A stretch of DNA of 64,000 nt. It comes from Streptomyces mirabilis. Its GTDB lineage: Bacteria; Actinomycetota; Actinomycetes; Streptomycetales; Streptomycetaceae. The position numbers and the translations under genes were made by a program. Positions 1 through 64,000 of this stretch are shown one piece after another. How positions within the stretch are numbered: position 1 is the stretch's first letter; the number at the start of each line of letters is the position of its first letter. Location of the stretch: NCBI RefSeq assembly GCF_039503195.1, contig NZ_JBCJKP010000001.1:8432001-8496000 (forward strand), written 5' to 3'. The notes under the pieces are model-generated. The model saw only the letters and a program-made list of their open reading frames with translations, did no database searches and was not told where the DNA came from.

Positions 1-983
1 TCTGGGGCGCCCCCGGCATCGGAAAGTCCTCCCTGGTGAGGGAGTTCGCCGAGTCGCTGGGACTGGAGTGCGTCAGCCTGCTCGGCACCCAGCTCGCACC
101 CGAGGACCTGATCGGTGTCCCGCAGATCCGCGACGGGCGCTCGGTGTTCTGCCCGCCGGAGGCGATCGCCCGGGACGAGCCGTACTGCCTCTTCCTGGAC
201 GAGCTGAACGCGGCGACGCCGGATGTGCAGAAGGCGTTCTACTCGCTGATCCTGGACCGCCGCATCGGCAACTACGAGCTGCCCAAGGGCTCGATCGTGA
301 TCGGCGCGGGCAACCGCGCCACCGACAACGCGCTGGCCCGCCCGATCGCCTCCGCGCTGATCAACCGCCTCACGCACGTGCACCTGGAGGCCTCCTCCAA
401 GGACTGGCTCGGCTGGGCCGCCGGCAACGGCATTCACCCCTGGGTCGTGGACCACCTCACCGACCGGCCCGACCACCTGTGGTCCAAGCCGCCGAAGACC
501 GAGGAGCCGTTCTCCACGCCGCGCTCCTGGCACATGCTCTCCGACGCGCTGCACTCCTTCGGGCCGGCCCTCGACGAGCCGACCCTGAAGGTGATCGCGC
601 ACGGCACCCTGACGCCCGCGCACGCGGTCGCCTTCTGCGGCTATGTGAAGATCGTGCGCAGCCGGTTCGGCATCGAGGCGATCGTCAAGGGCGACGCCCG
701 CTGGCCGCACCGCCCCGAGGACCGCGACCTGCTCTACTACCTCGCCGAGTCCTTCCGCGGCCGGCTCGTCAAGGAGCTGCCCGCCAGCAAGGAGCACCTC
801 TCCGCGAGCGGACAACAGACCGCGTACCGCGCCAAGTCGCTGCTCGTGCAGCTCGCCGAGATCTCCGTGGAGGTCGCGCAGAGCGTCATCGCCCCGGACA
901 CCGACGGCAACCCCCTCCTGCCCGCCTGGTTCCTGGTCGAGGCGGCCCGGGACATGCCCCGGCTGGTCGAGGCGCGGCAGTGA
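1..983 (+). CDS. MoxR-like AAA+ ATPase (5' end outside window)
   Basis: The reading frame is already open at the window edge and begins with a Walker A loop (GAPGIGKS, bases 6-29), so the true start lies upstream. The Walker B segment follows at CLFLDELN. The protein is a cytoplasmic AAA+ ATPase of the MoxR/VWA-partner type, which remodels or activates partner proteins at the cost of ATP. The next gene starts inside this stop codon (GTGA) and encodes a VWA-like metallopeptidase-like protein, the classic partner arrangement. Function beyond a chaperone-like ATPase cannot be read from sequence. Confidence 0.85.
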   Translation, partial: WGAPGIGKSSLVREFAESLGLECVSLLGTQLAPEDLIGVPQIRDGRSVFCPPEAIARDEPYCLFLDELNAATPDVQKAFYSLILDRRIGNYELPKGSIVIGAGNRATDNALARPIASALINRLTHVHLEASSKDWLGWAAGNGIHPWVVDHLTDRPDHLWSKPPKTEEPFSTPRSWHMLSDALHSFGPALDEPTLKVIAHGTLTPAHAVAFCGYVKIVRSRFGIEAIVKGDARWPHRPEDRDLLYYLAESFRGRLVKELPASKEHLSASGQQTAYRAKSLLVQLAEISVEVAQSVIAPDTDGNPLLPAWFLVEAARDMPRLVEARQ

Positions 984-2791
984 GCCGTACGCCGACGCGC
1001 CGCAGCAAGGGGCAGCCGAAGAAGGACCTGGCGGCGGAGGCCTTCGCGGAGGGGATGCGGCTGGTGCGGGCCAACCGGGCGCTCGCCGCCATCGGCTTCA
1101 GCACCTGCCGCCAGGAGGACTGCCCCGACTCGCCCCGCGACGGGCTCGTCCGCGTCGACTCCAACGGCGTACTGCACGTCCACCCCACCCGCCGCGCCGA
1201 GCCCGTCGAGTGGGCCTGGGCGGTCGCGCACGCCGTCATCCACCTGGGCTTCGGCCATGTCCCGGCGGCGCCGAAGACGCGCGAGCAGCCCGACCGCCAC
1301 GCCCTCGCCGCCCGCTGCGCGGTCGTCAACCGCTTCCTGCTCGGCTTCCCCATCGGCCTCACCCCCGAGGACCTGCCGCCCACCTACCCCGACGGCGACG
1401 AGGAGCAACTCGCCGCACGCTGGCGGCGCGAGGGCACTCCGGTCCCGTACGAGCGCTGCGGTACGGCCGGCGGCGAGCCGGACCAGCTGCTGGTGCCGTG
1501 GGACACCTGGAAGGGCGGCCAGGCCCCGGACTGGCAGCTCGAGTTCGCGCACGCCCTGACCCGCACCGTGGCCACGGCGATGGACATGGCCGGCGGCCGT
1601 CGCGGCTCGATGCGCGGCGGGCCCACCCGGCTGCAGCCCTGGGAGCGGGCGCTGAGCTGGTTCATCTCCTCGTACCCGCTGCTCGGCGGCATCGCGGCCG
1701 GCATCACCCTGGTCGCCGACGCCGAACTGGCCCGCGCCCACGACATCTCCGTCGCCGCCGTGAACGCGGAGGCGGGGGAGATCTACATCAACCCGCTGCA
1801 TCAACTGGAGGACGAGGAATGGCGGTTCGTCCTCGCCCACGAGATGCTGCACGCCGCCCTGCGGCACGGCGACCGCTGCGGCGCCCGCGACCCGTACCTC
1901 TTCAACATCGCCGCCGACTACGTCATCAACGGCTGGCTGTGCGAGATGCAGGTCGGCACGATGCCCGAAGGACTCCTGTACGACGCCGAGTTGAAGGACC
2001 TCTCGGCGGAGGAGGTGTACGACCGGATCGCGAAGGACCTGCGCCGGATGCGCCGGCTGTCCACGCTGCGCGGCAAGGGGGCGGGTGACATCCTCGGCGC
2101 CCCGCTCGGTTCCCCGCGCGACTACGTGGACCTGGACGAGCTCTACCGGCGAGGGCTGAGCCACGGCTTCGACCTGCACCAGCAGCTGGAGCGGGGCTAT
2201 TTGCCGGGCGGGCTGATCGAGGAGATCCGCGCGCTCGACCATCCGCCGCTGCCCTGGGACGCCCGCCTGGCCCGCTGGTTCGACGAGTTCGTGCCCCGCC
2301 CCGAGCCGGTACGGACGTACGCGCGCCCCTCGCGCCGTCAGGCGTCCACCCCCGACATCCCGCGCGCGGGAAGGTACTTCCCGCCCGAGGAGATCGCCCG
2401 CTGCACCTTCGGCGTCGTCCTCGACACCTCCGGCTCCATGGACCGCACGCTGCTCGGCAAGGCGCTGGGCGCCATCGCCTCGTACGCCGAGGCCCGGGAC
2501 GTACCGGCCGCGCGGGTGGTGTTCTGCGACGCGGCGCCGCACGACGCGGGCTATCTTCCGGTCACCGAGATCGCCGGTCGCGTACGGGTGCACGGGCGCG
2601 GCGGTACGGTGCTGCAGCCCGGCGTCGATCTGCTGCACCGCGCGGACGACTTCCCGCCGGGCGCGCCGCTGCTGGTCATCACGGACGGCTGGTGCGACGT
2701 GCTGCGGGTGCGTCGCGAGCACGCGTATCTGATTCCGCAGGGCGCGCGGCTCCCGTTCACGGCGCGGGGACCCGTCTTCCGGGTGCGGTGA
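980..2791 (+). CDS. DUF2201 VWA-like putative metallopeptidase
   Basis: 603 aa; the GTG start overlaps the upstream stop (GTGA), implying translational coupling to the ATPase. A zinc-peptidase HExxH helix (HEMLHAALRH, about residue 286) sits in the N-terminal DUF2201 metallopeptidase domain. A C-terminal VWA-like fold carries the DTSGS motif of a metal-ion-dependent adhesion site (about residue 481). Members of this family pair with MoxR-type ATPases; substrate is unknown. The longer in-frame extension upstream is an out-of-frame shadow of the ATPase and was rejected. Confidence 0.82.
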   Translation: MSRTPTRRSKGQPKKDLAAEAFAEGMRLVRANRALAAIGFSTCRQEDCPDSPRDGLVRVDSNGVLHVHPTRRAEPVEWAWAVAHAVIHLGFGHVPAAPKTREQPDRHALAARCAVVNRFLLGFPIGLTPEDLPPTYPDGDEEQLAARWRREGTPVPYERCGTAGGEPDQLLVPWDTWKGGQAPDWQLEFAHALTRTVATAMDMAGGRRGSMRGGPTRLQPWERALSWFISSYPLLGGIAAGITLVADAELARAHDISVAAVNAEAGEIYINPLHQLEDEEWRFVLAHEMLHAALRHGDRCGARDPYLFNIAADYVINGWLCEMQVGTMPEGLLYDAELKDLSAEEVYDRIAKDLRRMRRLSTLRGKGAGDILGAPLGSPRDYVDLDELYRRGLSHGFDLHQQLERGYLPGGLIEEIRALDHPPLPWDARLARWFDEFVPRPEPVRTYARPSRRQASTPDIPRAGRYFPPEEIARCTFGVVLDTSGSMDRTLLGKALGAIASYAEARDVPAARVVFCDAAPHDAGYLPVTEIAGRVRVHGRGGTVLQPGVDLLHRADDFPPGAPLLVITDGWCDVLRVRREHAYLIPQGARLPFTARGPVFRVR

Positions 2792-2899
2792 TCCGTCTTC
2801 GCGGTCTCGGCGAGCCGTCATTCTGGGTGAGTCGGGCGCAGGTGTGATCGGATGGTGCGCACGGACCCCGAAAACGGGACCCCATCGAAGGGAATCATC

Positions 2900-3325
2900 G
2901 TGGCAACCACGCGCACCGCGCACACCGTGTGGGAAGGCAACCTGCTCGAGGGCAGCGGCGTCGTCACCTTCGACTCCTCCGGCATCGGCCAGCAGCCGGT
3001 GACGTGGGCGTCGCGGGCGCAGGACGCCAATGGTAAGACCAGCCCCGAGGAGCTGATCGCCGCCGCCCACTCCAGCTGCTTCTCCATGGCGCTGTCGCAC
3101 GCCCTCGCGGGCGCGGGCACCCCGCCCACCAAGCTCGTCACCAACGCCGACGTCACCTTCCAGCCCGGCGAGGGCATCACCGGCATCCACCTGACCGTGG
3201 AGGGCACGGTGCCGGGCCTCGACAACGACGGCTTCGTCGCGGCGGCCGAGGACGCGAAGAAGAACTGCCCGGTCAGCGCGGCGCTGACCGGCACGACGAT
3301 CACCCTGACGGCCAAGCTGGCCTGA
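2900..3325 (+). CDS. osmC: OsmC/Ohr-family peroxiredoxin
   Basis: 141 aa, the normal length for OsmC. The two redox cysteines are present in HSSCFSMAL (about residue 58) and KKNCPVSAAL (about 125). The family reduces organic hydroperoxides with a dithiol partner in the cytoplasm. The GTG start at 2900 was preferred to upstream GTGs because it follows a purine-rich site (GAAGGGA) at good spacing and gives the family's usual N-terminus. A strong hairpin follows the stop, so it is probably monocistronic. Confidence 0.87.
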   Translation: MATTRTAHTVWEGNLLEGSGVVTFDSSGIGQQPVTWASRAQDANGKTSPEELIAAAHSSCFSMALSHALAGAGTPPTKLVTNADVTFQPGEGITGIHLTVEGTVPGLDNDGFVAAAEDAKKNCPVSAALTGTTITLTAKLA

Positions 3326-3342
3326 CGTCCGGGAGCAGAACG

Positions 3343-3374
3343 GCGCCGCGGTCCCCGCGCAGGGCCCGCGGCGC
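3343..3374 (+). terminator. hairpin terminator after osmC
   Basis: A 9-bp perfect G/C stem (GCGCCGCGG / CCGCGGCGC) with a 14-nt loop starts 18 bases after the osmC stop. No U-tract follows, as is usual in high-GC actinobacteria. Confidence 0.6.
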
Positions 3375-3389
3375 TGTCATGTCCGCCCC

Positions 3390-3424
3390 ATTGACAAGAA
3401 CGCACTCAAGTTTTGTGCTTGAAG
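3390..3424. promoter_or_regulatory. HAIR-like HspR site overlapping a -35 hexamer
   Basis: Upstream of dnaK lies aTTGAca-N7-ACTCAAG (3390-3410). This matches the HspR-associated inverted repeat CTTGAGT-N7-ACTCAAG fully in the right arm and 4/7 in the left. The left arm is at the same time a perfect -35 hexamer TTGACA (3391-3396). A further half-site CTTGAAG lies at 3418-3424, seven bases on. Known family logic: HspR bound here blocks RNA polymerase until heat shock. No strong -10 was seen. Confidence 0.5.
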
Positions 3425-3455
3425 GTGGGCAGCACCCTGGCGGAAGGGGACGGAC

Positions 3456-5324
<1,869 letters not shown>

Positions 5325-5337
5325 AAAGCCTCCCGGT

Positions 5338-5360
5338 GAGGGGCTCTCGGCGAGCCCCTC
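5338..5360. terminator. bidirectional hairpin terminator
   Basis: A perfect 9-bp stem GAGGGGCTC / GAGCCCCTC with a 5-nt loop lies between dnaK (+) and the converging regulator gene (-). An A-run just before it (GTAAAAAG) would give a U-tract on the minus-strand transcript. Confidence 0.7.
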
Positions 5361-5400
5361 CCTGGGAACTCCGCACCAAGAACGCCTCTCCCGGAACTTC

Positions 5401-6267
5401 TCAGTAGGTGTCCCGGATCTCCCGCAGGATCTCCTTGGTGCGGGGCACGGAGGCGGCGTGGGCGGACATGTGGTCCAGCACTTCCAGATGCATGGCCACC
5501 TCGGCGCGGGAGTCGAGGTAGATGGCACCGGTCAGGTACTCGCTGTAGACCATGTCGGGCAGTTCCGGCTCCGCGAAGCGGAACAGCGCGAAGGAGGTGT
5601 ACGTCCCCGGATGCGGGCCGCTCGCGTACTCGGCGACCTGGACGGAGATGTCGTCGCTCTCCATCTCCCGCAGCAGCCGGTCGATCTGGTCGCGCATGAC
5701 CTTGCCGCGGATGCTCACCGGACGCCGCAGAGCGGTCTCGTCCATGATCACCCAGAGGTGGGGCCGCTGCTCGCGTCCCAGCAGCAGCTGCTGCCGCGTC
5801 ATGCGCAGCGTCACATGCCGCTCGATGGCCTCGGGACCCGTCTGGCCCACCGTTCCCGCCTCGAGCACGGCGCGCGCGTACTCCTCGGTCTGCAATAGCC
5901 CGGGGACGAAGTGCGGCTCGTACGAGCGGATCAGACGGGCGGCGCCCTCCAGGCTGACGTGCATGCTGAACCAGTCCGGCAGCACATCGTGGAACCGCTG
6001 CCACCAGCCCGGCTGGTTCGCCTCCTCGGCGAGCGCGACGAAGGCGGCCACCTCGTCGTCGGCCACGCCGTACGTCGTCAGCAGCACCTGGAGGTACGGG
6101 ATCTTGAGGGCGACCTCGGCCATCTCCATCCTCCGCACCGTCGCCGGGGCGACACGCAGGACACGCGCGGCTTCTTCCCGCTTCAGCCCGGTGGCCTCCC
6201 GCAATTCCTGCAGCCGCCGCCCGAGCACCACTTGCCCCACGGTGGGCGCAGCCCGCCGCTCACTCAC
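5401..6267 (-). CDS. XRE-family regulator with DUF5753 domain
   Basis: 288 aa. N-terminal helix-turn-helix (about residues 12-65, EEAARVLRVAPATVRRME) is followed by the DUF5753 domain that typifies Streptomyces Scr1-like regulators. These usually pair with a small DUF397 protein, but none is adjacent here. The GTG start at 6267 was chosen because GGGAGG lies 7 bases upstream; the open frame extends 12 codons to a TTG that has no such site. Likely a cytoplasmic transcription regulator of unknown target. Confidence 0.83.
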   Translation of the reverse strand: MSERRAAPTVGQVVLGRRLQELREATGLKREEAARVLRVAPATVRRMEMAEVALKIPYLQVLLTTYGVADDEVAAFVALAEEANQPGWWQRFHDVLPDWFSMHVSLEGAARLIRSYEPHFVPGLLQTEEYARAVLEAGTVGQTGPEAIERHVTLRMTRQQLLLGREQRPHLWVIMDETALRRPVSIRGKVMRDQIDRLLREMESDDISVQVAEYASGPHPGTYTSFALFRFAEPELPDMVYSEYLTGAIYLDSRAEVAMHLEVLDHMSAHAASVPRTKEILREIRDTY

Positions 6268-6322
6268 GCCACGCCCTCCCCAAGCGCCGAAGCCACCACT
6301 CAAACGGATCGGCGACGCTCCG

Positions 6323-7174
6323 TCAAGACACCAGTGACTGAAGGTATGTGACCGTCGCCGGATCGGCGGGCAGAAACGTCTCGATGGCCAGCTCGGCGAC
6401 GGTCACGTCCATCGGGGTGTTGAAAGTGGAGATGGAGGAGATGAAGGACAGCACGCGCCCGCCGTGCTCGATCTGGAGGGGGAGCGCGAAATAGGGGACG
6501 GGCTCGACGCCACCGTCCAGTTCCCCTTCCCTTTCCCCTTCCCGTTCCTGCTCCGGTACCGGGTAGGCCGCCACCTCCGCGTGGAGCGCACGCAGTGGCT
6601 CGGAACGGTCCAGGGCGATCTGCCGTTCCATCTGCGCGAGCAGGTGGTCGCGCCACTCGCGGTGGTTGCGGATCCGTGGCGCCAGGCCCTCCGGGTGGAG
6701 GGTCAGCCGCATCGCGTTCAGCGGCGGCGTGAGCAGCGACTCGCAGACGCCCTCCAGGAGCATGGTGATGCCACGGTTGGCGGCGAGCACGGTGTACGTG
6801 GCGTCGACCACCAGCGCCGGGTAGGGCTCGTAGCCCTGGATCAGCCGCTCCATGCCCTGGCGCAGGGCGTCCATCGAGGGGTCGTCGAGGGGGGTCTCCG
6901 GGTAGTGGGGCGCGTAGCCGGCGGCCAGCAGCAGCGCGTTGCGTTCCCGTACGGGGACGTCGAGGTGCTCGGCCAGCCGCAGCACCATCTCCTCGCTCGG
7001 GCGGGAGCGGCCGGTCTCGATGAAGCTGATGTGGCGGGCCGAGGAGTCGGCCCGCAGCGCCAGTTCCAGCTGGCTGACCCGGCGCTGCTCCCGCCAGCCG
7101 CGCAGCAGCGGGCCGACGCCTTTGCCGGCAGGGGTGGTTGAGTGCCTGGTCGGGCCTGCGGCGACGATGGACAT
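6323..7174 (-). CDS. XRE regulator, MmyB-like ligand-binding domain
   Basis: 283 aa. The XRE helix-turn-helix occupies about residues 20-75 (SQLELALRADSSARHISFIE). The C-terminal part has the MmyB-like (MltR-type) ligand-binding fold that probably senses a small hydrophobic molecule. Residues 216-229 are a charged Glu/Arg/Gly run encoded by a CCTTTCC-like repeat tract, probably a variable surface loop. These regulators usually face an SDR gene that they control; here the divergent gene is instead a pterin dehydratase. The ATG at 7174 gives the standard N-terminus. Confidence 0.83.
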   Translation of the reverse strand: MSIVAAGPTRHSTTPAGKGVGPLLRGWREQRRVSQLELALRADSSARHISFIETGRSRPSEEMVLRLAEHLDVPVRERNALLLAAGYAPHYPETPLDDPSMDALRQGMERLIQGYEPYPALVVDATYTVLAANRGITMLLEGVCESLLTPPLNAMRLTLHPEGLAPRIRNHREWRDHLLAQMERQIALDRSEPLRALHAEVAAYPVPEQEREGEREGELDGGVEPVPYFALPLQIEHGGRVLSFISSISTFNTPMDVTVAELAIETFLPADPATVTYLQSLVS

Positions 7175-7245
7175 ACGCCGACCGTAACCGAGGAACGCTC
7201 CCGACGTGGGCCGGGCCCTCGAACGCCGGACGGGCCGGGTTTCCA

Positions 7246-7268
7246 GGGGCGCGGGGAACTGCGCGACC
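7246..7268. repeat. dispersed intergenic repeat, copy 1
   Basis: The 23-bp core begins GGGGCGCGGGGAACTGCGCG and is identical to a second copy at 16875-16897. In both, a short GC-rich stretch and a CCCGCAG element follow within about 25 bases. From memory this motif recurs widely between Streptomyces genes; its role is unknown to me. Confidence 0.7.
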
Positions 7269-7385
7269 GGCCCCCACACACCCGCAGTCGAAGACGGGTG
7301 CGCCGGAGAGCCCTGTTCGGGGGACTGTGGCAGGCTGAGAAACAGTCCCCACCGCACCCCACCGCAAGAAGAACGGAGCGAGGCC

Positions 7386-7691
7386 ATGCCCGTCGAACCC
7401 CTGTCGCAGAAGGAGATCGAGGATCAGCTCGCGGAGCTGCCCGGCTGGTCGCTGGACGGCGACCACCTCGCCCGCTCCTACCACCTCCCCTCCCACTTCG
7501 CCGCGACCGCGATGGTCGTACACATCGCCCAGGTGCAGGAGGAGCTCGACCACCACTCCGACCTCACCCTCGGCTACAACACGATCTCCCTCACCGTGAA
7601 CACCCACAGCGTCGGCGGCGCCGTCACCGAGCTCGACCTCAAGCTCGCCCGCAGGGTGGAGGCACTCGCTCCGGGACATGGCGCACACTGA
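7386..7691 (+). CDS. pterin-4a-carbinolamine dehydratase
   Basis: 101 aa, typical length. The family motif is visible: EELDHHSDLTLGYN followed by a distal His and an Asp (THSVGGAVTELD). The enzyme dehydrates 4a-hydroxytetrahydropterin to quinonoid dihydropterin, recycling the cofactor of aromatic amino-acid hydroxylases; in bacteria it may also serve other pterin or cofactor pathways. No hydroxylase is adjacent. A Shine-Dalgarno (GGAGCGAGG) precedes the ATG. The methyltransferase gene begins 5 bases after the stop, suggesting co-transcription. Confidence 0.88.
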   Translation: MPVEPLSQKEIEDQLAELPGWSLDGDHLARSYHLPSHFAATAMVVHIAQVQEELDHHSDLTLGYNTISLTVNTHSVGGAVTELDLKLARRVEALAPGHGAH

Positions 7692-7696
7692 TCCGC

Positions 7697-8455
7697 ATGC
7701 TGGACTACGACAAGGAAGCCGACGCATACGACGCCAGCAGGGGCGGTGAGCCCAGAGCGGCCGCCGCCGCGGACGCCGTACTCGGCCTCGTCCCCGACGA
7801 TGCGCGGGCCCTGCTCGACGTCGCGTGCGGCACCGGAATCGTCACGCGCCGCCTCGCCGCCGCCCGCCCGACACTCCGGGTGACGGGCGCGGACGCCGCG
7901 CAGGGCATGGCCCGGATGGCGGCGGCACGGCTCCCGGGCGCGGTGGTCCGCGCCGACAGCCGCCGACTGCCCTTCCCCGACGCCTCGTTCGACGCCGTCA
8001 CCAGCGTCTGGCTGCTCCATCTGGTCGACGGCGCCGAGGACGTCCGCGCCATCGTCGCCGAGTGCGCGCGGGTCCTGCGCCCGGGCGGCGTGTACGTCAC
8101 CACCGTCGACAAGGCCGCCGCGCACGACGTGGGCAGCGACATCGACGCCGTACTCGCCTCCCGCCCGCGCCGCCCCGCCCAGGACCGCACCGAGGACGTC
8201 GAGGCGTACGCCGTCGAGCACGGCCTGGCCCCGACCGGTCGGGCTCGTTTCCCGGGCCGCGGCCAGGGCCGCAGCCCGCGCAGCACGGTGGCGGACCTGC
8301 GCCGCGGCTGGTTCACCCGGATCGCCCCGGACGACCCGCTGGTCGAGCGTTTCGTCACGCTGCTCGAAGCGTTGCCCGATCAGGAAGTCCCGCGCCCCGA
8401 CCCGCAGTTCGCTCTCCGCGCGTTCAGGAAGATCCCCGCCGCGCGAACTCCATGA
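7697..8455 (+). CDS. class I SAM-dependent methyltransferase
   Basis: 252 aa. The SAM-binding motif I is LLDVACGTGIVTRRLA (about residues 39-54), followed by an acidic loop (TGADAA) and the post-motif VLRPGGVYVTTVD. It is a cytoplasmic small-molecule methyltransferase (Methyltransf_11-like); the substrate cannot be inferred. The gene follows the pterin dehydratase closely and its 3' end overlaps the convergent gene by 32 bases. Confidence 0.82.
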   Translation: MLDYDKEADAYDASRGGEPRAAAAADAVLGLVPDDARALLDVACGTGIVTRRLAAARPTLRVTGADAAQGMARMAAARLPGAVVRADSRRLPFPDASFDAVTSVWLLHLVDGAEDVRAIVAECARVLRPGGVYVTTVDKAAAHDVGSDIDAVLASRPRRPAQDRTEDVEAYAVEHGLAPTGRARFPGRGQGRSPRSTVADLRRGWFTRIAPDDPLVERFVTLLEALPDQEVPRPDPQFALRAFRKIPAARTP

Positions 8456-8894
8456 CCCAGTTGGTCACCCACGTCTTCTCCCCGTCCACGGAGAAGGCCT
8501 GCTCCCAGCGAGCCGTGGTCGGGGAGATCCCCGACCAGACGAACCGCACCCGCACGTCCTTCCCGTCGTGCGTGTCGTCGCCGTGGAACTCGCCGCGCCC
8601 GTCGGGCCCGAACCGCCCCACCACCGGCGGAAACAGCTTCCCGCTGCGGCTCGACGACCAGTTCAGCGACCACATCCGCGCCGCCGGGTCGAAGAGCCGC
8701 AGGGTGAGCCCCTGCCAGCCCTCACCGGGCACCGTCATCTCGTCGATGTTCGCGGCGCCGTCGAACAGGCTCCAGCAGCGGTTCGTGGCCTCGAACTCCT
8801 CCCAGCCGCTGTCGGGGTCGAGGTAGTCGCTCAGACGCCGGTGGTGGACGTCCCACTCGCCGTGGAAGAAGTCGAAGTCGTGCGCGCTGCTCAT
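8424..8894 (-). CDS. DUF1579-like small protein
   Basis: 156 aa, no signal peptide or membrane segment. The opening (FDFFHGEWDVHHRRL) and the regular beta-strand pattern rich in Trp suggest a lipocalin-like DUF1579 fold. Its ATG overlaps the stop of the upstream gene (ATGA), so the two are translationally coupled. Function unknown. Confidence 0.7.
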   Translation of the reverse strand: MSSAHDFDFFHGEWDVHHRRLSDYLDPDSGWEEFEATNRCWSLFDGAANIDEMTVPGEGWQGLTLRLFDPAARMWSLNWSSSRSGKLFPPVVGRFGPDGRGEFHGDDTHDGKDVRVRFVWSGISPTTARWEQAFSVDGEKTWVTNWVMEFARRGSS

Positions 8895-9433
8895 GAGCGG
8901 TCTCCCGTCGTGCCCTCGGGGAGGGAGTCGGCGAGGTAGGCGTCGAGGTCGGGGGCGTCGGGCGCGAGCATGTGCCGCACCCAGGCGTCGCGTTCGTGCA
9001 GGATCGGCGGCAGCTCCCAGACGCAGCCGATCCAGGGGAGGTCGGGTGTGATGAAGTGCGTGGGGTCCCGGTCCGGGCAGCCCAGGACCGGCTGGCCCGC
9101 CGACGCGCCGCGGAAGTGCAGGACGTTGTCCCACACCCAGCTGTACGCGTTGAGGTAGGCGCCGTCGTCGCCGCCCCGGTGCAGTACGACGAAGGTCGCG
9201 GGCGGTGTGCCGTCGGGCTCCGGCAGCAGTTTCGGCAGCATCGCGTACGCCGCCGCCTCGACGTCGGGTGCGATACCGGCCGGGTCCGCGGTGACGTGGT
9301 AGCGCTTGATCCGTCGCCCCGCCACCTCGATGGGCGGCGGCACGGTCAGTAGTTTCTCCCTGAAGCCGGAGGAGTTCGGTTCGTTCCGTTCGGTCGAGGA
9401 GTTCGAGGAGTTCGGCAAGGTCGTGGAAGCCAT
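8891..9433 (-). CDS. conserved hypothetical protein
   Basis: 180 aa; family not recognised. The N-terminus is Ser/Asn-rich, then a globular region with many Trp and His (SWVWDNVLHFRG, WELPPILHERDAWVRHML). No signal peptide. The ATG at 9433 has no obvious Shine-Dalgarno and the divergent palindromic operator lies only 17 bases upstream, so the message may be nearly leaderless. It heads a two-gene unit with the DUF1579-like gene, apparently controlled by the divergent WYL regulator. Confidence 0.62.
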   Translation of the reverse strand: MASTTLPNSSNSSTERNEPNSSGFREKLLTVPPPIEVAGRRIKRYHVTADPAGIAPDVEAAAYAMLPKLLPEPDGTPPATFVVLHRGGDDGAYLNAYSWVWDNVLHFRGASAGQPVLGCPDRDPTHFITPDLPWIGCVWELPPILHERDAWVRHMLAPDAPDLDAYLADSLPEGTTGDRS

Positions 9434-9449
9434 GACGCGCACGCTAGGC

Positions 9450-9482
9450 GGACTTCACTGACATCCTGTGTCAGTGAAGTCC
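9450..9482. promoter_or_regulatory. perfect 33-bp palindrome, probable WYL-regulator operator
   Basis: Arms GGACTTCACTGACA and TGTCAGTGAAGTCC are 14/14 complementary around a 5-base spacer. The right arm contains both candidate GTG start codons (9468, 9474) of the WYL regulator. The left arm sits 17 bases from the start of the divergent gene. The geometry predicts that one bound regulator controls both directions. Confidence 0.75.
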
Positions 9483-10418
9483 AGCCGACTCGTCTCGATC
9501 CTCCTGCTGCTCCAGACCCGCGGCCGGATGACCGCCGCGGACCTCGCCGAGGAACTCGACGTCTCGGTGCGCACGGTCTACCGGGACGTCGAGGCACTGA
9601 GCGCGGCGGGCGTTCCGCTGTACGGCGACGCGGGGCACGCCGGCGGCTACCGCCTCCTCGACGGCTACCGCACCCGTCTCACCGGCCTCACGGAGGGGGA
9701 GGCCGAAGCCCTCTTCCTCGCCGGCGTCCCCGGCCCCGCCGCCGAGTTGGGCCTCGGTCCGGTCCTGGCCGCCGCCCAGCTGAAGGTACGCGCCGCCCTC
9801 CCGCGCGAACTGCGCACGCACGCCGACCGGATCAGCGGCCGCTTCCACCTGGACGCCCCCGGCTGGTACGCGGACGCCGACGACACCCCGCACCTCCCCG
9901 CAGTCGCCGACGCCGTCTGGAACGCGCGGGTGCTGCACGTCCTGTACCGCCGCTGGCGCGAGCCCACGGATGTGCGGCGCCGCCTGGAACCGTACGGCCT
10001 GGTCCTGAAGGCGGGCCGCTGGTACGTCGTCGCGGGCCCCGGTCCGCGCACCTTCCGCGTCGACCAGATTCTCGAACTCGCCGCGACGGAGGAGGAGTTC
10101 AGCCGCCCGGAGACGTTCGACCTGGCCGCGTACTGGACGGCGTACCAACGGGAGTTCCACGACCGGCTGCGCCGCGCCGAGGCCGTGATACGGATCGCGC
10201 CGGGAACCGTTCTCACCGGCCCGGCGGCCCGGGCCGTCGAGGTCGACGGCCGTGTGGATCAGGATGGTTGGACGCGCGCCACCGTCCCCATCGAGTCCAT
10301 CGACCAGGCCCACGACGCATTCCTCGGACTGGGCGCGGCGATCGAGGTGCTGGAGCCCGCCGCACTGCGGGAGCGCATCGCGCGCACGGTGGCGGCACTG
10401 GTCCGCCTGTACGCGTAG
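9474..10418 (+). CDS. YafY-type WYL-domain transcriptional regulator
   Basis: 314 aa. N-terminal winged helix-turn-helix (about residues 1-60, LAEELDVSVRTVYRDVEAL) is followed by a WYL domain (about 140-220) and a WCX-type C-terminal extension. Such proteins sense small ligands or nucleic acids and regulate neighbours. The GTG at 9474 gives the usual family N-terminus (KSSRLVSILLLLQ); the GTG two codons earlier is also possible. Because the start lies inside a perfect palindrome, strong autorepression and leaderless translation are both plausible. Confidence 0.85.
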   Translation: MKSSRLVSILLLLQTRGRMTAADLAEELDVSVRTVYRDVEALSAAGVPLYGDAGHAGGYRLLDGYRTRLTGLTEGEAEALFLAGVPGPAAELGLGPVLAAAQLKVRAALPRELRTHADRISGRFHLDAPGWYADADDTPHLPAVADAVWNARVLHVLYRRWREPTDVRRRLEPYGLVLKAGRWYVVAGPGPRTFRVDQILELAATEEEFSRPETFDLAAYWTAYQREFHDRLRRAEAVIRIAPGTVLTGPAARAVEVDGRVDQDGWTRATVPIESIDQAHDAFLGLGAAIEVLEPAALRERIARTVAALVRLYA

Positions 10419-10516
10419 AGAGCGATTGCGCGCAGGTGTCCCAGGACGGCAACTCCTTTGCCCGCCACGGCACCTGAGGAGACAGAACCAGTCTGTCCTC
10501 CCAGGAGGCAACCATC

Positions 10517-10676
10517 GTGCAGCACCCGCACAGGCAGCACCGCGGACGCGCCATCGGCTCGGCCCTGGTGACCACGGCCGCCCTGATCGCCGCCGGGCTC
10601 ACCGCCCTCGGCACCGGCACCGCGCAGGCGGCCACCGGCCGCCAGGTGGAGGCCCTCGACCGGGGCGTCGTCAGCG
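10517..10676 (+). pseudogene. 5' fragment of a PL11 rhamnogalacturonan lyase gene
   Basis: A strong AGGAGG (10503-10508) precedes a GTG that opens a secretion signal ending in GTAQA, then the mature start RQVEALDRGVVS. That is how PL11 rhamnogalacturonan endolyases begin. At about 10676 the homology stops abruptly and the frame runs into antisense of a lipoprotein gene. About 53 codons of a roughly 600-codon gene remain. The break coincides with the left edge of the accessory segment. Confidence 0.68.
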
Positions 10677-10828
10677 AGTGCCGGCGTCTTCTCGGGGGCG
10701 TTCCCCTTGCCGCTGCCCGGCGAAGCGGAAGCTGTCGGCTTGTCTGCCATCTCGTCGCCACCGCCACCGCATGCGGTGAGAGCGGCCAGTAGCAGGGTGG
10801 CTGCGGCTGCTGTAGCGCGAACACGCAT
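10676..10828 (-). pseudogene. 5' fragment of a lipoprotein gene
   Basis: The ATG at 10828 opens a lipoprotein signal with lipobox LTAC (Cys at residue 20), then a Gly/Asp/Ser/Pro-rich linker to about residue 50. Coding then collides head-on with the truncated PL11 fragment near 10676. Both genes have lost their 3' parts at the same point, which marks a recombination junction rather than two separate mutations. Confidence 0.6.
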
Positions 10829-10866
10829 CTGTCCCGCCACGGTTGAGCTTGCGATGTGGCCCGCCG

Positions 10867-11499
10867 TTACGGGCAGGTCTCCTCGAACTTGACAGCGTTG
10901 AGCGTCACCGACTGCCCTTTGAGTGCAGTACCGGCGGCGGGCGACTGCGCGCACACCTTCCAGTTGCTCTCCACCAGAACCCAGCGACCCGCACCCGAGG
11001 CATCCTTGACGGTGAACGACGTACTCGAGTCGAGCGCCGCCCGCGCCGCCTTCACCGACTTCCCCCTGAAGTCCGGCATCTTCCCTCCCGCCGCAGACGG
11101 GGCCGCCTCATCCTTCGCCGGGCACTTCTCGGCGAGCTTCACCGCCCCGAAGTCCAGCGTCGTGTCCGTCGACTGCGACGTGCCGGCCTTCACGTTCTGC
11201 GAGCAGACCTTCCAGTCGCGGTCGAGGATCTGCGTACGGTCCCGGCCGAGCGCGTCGTGCGACTTCAGCGAGTAGAAGCCCTGCTCCTGCGCTGCATCCT
11301 GCGCGGACTGCAGGCCCATGCCGACGAAGTTGGGCACCGTCTTACGCTCGGCCGCGGAGGGCTTGTCATCCTTCGACGCCGACGTGGTGACGCCTGACGC
11401 CGGGGTGCCGGTGGCCTTGCTGCTGTCAGTCGGCTGGCAGGCGACGACACCGCCAGCCGCAGTGGCGAGCAGGATGGCGCCGATCATGCGGGTACGCAC
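10867..11499 (-). CDS. lipoprotein with two PASTA-like domains
   Basis: 210 aa. A signal peptide ends in lipobox VVAC (Cys about residue 21). A Ser/Thr/Lys linker is followed by two PASTA-like repeats (about residues 50-115 and 137-207), each containing a WKVC segment and ending in a Cys-Pro pair, suggesting a disulfide in each. Probably outer-leaflet and cell-wall facing; PASTA domains bind muropeptides or beta-lactams in other proteins. The GTG at 11499 follows CTGGGGGAA. The upstream AGCTCAACC is shared with the broken lipoprotein gene at 10828. Confidence 0.72.
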   Translation of the reverse strand: MRTRMIGAILLATAAGGVVACQPTDSSKATGTPASGVTTSASKDDKPSAAERKTVPNFVGMGLQSAQDAAQEQGFYSLKSHDALGRDRTQILDRDWKVCSQNVKAGTSQSTDTTLDFGAVKLAEKCPAKDEAAPSAAGGKMPDFRGKSVKAARAALDSSTSFTVKDASGAGRWVLVESNWKVCAQSPAAGTALKGQSVTLNAVKFEETCP

Positions 11500-11596
11500 A
11501 GATTCCCCCAGGGTTGAGCTGGTCGGGACACGGTAGGGCAGACGGGGCGGAAGGTGGAGCGAGGTTGCGGAGCTGTGACATCCGGACACGACGACG

Positions 11597-11632
11597 CCCC
11601 CGCTACCCCGCCAACCGGCGGGTGAGCGGGGA
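11597..11632. terminator. long hairpin terminator
   Basis: CCCCGCT-ac-CCCGCC / GGCGGG-tg-AGCGGGG forms a stem with one 2-bp internal mismatch and a 4-nt loop; flanking bases (ACGACG / CGTCGT) extend it. It lies 23 bases downstream of the minus-strand MmpS-like gene. Confidence 0.65.
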
Positions 11633-11654
11633 CGCTTCGTCGTGTAGCGGGGTC

Positions 11655-12278
11655 CTAGCTCCAGCCGCCGAAGAGGCCGCCGCTGAGCTGCGCGTTGCAG
11701 ATGTTGTATCCGCCGGACGCGTGCCCCGACTTGGTCTTCCCGTCCACGGTCACCGAGCAGTGGATGTCGCCGCCGCCCTGGAGCTGGGCGGTGACGTTGT
11801 AATACATGGCGTCGTCCTTCAATGTGAGCGTCTTCGTCATGGGCAGGCCCCTGCCTTGCAGGTTGTCGGAGTCGCTGCCGTAGGTGATGTCCACACCGGC
11901 CGGGGCGGAACCCCACACCTTGAACACGACCTTGTCGGCGGGGGCGGCCGGTTCCGCCTTCTTCGGCGTGGCCTTCGCGGCTGCCGGCTTCGCGGTCTTC
12001 GTCACGGTCACGGTCGGGGCGGGCTCGGGCTTCGTCTTGCTTGCGGCGGTCGCGGTGACGGTGACGCGCGGCGCGGGATCCGAAGCGGCGGCCGTCTTCT
12101 GGCCGTCGCCGGAGGATCCGATGCCGACTCCGATGAACAGGATGACCAGGGCGGCGGGGATGACGATCCGCTTGCGTGCCCACTTCGGGCGGCCGGTGGG
12201 CTGCGGCGGCATCGGGGGCGGCGGCGGTACCTGGCCCCAGCTGGAAGGCCCGGACGGCGGCGGCTGGTTGTGCGACAT
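11655..12278 (-). CDS. MmpS-like membrane-anchored protein
   Basis: 207 aa. A Pro/Gln-rich cytoplasmic N-terminus (residues 1-31) precedes a basic KWARKR stop and one transmembrane helix (about 38-54). A Thr/Ala/Lys/Pro-rich spacer leads to a C-terminal extracellular beta domain resembling the MmpS family (Cys pair near the end). In mycobacteria MmpS assists MmpL exporters, but no exporter is adjacent here. The ATG at 12278 follows TTGGGGGGA. Its leader is shared with the gene at 13903. Confidence 0.65.
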   Translation of the reverse strand: MSHNQPPPSGPSSWGQVPPPPPMPPQPTGRPKWARKRIVIPAALVILFIGVGIGSSGDGQKTAAASDPAPRVTVTATAASKTKPEPAPTVTVTKTAKPAAAKATPKKAEPAAPADKVVFKVWGSAPAGVDITYGSDSDNLQGRGLPMTKTLTLKDDAMYYNVTAQLQGGGDIHCSVTVDGKTKSGHASGGYNICNAQLSGGLFGGWS

Positions 12279-12280
12279 GT

Positions 12281-12319
12281 GTCCCCCCAAGGTGATTCGT
12301 GGAGGGATGACCGTAACGG
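12281..12319 (-). promoter_or_regulatory. shared promoter/leader module, copy 1
   Basis: Upstream of the MmpS-like gene, read on the minus strand, CCGTTACGGTCA (possible -10 TACGGT) is followed by a CCACGAATC segment and then CTTGGGGGGAC. The same order and spacing occur before the DUF3761 gene. Confidence 0.5.
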
Positions 12320-12395
12320 CGCAGGTGAGGAATATGTAAGGGCCACGGAGATACGGTGATGAAACCGTAACGAAATGTGAACCTTCAACGAACGC

Positions 12396-12422
12396 GCCCC
12401 GCCTCCCAGGTTGAGGCGGGGC
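12396..12422. terminator. hairpin terminator
   Basis: A perfect 10-bp stem GCCCCGCCTC / GAGGCGGGGC with a 7-nt loop lies just past the end of the small minus-strand gene at 12434. Confidence 0.7.
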
Positions 12423-12433
12423 GTCTCGTCACG

Positions 12434-12622
12434 TCAGGCGAGTTCGCACGCTCGCCTCTCCGCCCGGTCCAGCAACTCGCGCTCGCCGTCGCGAAGGTCG
12501 TCGAGCGTGCGGGTGGTCGGTCCGGCGAGGAAGACGATGGCCTGCCCGGAGACGTCACGGATACCGGGCGCCTCGGACAGCATCTGCTGGTCCTGCTCGC
12601 TGGTGCAGCGCCTTCGCCTCAT
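12434..12622 (-). CDS. small hypothetical protein
   Basis: 62 aa, highly charged (DLRDGERELLDRAERR), Cys near both ends, family not recognised. A perfect hairpin terminator follows at once, which supports a real gene. Its 5' end touches the point where integrase homology begins on the other strand, so its own N-terminus may be a product of the rearrangement. Confidence 0.4.
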   Translation of the reverse strand: MRRRRCTSEQDQQMLSEAPGIRDVSGQAIVFLAGPTTRTLDDLRDGERELLDRAERRACELA

Positions 12623-13232
12623 GCTTGACGTCTGCCCAACTGGTACGGCCACAGGGAAGCGGGACCGGGTCCTGCTACTCCTCGGCTACTACATGCGCGC
12701 CCGCGCATCTGAACTTTCCCCGCTGCGTATCGGCGACCTGGAGTTCGTGAGTGCGGTTCTCCTCGTTGCGACGAAGCGCGTAAGCAAGCATGACAAGTCG
12801 GACGAGGGGCGCGAGTACGAGATCGACGATCCATCCTGCCTGTCCGCCACCCGTGACTGGCTGGCCGAACTTGTCGAGGCGGGCCAGGCGGGGCGTCACC
12901 TACCGCTGCTCCGCACCGTGGACCAGTGGAGGAACCTCGGGCCCATCAGCCCAAAGGGGTGGGGCCTGACGCGACAGGCCGTGAACGTACTCGTCAAACA
13001 GATCGCCGCGAAGGCGGAGCTGGACATCGCTTCGGACGTCACTGCCCACGGGCTGCGCGCCGGCGTACCGACAGACCTGGGGGCGAACGGGGATTGGTCA
13101 AGCACGGAGATGGTGGAGAAGTACCGCAAGGACGGCCTGCGGCGGGCAGGGAAGAGGACGGACGACGGAACTCGCGCCCGCGCATTGAGCATGCTGCGCG
13201 TTCGAGCGACCGACGAGGAGAACCGTGACTGA
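12621..13232 (+). pseudogene. tyrosine recombinase, C-terminal catalytic part only
   Basis: About 203 codons of a phage-type integrase. Present: the first catalytic Arg (RARASEL), a Lys-containing beta-hairpin region, the box-II segment HGLRAG, and a candidate nucleophile Tyr in MVEKYRK. The N-terminal DNA-binding and core-binding domains are missing; homology begins near 12612, where sequence changes to an antisense small gene. The residue normally His/Trp before the Tyr appears as GDW. Probably an inactive relic of an integrative element or prophage. Confidence 0.72.
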
Positions 13233-13359
13233 TCCCTGGGATGGCGTGCCCCTGGCCGACGCGGCGCAGGCCTCATTCCGGACTGGCGGTGGCAGTGCGG
13301 TCCCCTGGGGCCGTCCGATCGGCTGCCGCTGCTGGCCTCATGAACCAGCGTTCAGCCTT

Positions 13360-13386
13360 GCGCCCGCCCCGGATTGGGGCGGGCGC
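13360..13386. terminator. bidirectional hairpin terminator
   Basis: A perfect 11-bp stem GCGCCCGCCCC / GGGGCGGGCGC with a 5-nt loop lies between the convergent integrase remnant and the DUF3761 gene. Confidence 0.75.
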
Positions 13387-13405
13387 TCGTGCGGGAACGG
13401 TCGGC

Positions 13406-13903
13406 CTACTTGTAGAAGACGGCCACGCCGCCGTGGTGGGAGCAGGCGCCCTGGTGGTGTGCGGCGTAGGAGTAGGTGCCGTCGTTGCACAGGGCGGTAG
13501 CGCCGTTTCCGGCAGTGCTGGAGCCGCCGCTCCCGGATGACCCGCCGGATGTTCCGCTGGACGAACTGCCGCCGCTGTTGCTGGATCCGCTGCCTGCCGC
13601 GGGGGCAGCCTTAGCGGTGACGGTCACCTTCACCGTGACCGTCTGTGTCGCGGTCACGGTCGGCGCCGGCTTCGCGGTCTCCGTGGCCGTCGCTGTCGCA
13701 GTGACGGTCGCGGTCGCGGTCGGCCGCACCGTGTCGGACGCCGACTTCGTGCTGTTGCTGTTCTGTCCGTTGCCGCCTGCGCCGACGCCGAGGAAGAAGG
13801 CGAATCCGATCGCGGGAAGGACGTACCGCTTCCGGGCCCACTTCGCCCTGGGCGGCCGATGGGCCGGGGCGGGCGGGAATGGCGGCGGCTGGTTATACGA
13901 CAA
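13406..13903 (-). CDS. membrane-anchored protein with C-terminal DUF3761
   Basis: 165 aa. It has a Pro-rich N-terminus, a basic RAKWARKR segment, one transmembrane helix (about residues 24-41), a long Thr/Ala/Val then Gly/Ser low-complexity spacer, and a C-terminal DUF3761 motif (CNDGTYSYAAHHQGACSHHG). The module faces outward. The TTG start at 13903 is supported by TTGGGGGGACC and by its N-terminus (SYNQPPP) matching SHNQPPP of the gene at 12278. The two proteins share anchor and leader but carry different outer domains. Confidence 0.7.
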   Translation of the reverse strand: MSYNQPPPFPPAPAHRPPRAKWARKRYVLPAIGFAFFLGVGAGGNGQNSNSTKSASDTVRPTATATVTATATATETAKPAPTVTATQTVTVKVTVTAKAAPAAGSGSSNSGGSSSSGTSGGSSGSGGSSTAGNGATALCNDGTYSYAAHHQGACSHHGGVAVFYK

Positions 13904-13904
13904 G

Positions 13905-13944
13905 GTCCCCCCAAGGGCGGTTCGTGGTGAGGTGACCGTAACGG
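13905..13944 (-). promoter_or_regulatory. shared promoter/leader module, copy 2
   Basis: Same ordered elements as 12281-12319: CCGTTACGGTCA, CCACGAACC, then CTTGGGGGGAC, followed at once by the TTG start. Conservation outside coding sequence suggests a duplicated promoter as well as a duplicated anchor. Confidence 0.5.
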
Positions 13945-14044
13945 GAGGTGTGAAGAAAGCGTGAGTGTCGTGCGGTGGCGGTGACACAGTTGTGACTGTT
14001 CGCGACCGGGCGGATGCGTTCCCATCCGGACATTCCGGCGCACG

Positions 14045-14227
14045 TCACTGCGGCTGCGGGAGTTCCCCGGGCTTGGTCTCGACGACCTGCGCATGGATGC
14101 AGCCTTCGGTCTCGAGCTGGGCCTACCGTCGCTCCGCGCTCGTCTTGTCGCAGCTGACGGCGGCTGCGCGGGGTACGGCGTCGGGGTCTGTCCAGGTGAG
14201 GCCAAAGTTCTGCATCGTGATCGCCAT
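14045..14227 (-). pseudogene. small gene interrupted by an in-frame amber codon
   Basis: One frame reads MAITMQNFGLTW up to SAERR, then TAG at 14125-14123, then continues in the same frame AQLETEGCIHAQVVETKPG to a TGA at 14047. The halves join into a ~60-residue protein with good codon use on both sides. From memory, similar Streptomyces small proteins have Lys or Gln at the stop position, so this is most simply a CAG or AAG to TAG nonsense mutation. Confidence 0.5.
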
Positions 14228-14468
14228 GCCTGCATCATCGCTGCTGGCACCGACAGCGGGCCGGGGCGCGGTGGGAGCTATTTCCGGTCACGCCTCTATG
14301 CCTGTGGCTGATTGAGGTGCATCGTTGCTTCTGCGGCCTCCACCCCAGGTGGGAGCCCCTTTCGGGCCCTGGCGTTCGCTGCGAGCGGTGGGGCCTGCCG
14401 CACCTCCCGGCTCCCCACGGGAGGCTTCGCGGCTGCGCTGTGCCGGCCGAACACGCTCTCGGGGTTCG
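14228..14468. other. non-coding stretch with inverted repeat
   Basis: No credible gene was found. A perfect 7-bp inverted repeat (CCTCCCG / CGGGAGG, 14403-14424, 8-nt loop) lies in sequence without strong codon periodicity. Confidence 0.35.
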
Positions 14469-14690
14469 TCACGTCCGCCGCGGCCACGCTTCGGGCCCTC
14501 CGCCGTGCCACTCGATCACCCGTGAGTTGGCTACATCGACCTCGTCCCCTTCCAGCCCGGAGCGCTGGAGGAAGACGGTCAGGTCACGCAGTGAGTGCGC
14601 GAAGCCGAGGATCTCTCCGTTGATGCGCACCTGTCGGCCGCCGTCGACCGGGGATGGCGGGTACACGATCACGTGCGGCTCTCCGGGCAT
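14469..14690 (-). CDS. small protein, Ku-flanking paralogue A
   Basis: 73 aa. It aligns along its length with the 72-aa product at 15749-15967: shared YPPSP/HPPQP, DGGR-V-I-GE, a leucine-rich helix and the C-terminal IEWHGGGPEAW. No signal or membrane segment. It is divergent from ku, with about 130 bases between the starts, so the two may share a control region. Function unknown; conservation beside Ku suggests a repair or chromosome-end link but does not prove it. Confidence 0.6.
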   Translation of the reverse strand: MPGEPHVIVYPPSPVDGGRQVRINGEILGFAHSLRDLTVFLQRSGLEGDEVDVANSRVIEWHGGGPEAWPRRT

Positions 14691-14820
14691 GGTTTCAGGC
14701 TCGCTCGGCCTGCCCGGATGCGCATCCGGACTGCGGGCCGAGAGCGTCCCGCGCAGCGTGTGCCGGACGGTGCGGACGCTCGTAGGCTGGCCTTCTCGGG
14801 GCTCGTCGCGGAGGTCTGGC

Positions 14821-15738
14821 ATGCCCCGAACCATCTGGTCAGGAGCCATCTCGTTCGGGCTGGTCACGGTTCCGATCCACGTCGTGAGCGCCACCGAGGA
14901 CCACAGCATTCGCTTCCATCAGGTCCACCTCGACGACATGGCCCGCGTCCGCGTCCGGAAATACTGCTCGATCGAGGACCGCGAGGTCGCGCAGGGAGAG
15001 ATCGGCAAGGGCTACGAGGTCTCGAAGGACACGATCATTGCGGTGTCGGACGAGGAGCTGCAGCAGATGCCACTGCCGACGGCGAAGGCCATCGAGCTGG
15101 TCTCGTTCATGCCGGCGGAGAGTATCGACCCGATCCGCGTGGGGGACGGCTACTACCTGCAGCCGGACGGCCAGGTGGCGGCGAAGCCGTACAAGCTCTT
15201 GGCCCAGGCCCTCGAGCGGAGCAGCAAGGTGGCGGTCGCCAAGTACGCCTGGTCCGGCCGGGAACGACTCGGCCTCCTGCGGGTCCGCGACGGCGTGATC
15301 GTTCTGCACGCCATGCGCTGGGACGACGAGATCCGCGACCCGTCCGAGCTGGCGCCGGACGCGGTGGAGCTCACCGACGAGGAGATCGCCGAGGCGGAAC
15401 ACCTCATCGACCGCCTGACCCGCGACGACCTCGAAGGGCCCGAGTTCACCGACCAGTACACCGAGGCCGTGGAGCAGCTCATCGAGGCGAAGCGGGAGCA
15501 CAAGGAGCCACCGAAGGCTGAGGAGCCCGAGGCCCCCGCGGGCAAGGTCGTGGACCTGATGGCCGCGCTGCAGGAGTCCGTCGCCAAAGCCCGGATCGCG
15601 CGCGGCGAGGACGCCACCGTCCACGAGATGCCGAAGAAGACCGCAGCCAAGAAGACGGCGAAGAAGCAGCCCACCAAGAAGGCGGCGACGAAGAAGACGG
15701 CCAAGAAGGCTGGCGGCCGGAAGCCGCGCAGCGCCTAG
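14821..15738 (+). CDS. ku: Ku-type non-homologous end-joining protein
   Basis: 305 aa. The bacterial Ku core begins at the canonical PRTIWSGAISFGLVTVP and runs to about residue 255. A Lys/Ala-rich tail (residues 265-305, KKTAAKKTAKK-like repeats) is the DNA-threading extension of many actinobacterial Kus. The dimer rings DNA ends and recruits LigD; no ligD is nearby. The ATG at 14821 has GGAGG 6 bases upstream. It lies in the accessory segment and is flanked by paralogous small genes. Confidence 0.92.
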   Translation: MPRTIWSGAISFGLVTVPIHVVSATEDHSIRFHQVHLDDMARVRVRKYCSIEDREVAQGEIGKGYEVSKDTIIAVSDEELQQMPLPTAKAIELVSFMPAESIDPIRVGDGYYLQPDGQVAAKPYKLLAQALERSSKVAVAKYAWSGRERLGLLRVRDGVIVLHAMRWDDEIRDPSELAPDAVELTDEEIAEAEHLIDRLTRDDLEGPEFTDQYTEAVEQLIEAKREHKEPPKAEEPEAPAGKVVDLMAALQESVAKARIARGEDATVHEMPKKTAAKKTAKKQPTKKAATKKTAKKAGGRKPRSA

Positions 15739-15748
15739 GGGAGACAGG

Positions 15749-15967
15749 TCACCCCGGCGCCGTCCACAGTTCGGGGCCGCCGCCGCGCCACTCGATCAGT
15801 TCGGGGTCGTCGATCGTCGTATCTACCTTGGGCAGGTTGGCGAGGCGCAGGATTTCGACCAGGTCCAGCAGGTGGTAGGCCGTGCCGGCTGGCTCGCCGC
15901 GGATTGTCACCCGCCTGCCGCCGTCCGGCTGTGGCGGGTGTACCACCACCGGCACACTCTCGGGCAC
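15749..15967 (-). CDS. small protein, Ku-flanking paralogue B
   Basis: 72 aa, GTG start at 15967 aligned with the ATG of paralogue A. Conserved landmarks are VHPPQP, DGGRRVTIRGE, LLDLVEILR and IEWRGGGPELW. It converges on ku with 10 bases between the stops. Function unknown. Confidence 0.6.
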   Translation of the reverse strand: MPESVPVVVHPPQPDGGRRVTIRGEPAGTAYHLLDLVEILRLANLPKVDTTIDDPELIEWRGGGPELWTAPG

Positions 15968-16013
15968 GGTTCCAGCGTCCCACTCGGACTGCCCGATTAC
16001 ACGTCTGCGCCGG

Positions 16014-16178
16014 TCACTCCAGGTATCCCAGCTCCGAGTCCGGCCGACAGTGCGTGCAGGCGGCGACTCCTTCGGCGAGTGCCCGGAGCGCCTGGTCGCG
16101 CTCGACGCCGCGGCTGCGCTTGCCCGCCCTATGGCAGCCGCCGACGTGGACGTACAGGATCCAGGGCGGCCGGGTCGA
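16014..16178 (-). pseudogene. C-terminal remnant of a DUF6233-like protein
   Basis: A frame without a start reads WILYVHVGGCHRAGKRSRG, then RALAEGVAACTHCRPDSELG and a stop. The YVHVGGC...GKR...CxxCRPD pattern is the C-terminal half of the Streptomyces DUF6233 family as I recall it. The N-terminal half is absent; another short minus frame (16129-16233, with TCYILGIDPAALD) overlaps and may be a different fragment. Confidence 0.5.
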
Positions 16179-16233
16179 TGCCGAGGATGTAGCAGGTCAG
16201 CGTGAGGCAGCCCACCCGCCAAATATCGAACAT

Positions 16234-16404
16234 ATGAACGACCAGTCCGCCTCCTGGCTCGACCAGCCCCTCTTCCTCAAATGCGTCCAGGACACCAGCA
16301 CGGCGCGCATCGACGGCGGCCACCGGTGTGCCCGGTGCGGCCAGCCGGCGCGGAGTCTGCCTCCGGCACCCGGAACGGGGCGAGGCGCCCACCGCTGTCG
16401 TCGC
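16234..16404 (+). pseudogene. possible 5' fragment, truncated at the GH74 junction
   Basis: The frame starts at ATG with strongly actinobacterial codon use for about 40 codons and contains a Cys pair (HRCARCGQPAR). It then runs into antisense of the GH74 fragment near 16404. No Shine-Dalgarno. It may be a gene cut by the right-hand junction, or chance. Confidence 0.25.
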
Positions 16405-16722
16405 GGACGCGAGGCTGACCACCCCGGTGTGGCCCCACCGGTCCCAGCCGATCGAGTCCGTGAGCGGGGTCCAGGTCTTCGTCGACTCCTGCCAGCGGTA
16501 GGCGCCGCCGATGTCCGTGCGGGCGTAGGCGAGGTTCTTCTCGGAGCGGTTGAACACGATGCCGGGGACGAAGCCGCCGCCGTCGATCCGGGCGTTCTTC
16601 CAGGTGTACGTGTCGGCGGCGAGCGTCGTGGTCGGGGGGCTCGAGGCGAGGGCGGACGGACTGCCCGCCGGCAGGCCGGCGGCCAGTGCCAGTAGGGCCG
16701 TGAGGATACGGGTTCTTCGCAC
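16404..16722 (-). pseudogene. 5' fragment of a GH74 xyloglucanase gene
   Basis: The GTG at 16722 follows GGAGAGGA and opens a secretion signal. The mature N-terminus has the GH74 hallmark order TYTWKNARIDGGGFVPGIVF, YARTDIGGAYRW and DRWGHTGVVSLAS. Homology ends at about 16404 after ~105 codons of a gene normally above 700 codons. It lies just downstream of the GH48 gene on the same strand, so the ancestral cellulase cluster probably included a complete xyloglucanase. Confidence 0.75.
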
Positions 16723-16754
16723 GGTGGGGTCCTCTCCGCAGGAGGGCATGACGA

Positions 16755-16789
16755 CCGGGCGGCCCCCAGTGCGGGTGGGGGCCGCCCGG
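16755..16789. terminator. strong hairpin terminator
   Basis: A perfect 13-bp stem CCGGGCGGCCCCC / GGGGGCCGCCCGG with a 9-nt loop lies between the GH48 gene and the GH74 fragment, both on the minus strand. It probably ends the GH48 transcript. Confidence 0.75.
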
Positions 16790-16874
16790 CCAGGTGGCCT
16801 CGTCGTCAGATGACGAGACCGCGCACGCGGAGCTTCGGGCGCTCTTGGAGGCACGACTGGTCCCGCGCCCCGGG

Positions 16875-16897
16875 GGGGCGCGGGGAACTGCGCGACC
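16875..16897. repeat. dispersed intergenic repeat, copy 2
   Basis: Identical over 23 bases to 7246-7268 and followed by a similar tail including CCCGCAG. It lies downstream of the GH48 stop. Confidence 0.7.
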
Positions 16898-16954
16898 AGC
16901 CACAGACGGCCCGCAGCTCAAGTACCGCCTCACCCGCAGAGCGCCCGGCGGGGA

Positions 16955-19876
16955 CTATTCGAGAAGCTCCGCGTACGAGCCCATGGCCAGGGCGATGTCC
17001 GCCTGGGCCCAGAACCGGTGGTACGTGAAGGAGGGCGCGGCTCCGCCCGCCAGATAGGCCTCGATCTTCGACCAGTTCGGGTCGTTCTTGTAGAAGGACC
17101 TGAGCGAGGTGAAGGTCGAGGTGGAGTTGATCGTGTCGCCGTTCGGCATCTTGCCGCTCCAGCCGCTCGGGACGTAGACCGTGTCGTCGAAGCGGTTGTA
17201 GTCGGCGCGGGTCTCCGGGACGGCGATGCCCAGGCTGTCCTGGTAGTTGCTCCACATGCCGTCGAGGAGTGCCTTCGCCGTCGTCTTCGCCTGGGAGTTG
17301 CCGGACTTGGCGGCGTAGTACGACAGGGTCTTGGCGTACGCGGCGGCCACACCGACGTCGTTGGTGTAGTCGGCGACGGTCACGTGAAGTCCGGTGTTGG
17401 CGCCGGGACTTGAAGCGTTCCAGGTGTCGGGTGCGCCGGACCACTGGAGCGTGGAGGGGATCTGGTAGGTGCCGTCCGGGTTGATCGTGGTCTTGGACAG
17501 CGCCCAGGAGACCCACTTGTCGAGGATCGCCTTCGCGCTCGCGTTCCCCGTCTGCTGGTAGTACTCGGCCACCCGCTCCATGGACCAGGCCTGGAAGCCG
17601 AACCACTGGTTGGACGGCGGGTCGTGGTACACCGGCTGCTGGTCGTAGTACATGCCGTAGAAGGTCGGCGTCCCGGCCGGCGGGGTCGCGTAACGGCCCG
17701 CCCAGCTGTTGGTCGCGCCGCCCGCGATGGCGCCCTCGTTGGACTGCAGCCAGCGGTAGAACTCCAGCTGCCGGGTGAGGGAGGTGCCCCAGTCGGCCGC
17801 CCCCGTCGATGACTTGGGCCTCAGATCGGCGTACGAGCTGAGCGCGTACGCGGCCAGCGGGTTCTGGTAGCCGCCGTGGACATGGCTGGAGCCGATGCGC
17901 CAGGCCCAGCCCGCCGAGGTGTCGGTCGCACCGCCCCAGGCGTAGTACCAGGAGAGCAGATAGTGCGAGGCGTCCTTTCCGGTGCCGGCCGCGCAGGTCG
18001 ACGGGCCGACACAGGTGCCGATCTTCTTGAAGTACTTGTCGTACATGGCGTAGCGCAGATAGTCGCCCATCTTCGCCGCCTTGCCGACGGTCGCGGACAC
18101 GTCGCCGCCCTTGCCCTGCGCCTTGGCCCACACGTCGGCCCAGTACGCTGCCTGCACGGCCCGCGCGTCGGCGTCCGGCGCGTCGGTGTACTTCCACTGC
18201 TTGGCGTACGAGGAGTCCCCGGTGAAGAGGTCCAGGTAGCCGTTGGTGGAGCCGTACTTGAAGGCGTCGCAGGTCGGCTGCGGCACGGTCTCCCACACCG
18301 ACTCCTGCGCGCCGCGCTGGAAGGTGTTGATGTACGACGGTCCGGTCGCGGTCGGTCCGGCCTCGCACTCGCCGGGCTCGTTGCCGTAGCCGTAGACGTT
18401 GTCGACGTCCTGGAGCCAGTGCATGCCGTACACGTCGTCCGTGCCGTACGCGCTCTTCAGCTCGGCCGCGATCGGGTCCGGACCGACGGAGACGCCCGTG
18501 TCGAGCTTGGCCGGGTACTCGTTCGGGGTGTCGAGCTCCGGCGCGTAGGTCGCGGGCTTCGAGGCGTTGTAGAAGGAGTTCGTCGGCTGGTCGGCGTGGG
18601 TGGGGATCATGTACGTCTCCATGGTCGTCCACGCGGCGTTGAACTTGGACCAGTCGCCGGTGACCTTCCCGTACATCGCCTGCAGCCAGATCAGATAGCT
18701 GTACGCCTCCGACGTCGTCTCATGACCCTGGTCCGGCGCCTCGACGATCAGCGTCTCCACCGAGTGGTAGGGGATGCCCTCGGGCGAGAAGTAGCCGTTC
18801 GCCGGGTTGGTGATCCTGCCGTAGAGGTCCAGGAAGCGTGCGTCGTAGGCCTTCGACGCGGCCAACTCCGTCACGGTGACCGTCGCCTTGGCGTACCCGG
18901 TCGCCGAGGCCGTGAAGGTCGCGGCGCCGGTCCCGGAGGCGTCGGCGGTGACGGTCACGTTCTGTGCCGTGTTCCAGTTGGCCGGGGTGAAGGTGAGCGA
19001 GGCGCCGCCGGTGACGGACAGTCCGGTATTGCCGTCCGTACGGGCGGTCGTCACCGTCACGTTCGCGGCCGGCTGCTTCGAAAGCTGCACGGCGAACGTT
19101 CCCGACTTGCTCTGCTGGACGCCGAGTTGCGTCGGCGAGGCCACCACGGCGGGACCCGAGGCGATCGTGATGCCGACCGGTGTGGACGCCGCGGAGGCGC
19201 CCAGGCTGTCGTAGGCCTTGGTCACCAGTGAATGACTGCCCACGGTCAAGCTGGAGGTGGACAACGTGTAGGGGGAGCTGGTGTCCGTGCCCAGCAGGGT
19301 CGTGTCGTCGTAGAACTCGACCTTGGCGATCGTCGCGTTGTCGGCTGCCGCCGCGGTCGCGGCCAGCGGTATCGCGTCGCCCTGCGTGTAGACCGCGCCC
19401 GCGGCCGGGCTGGTCAGCACGGTGACCGGCGGCTGGTGGGCGCCGGTGCAGGTGGTGCCGTTGATCGCGAACGAGGCGGGCGCCGTGTTGGTGCCGCTGT
19501 AGGTGAACTGTGCGCCGGCGGAGACCGCTGCCCCGGCGGCGATCGTCCCGTTCCAGGAGGCGTTCTTCGCGGTGACCGTCCTGCCGGACTGCGACCAGGT
19601 CCCGTTCCAGCCGCTGGTCAGCGTCTGGTTGCCCGGGTAGTCGTACGTCAGGGTCCAGCCGTCGATCGGGTCCGTGCCCCGGTTGGTGAGCGTGAGATCC
19701 GCGGTGAAGCCGGAGCCCCAGTCATTGGTCTTGTAGTCGACGCTGCACTGAACTCCCACTGCTTGAGCGGAAGTTGAGCCATTCGCGAGCATGGTGAACG
19801 GAAGCGCGAGGGCCGCCACCACGGCGGTCCACAGCCGCCGGGTCCGCCGGCGTCTGCTTCTGGAACTTGGGTGCAT
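16955..19876 (-). CDS. secreted GH48 cellulase with N-terminal CBM2
   Basis: 973 aa. Signal peptide with an Arg-rich n-region (residues 1-39); CBM2 cellulose-binding module (about 41-147, [19 protein letters not shown]); Ig-like domain (about 150-240); Calx-beta/Ser-Thr-like linker domain (about 245-340); GH48 catalytic domain (about 345-970) with the [10 protein letters not shown] segment carrying the acid Glu. GH48 enzymes are processive cellobiohydrolases acting from reducing ends, the core exocellulase of actinobacterial systems. GGAGG precedes the ATG. A perfect CebR box lies 65 bases upstream, and the GH5 and GH6 cellulases are divergent. Confidence 0.93.
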
Positions 19877-19940
19877 GTCCTGGTTCCTCCTTGCGGCTCG
19901 GAGAAGTGGGGGGGTGGAGCAGCAACAAGCCTTGAACCAG

Positions 19941-19954
19941 TGGGAGCGCTCCCA
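19941..19954. promoter_or_regulatory. CebR operator (perfect)
   Basis: TGGGAGCGCTCCCA, the exact 14-bp CebR palindrome, 65 bases upstream of the GH48 start. In Streptomyces the LacI-type repressor CebR releases this site on binding cellobiose or cellotriose. Confidence 0.88.
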
Positions 19955-20072
19955 TATTGGAGAGAGGGGTCGAAGGGGTCAAGGTGCTCGAAGAGTCGAA
20001 ATTGTTCGATTGATCAACAGTGCGACGCCTCTGTCCTTTACCGGCACTTGGCGCTAACTTCATCCGCACCAG

Positions 20073-20086
20073 TGGGAGCGGTTCCA
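20073..20086. promoter_or_regulatory. CebR operator (12/14 match)
   Basis: TGGGAGCGGTTCCA differs from the CebR consensus at two right-arm positions and lies about 50 bases upstream of the GH5 start. A weaker site here predicts earlier or leakier expression of GH5/GH6 than of GH48. Confidence 0.78.
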
Positions 20087-20134
20087 TCAGTCGACGCGTC
20101 CGTCACGACGCGCCCGAGCTGCAAGGAGTCGCTC

Positions 20135-21607
20135 ATGCGACACCCTCCGCGTTCAGGACTTTTAGTGGTCGGCGCCGCGGTCGCCCTCGTGGGCACCGCG
20201 ATCGCGCCGGTCGTCACGGCGTCAGGAGCCACACCCGCGTGCACGGTGGACTACTCCGTCACGAGCCAGTGGGACACCGGCTTCCAGGGCGCCGTGAAGA
20301 TCACCAACAACAGAGCCGCGCTCAGTGGTTGGAGTCTCACCTTCGACTTCGCGAACGGTCAGAAGGTCAGTCAGGGCTGGAACGCCAAGTGGTCCCAGTC
20401 CGCCACGACGGTCACCGCGGCCAACGAGAGCTGGAACGGTTCGCTGGGCTCAGGGGCCAGTGTCAGCGCCGGGTTCCTCGCCTCGTGGTCGGGGAGCAAC
20501 GCCGTACCCGCGACGTTCAAGCTCAACGGGACCACGTGCAACGTGGACACGGAGCCGTCGCCGACCCCGACGGATCCGCCGCCCACGACCGGTACGGCAC
20601 CCAAGCTGCACGTCTCCGGGAACAAGCTCGTCGACGCCGACGGCACGACGCGGCGGCTGCTCGGCGTCAACCGCTCCGGCGGCGAGTTCATGTGCGTCCA
20701 GGGACACGGCATCTTCGACGGGCCCGTCGACGACGCCTCGGTCAAGGCGATCGCCGACTGGAAGGCCAACACGGTCCGGATTCCGCTCAACGAGGAGTGC
20801 TGGCTCGGCCTGTCCAACATCAAACCGGAGTACGCGGGCGCCCACTACATCTCCGCCGTCAAGGACCTGGTCGCCAAGGTCGAGGCGCACGGGATGACCC
20901 CGCTCGTCGAACTGCACTGGAACTACGGGCAGTACACCGGAAACTCGGCGGGCTGCTCGGACGTGCACGCCACCTGCCAGAAGCCGATGCCGGACGCGCA
21001 GTACAGCCCGGCGTTCTGGTCTTCGGTCGCCGGCACGTTCAAGGACGACCAGGCCGTCGCCTTCGACCTGTTCAACGAGCCCTACCCGGACCGCGCGACC
21101 TCCACCACCGCCCAGGCGTGGGCCTGCTGGAAGGACGGCGGCAGCTGCCCGGGCATCGGCTACGAGGTCGCCGGGATGCAGGACCTGGTCGACGCGGTGC
21201 GCGGCACCGGCGCCAGGAACCTGATCCTGGCCGGCGGGCTCGCGTACTCCAACGACCTGAGCCAGTGGCTGACGTACAAGCCGAGCGATCCCACGGGCAA
21301 CCTCGTCGCCGCCTTCCACACCTACAACTTCAACACGTGCGCCGGCGAGAGCTGCTGGAACTCGACGCTCGCCCCGGTGGCGGCCCAAGTCCCGCTCGTG
21401 GCGGGGGAGATCGGCGAGAACACCTGCTCCCACGGCTTCGTCGACACCGCGATGAAGTGGTTCGACGACCGGGGGCTCTCCTACCTCGGCTGGACCTGGA
21501 ACACCTGGGACTGCTCCTCCGGTCCCTCCCTGATCTCCGACTACGACGGCACTCCCACGTCGTACGGAGTCGGGCTGCGTGATCATCTGCGCGCCCTCAA
21601 CGGATGA
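20135..21607 (+). CDS. secreted GH5 endoglucanase with CBM2
   Basis: 490 aa. Signal peptide (residues 1-32), CBM2 (about 34-137), Pro/Thr-rich linker, GH5 catalytic barrel (about 150-488). The acid/base Glu is in FDLFNEPYPD and the nucleophile Glu in VAGEIGENTC. It cleaves internal beta-1,4 bonds of cellulose (or related glucans). AAGGAG sits 6 bases before the ATG; the frame stays open further upstream through the CebR box, which is not translated. The stop region has been tandemly duplicated. Confidence 0.92.
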   Translation: MRHPPRSGLLVVGAAVALVGTAIAPVVTASGATPACTVDYSVTSQWDTGFQGAVKITNNRAALSGWSLTFDFANGQKVSQGWNAKWSQSATTVTAANESWNGSLGSGASVSAGFLASWSGSNAVPATFKLNGTTCNVDTEPSPTPTDPPPTTGTAPKLHVSGNKLVDADGTTRRLLGVNRSGGEFMCVQGHGIFDGPVDDASVKAIADWKANTVRIPLNEECWLGLSNIKPEYAGAHYISAVKDLVAKVEAHGMTPLVELHWNYGQYTGNSAGCSDVHATCQKPMPDAQYSPAFWSSVAGTFKDDQAVAFDLFNEPYPDRATSTTAQAWACWKDGGSCPGIGYEVAGMQDLVDAVRGTGARNLILAGGLAYSNDLSQWLTYKPSDPTGNLVAAFHTYNFNTCAGESCWNSTLAPVAAQVPLVAGEIGENTCSHGFVDTAMKWFDDRGLSYLGWTWNTWDCSSGPSLISDYDGTPTSYGVGLRDHLRALNG

Positions 21608-21638
21608 CCGGTGCTGCGCGCCCTCAACGGATGACCGG
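21587..21638. repeat. 25-bp tandem duplication across the GH5 stop
   Basis: CTGCGCGCCCTCAACGGATG plus ACCGG occurs at 21587-21611 and again at 21614-21638, identical, period 27. The first copy contains the real stop; the second is untranslated. Confidence 0.9.
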
Positions 21639-21647
21639 CCGGAATCA

Positions 21648-21685
21648 GACGCACACCCGCGCCGAAACCCGACGCACACCCGCGC
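21648..21685. repeat. 15-bp direct repeat upstream of GH6
   Basis: GACGCACACCCGCGC occurs at 21648-21662 and 21671-21685, with a partial third copy near 21697. Lies in the GH5-GH6 intergenic leader. Confidence 0.8.
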
Positions 21686-21732
21686 AAGAAGTCAACGGAC
21701 ACCCGCACGAGAAGAGATGGGAACCCGCACTC

Positions 21733-23448
21733 ATGAGTCGTACCAAATCCGCGCTCTTAGGGGCGCTCGTCCTGCTCGCCGGCGCCTCGGGAACCGCCGT
21801 GGCGGCCGTTCCCGCGGACCCCGCCGGGATCGCCGCCATCCCCTGCACCGTCGACTACAAGGTGCAGAACCAGTGGGACACCGGCTTCACCGCCGCCGTC
21901 ACGGTCACCAACAACAGTGCCGCCAAGACCTCCTGGGCGGTGAAGTGGGCGTACGCCGGAAACCAGAAGGTGACCTCGGGCTGGAACGCGAAGATCACCC
22001 AGAGCGGCACCGCCGTCACCGCGGCCAACGAGACCTACAACGGGACGCTGGCGACCGGCGGTTCGGTCAGCTTCGGCTTCAACGCCTCCTACAGCGGCAC
22101 CAACGCGCTGCCCACCTCCTTCACCCTTGACGGGGTGACCTGCAACGTCGACGACGGAAGTGGTGGCGGAGGCGGGGGTGGAGGCAGTGACCCCTCCGGG
22201 AGAGTCGACAACCCGTACGCCGGAGCCAAGGTGTACGTGAACCCGGAGTGGTCCGCGAAGGCGGCGGCGGAGACCGGCGGCAGCCGGATCTCCAACCAGC
22301 CCACCGGTGTCTGGCTCGACCGGATCGCCGCGATCAACGGGGCGAGCGGCAGCATGGGCCTGCGCGCCCACCTCGACGCGGCGCTCGCGCAGAAGGGCAG
22401 CGGTGAAGAGGTCGTCCAGCTGGTCGTCTACGATCTGCCCGGACGTGACTGCGCGGCCCTCGCCTCCAACGGAGAGCTCGGCCCGACGGAGATCGACAAG
22501 TACAAGACGCAGTTCATCGACCCGATCGCGGCGATCCTCGCGGACAGCAAGTACGCCTCGCTGCGGATCGTCACGACCATCGAGATCGACTCGCTGCCGA
22601 ACCTCGTCACCAACACCGGCAGCCGGGCCACCGCCACCCCGCAGTGCGACACCATGCTCGCCAACGGCAACTACGTGAAGGGCGTGGGCTACGCGCTCGC
22701 CAAGCTCGGCGCGATCCCGAACGTCTACAACTACCTGGACGCCGGCCACCACGGCTGGATCGGCTGGGACGACAACTTCGCCCCGTCCGCCACTCTGTTC
22801 AAGCAGGCGGCCACCAGCGAGGGCGCCACGGTCGACGACGTCGCCGGGTTCATCACCAACACGGCGAACTACAGCGCCCTGAAGGAGAACAACTTCACCA
22901 TCAACGACACGGTGAACGGCACTTCCGTCCGCCAGTCCAAGTGGGTCGACTGGAACCGCTATGTCGACGAGCTGTCCTTCGCCCAGGCCTTCCGCAACCA
23001 GCTCGTGTCGGTCGGCTTCAACTCCGGCATCGGCATGCTGATCGACACCTCCAGGAACGGATGGGGCGGCACCGCACGGCCCGCCGGCCCCGGCGCGACG
23101 ACCAGCGTCGACACCTACGTCGACGGCGGGCGCTACGACCGCCGTATCCACGTCGGGAACTGGTGCAACCAGGCCGGTGCCGGTCTTGGCGAACGCCCGC
23201 AGGCCTCCCCGGCCACCGGGATCGACGCCTATGTGTGGATGAAGCCCCCGGGTGAGTCCGACGGCTCCAGCTCCGCCATCGCCAACGACGAGGGCAAGGG
23301 CTTCGACCGGATGTGCGACCCGACCTACACGGGCAACCCCCGGAACAACAACAACATGTCCGGCGCGCTGCCGAACGCCCCGCTGTCGGGGCACTGGTTC
23401 TCGGCGCAGTTCCAGCAGTTGATGACGAACGCGTATCCGCCGCTGTAG
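21733..23448 (+). CDS. secreted GH6 cellobiohydrolase with CBM2
   Basis: 571 aa. Signal peptide (residues 1-25), CBM2 (about 36-137), a Gly-rich linker (GGGGGGGG), then GH6 (about 155-570). Catalytic landmarks include YDLPGRDCAALAS and the NYLDAGHHGWIGWDDN loop. Length and loops fit a non-reducing-end exoglucanase that complements the reducing-end GH48. The ATG at 21733 gives the normal signal; the ATG at 21604 that overlaps the GH5 stop would add an unlikely repetitive leader. Probably co-transcribed with GH5. Confidence 0.92.
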   Translation: MSRTKSALLGALVLLAGASGTAVAAVPADPAGIAAIPCTVDYKVQNQWDTGFTAAVTVTNNSAAKTSWAVKWAYAGNQKVTSGWNAKITQSGTAVTAANETYNGTLATGGSVSFGFNASYSGTNALPTSFTLDGVTCNVDDGSGGGGGGGGSDPSGRVDNPYAGAKVYVNPEWSAKAAAETGGSRISNQPTGVWLDRIAAINGASGSMGLRAHLDAALAQKGSGEEVVQLVVYDLPGRDCAALASNGELGPTEIDKYKTQFIDPIAAILADSKYASLRIVTTIEIDSLPNLVTNTGSRATATPQCDTMLANGNYVKGVGYALAKLGAIPNVYNYLDAGHHGWIGWDDNFAPSATLFKQAATSEGATVDDVAGFITNTANYSALKENNFTINDTVNGTSVRQSKWVDWNRYVDELSFAQAFRNQLVSVGFNSGIGMLIDTSRNGWGGTARPAGPGATTSVDTYVDGGRYDRRIHVGNWCNQAGAGLGERPQASPATGIDAYVWMKPPGESDGSSSAIANDEGKGFDRMCDPTYTGNPRNNNNMSGALPNAPLSGHWFSAQFQQLMTNAYPPL

Positions 23449-23476
23449 GGCGTCCGACCTGGTGATCCGTCGGGGG

Positions 23477-24247
23477 TCAGGCCTCCTGGGCCAGCCCCCG
23501 GCGGATCGCGAACTCCACCGCCGAGTAGTCGCCGTCCGCCCGCTCCAATTCGTAGGGCACCGCCGGATACAGCGGCGGCTGAGCCATGAACCGCGGGCGC
23601 GTGCCGTGATGCGGCTGGGCCGCGTGCACCAGGAACGGGTGGCAGAGAAATACGTCGCCGGGGCGGCCGGTGGCGTGGGCGAGCGGGCGGTGTGCGGAGG
23701 CCTCGGCCACCTTCGGACCGAGTTCGAGGAACGAGGCCCCCGCCTCGCCGTACGGCTCCAGGACCGGCGGCACGTCGAGGTGCGAGCCCACCCGGATACG
23801 GGTCGGGGCGTCGGCCTCGGTCACCTCGCTGAACAGGAAGAGCATCAGCAGGGCCCGGCCCCGCGAGCGGAGATTGGAGTGGTAGAGCGCCTCACCGTCG
23901 GGGAGGTAACTGCCTTCGATGTGCCAGCCCGCGTCGTCCGGCTCCTCCGTGTGCGGGAACCGCAGCGGGAAGCTGCCCAGCGCGTAGCGCGGCTCCCAGC
24001 GTCCCTCGCCGACCAGCAGATCGAAGGCCTGGTGCAGAGCGGGGGAGTTGGCCGCGGCGGCGAACGGGCCCTGCGCCATGCTGCTCACCCAGTGCACGGG
24101 GTCCTTCCAGGTGCCGGGGTCGTCCGGGTCGTACCCCGTCTCCTTCCACAGCAGCCGGGCGCAGCTGTCGGCGACGCGCGGCGGGAAGGCGCCCTCGATC
24201 TTCACGAACCCGTCCTCGAGGAACCGCGCCACCATCTCGTCGTCCAT
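23477..24247 (-). CDS. phytanoyl-CoA dioxygenase (PhyH) family protein
   Basis: 256 aa. Non-heme Fe(II)/2-oxoglutarate oxygenase of the PhyH type: ERFL-like N-terminal helix (ARFLEDGFVKIEGAF), a metal motif at WHIEGSY, and a distal PGDVFLCHPFLVHAAQP with a downstream Arg. The usual HxD is HxE here, an uncommon ligand change. Substrate unknown. An in-frame ATG 12 codons earlier (24283) is an alternative start. Divergent from a methyltransferase gene. Confidence 0.75.
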   Translation of the reverse strand: MDDEMVARFLEDGFVKIEGAFPPRVADSCARLLWKETGYDPDDPGTWKDPVHWVSSMAQGPFAAAANSPALHQAFDLLVGEGRWEPRYALGSFPLRFPHTEEPDDAGWHIEGSYLPDGEALYHSNLRSRGRALLMLFLFSEVTEADAPTRIRVGSHLDVPPVLEPYGEAGASFLELGPKVAEASAHRPLAHATGRPGDVFLCHPFLVHAAQPHHGTRPRFMAQPPLYPAVPYELERADGDYSAVEFAIRRGLAQEA

Positions 24248-24386
24248 GGGGCCATGCTCGGGGACGGGCCGCTTCGGGCGCATCAGATTTTCCGACCGCG
24301 GTTTTTGCTGTTCGGGCAACTTCGTTGGCCGTTTCCGGGAGCCGAGGAGCACGCTGTGTACGCACCCGGACGAGAGGCGGACCACC

Positions 24387-25280
24387 ATGGCACACGACCA
24401 CCACGACCACGAGAACGCCCAGCACGCCCATGACCACACCCACATGGACTTCGCCGAGATGATCCCCATGCTGGAGCAGGAGGCGGAGCTGTTCAACCCG
24501 CTCTACACCGAGGCGGCGGGCTGGCTGCGGGACCAGCGGTCCGAGACCGGGCTGATCGTGGACGCGGGCAGTGGCCCCGGTGTCATCTCCTGTCTCCTCG
24601 CGGACACCTTCCCCGCGGCGCGGGTCGTGGCCGTGGACGAGGTGGAACCCCTGCTGGAGCGGGCCCGCGCCCGCGCCGACCGGCTCGGCGTCGGCGACCG
24701 CTTCAGCACTTTGCGGGCCGAACTCGGCGGCGGAATCGATGACTTGGAGTACCCGGCGGACCTGCTGTGGGCGAGCAGGTCCCTGCATCACGTGGGCGAC
24801 CAGCGCGCCGCGCTCGCCGGTTTCGCGCGCGCTCTCGCGCCCGGCGGCACCCTCGCCCTCATGGAAGGCGGCCTGCCCATGCGCTACTTCCCGCGCGAGA
24901 TCGGCATCGGCCGCCCCGGCTTTCAGTCCCGTGTCGACGCGGTCCACGACGAATGGTTCGGGCGGATGCGGGACGAGCTTCCCGGAGCGGTGCGAGAGAC
25001 GGAGGACTGGGCCGCCCTGATGACCGCAGTCGGCCTGCGCCACACGGCGACCCGCACCTTCCTCGTCGACCTCCCCGCCCCGGTCTCGGACGAGACGCGC
25101 GCCTTCGTCGTCACCTCCCTCACCCACCGCCGCGACTTCCTCGCCCCCGGCCTCGACGCGGACGACCTCGCCACCCTCAACCGTCTCCTCGACCCGGACG
25201 ACAAGGCGAGCGTGTACCACCGGCCGGACGTCTTCCTGCTGACCGCGCACACCGTGCACGTCGCGGTGAAGCCGGAGTAG
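24387..25280 (+). CDS. SAM-dependent methyltransferase with His-rich N-terminus
   Basis: 297 aa. Residues 3-19 are a His/Asp cluster (HDHHDHENAQHAHDHTH), which could bind metal. The class I methyltransferase core follows: LIVDAGSGPGVISCLLA (motif I, about 57-73), acidic VDEVEP, and the LAPGGTLALME post motif. The start is the ATG after GAGAGGCGG. The gene is divergent from the PhyH gene and converges on the GT39 gene with 10 bases between stops. Substrate unknown. Confidence 0.8.
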   Translation: MAHDHHDHENAQHAHDHTHMDFAEMIPMLEQEAELFNPLYTEAAGWLRDQRSETGLIVDAGSGPGVISCLLADTFPAARVVAVDEVEPLLERARARADRLGVGDRFSTLRAELGGGIDDLEYPADLLWASRSLHHVGDQRAALAGFARALAPGGTLALMEGGLPMRYFPREIGIGRPGFQSRVDAVHDEWFGRMRDELPGAVRETEDWAALMTAVGLRHTATRTFLVDLPAPVSDETRAFVVTSLTHRRDFLAPGLDADDLATLNRLLDPDDKASVYHRPDVFLLTAHTVHVAVKPE

Positions 25281-25290
25281 TTCAGGCCGG

Positions 25291-26874
25291 TCAGCATGTG
25301 CCCGGGCGCGCGTACACGGTGACCCGGGCACCCTGGACCCGGCGTGTGCCGCACTTCTCGAAGCACGTGGCCAGGACCCGCCGTTTGACGATCTCCCCCG
25401 GGGTCGCGTCGAGCGGCTGCCCCGCGGGATCGCTCACGGCGACGATACGGGTCGCCGTGATCATGCGGGCGCGGACGACCGGCGCCGGAACCTCGGTGCC
25501 GTACAGGGTGTGCGAGGCGGCCGGTGCGCGGTCGAGGGCCAGGTCCCGCAGCCCGCGCAGAGCGCCGGGGTCGGGCAGGGACCACACCCGGCGCCGCGCC
25601 GGCTGGTAGAGGACCCCGTCACCCGGCGCACCGGCCTCGGCGACGGCCCGGGCGATCGCGCCCACGTCGTCGACCCGGCTCTGCGGTGTACGCAGGTGCA
25701 GGGTGACGGGGAGCAGCGCGAGAACGGCGGCGCCCGCGCAGGTCAGCACCGCCGTGCGGGTCCGCCGGGCCCGGGGGAGCCGGGCCAGCGCCGCGCCGGT
25801 CAGCAGGGCGGTGCCGCTCTGGCCGTAGAGGACATAGCGGTCCACATACAGGGGTGTGACCAGCGAGACCAGCAGGAGCAGCAGGGCGGGCAGGACGAGG
25901 AGCCCGAGCGCGAGGACGGGCAGCCGGACGCCCCGGAGTACGCGCGAAGTGGGGTTCCGGCCTATCGCCGCGCAGGCCAGGGCGAGGACGGCCGTTCCCG
26001 CGAACCCCGCGAGCGCTCCGGCGCCCGGTCTGCCGATCCACGACACCTGATCCGACTGCCGCGTGCTCAGCACGGCGAGCGGCGCCACCGTGACGAGGAC
26101 CACCGCCGCCGCCCCGGCCCAGGCACGGCGGGCCCCGCGCGGCACGGCGACCGCGTGCGCGGTGATCGCCAGTACGGCGAACTCGTGCAGCAGCCCGGCC
26201 GCCACCAGCACCGCGGTGTAGGCGACCCAGATGCGACCGTCCCGGCGCGCCACCGCCCGCACCAGCAGATACGTCGCCCACACGACCAGCGCGCACACGA
26301 TCGCGTACGACCGGCCCTCCTGCGCGTACCGCTGGACCTGCGGCAGCAGTGCGAAGACGGATCCCGCGAGGAGACCCGCGCGGGGTCCGGCCAGCCGGTG
26401 TCCGAGGAGGGCCAGCGTTCCGGTCGCCGCGACGGTGGCGAGGACCGACGGGAGCCGGAGCACCAGGAGCGGGTCGAGCCCGCAGGTGACCTCGAACAAC
26501 AGGTGCATGAGCAGGTAGTACAGACCGTGTACGGCATCGGCGTCGGCGAGAGTCGACCACAGGTCGGGCAGGGACCGCCGCGCCATGGCGCGGCGGCACC
26601 CTGCCTCGTCCCGCCGCAGGGTGCCGCCGCGCCGTACGCCCCACAGCCCGAGGGCGAGCGAGAGCAGCGCGGGAGCGTACACCGTCGATGGGGTGTGCGG
26701 GGCGGGTGACGGCAACCGTGCGGGGGCGAGCGGCGGTCTGGGAGTGTGTGTGGCGGCGATGGCTGACTCCGGCGCGTGGTCGATGCCTCGCGGTCCCCTC
26801 CGACGGGGTCCCGAGGATGTGCACCGTCGAGTCCAGCCGCCGGACGATTGATGGGCAGCCCCGTCGCGGGGCAC
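25291..26874 (-). CDS. GT39/ArnT-like membrane glycosyltransferase
   Basis: Up to 527 aa. A polytopic GT-C protein with roughly ten hydrophobic segments, an acidic loop motif RRDEA after the first helix (the catalytic Asp-Glu position) and a soluble C-terminal domain. It would move a sugar from a polyprenyl phosphate donor outside the membrane. The start is uncertain: GTG at 26874 gives a long basic Pro-rich leader, while GTG at 26682 starts right at the first helix (463 aa). Orphan; no other polysaccharide-assembly gene is nearby. Confidence 0.7.
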   Translation of the reverse strand: MPRDGAAHQSSGGWTRRCTSSGPRRRGPRGIDHAPESAIAATHTPRPPLAPARLPSPAPHTPSTVYAPALLSLALGLWGVRRGGTLRRDEAGCRRAMARRSLPDLWSTLADADAVHGLYYLLMHLLFEVTCGLDPLLVLRLPSVLATVAATGTLALLGHRLAGPRAGLLAGSVFALLPQVQRYAQEGRSYAIVCALVVWATYLLVRAVARRDGRIWVAYTAVLVAAGLLHEFAVLAITAHAVAVPRGARRAWAGAAAVVLVTVAPLAVLSTRQSDQVSWIGRPGAGALAGFAGTAVLALACAAIGRNPTSRVLRGVRLPVLALGLLVLPALLLLLVSLVTPLYVDRYVLYGQSGTALLTGAALARLPRARRTRTAVLTCAGAAVLALLPVTLHLRTPQSRVDDVGAIARAVAEAGAPGDGVLYQPARRRVWSLPDPGALRGLRDLALDRAPAASHTLYGTEVPAPVVRARMITATRIVAVSDPAGQPLDATPGEIVKRRVLATCFEKCGTRRVQGARVTVYARPGTC

Positions 26875-26937
26875 CTATCAATGCAGGTGGGGAGCGGTGC
26901 CGACGGATGGGGCCGCCGCGGACGGGGGGAGTCACCC

Positions 26938-27367
26938 GTGGGACGCCGAGAGAAGCCGCTGGATCCGGCGCAGGGCGCGGTGGCGCGGTTCGCCTTCGAG
27001 CTGCGGGGGCTCCGCGACGAGGCGGGCGCCCCGACCTACCGCGCGATGGCCCGCCGGGCGGACTACTCGGGGCCCACGCTGTCCGCGGCGGCGGCGGGCG
27101 AGAGGCTGCCCACGCTGCCGGTGCTCCTGGCGTACGTCAGCGCGTGCGGAGGGGACACCTCCGTGTGGGAGCGGCGCTGGCGCGCGGCGCTCGCGGACGA
27201 GGCGGGCACGCCCGCACCGGACGACGCCGAGGGCCCCTACCCCGGACTCGCCCGCTTCGAGCCCGCCGACCGGGACCGCTTCCACGGCCGCGACGACCTG
27301 ATCGCCGAACTGCTGCGGCTCGTCGACCGCAGGCGGGTGTCGGCCGTCGTCGGCGCCTCGGGCAGCG
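26938..27367 (+). pseudogene. 5' part of an HTH-NTPase-WD40 gene
   Basis: GTG at 26938 with GGGGGGA upstream. An XRE-like helix-turn-helix (about residues 15-70) is followed by the opening of a STAND-type NTPase (FHGRDDLIAELLRLVDRR, then AVVGASGS). The sequence breaks inside the Walker A loop, where GKSS should follow, at about 27367. TnpB element sequence follows. The matching 3' end is at 28809-29222, but most of the NTPase domain and nearly all WD40 blades are missing. Confidence 0.75.
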
Positions 27368-27517
27368 CGCCGCACCCGCAGGGCTGCCCGGCGGAGCTGG
27401 GGAATGCTTCGTCCGGGCCGGTGTTGCCCGTATGACAGCAGTGCAGAAGCGTTTCGGCGAGGCTGGGTTCGGCTGATCGGGTCGGGGTTGTCGGTGGTGG
27501 GTGTTAGCGTCCGGATC

Positions 27518-28765
27518 ATGCAGCTTCGGTATGCCTTCCGCCTCGACCCGGGGCCCGGTCAGCGCGTTGCGCTGGCGCGGGCGTTCGGGTGCGCGCGGGT
27601 GGTGTACAACGACGCGGTTGCCGCCCGGGAGCGGGCCCGGCGGGAGGGTGCTGCGTTTCCGAGCGCGGGCGCGCTGTCGAGGACGCTGATCACCGAGGCG
27701 AAGCGGGGCCCCGGGCGGCAGTGGCTGTCCGAGGTGTCGGCAGTCATCCTGCAGCAGGCGCTGCGGGACGTGGAGCGCGCCTACACCGACTTCTTTTCCT
27801 CTCTCAAAGGATCCCGCCAGGGGGCACGGGTGGGGGCGCCGCGCTTCAGGTCGAAGCGGGATGCCCGCCAGTCGATCCGGTTCACCGCGAACGCCCGATG
27901 GAAGATCAACGAGGCGGGGCGGCTGCTTCTGCCGAAGATCGGCGAGGTGAAGGTGCGCTGGTCACGCACCCTGCCCTCGGTGCCGCCCAGCGTGACAGTG
28001 ATCCGGGATGCGGCCGGCCGGTACTTCGCCTCCTTCGTGATCGAGACCGACCCCGACGCCGACCTGGCGCGGATGCCCGAAGCCGACAACCTGCCCAGCG
28101 TGGGCATCGATCTGGGTCTCACATACTTCGTGGTCCTCTCCGATGGCCGTGTCATCGACTCCCCGCGCTTCTTGCGCCGGGCGGAGAAGAAGCTGACGAA
28201 GGCGCAGCGGGAGTTGTCCCGAAAGCAGAAGGGGTCGAAGAACCGGGAGAAGGCACGCTTGAGGGTGGCCCGCGCACATGCGCAGGTCGCCGATGCCCGC
28301 CGCGAGTTCCACCACCAGCTCTCCACCCAGTTGATCCGCGAAAGCCAAGCGGTCGCGGTGGAGGACCTGGCAGTGAAAGCCCTCGCGCGCACCCGGCTCG
28401 GCAAATCCGTGCACGACGCCGGCTGGGCGCGGTTCCTCGCGATGCTGGAGTACAAGGCTGGCCGGTACGGGCGCGTCTTTGTGAAGGTCGGCCGGTTCGA
28501 GCCCACCAGCCAGGTGTGCTCGGTCTGTGGAGTCAAGGACGGGCCCAAACCCCTGCACGTGCGCACCTGGACGTGCACGCCCTGCGGCACGGTTCACGAC
28601 CGGGACCACAACGCCGCCAGGAACGTCCAACAGGCCGCCGGACTGGCGGTGACAGCCTGTCGAGCGCAGGTAAGACCGGAACTCGTTCCGGCACAACGCG
28701 AAGAAGCAGGAAGCCACGGAATCCACACCGGAACTCGTGCCGCCCAGCGGCACAGCACCCGGTGA
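27518..28765 (+). CDS. tnpB: TnpB, RNA-guided RuvC-like nuclease
   Basis: 415 aa. N-terminal OrfB_IS605 helix-turn-helix (QLRYAFRLDP start), RuvC-like core with catalytic Asp198 (GIDLGLTYF), Glu282 (VAVEDLAVK) and Asp363 in HDRDHNAARN, plus a CxxC...CxxC zinc ribbon (CSVC, CTPC). All catalytic and zinc residues are intact, so the nuclease may be active. TnpB proteins use an omega RNA from the element's right end to cut matching DNA next to a short motif and promote element retention. Start ATG at 27518 matches the family N-terminus. Confidence 0.9.
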   Translation: MQLRYAFRLDPGPGQRVALARAFGCARVVYNDAVAARERARREGAAFPSAGALSRTLITEAKRGPGRQWLSEVSAVILQQALRDVERAYTDFFSSLKGSRQGARVGAPRFRSKRDARQSIRFTANARWKINEAGRLLLPKIGEVKVRWSRTLPSVPPSVTVIRDAAGRYFASFVIETDPDADLARMPEADNLPSVGIDLGLTYFVVLSDGRVIDSPRFLRRAEKKLTKAQRELSRKQKGSKNREKARLRVARAHAQVADARREFHHQLSTQLIRESQAVAVEDLAVKALARTRLGKSVHDAGWARFLAMLEYKAGRYGRVFVKVGRFEPTSQVCSVCGVKDGPKPLHVRTWTCTPCGTVHDRDHNAARNVQQAAGLAVTACRAQVRPELVPAQREEAGSHGIHTGTRAAQRHSTR

Positions 28766-28808
28766 GGAAGGCCAGAATCTCCCTGCTTCAGCAGGGAGAG
28801 CAAGTCAA
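28766..28808 (+). ncRNA. right-end hairpin / 3' scaffold of putative omega RNA
   Basis: After the tnpB stop comes an 8-bp stem CTCCCTGC / GCAGGGAG with a TTCA loop (28779-28798), then AGCAAGTCAA. By analogy with characterised TnpB systems the omega RNA covers the tnpB 3' end and this hairpin, and its guide is the flanking host DNA starting near 28809 (TTGGCCGCCGCCGACACCCA). Confidence 0.5.
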
Positions 28809-29222
28809 TTGGCCGCCGCCGACACCCAAGGACGCCTCACCCTGTGGGACGCGGGCGGGCAGCACCGGATCGCCGTCCTGGCAGCCGCCGACTCCACCGT
28901 CGCGCGGCCCGCCCTGACCTTCTCGGCCGACGGCTCGCTGCTGGCCGCGAGCCGGGCCGACGGCTCGGTCCGCGTGTGGGAGACGGCGTCCCCGCGACTG
29001 GAGGGCGCGACCCTGCCGACCGGCGACGGGCCGGTCCTCGCGATCGGATTCACCCCGGGCGCCGAGGAGTTGTACATCGCGACACCCCATCTGCCCCTGC
29101 GCTCAGAGCAGTTGACGCCGGAACGTGCGGCGGGCGAGGTGTGCGTCCGGGCGGGGGGCGGGGCGACCCGGGCCGAGTGGCGCAGATATCTGCCCGACGT
29201 GCCCTACCGGCGGACGTGTTGA
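28809..29222 (+). pseudogene. 3' part of the interrupted WD40 gene
   Basis: About 137 codons in frame to a TGA. WD40 blade sequences are clear: LAAADTQGRLTLWD, LAASRADGSVRVWE and LAIGFTPGAEELYIA, ending in a short C-terminus with RRYLPDVPYRRTC. It has no start of its own. Together with 26938-27367 it represents both ends of one ancestral regulator-like gene. Confidence 0.72.
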
Positions 29223-29243
29223 GGGAGGTCGGCGGCCCCGGCC

Positions 29244-29274
29244 TTGACTTCGAGAGCGCTTCAAGTGATGTACT
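29244..29274 (+). promoter_or_regulatory. possible MerR-type promoter
   Basis: TTGACT (29244-29249) and TGTACT (29269-29274) are separated by 19 bases. The spacer region holds an imperfect inverted repeat (ACTTCGAGAGCGCTTCAAGT, 14 of 20 positions symmetric). Overlong spacer plus dyad is the signature of MerR-family activation. It precedes the SDR gene by 33 bases. Confidence 0.4.
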
Positions 29275-29307
29275 CCCGGTCGTTGTCGTACACGTACGGG
29301 GGTATCC

Positions 29308-30009
29308 ATGACCGACTCACCTGTCGCACTCATCACCGGTGGCGGAAGCGGTATCGGCGCCGCGGTCGCGCGGCGGCTGCTCGACGCCGGCCACCGGGTC
29401 ACGGTCACCGGCCGCGGCGAGGAGCGGCTGCGCGCCTTCGCCGAGGAACTCGGACGTCCCCAGGGCTTGTTGACGGTCGTCGGGAACGCGGCCGAGTACG
29501 ACCAGGTGCGCGCCGCGGTCGAGCTGACGCTCAAGGAGTTCGGCCGCCTCGACACCGTCGTCGCCAACGCGGGATTCGCCACGCACGACACCGTCGCCGG
29601 CGGTGACCCGGCCGCCTGGTCCGAGATGGTGCTGACCAATGTGCTCGGTCCCGCGCTGCTGATCAGGGCTTCCATCGACGCCCTGAAGGAGACGCGGGGC
29701 CGGATCGTGCTGGTCGGAAGTGTGGCGGGCCACGTCCACACTCCCGGCAACATCTACGGGGCCACCAAGTGGGCCGTGACCGGGCTCGCCGAGAACGCCC
29801 GCCGCGAGGTGACCGAGTTCGGTGTCGGCGTGACCCTGATCTCGCCGGGCCGGGTGGAGACCCCGTTCTGGGACAGCTACGGGAGTCTGCCACCCGGTCA
29901 TCTGCTGACGGCGGACCAGCTCGCCGAGTCGATCGTCTGGGCGATCGGACAGCCTTCGGGCGTCGATGTGAACACCGTGGTGGTACGTCCGATCGGCCAG
30001 CCCAACTGA
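29308..30009 (+). CDS. short-chain dehydrogenase/reductase
   Basis: 233 aa classical SDR: TGGGSGIG cofactor loop (residues 10-17), NAG (about 92), catalytic Ser in VGSVAG and YGATK with Tyr/Lys (about 151-155). The TGR after the second strand suggests NADP preference. Substrate unknown. GGGGG lies just upstream of the ATG. Single gene, with a MerR-like promoter ahead. Confidence 0.85.
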   Translation: MTDSPVALITGGGSGIGAAVARRLLDAGHRVTVTGRGEERLRAFAEELGRPQGLLTVVGNAAEYDQVRAAVELTLKEFGRLDTVVANAGFATHDTVAGGDPAAWSEMVLTNVLGPALLIRASIDALKETRGRIVLVGSVAGHVHTPGNIYGATKWAVTGLAENARREVTEFGVGVTLISPGRVETPFWDSYGSLPPGHLLTADQLAESIVWAIGQPSGVDVNTVVVRPIGQPN

Positions 30010-30064
30010 CGTCGGACCCGCGGGCGCCTGGGTTGTCGCGTCAACCTCGGTTGTTGCGGAAGCC

Positions 30065-30760
30065 TCAGTTGTTCTGGAGGAACTGCTTCGCCAACGAGTC
30101 CCCGAGCGACACCGCCGCACTGTGACTCTCGATCGGCGACACCTGGGAGTTCTTGAACAGGATGTAGGTCACGCCGGAGTCGGCCCCGCCCGTGGCAGGG
30201 TCGGGGTCGATGCCGAGGGCCTTGGCCGTGGCGTACGACGCCTCGCCGATGATCTTCGTGGGCCCGGTGTCGCCGACCACCGCGTACTCGACCTTGTTGT
30301 TGTAGATCACGGCGACGACACCGCCGCCCTTGATGCCGTAGCTCGTGTACTTCCAGATGCTGCTGGTGCTGGGCACGACGACATACGGCAGTGACTCGGC
30401 GCGCAGCGGCTTCCCGTCGGACTGGTGGAACGCCGTGTCGTCCTGGAACCAGGGGTCGGCGTTGCCGTTGCACTTGCCGGTGACCTGACCGTCGCAGTCG
30501 ATGTCCATGTCGGCCTTCCAGAACACCGCGCCGTTCTTGCCGCACACGGGGACGGTGGCCGAGGTCTCGTCGTCGGTCTTGTACTTGCCGTTCGAAATCT
30601 GCGAACAGGACGTCACCTTGGCGAGCAGGTCGGCCGCGCTGACCGAACCCTCCTGGGCGGACCGGGGGGTGACGGAGCCCGACGCGCTGGCCGGGAGTGC
30701 CGCGGTGGCGAGGAGCGCGGCACCGGCGACGGCCGCGAGGGTCAGTGTTCGAGAGCGCAC
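30065..30760 (-). CDS. secreted GH75 chitosanase
   Basis: 231 aa. Sec signal peptide (about residues 1-30, cleavage after ASA), then a GH75 domain with the catalytic acidic cluster in FWKADMDIDCDGQVTG and conserved ADPWFQDDTAFHQSDGKPL. It hydrolyses chitosan outside the cell by inversion. The GTG at 30760 has GAAGGG 9 bases upstream. A CsnR-type palindrome lies just ahead of the leader. Monocistronic. Confidence 0.85.
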   Translation of the reverse strand: MRSRTLTLAAVAGAALLATAALPASASGSVTPRSAQEGSVSAADLLAKVTSCSQISNGKYKTDDETSATVPVCGKNGAVFWKADMDIDCDGQVTGKCNGNADPWFQDDTAFHQSDGKPLRAESLPYVVVPSTSSIWKYTSYGIKGGGVVAVIYNNKVEYAVVGDTGPTKIIGEASYATAKALGIDPDPATGGADSGVTYILFKNSQVSPIESHSAAVSLGDSLAKQFLQNN

Positions 30761-30776
30761 TGTGGGGGACCCTTCT

Positions 30777-30795
30777 GTTAGGAAAGTTTCCTTAC
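30777..30795. promoter_or_regulatory. CsnR-type chitosanase operator
   Basis: GTTAGGAAAGTTTCCTTAC is a 19-bp near-perfect palindrome (one mismatched pair besides the centre base) 17 bases upstream of the chitosanase start. GGAAAGTTTCC palindromes ahead of Streptomyces chitosanase genes are recognised by the ROK-family repressor CsnR, as I recall. Confidence 0.65.
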
Positions 30796-30995
30796 CGGGT
30801 TGCGGTACAAGGTGGGCCCTCTTGCATGACCGCGTCAAGCCCTCCGGCGGAGTTGGTCCGGTCCCGGGGTTGAAACCGGCGTGGGGGCGTGTCGACGCGG
30901 GTGGGGGAAGTCGATGTGTGTGGGGGCAAGACGCCGCCGGCCCGGACGCGCGGTGCGCGTCCGGGCCGGGGCAGGTCAGTCGATGAGGGCCGGGC

Positions 30996-31829
30996 TCAGC
31001 CCATGTCGAACGTCGCCGGGTCGGGGCCCAGGCGACGGTCCTCGTTCAGTGCGCTGATCGCCGCGATGTCCTCGGTGTCCAGCGAGAAGTCGAAGACGTC
31101 GATGTTCTCCTTGATCCGGGACGGGGTCACGGACTTGGGGATCACGACGTTGCCCAGCTGGATGTGCCAGCGCAGCACGATCTGGGCCGGAGTGCGGTTG
31201 TGCTTCTGGGCGATGGCGACGATCGCCGGGACCTCCAGCAGGCCCTTGCCCGAGCCGAGCGGGGACCAGGCCTCGGTGGCGATGCCCTGCTGCGCGTGGT
31301 ACTCGCGGGCCGCGTGCTGCTGGAGGTGCGGGTGCAGCTCGATCTGGTTGACGGCCGGGATGACGGACGTCGCCTCGATCAGCTGCTCCAGGTACTCCGG
31401 GTAGAAGTTGGAGACACCGATGGCCTTGATCCGGCCGTCCGTGTAGAGCTTCTCGAAGGCCTTGTACGTGTCGATGTACTTGCCCCGGGACGGCAGCGGC
31501 CAGTGGATCAGATACAGGTCGAGGTAGTCCAGGCCGAGCTTGTCCAGGGACGTGTCGAACGCGCGGAGCGTCGAGTCGTACCCCTGGTCGCTGTTCCAGA
31601 GCTTGGTGGTGACGAAGAGTTCCTCGCGGGGGATGCCGGAGGTGGCGATGGCCTTGCCCGTGCCCTCCTCGTTGCCGTAGATCGCCGCGGTGTCGATGCT
31701 GCGGTATCCGGACTCCAGCGCCGTGGCGACGGCCTGCTCCGCCTCGTCGTCCGGGACCTGCCAGACACCGAAGCCCAGCTGCGGCATCTCGACGCCGTTG
31801 TTCAGGATGATCGGGGGGACCTTGCTCAC
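30996..31829 (-). CDS. aldo/keto reductase
   Basis: 277 aa AKR5-like (2,5-didehydrogluconate reductase type). Tetrad visible: Asp and Tyr in RSIDTAAIYGNE (about 47-58), Lys in VTTKLW (about 80) and His in LIHWPLP (about 113). The NADPH-binding IPKS is near 235. It reduces aldehydes or sugar ketones in the cytoplasm. Start GTG at 31829 follows a GAGAG; 17 codons of open frame upstream were not used. Divergent from pqqA across ~280 bases. Confidence 0.85.
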   Translation of the reverse strand: MSKVPPIILNNGVEMPQLGFGVWQVPDDEAEQAVATALESGYRSIDTAAIYGNEEGTGKAIATSGIPREELFVTTKLWNSDQGYDSTLRAFDTSLDKLGLDYLDLYLIHWPLPSRGKYIDTYKAFEKLYTDGRIKAIGVSNFYPEYLEQLIEATSVIPAVNQIELHPHLQQHAAREYHAQQGIATEAWSPLGSGKGLLEVPAIVAIAQKHNRTPAQIVLRWHIQLGNVVIPKSVTPSRIKENIDVFDFSLDTEDIAAISALNEDRRLGPDPATFDMG

Positions 31830-31977
31830 GAGCTCTCGATCCTTAAGTCGTCGAATGGTACTCCCATGGTCAACGATCACCGGCCGTTATGCATTCCTGA
31901 CCGGCGGATTAGCTGTGGATTCCTGGTGAGGGTCGGAGATTGGCCGGAAATGGATCCGACCTTATCGGTCCGGACCA

Positions 31978-31983
31978 TTGACC
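31978..31983 (+). promoter_or_regulatory. possible -35 element for the pqq run
   Basis: TTGACC lies 128 bases upstream of pqqA. A weak -10 (CACTCT at 32001-32006, 17-base spacing) follows. Confidence 0.25.
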
Positions 31984-32022
31984 GAGTTCCGTCATCCGAC
32001 CACTCTGTAGGGCGTCACCGAA

Positions 32023-32038
32023 CGGGTTCATGAACCCG
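32023..32038. promoter_or_regulatory. perfect 16-bp palindrome ahead of pqqA
   Basis: CGGGTTCATGAACCCG is completely self-complementary and lies 72 bases upstream of the pqqA ATG, immediately downstream of the candidate promoter. Position and symmetry fit a repressor operator for the whole 12.5-kb run; the regulator is not in the window. Confidence 0.55.
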
Positions 32039-32110
32039 GTGCACGCATGTGAACACCAGCACCTGTCTGGGCTCTACACCCCCACCCATCAGGAAAGCAG
32101 GTACGCGCAC

Positions 32111-32305
32111 ATGAACATGAGCGCCCTCGAAGGCCGCCGCGCGGAGCAGGTCATCCGGGAAACATCGGAGGAAAGCGTCTGGGAGACCCCCGGGTATCTG
32201 GTCGTCGAGACCGCCCTGGAGGTCACCGCGTACGCCCTCGGTGACCGCCTTGGCCCGGTTACCGAACGGGCAACCGCCGGGCCACACCTGGCACGCACGG
32301 CCTAG
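32111..32305 (+). CDS. pqqA: PqqA precursor peptide
   Basis: 64 aa. The core WETPGYLVVETALEVTAYAL carries the PqqA landmarks: Trp-x-x-Pro and the Glu and Tyr of EVTAY that PqqE cross-links to form the PQQ backbone. It is much longer than proteobacterial PqqA (about 23 aa), with 24 extra residues before the Trp and about 20 after the core. The ATG at 32111 is the first of two close ATGs after AGGAAAGCAGG. pqqC follows 18 bases downstream. Confidence 0.82.
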   Translation: MNMSALEGRRAEQVIRETSEESVWETPGYLVVETALEVTAYALGDRLGPVTERATAGPHLARTA

Positions 32306-32323
32306 CCCCACGGTTGTCGAACC

Positions 32324-33712
32324 ATGACCGCGACACCGGTGCGCGACGACGGTGCCGCGGCCCCTTGGGGAACCGCCGAGTTCACCGAGCGGCTGCGCGC
32401 CGTCGCCGAGGACCGCTACCACGACCGCCATCCCTTCAACGTCCGTATGCACCAGGGCGAGTTGACCCCGGCCGAGCTGCGCCGCTGGATCATCAACCGC
32501 TTTCACTACCAACGCCACATCCCCGTCAAGGACGCCCTGATCCTCGCCAAGTTCGACGATCCCGCACTGCGACGGGTGTGGGTCCGCAGGATCCAGGACC
32601 ACGACGGCACGGCCGTCGGGCAGGGCGGCATCGAACGCTGGCTGAGGCTCGGCGAGGCCGCCGGCCTCGAACGGCCGGCGCTGTGGGACACCGCCCGGGT
32701 GCTGCCCGGCGTCCGGCTCGCGGTCGAGGGCTACGTCAACTTCTGTCGCCTGCGCCCCGTGTTCGACGCGGTCGCCGCCTCCCTCACGGAGCTGTCCGCA
32801 CCGGGGCTGATGCGCACGCGGATCGCCGCGTTCGAGCGGTACTACCCCTGGATCGAGGCAGAGGGGCTCGCGTATTTCCGTACCCGCATCGGGCAGGGCG
32901 GCCGTGACAGCGAGGAGGCACTCGCCCTGGTCCAGGGCTGGGCGCGCACCCGTGAGCAGCAGGAACGGGCCGTGGCGGCGCTGACGTTCAAGTGCGAGGT
33001 GCTGTGGGCGCTCCTGGACGCGGTGGACCGGGTGAGCGACTCCGTTCCGACGGGCACGTCGGAACGGGTGTCGGGAGGTACCCCTCGGGGCGACCCAGCC
33101 GCCGCACCGGGCACCCTGCCGCGCGCGTCGGGCCGCGGCCGTCGGGGTGGGTCGGGGAGAGGTTCGGATCAACTGCCGGGTGCCTTGGGCGGGGTGGCGG
33201 GGGATGCGTTGCCCGTCGCGGCTGAGGATGCGCCGGGGGATGTCTCGGCCCTCGCGTCCGGGCGCGTGCCGGGCGATGTCTCGGGCCTCGGGTCCGGGCG
33301 TGCGCCGGGGGATGTCTCGGGCCTCGGGTGTGAGCGTCCACCGGGGGATGTCTTGTCCTTGGTGTCTGAGGGTGTGTCCAGAGATGCCTCGCCCCGTGTG
33401 TCTGAGCATGTGTCGGGGGATGTCTCGGCCCTCGGGACCGAGTCGGCGTCAGGAGACGTCCCGGCCGAAGGCGCTTCGCCGGGTGTGTCGGATTCCGTGG
33501 CGACTCCGCGTGGGCGCGAGCCCGCGCAGGGGTGTCCCCGCGCCGCGCGGGACGTGGCCGGCGGCGACGTGGCTTCCGGGGCGTCGGGCGCGACGGCGCA
33601 GGCGCGGACCTCGGGTGCGTCGATGCCGACGAAGGTCCCGGGCCGCCACCCCGGCGCACCCGCGCAGACGGGCACCCCGGTGGTTCCGGGCCCCGCAGGG
33701 GGCCCGCCATGA
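32324..33712 (+). CDS. pqqC: PqqC with a long repetitive C-terminal tail
   Basis: 462 aa against a usual ~240. Residues 1-235 are a standard PqqC/TENA-fold oxidase: YHDRHPFNVRMHQGEL, NRFHYQRHIPVKDALIL and RRIQDHDG. The enzyme performs the final cofactor-free eight-electron oxidation and ring closure to PQQ. Residues from about 240 on are low-complexity, including seven 12-residue repeats with core PGDVS. The tail is in frame and ends in ATGA overlap with pqqD. It may be disordered, or an insertion that expanded. Confidence 0.85.
   Translation: MTATPVRDDGAAAPWGTAEFTERLRAVAEDRYHDRHPFNVRMHQGELTPAELRRWIINRFHYQRHIPVKDALILAKFDDPALRRVWVRRIQDHDGTAVGQGGIERWLRLGEAAGLERPALWDTARVLPGVRLAVEGYVNFCRLRPVFDAVAASLTELSAPGLMRTRIAAFERYYPWIEAEGLAYFRTRIGQGGRDSEEALALVQGWARTREQQERAVAALTFKCEVLWALLDAVDRVSDSVPTGTSERVSGGTPRGDPAAAPGTLPRASGRGRRGGSGRGSDQLPGALGGVAGDALPVAAEDAPGDVSALASGRVPGDVSGLGSGRAPGDVSGLGCERPPGDVLSLVSEGVSRDASPRVSEHVSGDVSALGTESASGDVPAEGASPGVSDSVATPRGREPAQGCPRAARDVAGGDVASGASGATAQARTSGASMPTKVPGRHPGAPAQTGTPVVPGPAGGPP
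33230..33481 (+). repeat. 36-bp coding tandem repeat in pqqC
   Basis: Seven consecutive 36-bp units, each giving 12 residues of type (A/V/P)-(P/S)-G-D-V-S-x-L-x-S-x-R. The first three are closest (APGDVSALASGR, VPGDVSGLGSGR, APGDVSGLGCER); later units diverge. Length is a multiple of three throughout, so frame is kept. Confidence 0.85.
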
Positions 33713-33963
33713 GCTGGCGTCCTGTTCTCGCCCACGCCGTGATGCTCCGTCATGATCCCGTCCGCGACACCGACTTGCTGCTCATGCCCGAACGCGTCGT
33801 CGTCCTGCGCGGCCACGCCGGGAGCGTCGTCCGGCTCTGTGACGGCAGGCGCGAGGTGCCCGAGATCGTCGCCGCGCTCGCCGAACGGTTCCCCGGCGCG
33901 CCGGTGACCGACGAAGTACCTCGATTCCTCTCGGCGTTGCACGAGGAGGGCTGGCTGCGATGA
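33709..33963 (+). CDS. pqqD: PqqD peptide chaperone
   Basis: 84 aa, normal size. The RiPP-recognition fold is evident: RPVLAHAVMLRHDPVRDTDLL start, a VVLRGHAGSVVRLCDG middle and the EVPEIVAALAERFPG helix, ending DEVPRFLSALHEEGWLR-like. It binds PqqA and presents it to PqqE. ATGA overlaps with both pqqC and pqqE imply tight translational coupling. Confidence 0.87.
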   Translation: MSWRPVLAHAVMLRHDPVRDTDLLLMPERVVVLRGHAGSVVRLCDGRREVPEIVAALAERFPGAPVTDEVPRFLSALHEEGWLR

Positions 33964-35045
33964 CCTCGACCGTCGATCCCCCCTGGGCCCTGCTGGCCGA
34001 ACTCACCCACGGCTGCCCGCTGCGCTGCGCGTATTGCTCCAACCCCGTCGAACTGATCAGTCGGTCAAGAGAGCTGACCGCCGAACAATGGACCGACGTC
34101 TTTCACCAAGCCGCTGAACTGGGCGTTGTCCAGACCCACCTGTCCGGCGGCGAACCCCTCCTCAGGCGCGATCTCGCCCGGATCGTCGCCGCCGCCGACA
34201 CCGTGGGCCTCTACACCCAGCTCGTCACCAGCGGTGTGGCCCTGCACGAGCGAAGGCTCGCGGAGCTGCTGGACGCGGGACTGCGCAGCGTCCAGCTCTC
34301 CGTACAGCACACCGATCCCCAGGCCGCCGAACGCATCGCGGGAGCCCGCGCGTTCACCGCCAAGGAGCGCGCCGCACGACTGGTGCGGGCGACAGGGCTG
34401 CCACTCGGTCTGAATGTCGTGCTGCACCGGGCCAACATCGACGCCGTCGACGACCTGATCACGCTCGCCGTCACCTGGGGCGCCGACCGGATCGAGCTCG
34501 CCCACACGCAGTACTACGGCTGGGCCGCCCGCAACCGTGCCGCCCTGCTGCCGACCCGGGATCAGGTCGAACAGGCTCGCGTCACCGTGCGCCGCCGACG
34601 CGAACAACTCACCGGTTCCCTGGAGTTGGTCTGGGTCGCCCCGGACCTGCTCGACGCCACCGCGAAACCCTGCATGGGCGGCTGGGGCGCCGTTTCCCTC
34701 ACCGTCGCCCCGGACGGCACCGCCCTCCCGTGCCCCTCCGCCGCGACACTCCCCGCACTCGACGCGCCGAACGTGCGCGCACACCGGCTCGACTGGATCT
34801 GGCGCCAGTCGAAGGCCTTCAACGCCTACCGGGGCGAGGCCTGGATGCCGGACCCCTGCCGCGGCTGCGCCCTGCGCGCGACCGACTTCGGCGGCTGCCG
34901 CTGCCAGGCGTACGCGCTCACCGGCGACGCCTCCCGCACCGACCCGGCCTGCCGCCACGCACCCGACCACCACCTCGTCCGCGCGCTCGTCGACGAGGCC
35001 CCGCTCAGGAACTCCGCCTACGCCTACCGAGAGGGAGGAACATGA
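33960..35045 (+). CDS. pqqE: PqqE radical SAM/SPASM cross-linking enzyme
   Basis: 361 aa. Radical SAM cluster motif CPLRCAYC (residues 19-26), SAM-binding LSGGEPLLRRDL, and SPASM-domain cysteines for auxiliary clusters (CMGGWGAVSLTVAPDG, DPCRGCALRATDFGGCRCQA). It forms the Glu-Tyr carbon-carbon bond in PqqA using SAM and reductant. Its stop overlaps the start of the secreted GH105 gene, so a cytoplasmic cofactor enzyme and an extracellular hydrolase are directly coupled. Confidence 0.9.
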   Translation: MTSTVDPPWALLAELTHGCPLRCAYCSNPVELISRSRELTAEQWTDVFHQAAELGVVQTHLSGGEPLLRRDLARIVAAADTVGLYTQLVTSGVALHERRLAELLDAGLRSVQLSVQHTDPQAAERIAGARAFTAKERAARLVRATGLPLGLNVVLHRANIDAVDDLITLAVTWGADRIELAHTQYYGWAARNRAALLPTRDQVEQARVTVRRRREQLTGSLELVWVAPDLLDATAKPCMGGWGAVSLTVAPDGTALPCPSAATLPALDAPNVRAHRLDWIWRQSKAFNAYRGEAWMPDPCRGCALRATDFGGCRCQAYALTGDASRTDPACRHAPDHHLVRALVDEAPLRNSAYAYREGGT

Positions 35046-36241
35046 GACGACGACTGCGGGCAGCGCTGATGGCGGGCGTGCTCACCACCGCCGTCCTGAC
35101 CACGGTGGCCGCCACCGCACCCCCGACACCTTTACCCCGAGGGCCTGTGGGGAGGCCCGCCGCCGCCCAGGACTGGTCCGTCGCCCTGATCGACTCGACC
35201 ATGGCCCGCTACACCCCGAGCACGATCGGCGGCTGGTCGTACCCGGTCGGGCTGTACCTCTACGGCCAGTACCTCACGTACCAGCGCACGCACGACGCCC
35301 GCTATCTCACCTACATCAAGAGCTATGTCGACCGCTTCGTGTCGAGCGACGGTTCGATCGGCCAGAGCTTCAACAGTCTCGACAGCATGCAGGCGGGCCG
35401 GCTCCTGACGATCCTGCACCACGAGACGGGCCAGGACCGCTACCGCAAGGCGGCCCTGAAGATCCGGAACCGTCTCAACACCTACCCACGCACCTCCGAC
35501 GGAGGCTTCTGGCACGCCGACACCAGCAGCCGGGCCCACCAGCTCTGGTCGGACGGCGTCTACATGGTGAACCCGTTCCTCGTCGAGTACGGCAAGGAGT
35601 TCGGGGACGCGACCTACGCGAACGACGAGGCAGCCAAGCAGCTCTACGTCTACGGCAACCACCTCCAGGTGGCGAGCGGCCTGTTGAAGCACGCCTACGA
35701 CGAGTCGAAGACGGCGAGCTGGGCCGACCCGGCGACCGGCCTCGCCCCGGAGCACTGGTGCCGGGCGGTCGGCTGGTACGCGATGGCGATCGTCAACGTG
35801 CTCGACGCGATCCCGGTCAACCACCCCAGACGGCCCCAACTCATGGGCAGCTTCAGGAGGTTGGCCGCCGGGCTGGAGAAGTACCAGGACCCGGCCACCG
35901 GCCGCTGGTTCCAGGTGATCGACAAGGGTGCCCGCAGCGACAACTGGACCGAGACGTCCTGCTCCAGCATGTTCACCTATGCCCTCTCGCGCGGCGCCCA
36001 GCAGGGCTACCTCGATCCGCACTTCGCGACCGTCGCCGGACGCGGTTACCAGGGCGTCCTGGCCAGGATGTCGGTCGGCTCCGACGGCCGTACCAACCTC
36101 ACCGACATCTCCATCGGCACCAATGTCGGCGACTACGCGTACTACGTCGCCCGCGACCGGGCCACGAACGACTTCCACGGCCTCGGCGCCTTTCTGATCA
36201 TGAACGAACAGCTCACAGCCCACCCACTCAGGACGAGGTGA
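35042..36241 (+). CDS. secreted GH105 unsaturated rhamnogalacturonyl hydrolase
   Basis: 399 aa. Signal peptide (about 1-41), then a GH105/GH88-type (alpha/alpha)6 barrel with the catalytic-loop motif LWSDGVYMVNPFLVEYGKEF. It removes unsaturated uronic acids left by pectate or rhamnogalacturonan lyases. Most bacterial GH105s are cytoplasmic, so the signal peptide is notable. ATG overlaps the pqqE stop; GGGAGGAAC is the Shine-Dalgarno. The next gene follows 7 bases after the stop. Confidence 0.8.
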   Translation: MRRRLRAALMAGVLTTAVLTTVAATAPPTPLPRGPVGRPAAAQDWSVALIDSTMARYTPSTIGGWSYPVGLYLYGQYLTYQRTHDARYLTYIKSYVDRFVSSDGSIGQSFNSLDSMQAGRLLTILHHETGQDRYRKAALKIRNRLNTYPRTSDGGFWHADTSSRAHQLWSDGVYMVNPFLVEYGKEFGDATYANDEAAKQLYVYGNHLQVASGLLKHAYDESKTASWADPATGLAPEHWCRAVGWYAMAIVNVLDAIPVNHPRRPQLMGSFRRLAAGLEKYQDPATGRWFQVIDKGARSDNWTETSCSSMFTYALSRGAQQGYLDPHFATVAGRGYQGVLARMSVGSDGRTNLTDISIGTNVGDYAYYVARDRATNDFHGLGAFLIMNEQLTAHPLRTR

Positions 36242-36248
36242 GTCAGCC

Positions 36249-37034
36249 ATGAGCACCACCAGAAGGACCCTGCTCGGCGCGGCGCTCGGCGGCGCCGCCG
36301 GAGCCGCGGTCGGCATCCCGGCCACCGCCGCCCACGCCGCCTCCTGGCAGCTGAAGTGGTCGCCGTCGGCGAGCGGCGACAAGCTCGGCGCCTTCGAGAC
36401 GATCGAGGACGACCGCGCCGACTCGCACCCCGCGGGCCGGCCGCACATCTTCGCCACCGGCGACAACTGGCGCTTCAACATGCACACCGTCGACCGCGAC
36501 ACCTCCACCGACCGTCAGCGCCAGGAGGTCACCGGGCTGCGTACGAGCGGCAGCAGTTATCTCAAGTGGACAGCCGGGCAGACCTGGCGACTCACGTACT
36601 CGATGTACATCCCGAGCTCGCTGAAGGCGACCACGACCTTCACGCACATCATGCAGATGAAGCAGCCGGGTACCGGCACCTCGCCGATCGTCGTGCAGTC
36701 ACTGCGCCGGGTGAACGGCGTGCAGACCATCGAGCTGAAGCTCGCCATCGACGACATCCTCATCGGCCGCACGGACTTGGATCCGCTGCACGACAAGTGG
36801 ACGGACGTCGACTTCCAGATCAAGGTCGGTGACGGCACGTCGGGCTCGGTCCGCTGGATCCTCAAGAGCGGCTCGACCACGATCATCGACAAGTCCAGGG
36901 CGGGCGTCGACACCTTCCTCGCCGACCGGGTGCGCCCCAAGTGGGGCATCTACCGGTCCCTCGGCGACACCTCCGGGTCCCTGCAGGACTGCTACCTGCT
37001 GCTGACCAACCTGCGCGGCTACCAACTGGTATGA
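36249..37034 (+). CDS. Tat-secreted polysaccharide-lyase-like protein
   Basis: 261 aa. Twin-arginine signal (TTRRTLLGAALGG, cleavage near residue 31 after AHA). The mature part is an all-beta jelly-roll-like sequence (FNMHTVDRDTSTDRQRQEVT, FTHIMQMKQPG, WGIYRSLGDTSGSLQDCYL) resembling the heparin-lyase-I-type Polysacc_lyase family. Likely acts on uronic-acid polysaccharide; exact substrate and PL number cannot be assigned. GAGGTGA serves as ribosome site; it is 12 bases ahead of the fusion gene's start. Confidence 0.65.
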   Translation: MSTTRRTLLGAALGGAAGAAVGIPATAAHAASWQLKWSPSASGDKLGAFETIEDDRADSHPAGRPHIFATGDNWRFNMHTVDRDTSTDRQRQEVTGLRTSGSSYLKWTAGQTWRLTYSMYIPSSLKATTTFTHIMQMKQPGTGTSPIVVQSLRRVNGVQTIELKLAIDDILIGRTDLDPLHDKWTDVDFQIKVGDGTSGSVRWILKSGSTTIIDKSRAGVDTFLADRVRPKWGIYRSLGDTSGSLQDCYLLLTNLRGYQLV

Positions 37035-37045
37035 GGAGCCGTTCC

Positions 37046-40000
37046 ATGAAACCCCCCATGAGAAAACGGAGTTGGGCGGCGAGCGTCTTCTTCGCCTTCG
37101 CCGTCGTACTCGGCCTGACCCACCCCGAGGCCCTCGCGGCCCCCCGAACCGCCACCCCACCCACGTCCACCACGGCGCCCACGTCCACCACCGCACCCCA
37201 CGCCGCCGTCTTCGACGTCCACGACTACGGAGCCAAGGGCGACGGCTCCACCAACGACACCCCCGCCATCAACAAGGCCATCACCGCCGCCAACGCCGCG
37301 GGCGGCGGCACCGTCCGCTTCCCCGCCGGCCAGTACAAGTCCAAGAACACCATCCACATGAAGAGCGAGGTCACTCTTCAAGTGGACAAGGGCGCGACGA
37401 TCCAGGGCTCCAGCGCGGACACCTACGACCCGCCCGAGGCCAACCCCAACGACGCCTACCAGGACTACGGGCACAGCCACTTCCACAACGCGCTGATCTA
37501 CGGCGACCGACTGACACACATCGGCTTCGTCGGTGAGGGCGTCATCGACGGCCTCGGCAACCTCATCACCGGCAACCCCAAGTCCGGCGAGGCCGACAAG
37601 ATCCTCTCGCTGACCCGCTGCGACGGCCTGCGCCTCGGCGACGGCCTCACCCTGCGCCGCGGCGGCCACTTCGCGGCCCTCATCAACGGCTGTACGAACG
37701 TCACCTCGGACCACCTGACCATCGACACCGCGAGCGACCGCGACGGCTGGAACATCATCAGCACGACCAACGTCACGGTCACGAACGCCAACATCAAGGC
37801 CAACGACGACGCCCTCGTCTTCAAGAGCGACTACGCGCTCGGCGCCAAGCTCCCCAACGGCCACGTGCGGGTGAGTGATTCGTATCTGTCGGCGGTGTGC
37901 TGCAACGCCCTGATGTTCGGGTCCGAGACCTGCGGAGACTTCTCCGACTACCAGTTCGCCAAGATCCGCATCGAGGGCTCCAACAAGTCAGGGCTCGGCA
38001 TGGTCTCCATGGACGGCGCGAAGATCTCCGACGTCCACTACCGCGACATCACCATGACCGGCGTCCACTCGCCGATCATGCAGAAGATCGGTACCAGGAA
38101 GCGCTGCGGCAACAGTCCCGGGGTCGGCTCGATCAGCGACGTCACGTACGACAACATCACGGCGACCGGGGTGAGTCCGTCCTTCAGCCCGACGCTGTGG
38201 GGCGAGAGCGGCCACCGGATCAACGGGGTCACCTTCACCAACGTCGACATCACCGTCCCCGGCGGCAACGGCACCATGTCCACCGCCGTGCCGAGCAACG
38301 ACCCGGGCGACTACAACCCGAAGGCCATCGGCACGCGGCCCGCCTACGGCTGGTACGTCCACAACGCCGACAACGTCACCTTCACGGACAGCTCGGTGAA
38401 GTACGCGGCCGACGACGGACGCCCGGCCGTCATCGCGAACGCCGCGAACGGGATCAGGTTCACCCGGTTCACGGCCCAGCGGGGGAGCAACTCACCCCAC
38501 GACGTGGGCTTCCAGAACGTCACCGGCTACTGCCTGACGGACAGCCACAACACCTCGGGCGGCGCGCTGAGGGTTTCCGCCGGCGGCTCCAGTGAGAACT
38601 GCGCTACGGCGGCCAGGAGTACGGCGATGGCGACCACGGCCGTGCAGCGGCCGCGCGCAGGTGTGAAACCGCTCGACCTCGAAAACCCCCGCCAGGCCTT
38701 CCTGCGCGGTTCCGTCGGCGGACTCTTCCTGCACTGGGGCGAACGCACCGCCCCCGCCCACACCAGCTGCACCGCCTGGGAGAACGACGTCACCAACGGC
38801 GGCTGGACTCCGGACTACTGGGTGAACGAGGCCCAGAAACTGCACACCCAGTACCTCGTCCTCGCCACCTTCCACAGCCGCCTCGGCTACGCCCGCCCCT
38901 GGCCCTCGAAGATCCCCGGCAGCTGCTCCACCAAGCGGGACTTCCTCGGCGAACTCATCACCGCCGCCAAGGCCAAGGGCCTCAAGGTCATCCTCTACAT
39001 GACCGACGACCCCCAGTGGCACAACGAGGGCGGCCACGAGTGGCTCGACTCCGCTGCGTACTCCGCCTACAAGGGCACGGACGTCGACCTGACCACCCGT
39101 GACGGCTTCGGCCGCTTCAGCTACGACAACTTCTTCGAGGTCATGGACCGCTATCCGGACCTCGGCGGCTTCTGGATCGACAACGACAACGCGTACTGGG
39201 AGAGCCACGACCTCTACGCCCAGATCCAGCAGAAGCGCCCCAACTACACGCTCAGCAACAACAACGAAGACACGCCGATCATGGACATGATCAGCAATGA
39301 GCAGAAGACGGGCATGACCCCGTCCTACGACTACCCCCAGGCCGTCTACACGGCCCAGCCCCGCCTCACCGAAGCCGACTTCAAGCTGCCGTCGAGCGGA
39401 GCGTGGTGGTACGACGGCTCCAACCCCTCCGTCGACAAGATGCTCACCCTCGGCCGACTGATCACCAACGCGGGCTCCTCCGTGAAGGCCCTGATGGCCG
39501 AGACCGCGCAGGTCAACGGCAAGTTCCCGACGAACCAGGAGGCCTTCAACAACTTCGCCAACTCCTATCTCGGCCCCATCTGGCAGTCACTGCACGGCAC
39601 CGAGGGCGGCGGCTACATGTACGGCGGCCTCAAGCCCGGCTTCTGGAACGACGGAGCCCACGGTGTCACCACGGTCAGCAAGACCGACCCCGACCTGCAG
39701 TACCTTCACGTGCTGACCCCGCCCAGCACCAGCACCCTGCGCATCCGCGACAACGGCTACCGCATCGCCTCCGTCACCAACCTCCGTACCGGAGCGGCTG
39801 TTTCGTGGTCCCAGTCGGGCGGCGTGCTCACTCTGACCGGCCTGGCGAACTGGGACCCCTACGACACCGTCTTCAAGGTCACCACGGCCGGCCGCCAGGG
39901 CATCGCGTCCGGCGTCACGATGTCCGCGAGCGCCGCGGCGAGCGGTCACGGCGCGGCGGCCGCGGGCGACGGCGACTACCTCACCTACTGGGACAGCGAC

Positions 40001-42535
40001 AAGACGCTGCCCGTCAGCCTCACCTTCGACCTCGGCAGCGCGAAGAAGGTCCAGTACATCGGCCTCAACCAGCGCGAGGACTCCGTCGCCTACGCGCGCT
40101 CCGACACCGAGCAGTCCGCACGTATCAAGGACTACAAGGTGTTCCTCAGCAACGACGGGTCCACCTGGGGCAGCGCGGTCAAGACCGGTCAGCTCGCCGG
40201 TCGGCGGGGCATCCAGGGAATCGACCTGACCGCCACCAACGCCCGATACGTACGCCTCGAAGTGGACACCACCTGGGCCGCGTCCACCGACACCACCCGC
40301 TACAAGCGGCTGCGGATCGACGAGGCCTGGATCGGCACGTCGTACGCCACCCCGGCGGCCACCGTCAACACGTACTCGGACAACGGCCAGGCCCTCCGAC
40401 CCGCCATGGGCTGGAGCAGCTGGAGCTTCGTGCGCCGCTGGCCGACCGAGGCGAAGATCAAGGCGCAGGCCGACGCGCTCGTCGCGAGCGGGCTCAAGGA
40501 CCACGGCTTCGTGTACATCAACCTCGACGACTTCTGGCAGAAGTGCGACGCGAACGGATTCGTCGTCGACTCCTACGGACGCTGGACCGTCGACACCGCC
40601 AAATTCCCTGCCGGGATCAAGGCGCTGGCCGACTACATCCACTCCAAGGGGCTCAAGTTCGGCTTCTACGTGACGCCGGGCATCGCCAAGAACGCCGTCA
40701 CCAGGAACACACCGATCGAGGGGACCTCGTACCACGCGGCCGACATCGCGGACACCTCGAAGACCGAGAAGAACTACAACTGCAAGAACATGTACTACAT
40801 CGACTACGGGAAGCCGGGCGCCCAGGAGTTCGTGAACTCGTGGGCCAGGCAGTTCGCCTCCTGGGGAGTCGACTACCTGAAGATCGACGGGGTGGGCAGC
40901 GCCGACATCCCCGACGTCCAGGCCTGGGACAAGGCGCTGCGCGCCACCGGCCGGCCCCTCACCTTCGCCCTCTCCAACAACCTGCCGATCGCGGGCGCCT
41001 CCACCTGGAGGTCACTGGCGAACAGCTGGCGCACCCAGGGCGACGTCGAGTGCTACTGCGGCTCGGGCGCGAACGGCAGCGGCTATCCGCTGACCGACTG
41101 GTCGCACGTCTCCGCCCGCTTCACCTCGGCGGCCAACTGGCAGCAGTACGCGGGCCCGGGGGGCTGGAACGACCTGGACTCGCTGGAGATCGGCAACGGC
41201 GACCAGGCGGGCCTCACCGCCGACCAGCGCCGCTCGCACTTCACCCTGTGGGCGATGGCGGGCGCGCCCCTGCTTCTCGGCACGGACGTGACGAACCTCG
41301 ACTCCGTCGACAAACCGATGCTCACGAACGACCGGCTCATCGGTGTCGACCAGGACGGCGTCGCCGCGAAACGGATCGTGAACAGCGGTGTCAAGCAGGT
41401 CTGGTCCAAGAAGGAGAGCGACGGCCAGTACGTCGTCGCCCTCTTCAACACCGGCACGTCCGGCAACACCACGGTCGGTGTGAACTGGTCGCAGGTCGGC
41501 TTCACCGGCTCCGGTGACGTCACGGACCTGTGGTCGGGCTCCCACAAGGGCACGATCGCCGACTCGTACAGCGCGACCCTGCGCCCCGGGGAGACGCGCC
41601 TGATCCGGGTGAACCCGGTGAGCACCGCCCTGAAGACCGCCGCGGCCTCACCCGGCATGGCGGTGGCGCCCTACGAGTACCTCGGCTGGGGCAGCCCGCA
41701 GAACCCGACCTCGGTCATGTCGGCCACCGGGGTGAAGTGGTTCACGCTCGCGTTCGTCCTCTCCGACGGCTCCTGCAACCCGAAGTGGGACGGCTCGCGC
41801 CCGCTGACCGGCGGCAACGACCAGTCGAAGATCAACGCGATCCGCGCGGCCGGCGGTGACGTCGTCGTCTCCGTCGGCGGCTGGAGCGGCGCCAAACTCG
41901 GCGAGAAGTGCTCCAGCGCCTCGGCGCTCGCGGGCGCCTACCAGAAGGTCGTCAACGCCTACGGCCTCAAGGTCATCGACATCGACATCGAGAACACCGA
42001 GTGGAGCAACGCCACCGTCAGACAACGGGTGATCGACGCGCTGAAGATCGTGAAGGCCGGCAACCCCGGGCTCAAGACGATCATCACCTTCGGCACGACG
42101 ACCGGCGGCCCGGACTCCACCGGCGTCGACATGATCAAGCGCGGCGCCGCCTCGGGCCTCGCCAACGACATCTGGTGCATCATGCCGTTCGACTTCGGCG
42201 GCGGCACCGCGAACATGGGCACGCTCACCACCCAGGCCATGGAGGGCCTCAAGGCGCGGGTCAAGTCGGCTTATGGATACAGCGACGCGACGGCGTACGC
42301 GCACATCGGCCTGTCGTCCATGAACGGCAAGACCGACGACTCCGGTGAGCTGGTCCGCGTCGCCGACTTCAAGACCATGCTCGTCTACGCCCAGCAGCAC
42401 CACATCGGGCGCCTCACCTACTGGTCCGTGAACCGCGACCGGGCCTGCGGCTCCGGTTCCGACGGTGACTCCTGCAGTGGCGTGTCGCAGCAGCCGTACG
42501 ACTACCTCAAGGTCTTCGCCCAGTACACGGGCTGA
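37046..42535 (+). CDS. secreted four-module glycosidase: GH28-GH29-CBM-GH27-GH18
   Basis: 1829 aa in one frame. Signal peptide (1-32) and Thr/Pro linker; GH28 beta-helix (about 54-530; FDVHDYGAKGDG, NDDALVFKS); GH29-like fucosidase (about 540-950; GGLFLHWGE, nucleophile region GGFWIDNDNAYWE); F5/8-type C / CBM32-like module (about 952-1105); GH27 (about 1110-1528; AMGWSSWSF, nucleophile in DYLKIDG, GGWNDLDSLEIGNG); GH18 chitinase-like (about 1535-1829; SVGGWSG, DIDIEN). The GH18 DxxDxDxE lacks its first Asp. Start ATG at 37046 has GAGGAG 7 bases upstream; an ATG at 37031 overlaps the previous stop. Possible targets are pectin galacturonan backbone plus fucosyl and galactosyl/arabinopyranosyl side chains. 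Confidence 0.85.
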   Translation: MKPPMRKRSWAASVFFAFAVVLGLTHPEALAAPRTATPPTSTTAPTSTTAPHAAVFDVHDYGAKGDGSTNDTPAINKAITAANAAGGGTVRFPAGQYKSKNTIHMKSEVTLQVDKGATIQGSSADTYDPPEANPNDAYQDYGHSHFHNALIYGDRLTHIGFVGEGVIDGLGNLITGNPKSGEADKILSLTRCDGLRLGDGLTLRRGGHFAALINGCTNVTSDHLTIDTASDRDGWNIISTTNVTVTNANIKANDDALVFKSDYALGAKLPNGHVRVSDSYLSAVCCNALMFGSETCGDFSDYQFAKIRIEGSNKSGLGMVSMDGAKISDVHYRDITMTGVHSPIMQKIGTRKRCGNSPGVGSISDVTYDNITATGVSPSFSPTLWGESGHRINGVTFTNVDITVPGGNGTMSTAVPSNDPGDYNPKAIGTRPAYGWYVHNADNVTFTDSSVKYAADDGRPAVIANAANGIRFTRFTAQRGSNSPHDVGFQNVTGYCLTDSHNTSGGALRVSAGGSSENCATAARSTAMATTAVQRPRAGVKPLDLENPRQAFLRGSVGGLFLHWGERTAPAHTSCTAWENDVTNGGWTPDYWVNEAQKLHTQYLVLATFHSRLGYARPWPSKIPGSCSTKRDFLGELITAAKAKGLKVILYMTDDPQWHNEGGHEWLDSAAYSAYKGTDVDLTTRDGFGRFSYDNFFEVMDRYPDLGGFWIDNDNAYWESHDLYAQIQQKRPNYTLSNNNEDTPIMDMISNEQKTGMTPSYDYPQAVYTAQPRLTEADFKLPSSGAWWYDGSNPSVDKMLTLGRLITNAGSSVKALMAETAQVNGKFPTNQEAFNNFANSYLGPIWQSLHGTEGGGYMYGGLKPGFWNDGAHGVTTVSKTDPDLQYLHVLTPPSTSTLRIRDNGYRIASVTNLRTGAAVSWSQSGGVLTLTGLANWDPYDTVFKVTTAGRQGIASGVTMSASAAASGHGAAAAGDGDYLTYWDSDKTLPVSLTFDLGSAKKVQYIGLNQREDSVAYARSDTEQSARIKDYKVFLSNDGSTWGSAVKTGQLAGRRGIQGIDLTATNARYVRLEVDTTWAASTDTTRYKRLRIDEAWIGTSYATPAATVNTYSDNGQALRPAMGWSSWSFVRRWPTEAKIKAQADALVASGLKDHGFVYINLDDFWQKCDANGFVVDSYGRWTVDTAKFPAGIKALADYIHSKGLKFGFYVTPGIAKNAVTRNTPIEGTSYHAADIADTSKTEKNYNCKNMYYIDYGKPGAQEFVNSWARQFASWGVDYLKIDGVGSADIPDVQAWDKALRATGRPLTFALSNNLPIAGASTWRSLANSWRTQGDVECYCGSGANGSGYPLTDWSHVSARFTSAANWQQYAGPGGWNDLDSLEIGNGDQAGLTADQRRSHFTLWAMAGAPLLLGTDVTNLDSVDKPMLTNDRLIGVDQDGVAAKRIVNSGVKQVWSKKESDGQYVVALFNTGTSGNTTVGVNWSQVGFTGSGDVTDLWSGSHKGTIADSYSATLRPGETRLIRVNPVSTALKTAAASPGMAVAPYEYLGWGSPQNPTSVMSATGVKWFTLAFVLSDGSCNPKWDGSRPLTGGNDQSKINAIRAAGGDVVVSVGGWSGAKLGEKCSSASALAGAYQKVVNAYGLKVIDIDIENTEWSNATVRQRVIDALKIVKAGNPGLKTIITFGTTTGGPDSTGVDMIKRGAASGLANDIWCIMPFDFGGGTANMGTLTTQAMEGLKARVKSAYGYSDATAYAHIGLSSMNGKTDDSGELVRVADFKTMLVYAQQHHIGRLTYWSVNRDRACGSGSDGDSCSGVSQQPYDYLKVFAQYTG

Positions 42536-42547
42536 GGGGACGAACCC

Positions 42548-44575
42548 ATGAAACTCAACAGAACGCTGCCCTGGTGCCTCTCGCTCGTCCTGGCCGTGCC
42601 GCTCGTCGCGCTGACCGGCACGGCGGCGCAGGCGGCCACCGACTACCAGGCCGAGGACGCCACGATCTCGCAGGGCGCCGTCGCCACCAACCACACCGGC
42701 TACACGGGCACCGGCTTCGTCGACTACACCAACATCACCGGCTCGTACGTGGAGTTCACGGTGAGCGCGGCCACGGCCGGCACCTCCTCGCTGGCCCTGC
42801 GCTACGCCAACGGCACGACCGTCGACCGCCCGATGGACCTCTCCGTCAACGGTACGGTCGTCGCCTCCGGTGTCTCCTTCCCGGCCACCGCCGACTGGAA
42901 CACCTGGGCGACGAAGAGTGTGAACGTCCCGCTCGATGCGGGTTCCAACAAGATCCGCGCGACCGCCACCACGGCGAACGGCGGCCCCAACCTCGACCGT
43001 GTCGGCGTCGGTACCGCCGCCGACACCCAGGCACCCTCGCGGCCGGGCCAGCCGAGCTGCTCGGCCATCGGCGAGGACGGCCTCACCCTTTCCTGGGGTG
43101 CCTCCACGGACAACGTCGGCGTGTCCGCGTACGACCTCTACGAGCACGGCAACAAGCTCGGCGAGGCGGCCGGTGACGCGACCTCCAAGGTGCTCACCGG
43201 CCTGAGTCCGAACACCACCTACAACCTCACCGTCATCGCCCGCGACGCCGCCGGCAACGCCTCCCAGGCCAGCCCGGTCGTCGACTGCACGACGCGGCCC
43301 AGCTCCGACACCACCCCGCCCGGCAAACCCGGCACCCTCACCTCCTCGAACGTCACGGCCACCAGCGCCGACCTGAGCTGGGGCGCCTCGACCGACGACA
43401 AGGCGGTCGTCGGCTACGACGTGCGCAGCGACACGACGGTCTACAAGAGCGTCACCGGTACGTCGACCACGCTCACCGGGCTCGCCTGCAACAGCCCGTA
43501 CACGCTGAACGTGGTGGCGCGCGACGCGGCCGGCAACGTGTCGCCGCAGAGCAACACGGTCACCTTCACGACCAAGGCCTGTGCCACCGACGGCGGGGTC
43601 CCCTCGTCCATCGGGACCGTCTCCAGCGGCTGGACGATCCCCTGGGGCACGTACTGGATGCCCGACGGGCAGACGGCGCTGGTCACCGAGCGGGACGACT
43701 TCCGGGTCTGGAGGGTCACCAAGGACGGCACGAGGACCCAGGTCGGAACCGTGCCGAACGCCGTCACCACGAACGGCGAGGGCGGACTGCTGGGTGTGGC
43801 CGTCGACCCGAAGTGGGCCACCAACCACTACGTGTACTTCATGCACACGGCCTCGGAGGGCAACCGCGTCGTCCGCATGACCTACGACGGCAACTCCCTC
43901 ACCAACTACACGATCCTCCTCCAGGGCATCAAGAAGAACCGCTACCACAACGGCGGACGCCTCGCCTTCGGTCCCGACGGCTATCTGTACGTCTCCACCG
44001 GCGAGGCCCAGACACCCGAACTGGCCCAGGACAAGACGTCGTTGAACGGCAAGATCCTGCGGATGACGACGGACGGCAAGGCCGCCCCCGGCAACCCGTT
44101 CGGCAACTACGTCTACAGCTACGGGCACCGCAACCCGCAGGGCCTCGCCTTCGACCGCAACGGCCGCCTGTGGGAGGCGGAGTTCGGCAACAGCTCCAAG
44201 GACGAGCTCAACCTCATCAAACCGGGCGCCAACTACGGCTGGCCGACCTGTGAGGGCAGCTGCAGCGTCTCCGGGATGACCAACCCGAAGGCGACCTGGA
44301 ACGTCTCCGAGGCGTCACCCAGCGGCATCGCGATCGTCCGCAACGTCGTCTACATGGCGTCCCTGCGCGGCGAACGGCTGTGGCGCATCCCCCTCACCGG
44401 CGACACGGAGAACGTCGGCACGCCGACGGCGTACTACGTCGGCACCTACGGCCGGCTGCGTACGGTCACCGAGGTGCCCGGCGCCGACCAGCTCTGGCTC
44501 TCCACCACCAACTGCGACAACAACGGAGGAGCGGCGGACGGCTCGGACAAGATCTTCAAGGTGAGCATCAACTAG
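42548..44575 (+). CDS. secreted PQQ-dependent sugar dehydrogenase with CBM35 and two FnIII
   Basis: 675 aa. Signal peptide (1-29, AQA), CBM35-like module (about 32-158; YQAEDATISQGAVATNHTG), two fibronectin III domains (about 165-255 and 262-347), then a six-bladed GDH/pyranose-dehydrogenase propeller (about 353-675; GGLLGVAVDPKW, YHNGGRLAFGPDGYLYVSTG, GHRNPQGLAFDRNGRLWEAEFG). It oxidises aldose sugars to lactones with PQQ and passes electrons to a cytochrome, quinone or other acceptor. The only PQQ-using enzyme seen, it ends the run that begins with pqqA. Carbohydrate-binding and FnIII modules on this enzyme class are unusual. Confidence 0.87.
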   Translation: MKLNRTLPWCLSLVLAVPLVALTGTAAQAATDYQAEDATISQGAVATNHTGYTGTGFVDYTNITGSYVEFTVSAATAGTSSLALRYANGTTVDRPMDLSVNGTVVASGVSFPATADWNTWATKSVNVPLDAGSNKIRATATTANGGPNLDRVGVGTAADTQAPSRPGQPSCSAIGEDGLTLSWGASTDNVGVSAYDLYEHGNKLGEAAGDATSKVLTGLSPNTTYNLTVIARDAAGNASQASPVVDCTTRPSSDTTPPGKPGTLTSSNVTATSADLSWGASTDDKAVVGYDVRSDTTVYKSVTGTSTTLTGLACNSPYTLNVVARDAAGNVSPQSNTVTFTTKACATDGGVPSSIGTVSSGWTIPWGTYWMPDGQTALVTERDDFRVWRVTKDGTRTQVGTVPNAVTTNGEGGLLGVAVDPKWATNHYVYFMHTASEGNRVVRMTYDGNSLTNYTILLQGIKKNRYHNGGRLAFGPDGYLYVSTGEAQTPELAQDKTSLNGKILRMTTDGKAAPGNPFGNYVYSYGHRNPQGLAFDRNGRLWEAEFGNSSKDELNLIKPGANYGWPTCEGSCSVSGMTNPKATWNVSEASPSGIAIVRNVVYMASLRGERLWRIPLTGDTENVGTPTAYYVGTYGRLRTVTEVPGADQLWLSTTNCDNNGGAADGSDKIFKVSIN

Positions 44576-44593
44576 TCAAGGTGAGCGTCAACT
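44556..44593. repeat. 18-bp tandem duplication across the dehydrogenase stop
   Basis: TCAAGGTGAGCATCAACT (44556-44573) is repeated with one change at 44576-44593, period 20. The stop TAG lies between the copies. Confidence 0.85.
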
Positions 44594-44619
44594 GGCCGGA
44601 CCGAGGCGTTGCAGCGGGC

Positions 44620-46446
44620 TCATGCCCGGTACAACGCCTCCACCTCCGTCGCGTACGCGTTCTCGATCGCCTTCCGCTTCAACTTCAGCGACGGCGTCAG
44701 CAGCCCGTGCTCCTCGGTGAACTGGTTCGCCAGTATCCGGAACGTACGGATCGACTCGGCCTGCGAGACCAGGGTGTTCGCGGCGACCACCGCCCGCCGC
44801 ACCTCGGTCTCCAGGTCCGGGTCGCGCACCAGGTCGGACGGGGACAGCCGCGTCTTGCCCCGCATCTGCAGCCAGTGTTCGACGGCCTCGGAGTCGAGGG
44901 TGACGAGCGCCGCGATGTACGGCCGGTCGTTGCCGACCACGATGCACTGGGCGACCAGCGGATGGTCACGCACGCGCTCCTCCAGGACGCCCGGCGAGAC
45001 GCTCTTGCCGCCGGAGGTCACCAGGATCTCCTTCTTGCGCCCGGTGATGGTGAGAAAGCCATCCTCATCGAGGGTGCCGAGGTCGCCGGTGGCGAGCCAG
45101 CCGTCGTGCAGTGCGGCGTCGGTGGCCTTGGGGTCGTTCAGATAGCCCTGGAAGATGTTGTCGCCGTGCAGCCAGATCTCGCCGTCGTCCGCGATGTGCA
45201 CGGTCGTGCCCGGAATGGCCTGGCCGACCGTCCCGTACCGGGTCCGCTCGGGCGGGGTGACGACGGCGGCGGCGGTGGTCTCGGTGAGCCCGTATCCCTC
45301 GTAGATCTGGATGCCCGCGCCGGCGAAGAACAGCCCGAGCCGACGGTCCATCGCGGAGCCGCCCGACACCGCGTGTCTGACCCGGCCGCCCATGGCGGCG
45401 CGCATCTTGGTGTAGACGACCTTGTCGAAGAACTGGTGCTGCATCCGCAGGCTCGCCGACGGCCCGGCGCCGATCCCCCACGCCTTCGCCTCGATCGCGT
45501 CCGCGTAGCGGACCGCGACCTCCACGGCCTTCTCGAAGGCTCCGGACTTTCCGTCCTTCTCGGCCTTGCGGCGGGCCGCGTTGAAGACCTTCTCGAAGAT
45601 GTACGGCACCGCCAGGATGAACGTCGGCTGGAACGCGGCCAGGTCGGGCAGCAGCACGGCGGCATGCATCTGAGGCTGATGGCCCAGCTTGACCTTCCCG
45701 AGGACTCCCGCGACCTGGACCATCCGCCCGAAGACATGCGCGAGCGGCAGGAACAGCAGTGTGGACGCCTGGTTGTCGCGCTTGGAGGTGAAGATCGGTT
45801 CCATGAGCCCGATGACCGTGCTCGCCTCGGCCATGAAGTTGGCGTGCGAGATGACGCAGCCCTTGGGGCGGCCCGTGGTGCCCGAGGTGTAGATGATCGT
45901 CGCGATCGACTCGGGGGTGACGGCGCGCCGGTGCCGGTGCACCACCTCGTCGTCGATGCCCGCGCCCGCCTCGTAGAGCTCCTGCACCGCGCCGGAGTCC
46001 AGTTGCCAGAGTTTGTGCAGCTGGGGCAGTCGGTCGATCACCGTGGCGATGGTCATCGCGTGGTCCTCGTGCTCGACCACCGCGGCCGACACCTGCGCGT
46101 CGTGCAGCATCCAGAAGACCTGCTCGGCCGAGGACGTCGAGTACATGGGGACGACGTGGGCGCCGATCGTCCACAATGCGTAGTCGAAGAGTGTCCATTC
46201 GTAGCGGGTACGGGACATGATCGCGACCCGGTCCCCGAACCGGATCCCCTGGGCGAGCAGCCCTTTGGCAAGGGCGAGGACCTCGTCACGGAACTCGGCG
46301 GCCGTCACATCGCGCCACTGTCCGTTCTCGTCCTTGCGGCCGAACGCGGCCCGCAGCGGGTCCTCCTGGGCATGGTCGAAGACGACGTCGGCCAGGCCGC
46401 CCACCGGCGGCGCCGACGCCAACGGAGGGTTGGTGAACTCGCGCAA
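44620..46446 (-). CDS. long-chain fatty acyl-CoA synthetase (FadD15-like)
   Basis: 608 aa ANL-superfamily adenylating enzyme: phosphate loop IIYTSGTTGRPKGCV (about 172-186), YGLTETTAA, GDLGTLDEDGFLTITGRKKE and the C-terminal Lys region SLKLKRKAI. It activates fatty acids as acyl-AMP and transfers them to CoA. The TTG start at 46446 was chosen because AGGAG lies 6 bases ahead and the product then begins with the family's REFTNPPL; a longer frame to 46545 has a Pro/Arg-rich leader. Converges on the dehydrogenase gene. Confidence 0.87.
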   Translation of the reverse strand: MREFTNPPLASAPPVGGLADVVFDHAQEDPLRAAFGRKDENGQWRDVTAAEFRDEVLALAKGLLAQGIRFGDRVAIMSRTRYEWTLFDYALWTIGAHVVPMYSTSSAEQVFWMLHDAQVSAAVVEHEDHAMTIATVIDRLPQLHKLWQLDSGAVQELYEAGAGIDDEVVHRHRRAVTPESIATIIYTSGTTGRPKGCVISHANFMAEASTVIGLMEPIFTSKRDNQASTLLFLPLAHVFGRMVQVAGVLGKVKLGHQPQMHAAVLLPDLAAFQPTFILAVPYIFEKVFNAARRKAEKDGKSGAFEKAVEVAVRYADAIEAKAWGIGAGPSASLRMQHQFFDKVVYTKMRAAMGGRVRHAVSGGSAMDRRLGLFFAGAGIQIYEGYGLTETTAAAVVTPPERTRYGTVGQAIPGTTVHIADDGEIWLHGDNIFQGYLNDPKATDAALHDGWLATGDLGTLDEDGFLTITGRKKEILVTSGGKSVSPGVLEERVRDHPLVAQCIVVGNDRPYIAALVTLDSEAVEHWLQMRGKTRLSPSDLVRDPDLETEVRRAVVAANTLVSQAESIRTFRILANQFTEEHGLLTPSLKLKRKAIENAYATEVEALYRA

Positions 46447-46755
46447 TCCCGCTCCTAGTGGCGCTCCGCACAGCGCCGTGAAAGCTACCCCACCGCGCCG
46501 TCGGGCGGGAGGGGGCCGGAGCGGGGGTGTGTGCGGCATATGCACAGGTCAGCCGAGAAAATGCCCGCACAAGGGGAAGGGCCGGACAGAATCCCGTACG
46601 GTTCCGTAGGTTTCGGTCCCGTAATCTCCACGGAATCTGTACGACCCTCCTACGGGGTGCGGGGCGCCGAATACCGGACACGGGATCTCCGATTCCGTGC
46701 TGTGCGGCGACCGCCGGAGCCGGTCCCGGTGGCTCCGGGACCGGCTCCGCCGGCG
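46447..46755. other. intergenic stretch without a recognised gene
   Basis: It contains a CGTACGGTTCCGTAGG-like region near 46597 that could hold promoter elements for the acyl-CoA synthetase gene, and the terminator at 46716-46748. No credible coding sequence was found. Confidence 0.4.
46716..46748. terminator. strong hairpin terminator
   Basis: A perfect 14-bp stem GGAGCCGGTCCCGG / CCGGGACCGGCTCC with a 5-nt loop lies 8 bases past the stop of the minus-strand MFS remnant, marking an authentic ancestral gene end. Confidence 0.75.
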
Positions 46756-47020
46756 TCATGACCGGGCCCTCACCGGTGTCATGCGCGGGACGCCGTCGCC
46801 CGCTTCGCCGGTGCCTCGGCCGTGTCCGTCACAGCGCGGCGTCCGCACCAACACCACTACCAGCGCACCGGCGACCATCCCCGTCACGCCCGCCGCCACC
46901 GACGCCGAGTCGAGCCCCGAGACGAACGCGGCCCGCAGGGCGTGTTCGAAGAGCGGGCCGCGCAGTGCCCCGGCGCCGCCGCCGGCCAGGGTGTGGGCCG
47001 CGTCGTGCGGGAGCGTGTCC
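46756..47020 (-). pseudogene. 3' end of an MFS drug-transporter gene
   Basis: The frame carries only the last extracellular loop, a final helix and a cytoplasmic tail of a DHA2-type transporter (HTLAGGGAGALRGPLFEHAL, VTGMVAGALVVVLVR, then a polar C-terminus). Upstream of about 47020 the same frame becomes antisense of an Lrp fragment. The terminator directly downstream supports this being a real gene's end. Confidence 0.55.
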
Positions 47021-47022
47021 TG

Positions 47023-47235
47023 CATGCGGGCCCTCGCCACCCACGACGAGATCGCCTTCGCCGCGGCGACGGCCGGCCCCTCCAACATCGCGTCACCGCC
47101 GTCGCCCGTGACACGGCGGGCCTCTACGCCTACCTGAGCGGCCGCCTCGGCACCCTCGAAGGGGTCCAGCACGTCGAGACGACCCCGTTCCTGCGCCGCA
47201 TCAAGCAACTCACGTACGCGAGACCGACCCGCTAG
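47023..47235 (+). pseudogene. 3' fragment of an Lrp/AsnC regulator gene, frameshifted
   Basis: One frame gives ALATHDEIAFAAATAGPSNI. Near 47090 the reading shifts to another frame giving AVARDTAGLYAYLSGRLGTL, EGVQHVETTPFLRRIKQLTY and a stop. Together these are the C-terminal RAM ligand domain of an Lrp-type regulator. The HTH half is missing. The pairing with an MFS remnant suggests a lost Lrp-controlled exporter locus. Confidence 0.6.
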
Positions 47236-48103
47236 CCCCGCCACCCCTGAGCAGCCGGTCCCCGCCGCCCAGGATCGCGGCCGCGAGGGCGTCCGCCGCG
47301 CCCTGTGCGGACGTACGCCGCTGTCCGTGCACCAGGACGAAGTCGACCTCGCCCAGTTCCGGCAGGCCCGCGCGGTCCGGGACGCGGACGAGGCCGGGAG
47401 GGATCAGTCCGCGCGAGTGGGCCATCACGCCGAGGCCCGCGCGGGCCGCCGCGACGAGGGCGTTCAGGCTGCCGCTGGTGCAGGCGATGCGCCACGCGCG
47501 GCCCTGGCGTTCCAGGGCTTCGAAGGCGAGGGCGCGGGTGATGCCCGGGGGCGGGTAGACGATCAGGGGGACCGGGCGGTCGGGGTCGAGCCGCAGGCGT
47601 TCCGCGCCGATCCACACCAGGCGGTCGTGCCAGACCAGCTCGCCGCGCGGATCCTCGGGCCGCCGCTTCGCCAGCACCAGGTCCAGCCTGCCCGCCGTGA
47701 GCTGTTCGTGCAGCGTGCCGGACAGCTCGACCGTCAGCTCCAGGTCCACCTCCGGATGGTCGTACCGGAAGCCCTCCAGGATCTCGGGGAGCCGGGTCAG
47801 TACGAAGTCCTCGGAGGCGCCGAAGCGCAGCCGGCCGCGCAGCCGGGTGCCCGTGAAGAAGGCGGTCGCCTGCTCGTGCACCGCCAGGATGCGGCGCGCG
47901 AAGCCGAGCATCGCCTCGCCGTCCTCGGTGAGCTCCACGGAGTGCGTGTCGCGCGAGAACAGCTGCCGTCCCACCGCGTCCTCCAGGCGGCGCACGTGCT
48001 GGCTGACGGTGGACTGGCGCAGCCCGAGCCGTCGTGCGGCCTGCGTGAAGCTCAGGGTCTGGGCCACCGCCAGGAAGGTGCGCAGTTGGGAGGGGTCGTA
48101 CAC
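47210..48103 (-). CDS. LysR-family transcriptional regulator
   Basis: 297 aa. N-terminal winged helix (residues 5-62; QAARRLGLRQSTVSQHVRRL) and a periplasmic-binding-protein-like effector domain (about 90-290). It resembles the LrhA/HexA group in the recognition-helix region. GTG at 48103 gives the usual family N-terminus. It is divergent from a bile-acid-type symporter gene, and a 15-bp palindrome with a T-N11-A core lies between; the symporter is the likely target. The 3' end overlaps the Lrp fragment. Confidence 0.88.
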   Translation of the reverse strand: MYDPSQLRTFLAVAQTLSFTQAARRLGLRQSTVSQHVRRLEDAVGRQLFSRDTHSVELTEDGEAMLGFARRILAVHEQATAFFTGTRLRGRLRFGASEDFVLTRLPEILEGFRYDHPEVDLELTVELSGTLHEQLTAGRLDLVLAKRRPEDPRGELVWHDRLVWIGAERLRLDPDRPVPLIVYPPPGITRALAFEALERQGRAWRIACTSGSLNALVAAARAGLGVMAHSRGLIPPGLVRVPDRAGLPELGEVDFVLVHGQRRTSAQGAADALAAAILGGGDRLLRGGGASGSVSRT

Positions 48104-48115
48104 ACCCGCCAGGTT

Positions 48116-48130
48116 ATCGCGATTCGCGAT
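48116..48130. promoter_or_regulatory. LysR-type operator
   Basis: ATCGCGA-T-TCGCGAT is a perfect 15-bp palindrome containing T-N11-A, 13 bases upstream of the lysR start and 126 upstream of the symporter start. Confidence 0.6.
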
Positions 48131-48255
48131 GACAGTCAGAACGGTATGACGGATTCCCGATCGCTGGCCGGAAGAGGACGATGGAGAGGGCACGACCCGC
48201 CCCGGGACCACCCTTGCCCGGGCCGCCCCGTACGACGTCTGAGCAGTGGAGCACC

Positions 48256-49296
48256 GTGAAACGCCTGCAGTGGCCGAGTTGGATGCCGATCGACCCGTAC
48301 ATCCTGCTGTTGCTCGGGACAGTGGGCCTCGCGGCCCTGCTCCCGGCACAGGGCACGGGCGCCGACGTCGCGTCGGGCGCGTCCACGGCCGCCATCGCCT
48401 TCCTCTTCTTCCTCTACGGGGCCCGGCTCTCCACCCGTGAGGCGGTCGAGGGCCTCAGGCACTGGCGGCTCCACGGCACCGTCCTGGCCTGCACCTTCGT
48501 CGTCTTCCCGCTGCTCGGCCTGGCCGCCCGCGGCCTCGAACCGGTGCTCCTGACGCACAACCTCTACACCGGTCTGCTCTTCCTCACACTCGTCCCCTCG
48601 ACCATCCAGTCGTCGATCGCCTTCACCTCCATGGCCCGCGGCAACGTGCCCGCCGCGATCTGCGCCGGCTCCTTCTCCTCCCTCGCGGGCATCGTCGTCA
48701 CCCCGCTGCTCGCCGCGGCACTGCTGGGCGGCAGCGGCGGCGGTTTCTCCGCGGACTCGCTGGTCAAGATCGTGCTCCAACTGCTGGTGCCGTTCCTCGC
48801 CGGGCAGGTGCTCCGGCGCTGGATCGGCGGATTCATCACGCGCCACAAGAAGGTCCTCGGGTACGTCGACCGTGGCTCGATCCTGCTCGTCGTCTACACC
48901 GCGTTCAGCGAGGGCATGGTGCAGGGCATATGGCACCAGGTGAGCGCGGTGCGACTGGCGGGCCTGCTCGCGGTCGAGGGCGTGCTGCTCGCGGTGATGC
49001 TGACCCTCACCTGGTACGGCGCGAAGGCGCTGGGCTTCCACCGCGAGGACCGCATCGCGATCCAGTTCGCCGGGTCGAAGAAGTCCCTCGCCTCGGGACT
49101 CCCCATGGCCAGCGTGCTGTTCGGCGCGCACGCCTCGCTCGCCGTGCTGCCGCTGATGCTCTTCCACCAGATGCAGCTGATGGTGTGCGCGGTGATCGCC
49201 AAGCGCCGCGCCCACGACCCCGGGGCGGCTACGACCCCGGTTCCCCCAGTCGCAGCGTCACGAATCGCGGTCGGTACAGCGCCACGTTCCGACTGA
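48256..49296 (+). CDS. bile acid:sodium symporter-like (SBF-like) transporter
   Basis: 346 aa, about nine to ten membrane helices, PF13593-type SBF_like. Visible features: FLFFLYGARLSTREAVEGL, TLVPSTIQSSIAFTSMARGN (crossover helix region) and AGSKKSLASGLPMASVLF. Family members move organic anions with sodium; the substrate is unknown. GTG at 48256 has GGAG close by; ATG at 48283 is an alternative. The stop overlaps the convergent gene by 68 bases. Confidence 0.83.
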   Translation: MKRLQWPSWMPIDPYILLLLGTVGLAALLPAQGTGADVASGASTAAIAFLFFLYGARLSTREAVEGLRHWRLHGTVLACTFVVFPLLGLAARGLEPVLLTHNLYTGLLFLTLVPSTIQSSIAFTSMARGNVPAAICAGSFSSLAGIVVTPLLAAALLGGSGGGFSADSLVKIVLQLLVPFLAGQVLRRWIGGFITRHKKVLGYVDRGSILLVVYTAFSEGMVQGIWHQVSAVRLAGLLAVEGVLLAVMLTLTWYGAKALGFHREDRIAIQFAGSKKSLASGLPMASVLFGAHASLAVLPLMLFHQMQLMVCAVIAKRRAHDPGAATTPVPPVAASRIAVGTAPRSD

Positions 49297-50473
49297 GGTT
49301 CGCCTGCGCCGAGACACCGCCCGTGGTGTCCAGCCAGTTCACGTCATAGCTCAGGACGAGCCGGTCGCCGTCGCTCAGCTCCGCGTGCACCTGCGGGTTG
49401 TACGCGGCCACCTGCCCCTGCGGCAGGGCCGGACTGAAGCTCCGGGTGGGCCCGTGCCAGGGGCCGGTCGGCGCGCACGCCCAGTACGAGGTGATCGTCG
49501 TCAGGCCCGCGGTGCCCGCCGCCATCGTGAACAGGACGTACGTCCCGCCGGCCCGCACCACTGTGAAAGCGCTGCCGACCCCCGTGCGCCGCTCGTCCCC
49601 GAGCACCGGCCCCGGTCGTGCCCGCACCGCCCATCCGCCGCCGTCCCAGTACTCCCAGGCCGCCGGCTGCCCGAGCCGGCCGCGCGGCACCCGCGCCACG
49701 TACGCCTGCGAGGCGGGACGCGAGGTGGCCTGGCCGTCGTCGCCGCCGAAGACGTACGTCCACGCGCCCGCGTCGACCGTCGAGGTGCCGAACAGCACCC
49801 GCCTGGAGGGATCGGTCACGGAACTCTGGTCCAAGGCCGTGGTGATGCCTTCCAGCCGCAGGTCGGGCAGCGAGAGCGTGGCGATCTCGGTGGACGTGGG
49901 CACGCCGTAGATCCAGGGAGCCTGGCCGGCGGTACGCGTCCACAGCAGGACGCGGACGACCTGCTCGGAGGAACCGGGGGAGCGCGGTTCGACACGGGCC
50001 GCGACCGGCCACCGCCACCGCCCCGGCCCGAGGTCGGGGAACACCGGCGCCGGCAGTGTCGTCTCCAGCCGCCCGTCCTTCGCCATGACCACAGCCGAGT
50101 TCCGCACCAGGGGCGCACTCGTGTCGCGCCACGCGTACGACTCGCCGACCGGGTTCGGAGGCGCGTGCACCTGGCCCAGATACGTGTCCGAGAACAGCCA
50201 CAGCACCCGCCCGTCCGGCAGCCGCACCGAGTGCGTGCCGTCGCCGCCGGTCCAGTCGTCGACACGGCTCGCGTCGTCCCCGTATCGCGCGAACTCGCCC
50301 GTGAGCCGAGCGTCCGCGCTCCAGGACCGCGGCGTACGGGCCGTGCACGCGCCGCCGCCCTCCCGGTCGTGGTCGGGGAGGGCGGAGAGCAGCACGGCCG
50401 CGCAGACCAGGGTGAGCAGGACACCGAGGCCGGCCCCGGTCCGCCGTCGTCGTGCTCGTGCGTCGTCGGGCAC
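49229..50473 (-). CDS. secreted or anchored DUF4185/DUF5005-like beta-propeller
   Basis: 414 aa. A basic N-terminus and one hydrophobic segment (about 15-32) suggest a signal anchor or signal peptide. The rest has repeated propeller-like units (LWLFSDTYLG, YGVPTSTEIATLSL, WTYVFGGDD, YVLFTMAAG) as in DUF4185/DUF5005 and GH43/GH117-like proteins. GTG start 10 bases after the sialidase stop indicates an operon. Possibly acts on sialylated or related glycans; activity unproven. Confidence 0.65.
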   Translation of the reverse strand: MPDDARARRRRTGAGLGVLLTLVCAAVLLSALPDHDREGGGACTARTPRSWSADARLTGEFARYGDDASRVDDWTGGDGTHSVRLPDGRVLWLFSDTYLGQVHAPPNPVGESYAWRDTSAPLVRNSAVVMAKDGRLETTLPAPVFPDLGPGRWRWPVAARVEPRSPGSSEQVVRVLLWTRTAGQAPWIYGVPTSTEIATLSLPDLRLEGITTALDQSSVTDPSRRVLFGTSTVDAGAWTYVFGGDDGQATSRPASQAYVARVPRGRLGQPAAWEYWDGGGWAVRARPGPVLGDERRTGVGSAFTVVRAGGTYVLFTMAAGTAGLTTITSYWACAPTGPWHGPTRSFSPALPQGQVAAYNPQVHAELSDGDRLVLSYDVNWLDTTGGVSAQANLSRNVALYRPRFVTLRLGEPGS

Positions 50474-50483
50474 GGACGGGACG

Positions 50484-52391
50484 TTAGTGGCCGCCGCGCA
50501 CCTGGTCCATGGGCAGATACAGGACGGTGTCCCGGGTCACTTCCCGGGAGGGCGGCGCGGACAGTTCGTCGTCGTTCAACACGCGGTCGTAGACGCGTAC
50601 TTCGTCGATGGCTCCCGTGAAGTACGCCCGACTGTCCATCCGTTGCCCGACATGGACCCCGAACGGCGAGTTGCGGCTGACCGACCCGGGCACGTCCGCG
50701 GCGCCGACCGCCGTACCGTCGACGGAGAGCGTGAGCAGTCCGCCGCCCCGGCGCAGGGCCAGATGATGCCACTGGCCGTCGTTGTAGGCGCTCGCGGTGC
50801 GCACGGAGGCGGAGGTCGGGGCCGCGGCTCCGCTCCTGGTGGTGATCAGGGCGGTGATCCGGTGGGACGCGGGCTCGGCGCGCATCCACACCTGCGGCTG
50901 CGTCGTCCCGATCCCGCCCATCCACAGCAGCGGCTGCTCCCCGCCGGTGGCCGTGTAGCGGAACCACAGCGACACGGTGAAGTCCTTCGTCCCGAGCGGG
51001 AGTCGGTCCTGATACGACAGGCGTACGGCGTCGTCGGCGCCGTCGAACTCCAGCGCGCCGCCGCGCACGCCCGCCGTCTCCCGGGCGCCGCCGAGGACCG
51101 CGGCCGGTTCGGCGTGCCGGGCGAGGTCGTCGGTCGTCGGGTCGGGGCCGCGGCGCGGGGTGAGCCAGTCCTCGGTGAAGCGGGCGAAGCGGACCTCGTC
51201 ACGTGCGTCGACCGCGCCGCCCTCGTACAGCAGCCCCACGGCGCCGCCGCCGATCCCCACCAGGTCGGAGTAGCCCGACCAGTCGGTGGTCACGACCGTG
51301 CCGCGGTCCACGCTGTCCCAGGTGCGCCCGCCGTCGTACGAGGAGCGGATCATCATGGTCCTGCGGCGGTCGGGGTCGCCGGGACAGGCCAGCAGCATGC
51401 GGTCGCCGAGGCGGAGTACGGAGCCCTGGACCTGGGGCGCGTAGAGGCCGGGGAGGTCGCGGAAGGGCGCCGTGAAGCTGTCGCCGCCGTCACGGCTGAC
51501 GGTCTGGGTGCGGTGGCCGAGGTCGGTGCCGTCCTGCTCGCGCCCGCTGACGAGGAGGGACCCGTCGGCGCGTTCCGTGAGCGTCAGCTCGGACGGCTTC
51601 TGACGGAAGGTGCCGTCCTCCGCGATCGGCCAGGAGTCGCTCGCGCCGATCCGCCAGTGGTCGCCACCGTCGTCGCTGGTGATGAGGGCGGCGTTGTTGG
51701 CGGTGACCCGACTGCCGTTCCAGGTCTCGGTGTTGACGCCGAAGACGAGCCGCCCGGCGTGCCTGCCACGGGTCAGCTGGATGCCGTGCACAGGGCCGGT
51801 CGCGTACCAGGAGTTCCAGTTCGCCGGGAGGATCTCGGCGCTCAGGTCGCGCGGTGCGGACCAGCTGAGGCCGTCGTCGTCGCTGTACTGGAGATGCGGG
51901 GTGCGGTCGCAGGGGACGTCGCAGCCGCGCCCGTCCGTGCGGCCCGTGTTGTACGTCTCCGCCAGCACGATGCGACCGGTCTCGCGGTCCACGACCGGAG
52001 CGGGGTTGCCGTGGGTGTCGCCCGCCCCCTCGTTGACGACCTGGAGGGGTCCCCAGGTCCGGCCGCCGTCGGTCGACCGTTTGACGACGATGTCGATGTC
52101 ACCCGCGTCGCCGCAGTCGTGCACGCGCCCCTCGGCGAACGCCAGCAGGGTGCCGCGGGTGCTCCGCACGACGGCCGGGATGCGGAAGCAGGCGTAGCCG
52201 GGATCCTGGGAGGCCCTGAAGAGCACCTGTTGTTCGAACGACGCACCGGACGCACCGGACGCACCGGACGCACCGGACGCGTCGGTCGCGGAGGCCCTCG
52301 CGGGGCTCGGCAGCGCGAGCACGCACAGTGCGGCGGCCGTGAGGACGGCGGTCAGGGTCGATCTGAGACGTGCGCGCAGACGTGCCGACAT
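50484..52391 (-). CDS. secreted GH33 sialidase with C-terminal LamG/concanavalin domain
   Basis: 635 aa. Signal peptide (1-33); a short SGA-SGA-SGA repeat (from 9-bp DNA repeats); GH33 six-bladed propeller (about 48-405) with the FRIP motif (CFRIPAVV) and five Asp boxes (STDGGRTWG, SDDDGLSWS, SDDGGDHWR, SRDGGDSFT, SYDGGRTWD); and a LamG-like lectin domain (about 430-610). It releases terminal sialic acids outside the cell. ATG at 52391 follows GGGCAGG. A perfect palindrome lies 52 bases upstream. Confidence 0.9.
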   Translation of the reverse strand: MSARLRARLRSTLTAVLTAAALCVLALPSPARASATDASGASGASGASGASFEQQVLFRASQDPGYACFRIPAVVRSTRGTLLAFAEGRVHDCGDAGDIDIVVKRSTDGGRTWGPLQVVNEGAGDTHGNPAPVVDRETGRIVLAETYNTGRTDGRGCDVPCDRTPHLQYSDDDGLSWSAPRDLSAEILPANWNSWYATGPVHGIQLTRGRHAGRLVFGVNTETWNGSRVTANNAALITSDDGGDHWRIGASDSWPIAEDGTFRQKPSELTLTERADGSLLVSGREQDGTDLGHRTQTVSRDGGDSFTAPFRDLPGLYAPQVQGSVLRLGDRMLLACPGDPDRRRTMMIRSSYDGGRTWDSVDRGTVVTTDWSGYSDLVGIGGGAVGLLYEGGAVDARDEVRFARFTEDWLTPRRGPDPTTDDLARHAEPAAVLGGARETAGVRGGALEFDGADDAVRLSYQDRLPLGTKDFTVSLWFRYTATGGEQPLLWMGGIGTTQPQVWMRAEPASHRITALITTRSGAAAPTSASVRTASAYNDGQWHHLALRRGGGLLTLSVDGTAVGAADVPGSVSRNSPFGVHVGQRMDSRAYFTGAIDEVRVYDRVLNDDELSAPPSREVTRDTVLYLPMDQVRGGH

Positions 52392-52442
52392 GGTGCGACC
52401 TGCCCTTCGTGTGGCTGGGCAACCAGGGGGATCCAGACATCC

Positions 52443-52462
52443 GACATCCGACATCGGATGTC
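52443..52462. promoter_or_regulatory. perfect 20-bp palindrome ahead of the sialidase operon
   Basis: GACATCCGA-CA-TCGGATGTC: two fully complementary 9-bp arms with a 2-base spacer, with extra partial ACATCCG copies to the left (from about 52436). A GntR/FadR-type operator is plausible; the regulator is not in the window. Confidence 0.6.
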
Positions 52463-52553
52463 CAATGTGTGTGCCACAGAAGCTACTTGGGCTCTCGGCG
52501 GCCCCACAAGAAGCGAGCACAGGTCGTGTTCACGCCCAATCTGAACGCGTCTG

Positions 52554-53477
52554 TCAGGGGCGCAGCACCACCTTCCCCAGGTTGCTCCGTGACTCGATCG
52601 CCGCGTGCGCCTCCGCCGCGTCCTGCAGGGCGAACTCCCCGTGCACGGCGGGCCGCAGGGCTCCCTCCGCGAACAGTCGCCACAGTTCCTCGCGCCACCG
52701 CTCGTACCGCCCCGGCTCGTTCCGGGCGATCCGGGCCATCTGGAAGCCGATCACGGACTTGGCGCCCACCAGCAGGTCGTACGCCCGCACGCTCCCGCCG
52801 CCCGAGCTGTACGCGACGAGCCGCCCGCCCGGGGCGAGGGCGGCGACGGCCGGGGTGAGCAGGTCGCCGCCGACCGCGTCGAGAACGTAGTCGACGGGCT
52901 CGCCCCAGTCCTCGGAGTCGTACGCGATCACCTCGTCCGCGCCGAACCCCCGGACGAACTCCGCCTTGCCGAGGGTGAGCGCGGACACGGCCCCGACGAC
53001 ACGTGACGCGCCCCGCAGCCGGGCGAGTCGGACGGCGAGATGGCCGACGCCGCTCGCCGCGCCGGTGATCAGCGCCGCCTCGCCGGGTGCGGGGCGCGCC
53101 GCCTTCAGGGCGCCGAGCGCGACCAGTCCGCTGCGGACGAGGGCGACGGCGTCGACCGCGCTCGCACCCGCCGGGACGGGGGAGGTCATGGTCTCGTTGA
53201 GCAGGGCGTAGTCGGCGTACCCGTGTCCGAAGCAGAGTCCGGTGACGCGGTCGCCCGCCGCGAAGCGGGTGACGCCCGCGCCGACGGCGACGACCTCGCC
53301 CGCGATCTCGCCGCCCAGCGGGATCGGCTCCGCGGCCTCGGTGACCTTGCGGACGACGGGGAGGGTGACGCCGATCGCCTCGGTGCGCACCAGCAGTTCG
53401 CCGGGCCCGGCGGCGGGTACGGGGACGTCCTCCAGGAACAGGGGGCCGCCGGTGTGCTCGTAGCGGACGCGACGCAT
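52554..53477 (-). CDS. zinc-independent quinone oxidoreductase (MDR family)
   Basis: 307 aa medium-chain reductase: GroES-like N-domain and a Rossmann fold with AALITGAASGVGHLAVRLA (about 133-151). No structural or catalytic zinc cysteines, so quinone reductase-like (Qor/YogA type). It reduces quinones or enones with NADPH. GGAGG precedes the ATG at 53477. Divergent from a marR gene across ~100 bases carrying two matching palindromes, so it is very likely that regulator's target. Confidence 0.85.
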   Translation of the reverse strand: MRRVRYEHTGGPLFLEDVPVPAAGPGELLVRTEAIGVTLPVVRKVTEAAEPIPLGGEIAGEVVAVGAGVTRFAAGDRVTGLCFGHGYADYALLNETMTSPVPAGASAVDAVALVRSGLVALGALKAARPAPGEAALITGAASGVGHLAVRLARLRGASRVVGAVSALTLGKAEFVRGFGADEVIAYDSEDWGEPVDYVLDAVGGDLLTPAVAALAPGGRLVAYSSGGGSVRAYDLLVGAKSVIGFQMARIARNEPGRYERWREELWRLFAEGALRPAVHGEFALQDAAEAHAAIESRSNLGKVVLRP

Positions 53478-53511
53478 CGCACCTCCAGGGGAAGAGGGTG
53501 AGCCCTCAGGT

Positions 53512-53557
53512 CGTTGGGATCCCCAACGGTATACCAGATTCATTGGGAAGACCAACG
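53512..53557. promoter_or_regulatory. twin MarR-type operators
   Basis: Perfect CGTTGGG-atc-CCCAACG at 53512-53528, and a second copy CATTGGG-aag-ACCAACG at 53541-53557 (two mismatches). Centres are 29 bases apart, close to three helical turns. They lie between the divergent oxidoreductase and marR starts and flank GGTATACC. Confidence 0.65.
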
Positions 53558-53578
53558 GCTATTCGTTAGGCTGGCCCC

Positions 53579-54019
53579 ATGACCGCCTCCGCGCCCCTGT
53601 CCGCCATCCGCTCCCTCCCCAGCTGGCTCCTCGGCCGCACCGCCGCCCGCGGCCGCGCCCTCGTCGCCGAGGCGCTGGCTGCCGAGGGTCTGAAGATGTG
53701 GGATCACGTGGTGCTCTCCGCCCTCTCCGATCTCGGCCCCGTCGCCCAGGCCGAACTGGGCCGCAGCATCCAGCTCGACCCCAAGGACCTGGTCGGTGTT
53801 CTCAACGACCTCCAGAGCGCGGGCCTGGTCCTGCGTGAACCCGACCCCAGGGACCGGCGCAAGAACGCGGTGTCCCTCACCGAGGAGGGCGCACGCCTCC
53901 TCGCGCGCTGCGAGCGGGCGGCGCGTGAGGCCAACGACGCGCTCCTCTCGCCGCTCTCGGAGGCCGAGCGGGAGCAGTTCATGGGTTTGTTGATCCGGAT
54001 TTCCGGTACGGACGGCTGA
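53579..54019 (+). CDS. MarR-family regulator
   Basis: 146 aa. Winged helix with recognition region LGRSIQLDPKDLVGVLNDL and the beta-wing DPRDRRKNAVSLTEEG typical of MarR proteins. It probably represses itself and the divergent oxidoreductase, releasing on a phenolic or quinone-like ligand. The next gene follows 19 bases after the stop and may be co-transcribed. Confidence 0.88.
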   Translation: MTASAPLSAIRSLPSWLLGRTAARGRALVAEALAAEGLKMWDHVVLSALSDLGPVAQAELGRSIQLDPKDLVGVLNDLQSAGLVLREPDPRDRRKNAVSLTEEGARLLARCERAAREANDALLSPLSEAEREQFMGLLIRISGTDG

Positions 54020-54038
54020 TGAAGGCTAACGTTCCGTC

Positions 54039-54581
54039 ATGACCGCACCCGAAACCGAACCCCGGCTCGCCCTCGACCCCGCGCGCACCGCCCTGGTGCT
54101 CGTGGATCTGATGGAGCGCATCGTCGGACTGCCCGTGGAACCCCGCAAGGGGACCGAAGTCCTCGCCGCCGCCGAGGAGTTGGCGGCCACCTTCCGCAAG
54201 GCGGGCGCGCTCGTCGTGCTCGTCCGGGGCGAGCGGCCCGGACTGCACGAACAGCCGCCCGGCAGCGGACTCGTCGCCGGGCTCGCGGTGGAGGGTGACC
54301 TCGAGGTCGTGAAGCGGACCATCGGCGGGTTCCAGGGCAGCGGTCTCGACGAGCGGCTGCGGGAGCGCGGCATCTCCACCCTGGTGTTCGGCGGGATCGC
54401 CACCAACCTCGGCGTCGAGTCCACCGCCCGCGCCGCCGGCGACCTCGGCTACGACCTCGTGTTCGCCGAGGACGCGATGGCGGCCCTCACCGCGCCCGAA
54501 CACGAGGCGTCGGTCCGCCTGGACTTCCCCCGCCTGGGCACGGTCGTGACCACCGCGCAGGTGCACTTCAGCGCGGGCTGA
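54039..54581 (+). CDS. isochorismatase-family hydrolase with Gly at the Cys position
   Basis: 180 aa. Catalytic Asp in LVLVDLMERI (about 23) and Lys in VVKRTIGGFQGS (about 88). In cysteine-hydrolase members the segment GIATNxCVESTAR carries the nucleophilic Cys; here it reads GIATNLGVESTAR. A Cys-dependent amidase mechanism is therefore unlikely; a true isochorismatase-like ether hydrolysis or another reaction is possible. Downstream of marR, perhaps part of the same detoxification unit. Confidence 0.82.
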   Translation: MTAPETEPRLALDPARTALVLVDLMERIVGLPVEPRKGTEVLAAAEELAATFRKAGALVVLVRGERPGLHEQPPGSGLVAGLAVEGDLEVVKRTIGGFQGSGLDERLRERGISTLVFGGIATNLGVESTARAAGDLGYDLVFAEDAMAALTAPEHEASVRLDFPRLGTVVTTAQVHFSAG

Positions 54582-54635
54582 GGCGCGGAGCGGGGCAGAT
54601 TCCGCGACGGAGCGAGGCAGGGGATCGCGCGCGGT
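54582..54635. other. start of a decayed stretch (to about 55351)
   Basis: Between the isochorismatase-like gene and fdhD, about 770 bases hold no intact gene. Recognisable pieces are an SDR 3' end (-) and a LysR 3' end (+); about 200 bases between them gave nothing. Confidence 0.5.
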
Positions 54636-54830
54636 CGCACCAGCACCGTGCCGCCGTCCAGGACGACGGTCGAACCGGTGCCGAACCGGCCGCGCATCAG
54701 GCAGAGGTACGCCCCTCCGCCACGTCCTCGGGCGCGGGTGAGGGACTCCGTCGCCCCGCACAGGCCGGCCGCCACGGTCGTGCCCGGCATCGGACGCCGG
54801 CCCGCGGGGGCCCGTGGTGGGCGCGATGGA
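54636..54830 (-). pseudogene. 3' remnant of an SDR gene, frameshifted
   Basis: One minus frame has EDVAE; one base on, another frame continues AYLCLMRGRFGTGSTVVLDG and GTVLV. This is the C-terminal strand region (TG...DGG) of a short-chain dehydrogenase. Everything upstream is lost. Confidence 0.55.
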
Positions 54831-55039
54831 ACCGCACTTCCTCATCGACGGTGCGCCGTACCTGACCGCCGTCCACGCGCCCCGGGACCGGGTGTCCAGG
54901 AAGCGCCACCACATCCGCCCCCCTCCCGTGCGGCGGCCTCGCCACCGCGAGCCGGACGCCCGCCGTCCAGGACCTCCTTCGCCGGTGGCGACACCCTGAA
55001 GGCATCGCCACCGTGACGACGGAGGGGGGCCGTGGACCT

Positions 55040-55260
55040 CGACCTGCGGAAGAATCCGTGGCGGGTGGGGCCGGTATCACGCTCGTACCGGAGTCCGTCG
55101 CCGAGCGGTACTCGCGCCCGGACATCACCTGCGTACCGGTGCCGGACGCGGAGCGCGACGAGGTGCCGCTCGTCTGGGAGGCGAGCGGCGCCCTCCCCTG
55201 ATCACCGCGTTCGCCCCGCTCGCGCCCCTCGCCGACCCGGCGCGGGCCGAGGAGCCGTGA
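55040..55260 (+). pseudogene. 3' remnant of a LysR-type regulator gene, frameshifted
   Basis: ESVAGGAGITLVPESVAERY and TCVPVPDAERDEVPLVWEAS match the end of a LysR effector domain. A stop then interrupts; a second frame continues PLITAFAPLAPLADPARAEE to TGA at 55258. The remnant pairs with the SDR remnant as a typical divergent LysR/SDR locus that has decayed. Confidence 0.55.
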
Positions 55261-55351
55261 GCCCGGTCGCGACGGGCTGAGGCGGGGCCCTTACGGCGCA
55301 GGGGGCGCTCCCCGCCGGTCGGGGCCCCGCCGCCGTGCCGCGGGGAGCCGG

Positions 55352-56209
55352 TCAGCCCTGGGCGGCCGGGGCCCGCAGGGCGATGCGGTGCTCGCCCGCG
55401 TACACGTTCATGGAGGGGCCGCGCAGGAAGCCCACCAGGGTCAGCCCGGTCTCGGCGGCCAGGTCCACCGCCAGCGAGGACGGTGCCGAGACCGCCGCCA
55501 GCACGGGGATGCCCGCCATGACCGCCTTCTGAGCCAGCTCGAAGGAGGCCCGGCCCGACACCAGCAGGATCGTGCGGGAGAGCGGCAGGTCGCCGCGTTG
55601 CAGGGCGCGCCCGACCAGCTTGTCGACCGCGTTGTGCCGGCCCACGTCCTCCCGTACGTCGAGCATCTCCCCGTCCTCCGTGAACAGGGCCGCGGCGTGC
55701 AGACCCCCGGTCCGGTCGAAGACCCGCTGGGCCTCGCGCAGCCGGTCGGGGAGGCCGGCGAGGAGAGCGGGCTCCAGCCGGACCGGGGGAGCGTCGACGC
55801 CGTCGTCGATGGCCCAGCGGGCCGTCGTACGGACCGCGTCCAGGCTCGCCTTGCCGCACAGGCCGCAGGACGAGGTCGTGTAGACGTTGCGCTCCAGCGT
55901 GATGTCGGGCAGCACGACGCCCGGCGCGGTCCGGACGTCCACGACGTTGTACGTGTTGGAGCCGTCGACAGTGGCGCCCGCGCAGTAGACGATGTTCTGC
56001 ACTTCGTCGGCCCGGCCGAAGACCCCCTCGCTGACGAGGAAGCCCGCCGCGAGCGCGAAGTCGTCGCCCGGGGTGCGCATGGTGATCGCGAGCGGTTTCC
56101 CGTTGAGGCGGATCTCCAGTGGCTCCTCGGCGACGAGCGTGTCGGGGCGCGTGGAGACGGCCCCCTCCCGGATGCGGATCACCTTGCGTCGTTCCGTGAC
56201 TCGTCCCAT
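55352..56209 (-). CDS. fdhD: formate dehydrogenase accessory sulfurtransferase FdhD
   Basis: 285 aa. The catalytic CxxC is in [11 protein letters not shown] (about residues 115-125); [13 protein letters not shown] is the family signature. FdhD takes sulfur from a cysteine desulfurase and sulfurates the bis-MGD molybdenum cofactor before insertion in formate dehydrogenase. It is the last gene of the operon, 7 bases after the Fe-S subunit stop. Confidence 0.93.
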
Positions 56210-56216
56210 GTCCTGA

Positions 56217-57073
56217 TCAGTCCCGGTTCTGTACGTGCTGGTAGCCGAAGCGGCCCTTGATGCAGAGATTGCCGTGGGTCACCGGGTTGTCGTGCGGGGA
56301 GGTGACCTTCACGATCTCATTGTCCTGCACGTGCAGGGTGAGGTTGCAGCCCACACCGCAGTACGCGCACACCGTCGTCGTCTCGGTCTGCGCCGACTCG
56401 TCCCATGTACCCGCCGCCCGCATGTCGAACTCCGACCTGAACGACAGTGCCCCCGTCGGGCACACCTCGATGCAGTTGCCGCAGTACACGCACGCCGAGT
56501 CGGTCAGCGGGGCATCGTGCTCGACGGCGATCCGGGCGTCGAACCCGCGCCCGGAGACCGAGATCGCGAAGGTGTTCTGCCACTGGTCGCCACAGGCGTC
56601 GACGCACTTGTAGCAGAGGATGCACTTGTCGTAGTCGCGGACATAGAGGCCGTTGTCGATCTTGGGCTCCTCGTCGAGACGCGCCGCGCCGGGGCCGAAG
56701 CGGTCCGGTTTCGCCTCGTACTCCTTGATCCACCCGGCCACCTCCGGAGTGGTCGACAAGTCGACCGAGGAGGCGAGGAGCTCGATGACGACCTTGCGGC
56801 TGTGGCGGGCGCGCTCGGTGTCCGTCCGCACCTCCATGCCCGCTTCCGCCTTGCGCGAGCAGGCCGGGACGAGGGTCCGGGCGCCCTCGAGCTCGACGAC
56901 ACAGACCCGGCAGGCGTTCTTGGGGGTGAGCGTGTCGCCCTGGCAGAGGGTGGGGACCTCCTTGCCCGCCGCCCGGCAGGCGTCGAGGATCGTCGAGCCC
57001 TCCGGAACCCTGACCTCCTGCCCGTCGAGGGTGAACTCGACGAGCCGACGCGGCACTCCCAGCGGTATCGCGG

Positions 57074-57077
<4 letters not shown>
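56217..57077 (-). CDS. formate dehydrogenase Fe-S subunit (NuoG-N-terminal type)
   Basis: 286 aa. In order: plant-type [2Fe-2S] domain ([15 protein letters not shown]), His/Cys [4Fe-4S] motif region near SRKAEAG, a bacterial ferredoxin pair ([27 protein letters not shown]) and a C-terminal Fe4S4 MGD-type domain ([14 protein letters not shown]). In one-polypeptide enzymes these precede the molybdopterin domain; here they form a separate protein. It would wire electrons from the Mo site to the flavin subunit. ATGA overlap with the upstream gene. Confidence 0.85.
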
Positions 57078-58909
<1,832 letters not shown>

Positions 58910-58910
58910 A

Positions 58911-60830
58911 TCACCTCACTTGAGTCGTGACCGGCAGCTTCTCGATCCGGATGGCCGACGCCTTGAACTCCGCCGTCCCCGCGATCGGGCAGTTCGCCTC
59001 GATCGTCAGCTGGTTGGTGTCCACCTCGTCGGGAAAGTGCATGGTCATGAACGCAAGGCCGGGCCGCAGCGCGGTGTCGATCCACACCGGTGCCACGACG
59101 GATCCCCGGCGCGAGGAGACCTGGACCTCCTCGCCCACCACGACCCCGTAGTGCTCGGCGTCCTCCGGACAGAGCTCGACATACTCTCCGCGCCGCAGCG
59201 GCGAGGCGAAACCGCCGCTCTGCACCCCGGTGTTGTACGAGTCGAGCCGCCGCCCGGTGGTGAGCCGGATCGGATACTCCTCGTCCGTCAGATCCACGGG
59301 CGGGTCGTGCTGGACGATCCCGAACGGCGCGAGCCGGCCGCGCTCGGCGGGGTCCGAGGCCCACAACCGGCCGTGCAGATAGGTGGGTTCGAGCCGCCCG
59401 ATGTCGGGGCAGGGCCACTGGATGCCCTGGTGCTCCGCCAGACGTTCGTACGTCATCCCGTAGTGGTCCGGCGACACCGACCGCAGCTCGTTCCAGACGG
59501 CCTCGGCGTCGGCGTACTTCCAGTCGTGCCCGAGGCGCGCGGCGAGGTCGCAGAGGATGTCGATGTCCCCGCGGGCCTCACCGGGCGGCGTCACCGCCGC
59601 GCGCACCCGCTGCACACGCCGCTCGCTGTTGGTGGTGGTGCCCTCCGTCTCCGCCCACCCGGCGGTCGCGGGCAGCACGACATCCGCCAACTGGGCCGTC
59701 TTCGTGAGGAAGATGTCCTGCACGACGAGGAAGTCGAGGGCACCGAGCCGCCGTACCGCCTGTTCGCTGTCGGCCTCCGACTGCGCCGGGTTCTCACCGA
59801 TGCAGTAGACGGCCTTGAGCGTGCCCTCCTCCATGGCCTCGAACATCTCCGTCAGGTTCAGCCCGTGGTGCGGCTGGATGACGGTGTCCCAGGCGGACTC
59901 GAACTTCAGCCGCGCCTCGGGGTCGAGGATGTCCTGGAAGCCGGGGAGGCGGTTGGGGATGGCGCCCATGTCGCCGCCGCCCTGCACGTTGTTCTGCCCG
60001 CGCAGGGGCTGGAGCCCGGAGCCGTGGCGGCCCACGTGCCCGGTCAGCAGGGACAGGTTGATCAGCGCGCGGACGTTGTCGGTGCCGTTGTGGTGCTCCG
60101 TGATGCCGAGGGTCCAGCACAGCTGGGCGCGCTCGGCCCGTGCGTACGCGTGCGCCAACTGCCGTATCGCCGCCGCCGGTACGCCCGTCACCTTCTCGGC
60201 GAGCGACAGCGTCCAGGGCTCGACGAGCGCCTTGTACTCCTCGAAGCCGCTGGTGGCCCGCTCGATGAAGGCGTGGTTGGCGAGGCCCGCGTGGATGATC
60301 TCGCGGCCGATCGCGTGCGCCATCGGGATGTCGGTGCCGACGTTCAGACCGAGCCAGCTCTCCGCCCACTCGGCCGTGGACGTACGGCGCGGGTCGACCG
60401 CGTACATCCGGGCGCCGTTCCTGATCCCCTTCAGCACGTGCTGGAAGAAGATCGGGTGTGCGAACCGGGCGTTGGAGCCCCACATCACGATGAGGTCGGT
60501 CTCCTCGACCTCATCGTACGAGGAGGTGCCGCCGCCGGAACCGAAGGCGGCGCTCAGGCCCGCGACGCTCGGGGCGTGGCAGGTGCGGTTGCAGGAGTCG
60601 ACGTTGTTCGTGCCCATCACGACCCGGGCGAACTTCTGGGCCACGTAGTTCATCTCGTTGGTCGCGCGGGCGCAGGAGAACAGGCCGAAGGCGCCGCGGG
60701 CGGCACTCAGTCCCGCCGCCGCCCGGGTCAGGGCCTCGTCCCAGTCGGCCCGCCGGAAGGGCTCGTCGCGCGCGTCACGGACCAGGGGGTGCGTGAGCCG
60801 GGCGTAGATCTTCGATTCACGTTTCCTCAT
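58911..60830 (-). CDS. molybdopterin-containing formate dehydrogenase catalytic subunit
   Basis: 639 aa. Molybdopterin oxidoreductase domain (about 25-480) followed by the dinucleotide-binding beta-barrel (about 520-635). The Mo-ligand Cys is in NRTCHAPSVAGL (not selenocysteine), with the nearby His typical of FDHs. VMWGSNARFAHP and GQNNVQGGGDMGA fit the cofactor site. It lacks the N-terminal Fe4S4 domain, which is on the separate Fe-S subunit. Oxidises formate to CO2. ATG overlaps the stop of the upstream reductase gene. Confidence 0.88.
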   Translation of the reverse strand: MRKRESKIYARLTHPLVRDARDEPFRRADWDEALTRAAAGLSAARGAFGLFSCARATNEMNYVAQKFARVVMGTNNVDSCNRTCHAPSVAGLSAAFGSGGGTSSYDEVEETDLIVMWGSNARFAHPIFFQHVLKGIRNGARMYAVDPRRTSTAEWAESWLGLNVGTDIPMAHAIGREIIHAGLANHAFIERATSGFEEYKALVEPWTLSLAEKVTGVPAAAIRQLAHAYARAERAQLCWTLGITEHHNGTDNVRALINLSLLTGHVGRHGSGLQPLRGQNNVQGGGDMGAIPNRLPGFQDILDPEARLKFESAWDTVIQPHHGLNLTEMFEAMEEGTLKAVYCIGENPAQSEADSEQAVRRLGALDFLVVQDIFLTKTAQLADVVLPATAGWAETEGTTTNSERRVQRVRAAVTPPGEARGDIDILCDLAARLGHDWKYADAEAVWNELRSVSPDHYGMTYERLAEHQGIQWPCPDIGRLEPTYLHGRLWASDPAERGRLAPFGIVQHDPPVDLTDEEYPIRLTTGRRLDSYNTGVQSGGFASPLRRGEYVELCPEDAEHYGVVVGEEVQVSSRRGSVVAPVWIDTALRPGLAFMTMHFPDEVDTNQLTIEANCPIAGTAEFKASAIRIEKLPVTTQVR

Positions 60831-61798
60831 GCGGCGCTCCTCAGCGCGAGCAGGTCCGAGATGGCGTGGACGGTGCGCAGGGTGGGCACCTCGACGCCGG
60901 TGATGTCCGCCAGCTCGACGACCGCCGCCAGCAGTACGTCCAGTTCGAGCGGCTTGCCGCGCTCCAGGTCCTGGAGAGTGGAGGTGCGGTGGTCGCCGAC
61001 GCGCTCGGCGCCGGCCAACCGCCGTTCGATGGAGACGCCCACCTCGCAGCCGAGTGCCTCGGCGACCGCGAGCGTCTCGGTCATCATGATCTCGATGACC
61101 TTGCGGGTGCCGCCGTGCAGGCACATCTGCCGCATCGTCGCGCGGGCCAGCGCGCTGATCGGGTTGAAGGAGATGTTGCCGAGCAGCTTGAGCCAGATGT
61201 CGTTGCGCAGATCCCGTTCGACCGGGCACTTGAGACCGCCGGCCGTCATGGCCTCGCTGAACGCCCCGCACCGCCGGGAGAGGGTGCGGTCGGGCTCGCC
61301 GACGGAGAACCGGGTGCCTTCCAAGTGCCGTACGACACCCGGTCCTTCCAGCTGGGTCGCGGCGTAGACGACACACCCGATGGCCCGTTCGGGCGCGAGC
61401 ACCGCGCTGACCGCGCCGTTCGGGTCCACGCTCTCCACACGGTGGCCGTCGTGCGGGCCGCCGTGCCGGTGGAAGTACCACCAGGGGATGCCGTTCTGGG
61501 CGGCGATCACCGCCGTGGTGTCGTGCAGCAAAGGCTCGATCAGCGGCCCGCACGCCGCGTACGAGTTGGCCTTCAGGCCGAGCAGGACGTAGTCGACCGG
61601 GCCGACCTCGGCCGGGTCGTCGGTGGCATGGGCGCGCGCGGTGAAGTCGCCACGCGGGCTGAGGACTTGGACTCCGTGCTGCCTCATGGCCGCGAGATGC
61701 GGTCCACGGGCGATGAGGTGCACATCGGCGCCGGCGCGGTGCAGCGCGGCGCCGACGTAGGCGCCGATCGCACCGGCGCCGAGAACGGCGACTTTCAC
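60827..61798 (-). CDS. ketopantoate reductase-family (ApbA/PanE) protein
   Basis: 323 aa. N-terminal Rossmann GAGAIGAYVGAAL (residues 7-19), ketopantoate-reductase C-domain with Lys-Asn (LKANSY, WLKLLGNISFNPISAL). It reduces a 2-keto acid with NADPH; PanE itself makes pantoate for CoA. As first gene of the formate dehydrogenase operon (ATGA overlap), it may use another 2-oxo acid or link one-carbon metabolism (ketopantoate is made with a methylene-THF carbon). GTG start. Confidence 0.8.
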   Translation of the reverse strand: MKVAVLGAGAIGAYVGAALHRAGADVHLIARGPHLAAMRQHGVQVLSPRGDFTARAHATDDPAEVGPVDYVLLGLKANSYAACGPLIEPLLHDTTAVIAAQNGIPWWYFHRHGGPHDGHRVESVDPNGAVSAVLAPERAIGCVVYAATQLEGPGVVRHLEGTRFSVGEPDRTLSRRCGAFSEAMTAGGLKCPVERDLRNDIWLKLLGNISFNPISALARATMRQMCLHGGTRKVIEIMMTETLAVAEALGCEVGVSIERRLAGAERVGDHRTSTLQDLERGKPLELDVLLAAVVELADITGVEVPTLRTVHAISDLLALRSAA

Positions 61799-61855
61799 TG
61801 TGGCTCGCTCCGTTCGGTCGAGGGTACCGAGGAACTGCCGAACTCTGTCGACGAA

Positions 61856-61871
61856 ATATTGTCTACAGTAT
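61856..61871. promoter_or_regulatory. possible GntR-type operator in the formate divergon
   Basis: ATATTGT-CT-ACAGTAT: 7-bp arms with one mismatch, between the divergent reductase (start 61798) and OFA transporter (62031). It resembles TTGTCTACA-type FCD GntR sites. Confidence 0.45.
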
Positions 61872-62030
61872 GGAACTTAGGGCGGCAAGGCTTCGCGCAG
61901 CACCTCGACGGACCACCGTGAGGGCCGGCCGACCGTTCGTCGCGCGATGGATACCGCTCACCGCATACCGTCGACGAGTTGGCGTCGAACGGCTTCACAA
62001 CCGGGCAACCGCTTCCTATCGTCCGGGATC

Positions 62031-63368
62031 ATGAGTCCCCCTGTCGCGCCACCCGGCTGGAGCCGCTGGCTCGTCCCGCCCGCCGCACTGTCCGTCCACC
62101 TCTCCATCGGCCAGGCGTACGCCTGGAGCGTCTTCAAGCCGCCGCTCGAATCCGCGCTCGGCCTCAGCGGGACCCAGAGCGCGCTGCCCTTCCAGCTCGG
62201 CATCGTCATGCTCGGACTGTCCGCCGCGTTCGGCGGCACCCTCGTCGAGCGCAACGGACCGCGCTGGGCGATGACCGTCGCCCTGGTCTGCTTCTCCACC
62301 GGCTTCCTGATCGCCTCGCTCGGCGCCGCCACCGAGCAGTACTGGCTGATCGTGTTCGGCTACGGCTTCGTGGGCGGGATCGGCCTCGGCATCGGCTACA
62401 TCTCACCCGTGTCGACCCTGATCAAGTGGTTTCCGGATCGGCCCGGCATGGCCACCGGCATCGCGATCATGGGCTTCGGCGGCGGTGCGCTCATCGCCTC
62501 GCCGTGGTCCGCGCAGATGCTGAAGTCCTTCGGTTCCGACTCCTCCGGCATCGCGCTCGCCTTCCTCGTGCACGGGCTGTCGTACGCCGTCTTCATGACG
62601 CTCGGCGTCCTGCTGGTGCGGGTGCCGCGCGGCGACAAACCGCCGGTCAAGGCCGGACCCGCGCCGCTCGACGGGGTGCAGGTGTCCGCGAACAGCGCCG
62701 TGCGCACCCCGCAGTTCTGGTGCCTGTGGGTCGTGCTCTGCATGAACGTGACCGCGGGCATCGGCATCCTGGAGAAGGCCGCCCCGATGATCACGGACTT
62801 CTTCGCGAACACCTCGACGCCGGTGTCGGTCTCCGCCGCCGCGGGCTTCGTGGCGCTGCTCTCGGCCGCGAACATGGCGGGCCGGATCGGCTGGTCCTCC
62901 ACGTCCGACCTGATCGGCCGCAAGAACATCTACCGCCTCTACCTCGGCGTGGGCGCGATCATGTATCTGCTGATATCGCAGTTCGGGGACTCCTCCAAGC
63001 CCCTGTTCATCGTCTGTGCCCTGGTGATCCTCTCCTTCTACGGCGGCGGCTTCGCGACGATTCCCGCCTACCTGAAGGACCTCTTCGGCACCTACCAGGT
63101 CGGCGCCATCCACGGCCGGCTGCTCACCGCCTGGTCCACGGCCGGCGTCCTCGGGCCGCTGATCGTCAACTGGATCGCGGACCGCCAGAAGGAGGCGGGC
63201 AAGCACGGTGCGCAGCTCTACGACACCTCGTTCCTGATCATGATCGGGCTGTTGGTCGTCGGGTTCGTCGCCAATGAGCTGGTGCGACCCGTCCATGCCC
63301 GCCACCACATCCCCGCCCCGAGGGAGGCCGCCGATGACGACTCCGTCCAGCCCCAGCAGTCCGCCTGA
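62031..63368 (+). CDS. OFA-family MFS transporter (oxalate/formate antiporter-like)
   Basis: 445 aa, 12 membrane helices. OFA features: SIGQAYAWSVFKPPLE in helix 1, GGIGLGIGYISPVSTLIKWFPDRPG in helix 4/loop, and GRIGWSSTSDLIGRKN in the mid-loop. The known member OxlT exchanges oxalate for formate; here the divergent formate dehydrogenase operon makes formate or oxalate a reasonable cargo, but related proteins carry other monocarboxylates. The 45-aa partner gene overlaps its 3' end. Confidence 0.85.
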   Translation: MSPPVAPPGWSRWLVPPAALSVHLSIGQAYAWSVFKPPLESALGLSGTQSALPFQLGIVMLGLSAAFGGTLVERNGPRWAMTVALVCFSTGFLIASLGAATEQYWLIVFGYGFVGGIGLGIGYISPVSTLIKWFPDRPGMATGIAIMGFGGGALIASPWSAQMLKSFGSDSSGIALAFLVHGLSYAVFMTLGVLLVRVPRGDKPPVKAGPAPLDGVQVSANSAVRTPQFWCLWVVLCMNVTAGIGILEKAAPMITDFFANTSTPVSVSAAAGFVALLSAANMAGRIGWSSTSDLIGRKNIYRLYLGVGAIMYLLISQFGDSSKPLFIVCALVILSFYGGGFATIPAYLKDLFGTYQVGAIHGRLLTAWSTAGVLGPLIVNWIADRQKEAGKHGAQLYDTSFLIMIGLLVVGFVANELVRPVHARHHIPAPREAADDDSVQPQQSA

Positions 63369-63471
63369 CCGCCGTCCGCTGATCGCCTTCGCCTGGCTGT
63401 GGGTGGGGGCGCCGCTCTGCTACGGCCTGTACGAGCTCGTCCTGAAGGCCAAGCAGCTGTTCACGGGGTAA
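63334..63471 (+). CDS. small membrane partner of the OFA transporter
   Basis: 45 aa with one transmembrane helix (about residues 16-34; LIAFAWLWVGAPLCYGLYEL) after a Ser/Pro-rich start. GAGGGAGG precedes the ATG, and it overlaps the transporter gene by 35 bases in another frame. Short single-helix proteins of this kind accompany OFA transporters and are called MFS small subunits. Confidence 0.72.
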   Translation: MTTPSSPSSPPDRRPLIAFAWLWVGAPLCYGLYELVLKAKQLFTG

Positions 63472-63655
63472 CTAACGGCCGGTGTACGGACTGCGAGGCC
63501 GGGCGTGCGTGCGGACGTTGTCAGGACGTCCGAAGGTCTGACAGAAGCCGACAAGCCTGACGCCGCTTTCCTGTGGCAACACCTGCCGTCGTACCCGCGA
63601 GTCACTGATCAGACTGGAGGATCCCCCTACCCAAGGCAATGAGGGAGACCCCCCA

Positions 63656-64000
63656 ATGAACGGCTCACGCATCGCGGCCGTCGGCCACTACCAGCCCGCC
63701 AAGGTACTCACCAACGAGGACCTGGCGGGCCTGGTCGACACCAGTGACGAGTGGATCACGAGCCGGGTGGGCATCCGCACGCGCCACATCGCCGGTCCCG
63801 ACGAGCCCGTCGACGAGCTGGCCGCGCACGCCGCGGCCAAGGCGCTCGCGGCGGCCGGTCTGACCGCGGGCGACATCGACCTGGTACTGGTCGCGACCTC
63901 CACGGCCATCGACCGCTCCCCGAACATGGCCGCCAGGGTCGCCGCCCGACTCGGCGTGCCCTCCCCGGCCGCGATGGACGTCAACGTGGTCTGCGCGGGC
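63656..64000 (+). CDS. fabH: beta-ketoacyl-ACP synthase III (3' end outside window)
   Basis: First 115 codons of a FabH-type enzyme: YQPAKVLTNEDLAGLVDTSD, then EWITSRVGIRTRHIA, DIDLVLVATSTAID and the start of the active-site loop VNVVCAG, whose Cys (63992-63994) is the acyl-accepting residue. It condenses an acyl-CoA starter with malonyl-ACP to start fatty-acid or polyketide synthesis. GAGGGAG lies just upstream. Whether it is housekeeping or a second, specialised copy needs the sequence beyond the window. Confidence 0.9.
   Translation, partial: MNGSRIAAVGHYQPAKVLTNEDLAGLVDTSDEWITSRVGIRTRHIAGPDEPVDELAAHAAAKALAAAGLTAGDIDLVLVATSTAIDRSPNMAARVAARLGVPSPAAMDVNVVCAG

Follow-up and report, generated by a model that had tools for sequence, protein, structure and literature searches.

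Between positions 32111 and 44575 of the window (the whole 64,000-nucleotide stretch of DNA that was analysed), eight genes lie head to tail on the plus strand: pqqA, pqqC, pqqD, pqqE, a GH105 hydrolase, a lyase-fold protein, a multi-enzyme giant and a dehydrogenase. All eight genes listed in the first-pass annotation were found on this strand, in the order and at the coordinates it gave, and recomputed spacing agrees with its description of overlaps at C/D, D/E and E/GH105 and gaps of no more than 18 bases elsewhere: each overlap is 4 bases, and the gaps are 18 bases (pqqA-pqqC), 7 bases (GH105-lyase), 11 bases (lyase-giant, or 0 if the giant uses an earlier start) and 12 bases (giant-dehydrogenase). 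Outside the operon, the site is marked by a conserved divergent aldo/keto reductase gene (30996..31880, minus strand), and the other flank is a conserved convergent acyl-CoA synthetase gene (44620..46545, minus strand). A GH75 chitosanase adjoins the operon and is present in 16 of the 17 fetched pqqE loci without pqqB (B-less loci) that have at least two GH modules. A plasmid origin was considered and set aside, there being no near match among 72,556 plasmid records.

Genes and upstream region of the operon

The pqqA gene (32111..32305) encodes a 64-aa PQQ precursor peptide with the core ETALEVTAY; the window and all 17 aligned relatives share its E-x-x-x-Y core, despite a TIGR02107 score just under the cut-off (18.7 bits versus 20). 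PqqC, PqqD and PqqE each score above their NCBIfam cut-offs. For pqqC (32324..33712) the TIGR02111 match is 274 bits versus 240 and covers residues 17-235 of 462, the protein ending in a low-complexity C-terminal tail of about 225 aa that holds a 36-bp tandem repeat; pqqD (33709..33963) reaches 70.5 bits versus 46 (TIGR03859), and pqqE (33960..35045), a radical SAM/SPASM protein, reaches 496.5 bits versus 381.35 and is the sole match in the genome above the TIGR02109 cut-off. There is no pqqB in the run; the single genomic pqqB found lies at C1:1,521,820, 6.9 Mb from pqqE at C1:8,465,969, and the two weak PqqF matches in the genome stay below cut-off. The solitary pqqB has galactan-type genes (GH42, GH53) as neighbours, which may be a coincidence because the same order occurs in many pqqE-less genomes with pqqB. 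Among genomes with a B-less pqqE locus, 21 of 22 carry pqqB elsewhere (L138, a 3 kb contig, is left out of this count), versus 17 of the 306 pqqE-less genomes.

The first of the secreted enzymes is a GH105 protein (35042..36241; Glyco_hydro_88, PF07470, 298.7 bits) that resembles the unsaturated rhamnogalacturonyl hydrolase YteR, its best solved relative (1nc5, E 4e-81). The acid Asp is kept (the site is Asn in 2gh4, Asp in 1nc5 and Asp here), and the N-terminus looks like a signal peptide by eye. The lyase-fold protein that follows (36249..37034) has an N-terminus, TTRRTLLG, judged by eye to be of Tat type; its PF14099 (Polysacc_lyase) score of 28.5 bits falls below the gathering score of 29.9, and its AlphaFold model (pLDDT 75) has a predicted fold that would agree with uronan lyases, Foldseek matching it to PL7, PL20 (2zzj) and PL13 enzymes. 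Among the 50 listed matches, the glucuronan lyase 2zzj has the top query-length TM-score (0.56), and PL7 lyases beat it on E-value.

The giant (37046..42535, starting at 37046 or 37034), likewise secreted, reads GH28, GH29-like, F5/8C, GH27 plus C-domain, and GH18-type; the four-module glycosidase described earlier does have four catalytic modules, to which a further CBM-like domain must be added. Its GH28 module is closest to the rhamnogalacturonidase BT4146 (302 bits, below the family cut-off of 500), the GH29-like module is a weak Alpha_L_fucos match (35.3 bits, Pfam) with a poor structure model (pLDDT 55), the GH27 module comes with its own C-terminal domain (Pfam), and the GH18-type end is absent from the Pfam output and was matched by phmmer to 9buf (E 1.2e-48). 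A YteR-like GH105 next to a BT4146-nearest GH28 fits RG-I pectin; the GH18 end and the neighbouring GH75 chitosanase are ill-matched to a pure pectin system and count against that reading.

The last gene (42548..44575) encodes a secreted protein in which Pfam finds a CBM6/CBM35 domain, two FnIII domains and a GSDH domain (PF07995, 238 bits), and which is predicted to be a PQQ aldose dehydrogenase of the Asd type. Among solved structures, the aldose sugar dehydrogenase 3das comes closest to it (E 3.6e-95, a 322-bit match spanning the domain). Matches in the PDB also include hedgehog-interacting protein, a GSDH-like chain not known to be an enzyme. A GSDH homologue of some kind occurs in 382 of 392 genomes, mostly of the type present without pqqE, so PQQ dependence cannot be derived from linkage alone. 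The PQQ-contact motifs checked (H-N-G-G, R-N and G-R-L-R, covering the His, Arg-Asn and Arg-x-Arg positions, with the Lys377 equivalent outside the set) are all present; residue roles follow in part PMC6881789, and sGDH numbering was mapped by motif. The CBM35-FnIII-FnIII-PQQ dehydrogenase architecture proposed at first pass is therefore borne out at the level of domains and checked contact positions, but the link it drew to fungal AA12 enzymes and lytic monooxygenases is not: the protein is of bacterial Asd type, none of the 13 PDB sequences matching it at E <= 1e-3 is a fungal AA12 chain (judged by molecule names), and Pfam detected no monooxygenase domain in the run or in the other proteins of the window that were scanned.

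Upstream of pqqA, a region (31935..32110) that is conserved between the window and 17 aligned relatives contains a palindrome, GGTCCGGACC, at 31967-31976, then a -35-like TTGACC (31978-31983), a 17-nt spacer and a -10-like CACTCT (32001-32006), all on the plus strand; a strict sigma-70 scan found no promoter. All 17 fetched B-less loci that carry two or more of GH105, PL, GH28 and GH29-like have the palindrome 142-213 bases 5′ of their pqqA match, and it occurs additionally in L182 and two GSDH-only loci. A DasR-like operator was rejected: the palindrome departs from the consensus in 3 of its 12 positions, and sequences with three mismatches turn up often in the window, therefore no regulator is named. 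At the start of the solitary pqqB in L218, the locus scanned, there is no close copy of the palindrome, leaving co-regulation unsupported there.

Distribution across Streptomyces and loss of the pqq genes

In a sample of 392 Streptomyces genomes, pqqE was found in 86, at 101 loci (77 close, 24 distant), the window's own locus being counted within both the 101 and the 77. The close loci have a GSDH gene nearby in 63 cases (a lower bound, since L188 and L193 were scored without one although it lies just beyond the fetched span), GH105 in 30 and the lyase-like gene in 25, and at least three of the six sugar-enzyme modules are present in 26 of the 77. The suggested search for pqqE beside GH105/GH28 thus returned GH105 in 30 of 77 close loci and in none of the 24 distant ones, which also lack GSDH (0/24). 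Among 42 control stretches, the GSDH match and the GH29-like match came from L257 and L258, which hold pieces of pqq loci (pqqE, pqqC). A conserved linkage joins the pqq cassette to the secreted glycosidases and the GSDH-type dehydrogenase, more often than chance would have it, and the locus is not a one-off, the same row being present in many relatives.

The site flanked by the aldo/keto reductase and acyl-CoA synthetase genes is occupied in several ways: by pqqABCDE alone (L185), by pqqABCDE with GSDH (L172, L191, L195), by pqqABCDE with GH105, lyase and GSDH (L209), or by the full set. Elsewhere (L139, L141, L146, L148, L167) the order and strand have changed, and pqq, GSDH, GH105 (51-54% identical) and the GH29-like gene are still together. 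Outside Streptomyces, a GSDH match lies near pqqE in 10 among 60 listed loci.

The orthologous type of dehydrogenase was also found where neither pqqE nor pqqC was detected (thresholds E 1e-100 for PqqE and E 1e-30 for PqqC), in 17 of 392 genomes, 15 of them with GH105; this count leaves out five pqqE-less genomes with GSDH at 65-72% (G344, G357, G367, G353, G294), and G354 is scored pqqE-less while holding a 157-residue pqqE piece. In 14 of the 17 the reductase abuts GH105 at the place expected for pqqACDE. In three further genomes pqq is separated from the GH-GSDH operon (G376, G253 and, on separate draft contigs, G261). The upstream block still precedes GH105 in 8 of the 15 pqq-less stretches and in both pqq-unlinked ones (10 of 17 without pqqACDE there); its absence from 7 of the 15 counts against the reading preferred below. 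Remnants resembling pqq at E 1e-6 or better persist in 6 of 17 stretches (5 of 15 pqq-less), as compared with 0 in a reversed control; they are long in G084 and G275 and 33-77 bases in the other four. In G275 the pqqA remnant carries Cys where the precursor would have its Tyr, and it adjoins a pqqE-like start matching residues 2-47.

The dehydrogenase itself is under purifying selection, as judged from sequence comparison: contact motifs are retained in 17 of 17 pqq-less copies, and median pairwise dN/dS is 0.162 among 15 pqq-less copies and 0.169 among 6 linked ones, in pairs that include time before the loss (L275 and L277 were dropped, as were pairs below 80% identity or with dS >=2.5). The tree was midpoint-rooted, and its crown is poorly resolved. 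The earlier description of a self-contained oxidative locus making its own cofactor consequently survives in part. The linkage is conserved, the contact positions are in place and the enzymes fit RG-I; self-containment does not hold, with pqqB elsewhere, no PqqF at cut-off and 17 of 392 genomes keeping the dehydrogenase without a detected PqqE or PqqC. The locus is not obligatorily self-contained.

Proposed function and competing explanations

The explanation we favour, at a probability of roughly 60%, is an inherited, secreted, oxidative operon for RG-I-type pectin whose cofactor cassette is dispensable and was lost in several lineages, the enzyme then presumably using environmental PQQ. A fixed-site Streptomyces operon of this kind would serve to break down, outside the cell, a plant polysaccharide rich in uronic acids, the likeliest being RG-I pectin with galactose, arabinose or fucose side chains. 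The lyase-fold protein, GH105 and the modular GH28/GH29-like/GH27/GH18 enzyme would release sugars, which the secreted, carbohydrate-binding dehydrogenase, probably holding PQQ, would convert to lactones or acids while passing electrons to some extracellular acceptor. Cofactor would come from pqqACDE at the operon head together with the unlinked pqqB, and a single transcript may run from pqqA onward, as the spacing and the retained upstream block suggest. Lineages that appear to have dropped pqqACDE and retained the enzymes would presumably draw PQQ from neighbours, a PQQ importer being needless because the dehydrogenase is predicted to lie outside the cell. A broader version, in which the oxidative degradation of polysaccharides by secreted Streptomyces enzymes draws on PQQ as a shared extracellular good (the cassette kept in the operon in some lineages and deleted several times in others, with functional apo-dehydrogenase loaded outside with PQQ from neighbours or roots), is put forward tentatively, at somewhat less than even odds.

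Could the linkage be historical, pqq and a sugar operon occupying one permissive chromosomal site and sharing little beyond a promoter, with PQQ coming from any source? Many of the linked loci do represent a single inherited site, 17 genomes have the dehydrogenase although neither pqqE nor pqqC was detected in them, and pqq stands apart in G376, G253 and G261; however, the five rearranged loci still hold pqq, GSDH, GH105 and the GH29-like gene together, and GSDH recurs near pqqE in 10 among the 60 listed non-Streptomyces loci, so that we consider this unlikely. The same 17 genomes could be taken to mean that the dehydrogenase is in vivo a carbohydrate-binding or redox-inactive protein, whose pqq-less owners lose nothing, and the hedgehog-interacting protein among its PDB matches points the same way. 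Yet the checked His, Arg-Asn and Arg-x-Arg positions are retained in 17 of 17, selection is purifying and the closest relative of known structure is an aldose sugar dehydrogenase, which makes inactivity the least probable of the explanations weighed here.

The target is a separate matter. Walls of the Mucoromycota type contain glucuronic acid, fucose and chitin, and such a wall, rather than pectin, would suit a glucuronan-lyase-like protein, an unsaturated uronyl hydrolase, a fucosidase, a galactosidase and a chitinase. The GH18-type end of the giant, the adjoining GH75 chitosanase (16 of 17 loci, as above) and the 2zzj match at the top of the TM-score ranking all speak for it. Against it stand the GH28 and GH105 modules, nearest BT4146 (302 bits, cut-off 500) and YteR respectively, PL7 and PL13 lyases that fit the lyase model about equally well, and five loci (L199, L205, L207, L210, L215) in which GH18 was not found despite the presence of GH28, GH29-like and GH27 modules; a fungal-wall target is accordingly judged improbable. 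If the pectin reading is true, a conserved Gram-positive operon of cofactor genes, secreted pectin-type hydrolases and a carbohydrate-binding quinoprotein would add an oxidative branch to polysaccharide use in Streptomyces. Naturally occurring genomes that differ in having or lacking pqqACDE at one site open PQQ sharing in soil to direct tests in harmless strains.

Comparison with known systems

As in known pqqABCDE(F) operons, pqqA, C, D and E stand in their usual order with PqqC, D and E above curated cut-offs; unlike in those operons, pqqB is unlinked, no pqqF is above cut-off and the run continues into secreted glycosidases. Within the genus, Streptomyces rochei uses PQQ for lankacidin. 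GH105 and BT4146-like GH28 enzymes belong to Bacteroides RG-I polysaccharide utilisation loci, and enzymes of both types are found here, whereas this run has no SusC/D, its enzymes are secreted, and the quinoprotein and cofactor genes share the run with them. The dehydrogenase resembles S. coelicolor Asd (3DAS) in its domain match and has its motifs at the same positions as the genome's core copy, a type present in most sampled genomes with or without pqqE; it differs from Asd as a secreted fusion with CBM35 and two FnIII domains, linked to pqq and GH genes.

PMC6881789 describes CcPDH, a fungal AA12 quinohaemoprotein, as a PQQ sugar dehydrogenase with a six-blade propeller and added domains, 16-19% identical to bacterial Asd structures (its Table 1). 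The propeller type and the possession of extra domains are shared, but no AA8 cytochrome or CBM1 was found here, nor any AA12 among the PDB sequence matches. The first-pass annotation knew of no described Streptomyces locus with this content, and none was recognised among the titles and abstract openings of the open-access papers listed; in the text available, two Streptomyces genome papers name pqqB, C, D and E (PMC12472026) and pqqE (PMC11857848) without a sugar-operon context. PQQ enzymes are known predominantly from Gram-negative periplasms, and Gram-negative bacteria scavenge PQQ via PqqU, non-producers keeping the quinoprotein (PMC12124388). Retention of a quinoprotein in genomes without PQQ synthesis genes is common to both cases; in Streptomyces, in contrast, the enzyme would be extracellular and an importer needless, and some genomes still carry remnants of the lost genes where these once stood.

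The gene run and its recurrence in Streptomyces

As the first-pass annotation had claimed, the window (C1:8,432,001-8,496,000 within an 11.1-Mb genome) carries eight genes on one strand, in the order pqqA, pqqC, pqqD, pqqE, GH105, a PF14099-like (lyase-like) gene (36249..37034), a giant multi-enzyme gene (37046..42535) and a CBM35/CBM6-FnIII-FnIII-GSDH dehydrogenase gene (42548..44575). The tight spacing described for this operon (32111-44575, +) holds as well: neighbours overlap by 4 bases or sit at most 18 bases apart. The giant protein, of about 1830 aa, contains GH28, a weak GH29-like module, F5/8C, and GH27 with its C-domain, and phmmer assigns its C-terminus to a GH18-type module. Judged by eye, all four enzymes have signal-like N-terminal segments, that of the lyase-like protein with a twin-arginine motif. 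The coding sequence of the long low-complexity tail of PqqC contains a 36-bp tandem repeat of 6.6 copies (33198-33434). A CBM2 cellulase cluster (16955-23448: GH48 (-), GH5 (+), GH6 (+)) and an IS605-type OrfB/TnpB-like protein (27404-28765) lie upstream of the locus, and a second large GSDH protein, which also carries PKD and CBM6, is encoded about 29 kb downstream of the operon (L219:9177-11681 = G000:C1:8505177-8507681).

At a threshold of E 1e-100, PqqE was found in 86 of 392 Streptomyces genomes (one per species, evenly drawn), at 101 loci, and the surroundings of 100 loci were examined out to about 9.3 kb in either direction (less at contig ends), together with the window. The neighbourhood search proposed in the first pass bore out the linkage: the 77 close loci (PqqE 66-100% identical) include GSDH in 63, GH105 in 30, lyase-like in 25, GH28 in 21, GH29-like in 25, GH27 in 21 and GH18 in 20, and 26 of them hold at least three of these six sugar-enzyme modules (all but GSDH). 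The 24 distant loci (50-58%) have no GSDH or GH105, and one has GH27. The 42 control stretches, a non-random set of 41 around pqqB copies (mostly solitary) plus the 20 kb after the window, yielded GSDH, GH29-like and GH18 once each and GH105 never; the GSDH and GH29-like matches stem from L257 and L258, which contain pqq-locus pieces and so weaken the control rather than the case. Among named genomes (best 80 of 588 candidates), GSDH accompanies pqqE at 16 of 20 Streptomyces loci and GH105 at 10 of 20; the 60 non-Streptomyces loci have GSDH in 10 and GH105, lyase or giant in none. At five loci (L139, L141, L146, L148, L167) the parts stay together despite changed order and strand, with GH105 just 51-54% identical.

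One chromosomal site and the probable loss of cofactor genes

In many relatives the locus is bounded by an aldo/keto reductase gene upstream (window 30996..31880, -) and an acyl-CoA synthetase gene downstream (44620..46545, -); one flank lies beyond the fetched span in several loci. Between these flanks lies pqqABCDE by itself (L185), pqqABCDE-GSDH (L172, L191, L195), pqqABCDE-GH105-lyase-GSDH (L209) or, in other relatives, the full operon without pqqB. A GH75 chitosanase gene (30065-30838, -) adjoins the reductase; of the 17 fetched B-less loci that have two or more GH modules, 16 include it.

Seventeen genomes that lack PqqE at E 1e-100 carry a dehydrogenase module with 78% or more identity to that of the window, and none of them yielded PqqC at E 1e-30. 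GH105 lies within about 10 kb of the module on the same strand in 15 of these, and in 14 of the 17 the reductase is divergent, at a distance from GH105 of 255-696 bases measured from match end to match end; in the window this distance is 3.2 kb. Seventeen stretches upstream of GH105 were examined, 15 from pqq-less genomes and two (G253, G376) from genomes with pqq elsewhere. Six of them (G084, G275, G011, G183, G264, G376) match the pqqA-pqqE region of intact relatives, with no matches in the reversed control; the best match is 198 bases in G084, G275 has 148 and 115 bases, and the other four have 33-77. G275 retains a pqqA-like frame in which Cys stands where the precursor has Tyr, along with a pqqE-like start that matches residues 2-47. 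Nine pqq-less stretches gave no match to the region, and in G068 pqqA-like and pqqE-like fragments are visible by eye. A pqqB persists in four pqq-less genomes with the operon (G183, G068, G275, G084). In the dehydrogenase tree, pqq-less and unlinked copies are nested in a clade whose remaining branches are pqq-linked; well-supported branches require the pqq-less label to change at least 4 times, and parsimony calls for 9 changes (midpoint root, weak crown). We read these sequence patterns as repeated loss of the cofactor genes, rather than repeated gain. Five further genomes without PqqE at E 1e-100 (G344, G357, G367, G353, G294) have dehydrogenases 65-72% identical to the window's.

The dehydrogenase, PqqB and the supply of cofactor

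The best solved relative of the dehydrogenase is 3das, an aldose sugar dehydrogenase of S. coelicolor according to PMC6881789. The His of H-N-G-G is present in 59 of 61 pqq-linked and 17 of 17 pqq-less copies, the Arg-Asn motif in every copy of both kinds, and the two Arg of G-R-L-R in 50/51 and 51/51 linked and 17/17 pqq-less copies. Median pairwise dN/dS is 0.169 for pqq-linked dehydrogenases (6 copies, 10 pairs) and 0.162 for pqq-less ones (15 copies, 104 pairs), a signal partly older than the losses. Many Gram-negative bacteria encoding PQQ enzymes make no PQQ and take it from the environment (PMC12124388). PQQ sharing among Streptomyces is the most interesting reading of the locus, a testable one to which we give somewhat less than even odds. 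GSDH genes without pqq are widespread in the genus, since 382 of 392 genomes have a GSDH homologue at E 1e-60 and pqqE is found at E 1e-100 in just 86, and this speaks against an easy inference of PQQ use from a retained dehydrogenase. The strain's core-type GSDH copy (L035/L220, G000:C1:7127246) is 48% identical to the operon dehydrogenase.

No pqqB was found between pqqA and pqqC in the window operon, where many relatives have it. Genome-wide, one match exceeds the pqqB cut-off, a solitary gene in conserved gene order at L218:9812-10699 (G000:C1:1521820-1522695, -); it is 36-47% identical to pqqB copies placed between pqqA and pqqC, versus 52% (L118) and 50% (L154) to those after pqqE. At least one B-less pqqE locus occurs in 22 sampled genomes (27 loci, minus the truncated L138), and all except G219 have pqqB elsewhere, in some cases (e.g., G193, G128) in a second pqq locus; by comparison, of the 306 genomes that lack PqqE at E 1e-100, 17 have a pqqB, and one of these 17, G354, holds a pqqE piece. 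With pqqB elsewhere in the genome and none in the operon, PqqB would be available to the strain though encoded outside the locus. The solitary pqqB lies next to genes that look SseB-type, MarR-type and glyoxalase-type by eye (the MarR-type in 15 of the 17 pqqB-bearing genomes counted as pqqE-less), and in many genomes the order also includes an ABC sugar transporter, GH42 and GH53.

Control region, substrate and standing of the locus

The bases ahead of pqqA (window 31935..32110) include a block, GGTCCGGACCATTGACC, that hardly varies across the window and 17 aligned relatives and contains a palindrome. Upstream of pqqA the window has a promoter-like TTGACC/17-nt/CACTCT, a strict sigma-70 scan found no promoter, and terminator-like sites number 7 against 4.8 expected. 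The block is retained upstream of GH105 in 10 of the 17 stretches lacking pqqACDE (8 of 15 pqq-less, 2 of 2 with pqq elsewhere), which supports one shared, putative promoter.

As to substrate, the GH18 module of the giant and the GH75 chitosanase next to the operon favour a mixed or fungal target. The YteR-like GH105 and the GH28, which is nearest BT4146 with a score below that family's cut-off, point to RG-I; the structure model of the lyase-like protein resembles PL7, PL20 and PL13 lyases and does not decide the matter. RG-I is the most likely predicted substrate.

Among the literature matches listed, no earlier description of this locus was found. The first pass was right about the gene run, and its reading of a self-contained oxidative locus making its own cofactor finds support in part. 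Known parts are combined here in a new and conserved way: a cassette for PQQ, hydrolases of RG-I type and a quinoprotein of Asd type.
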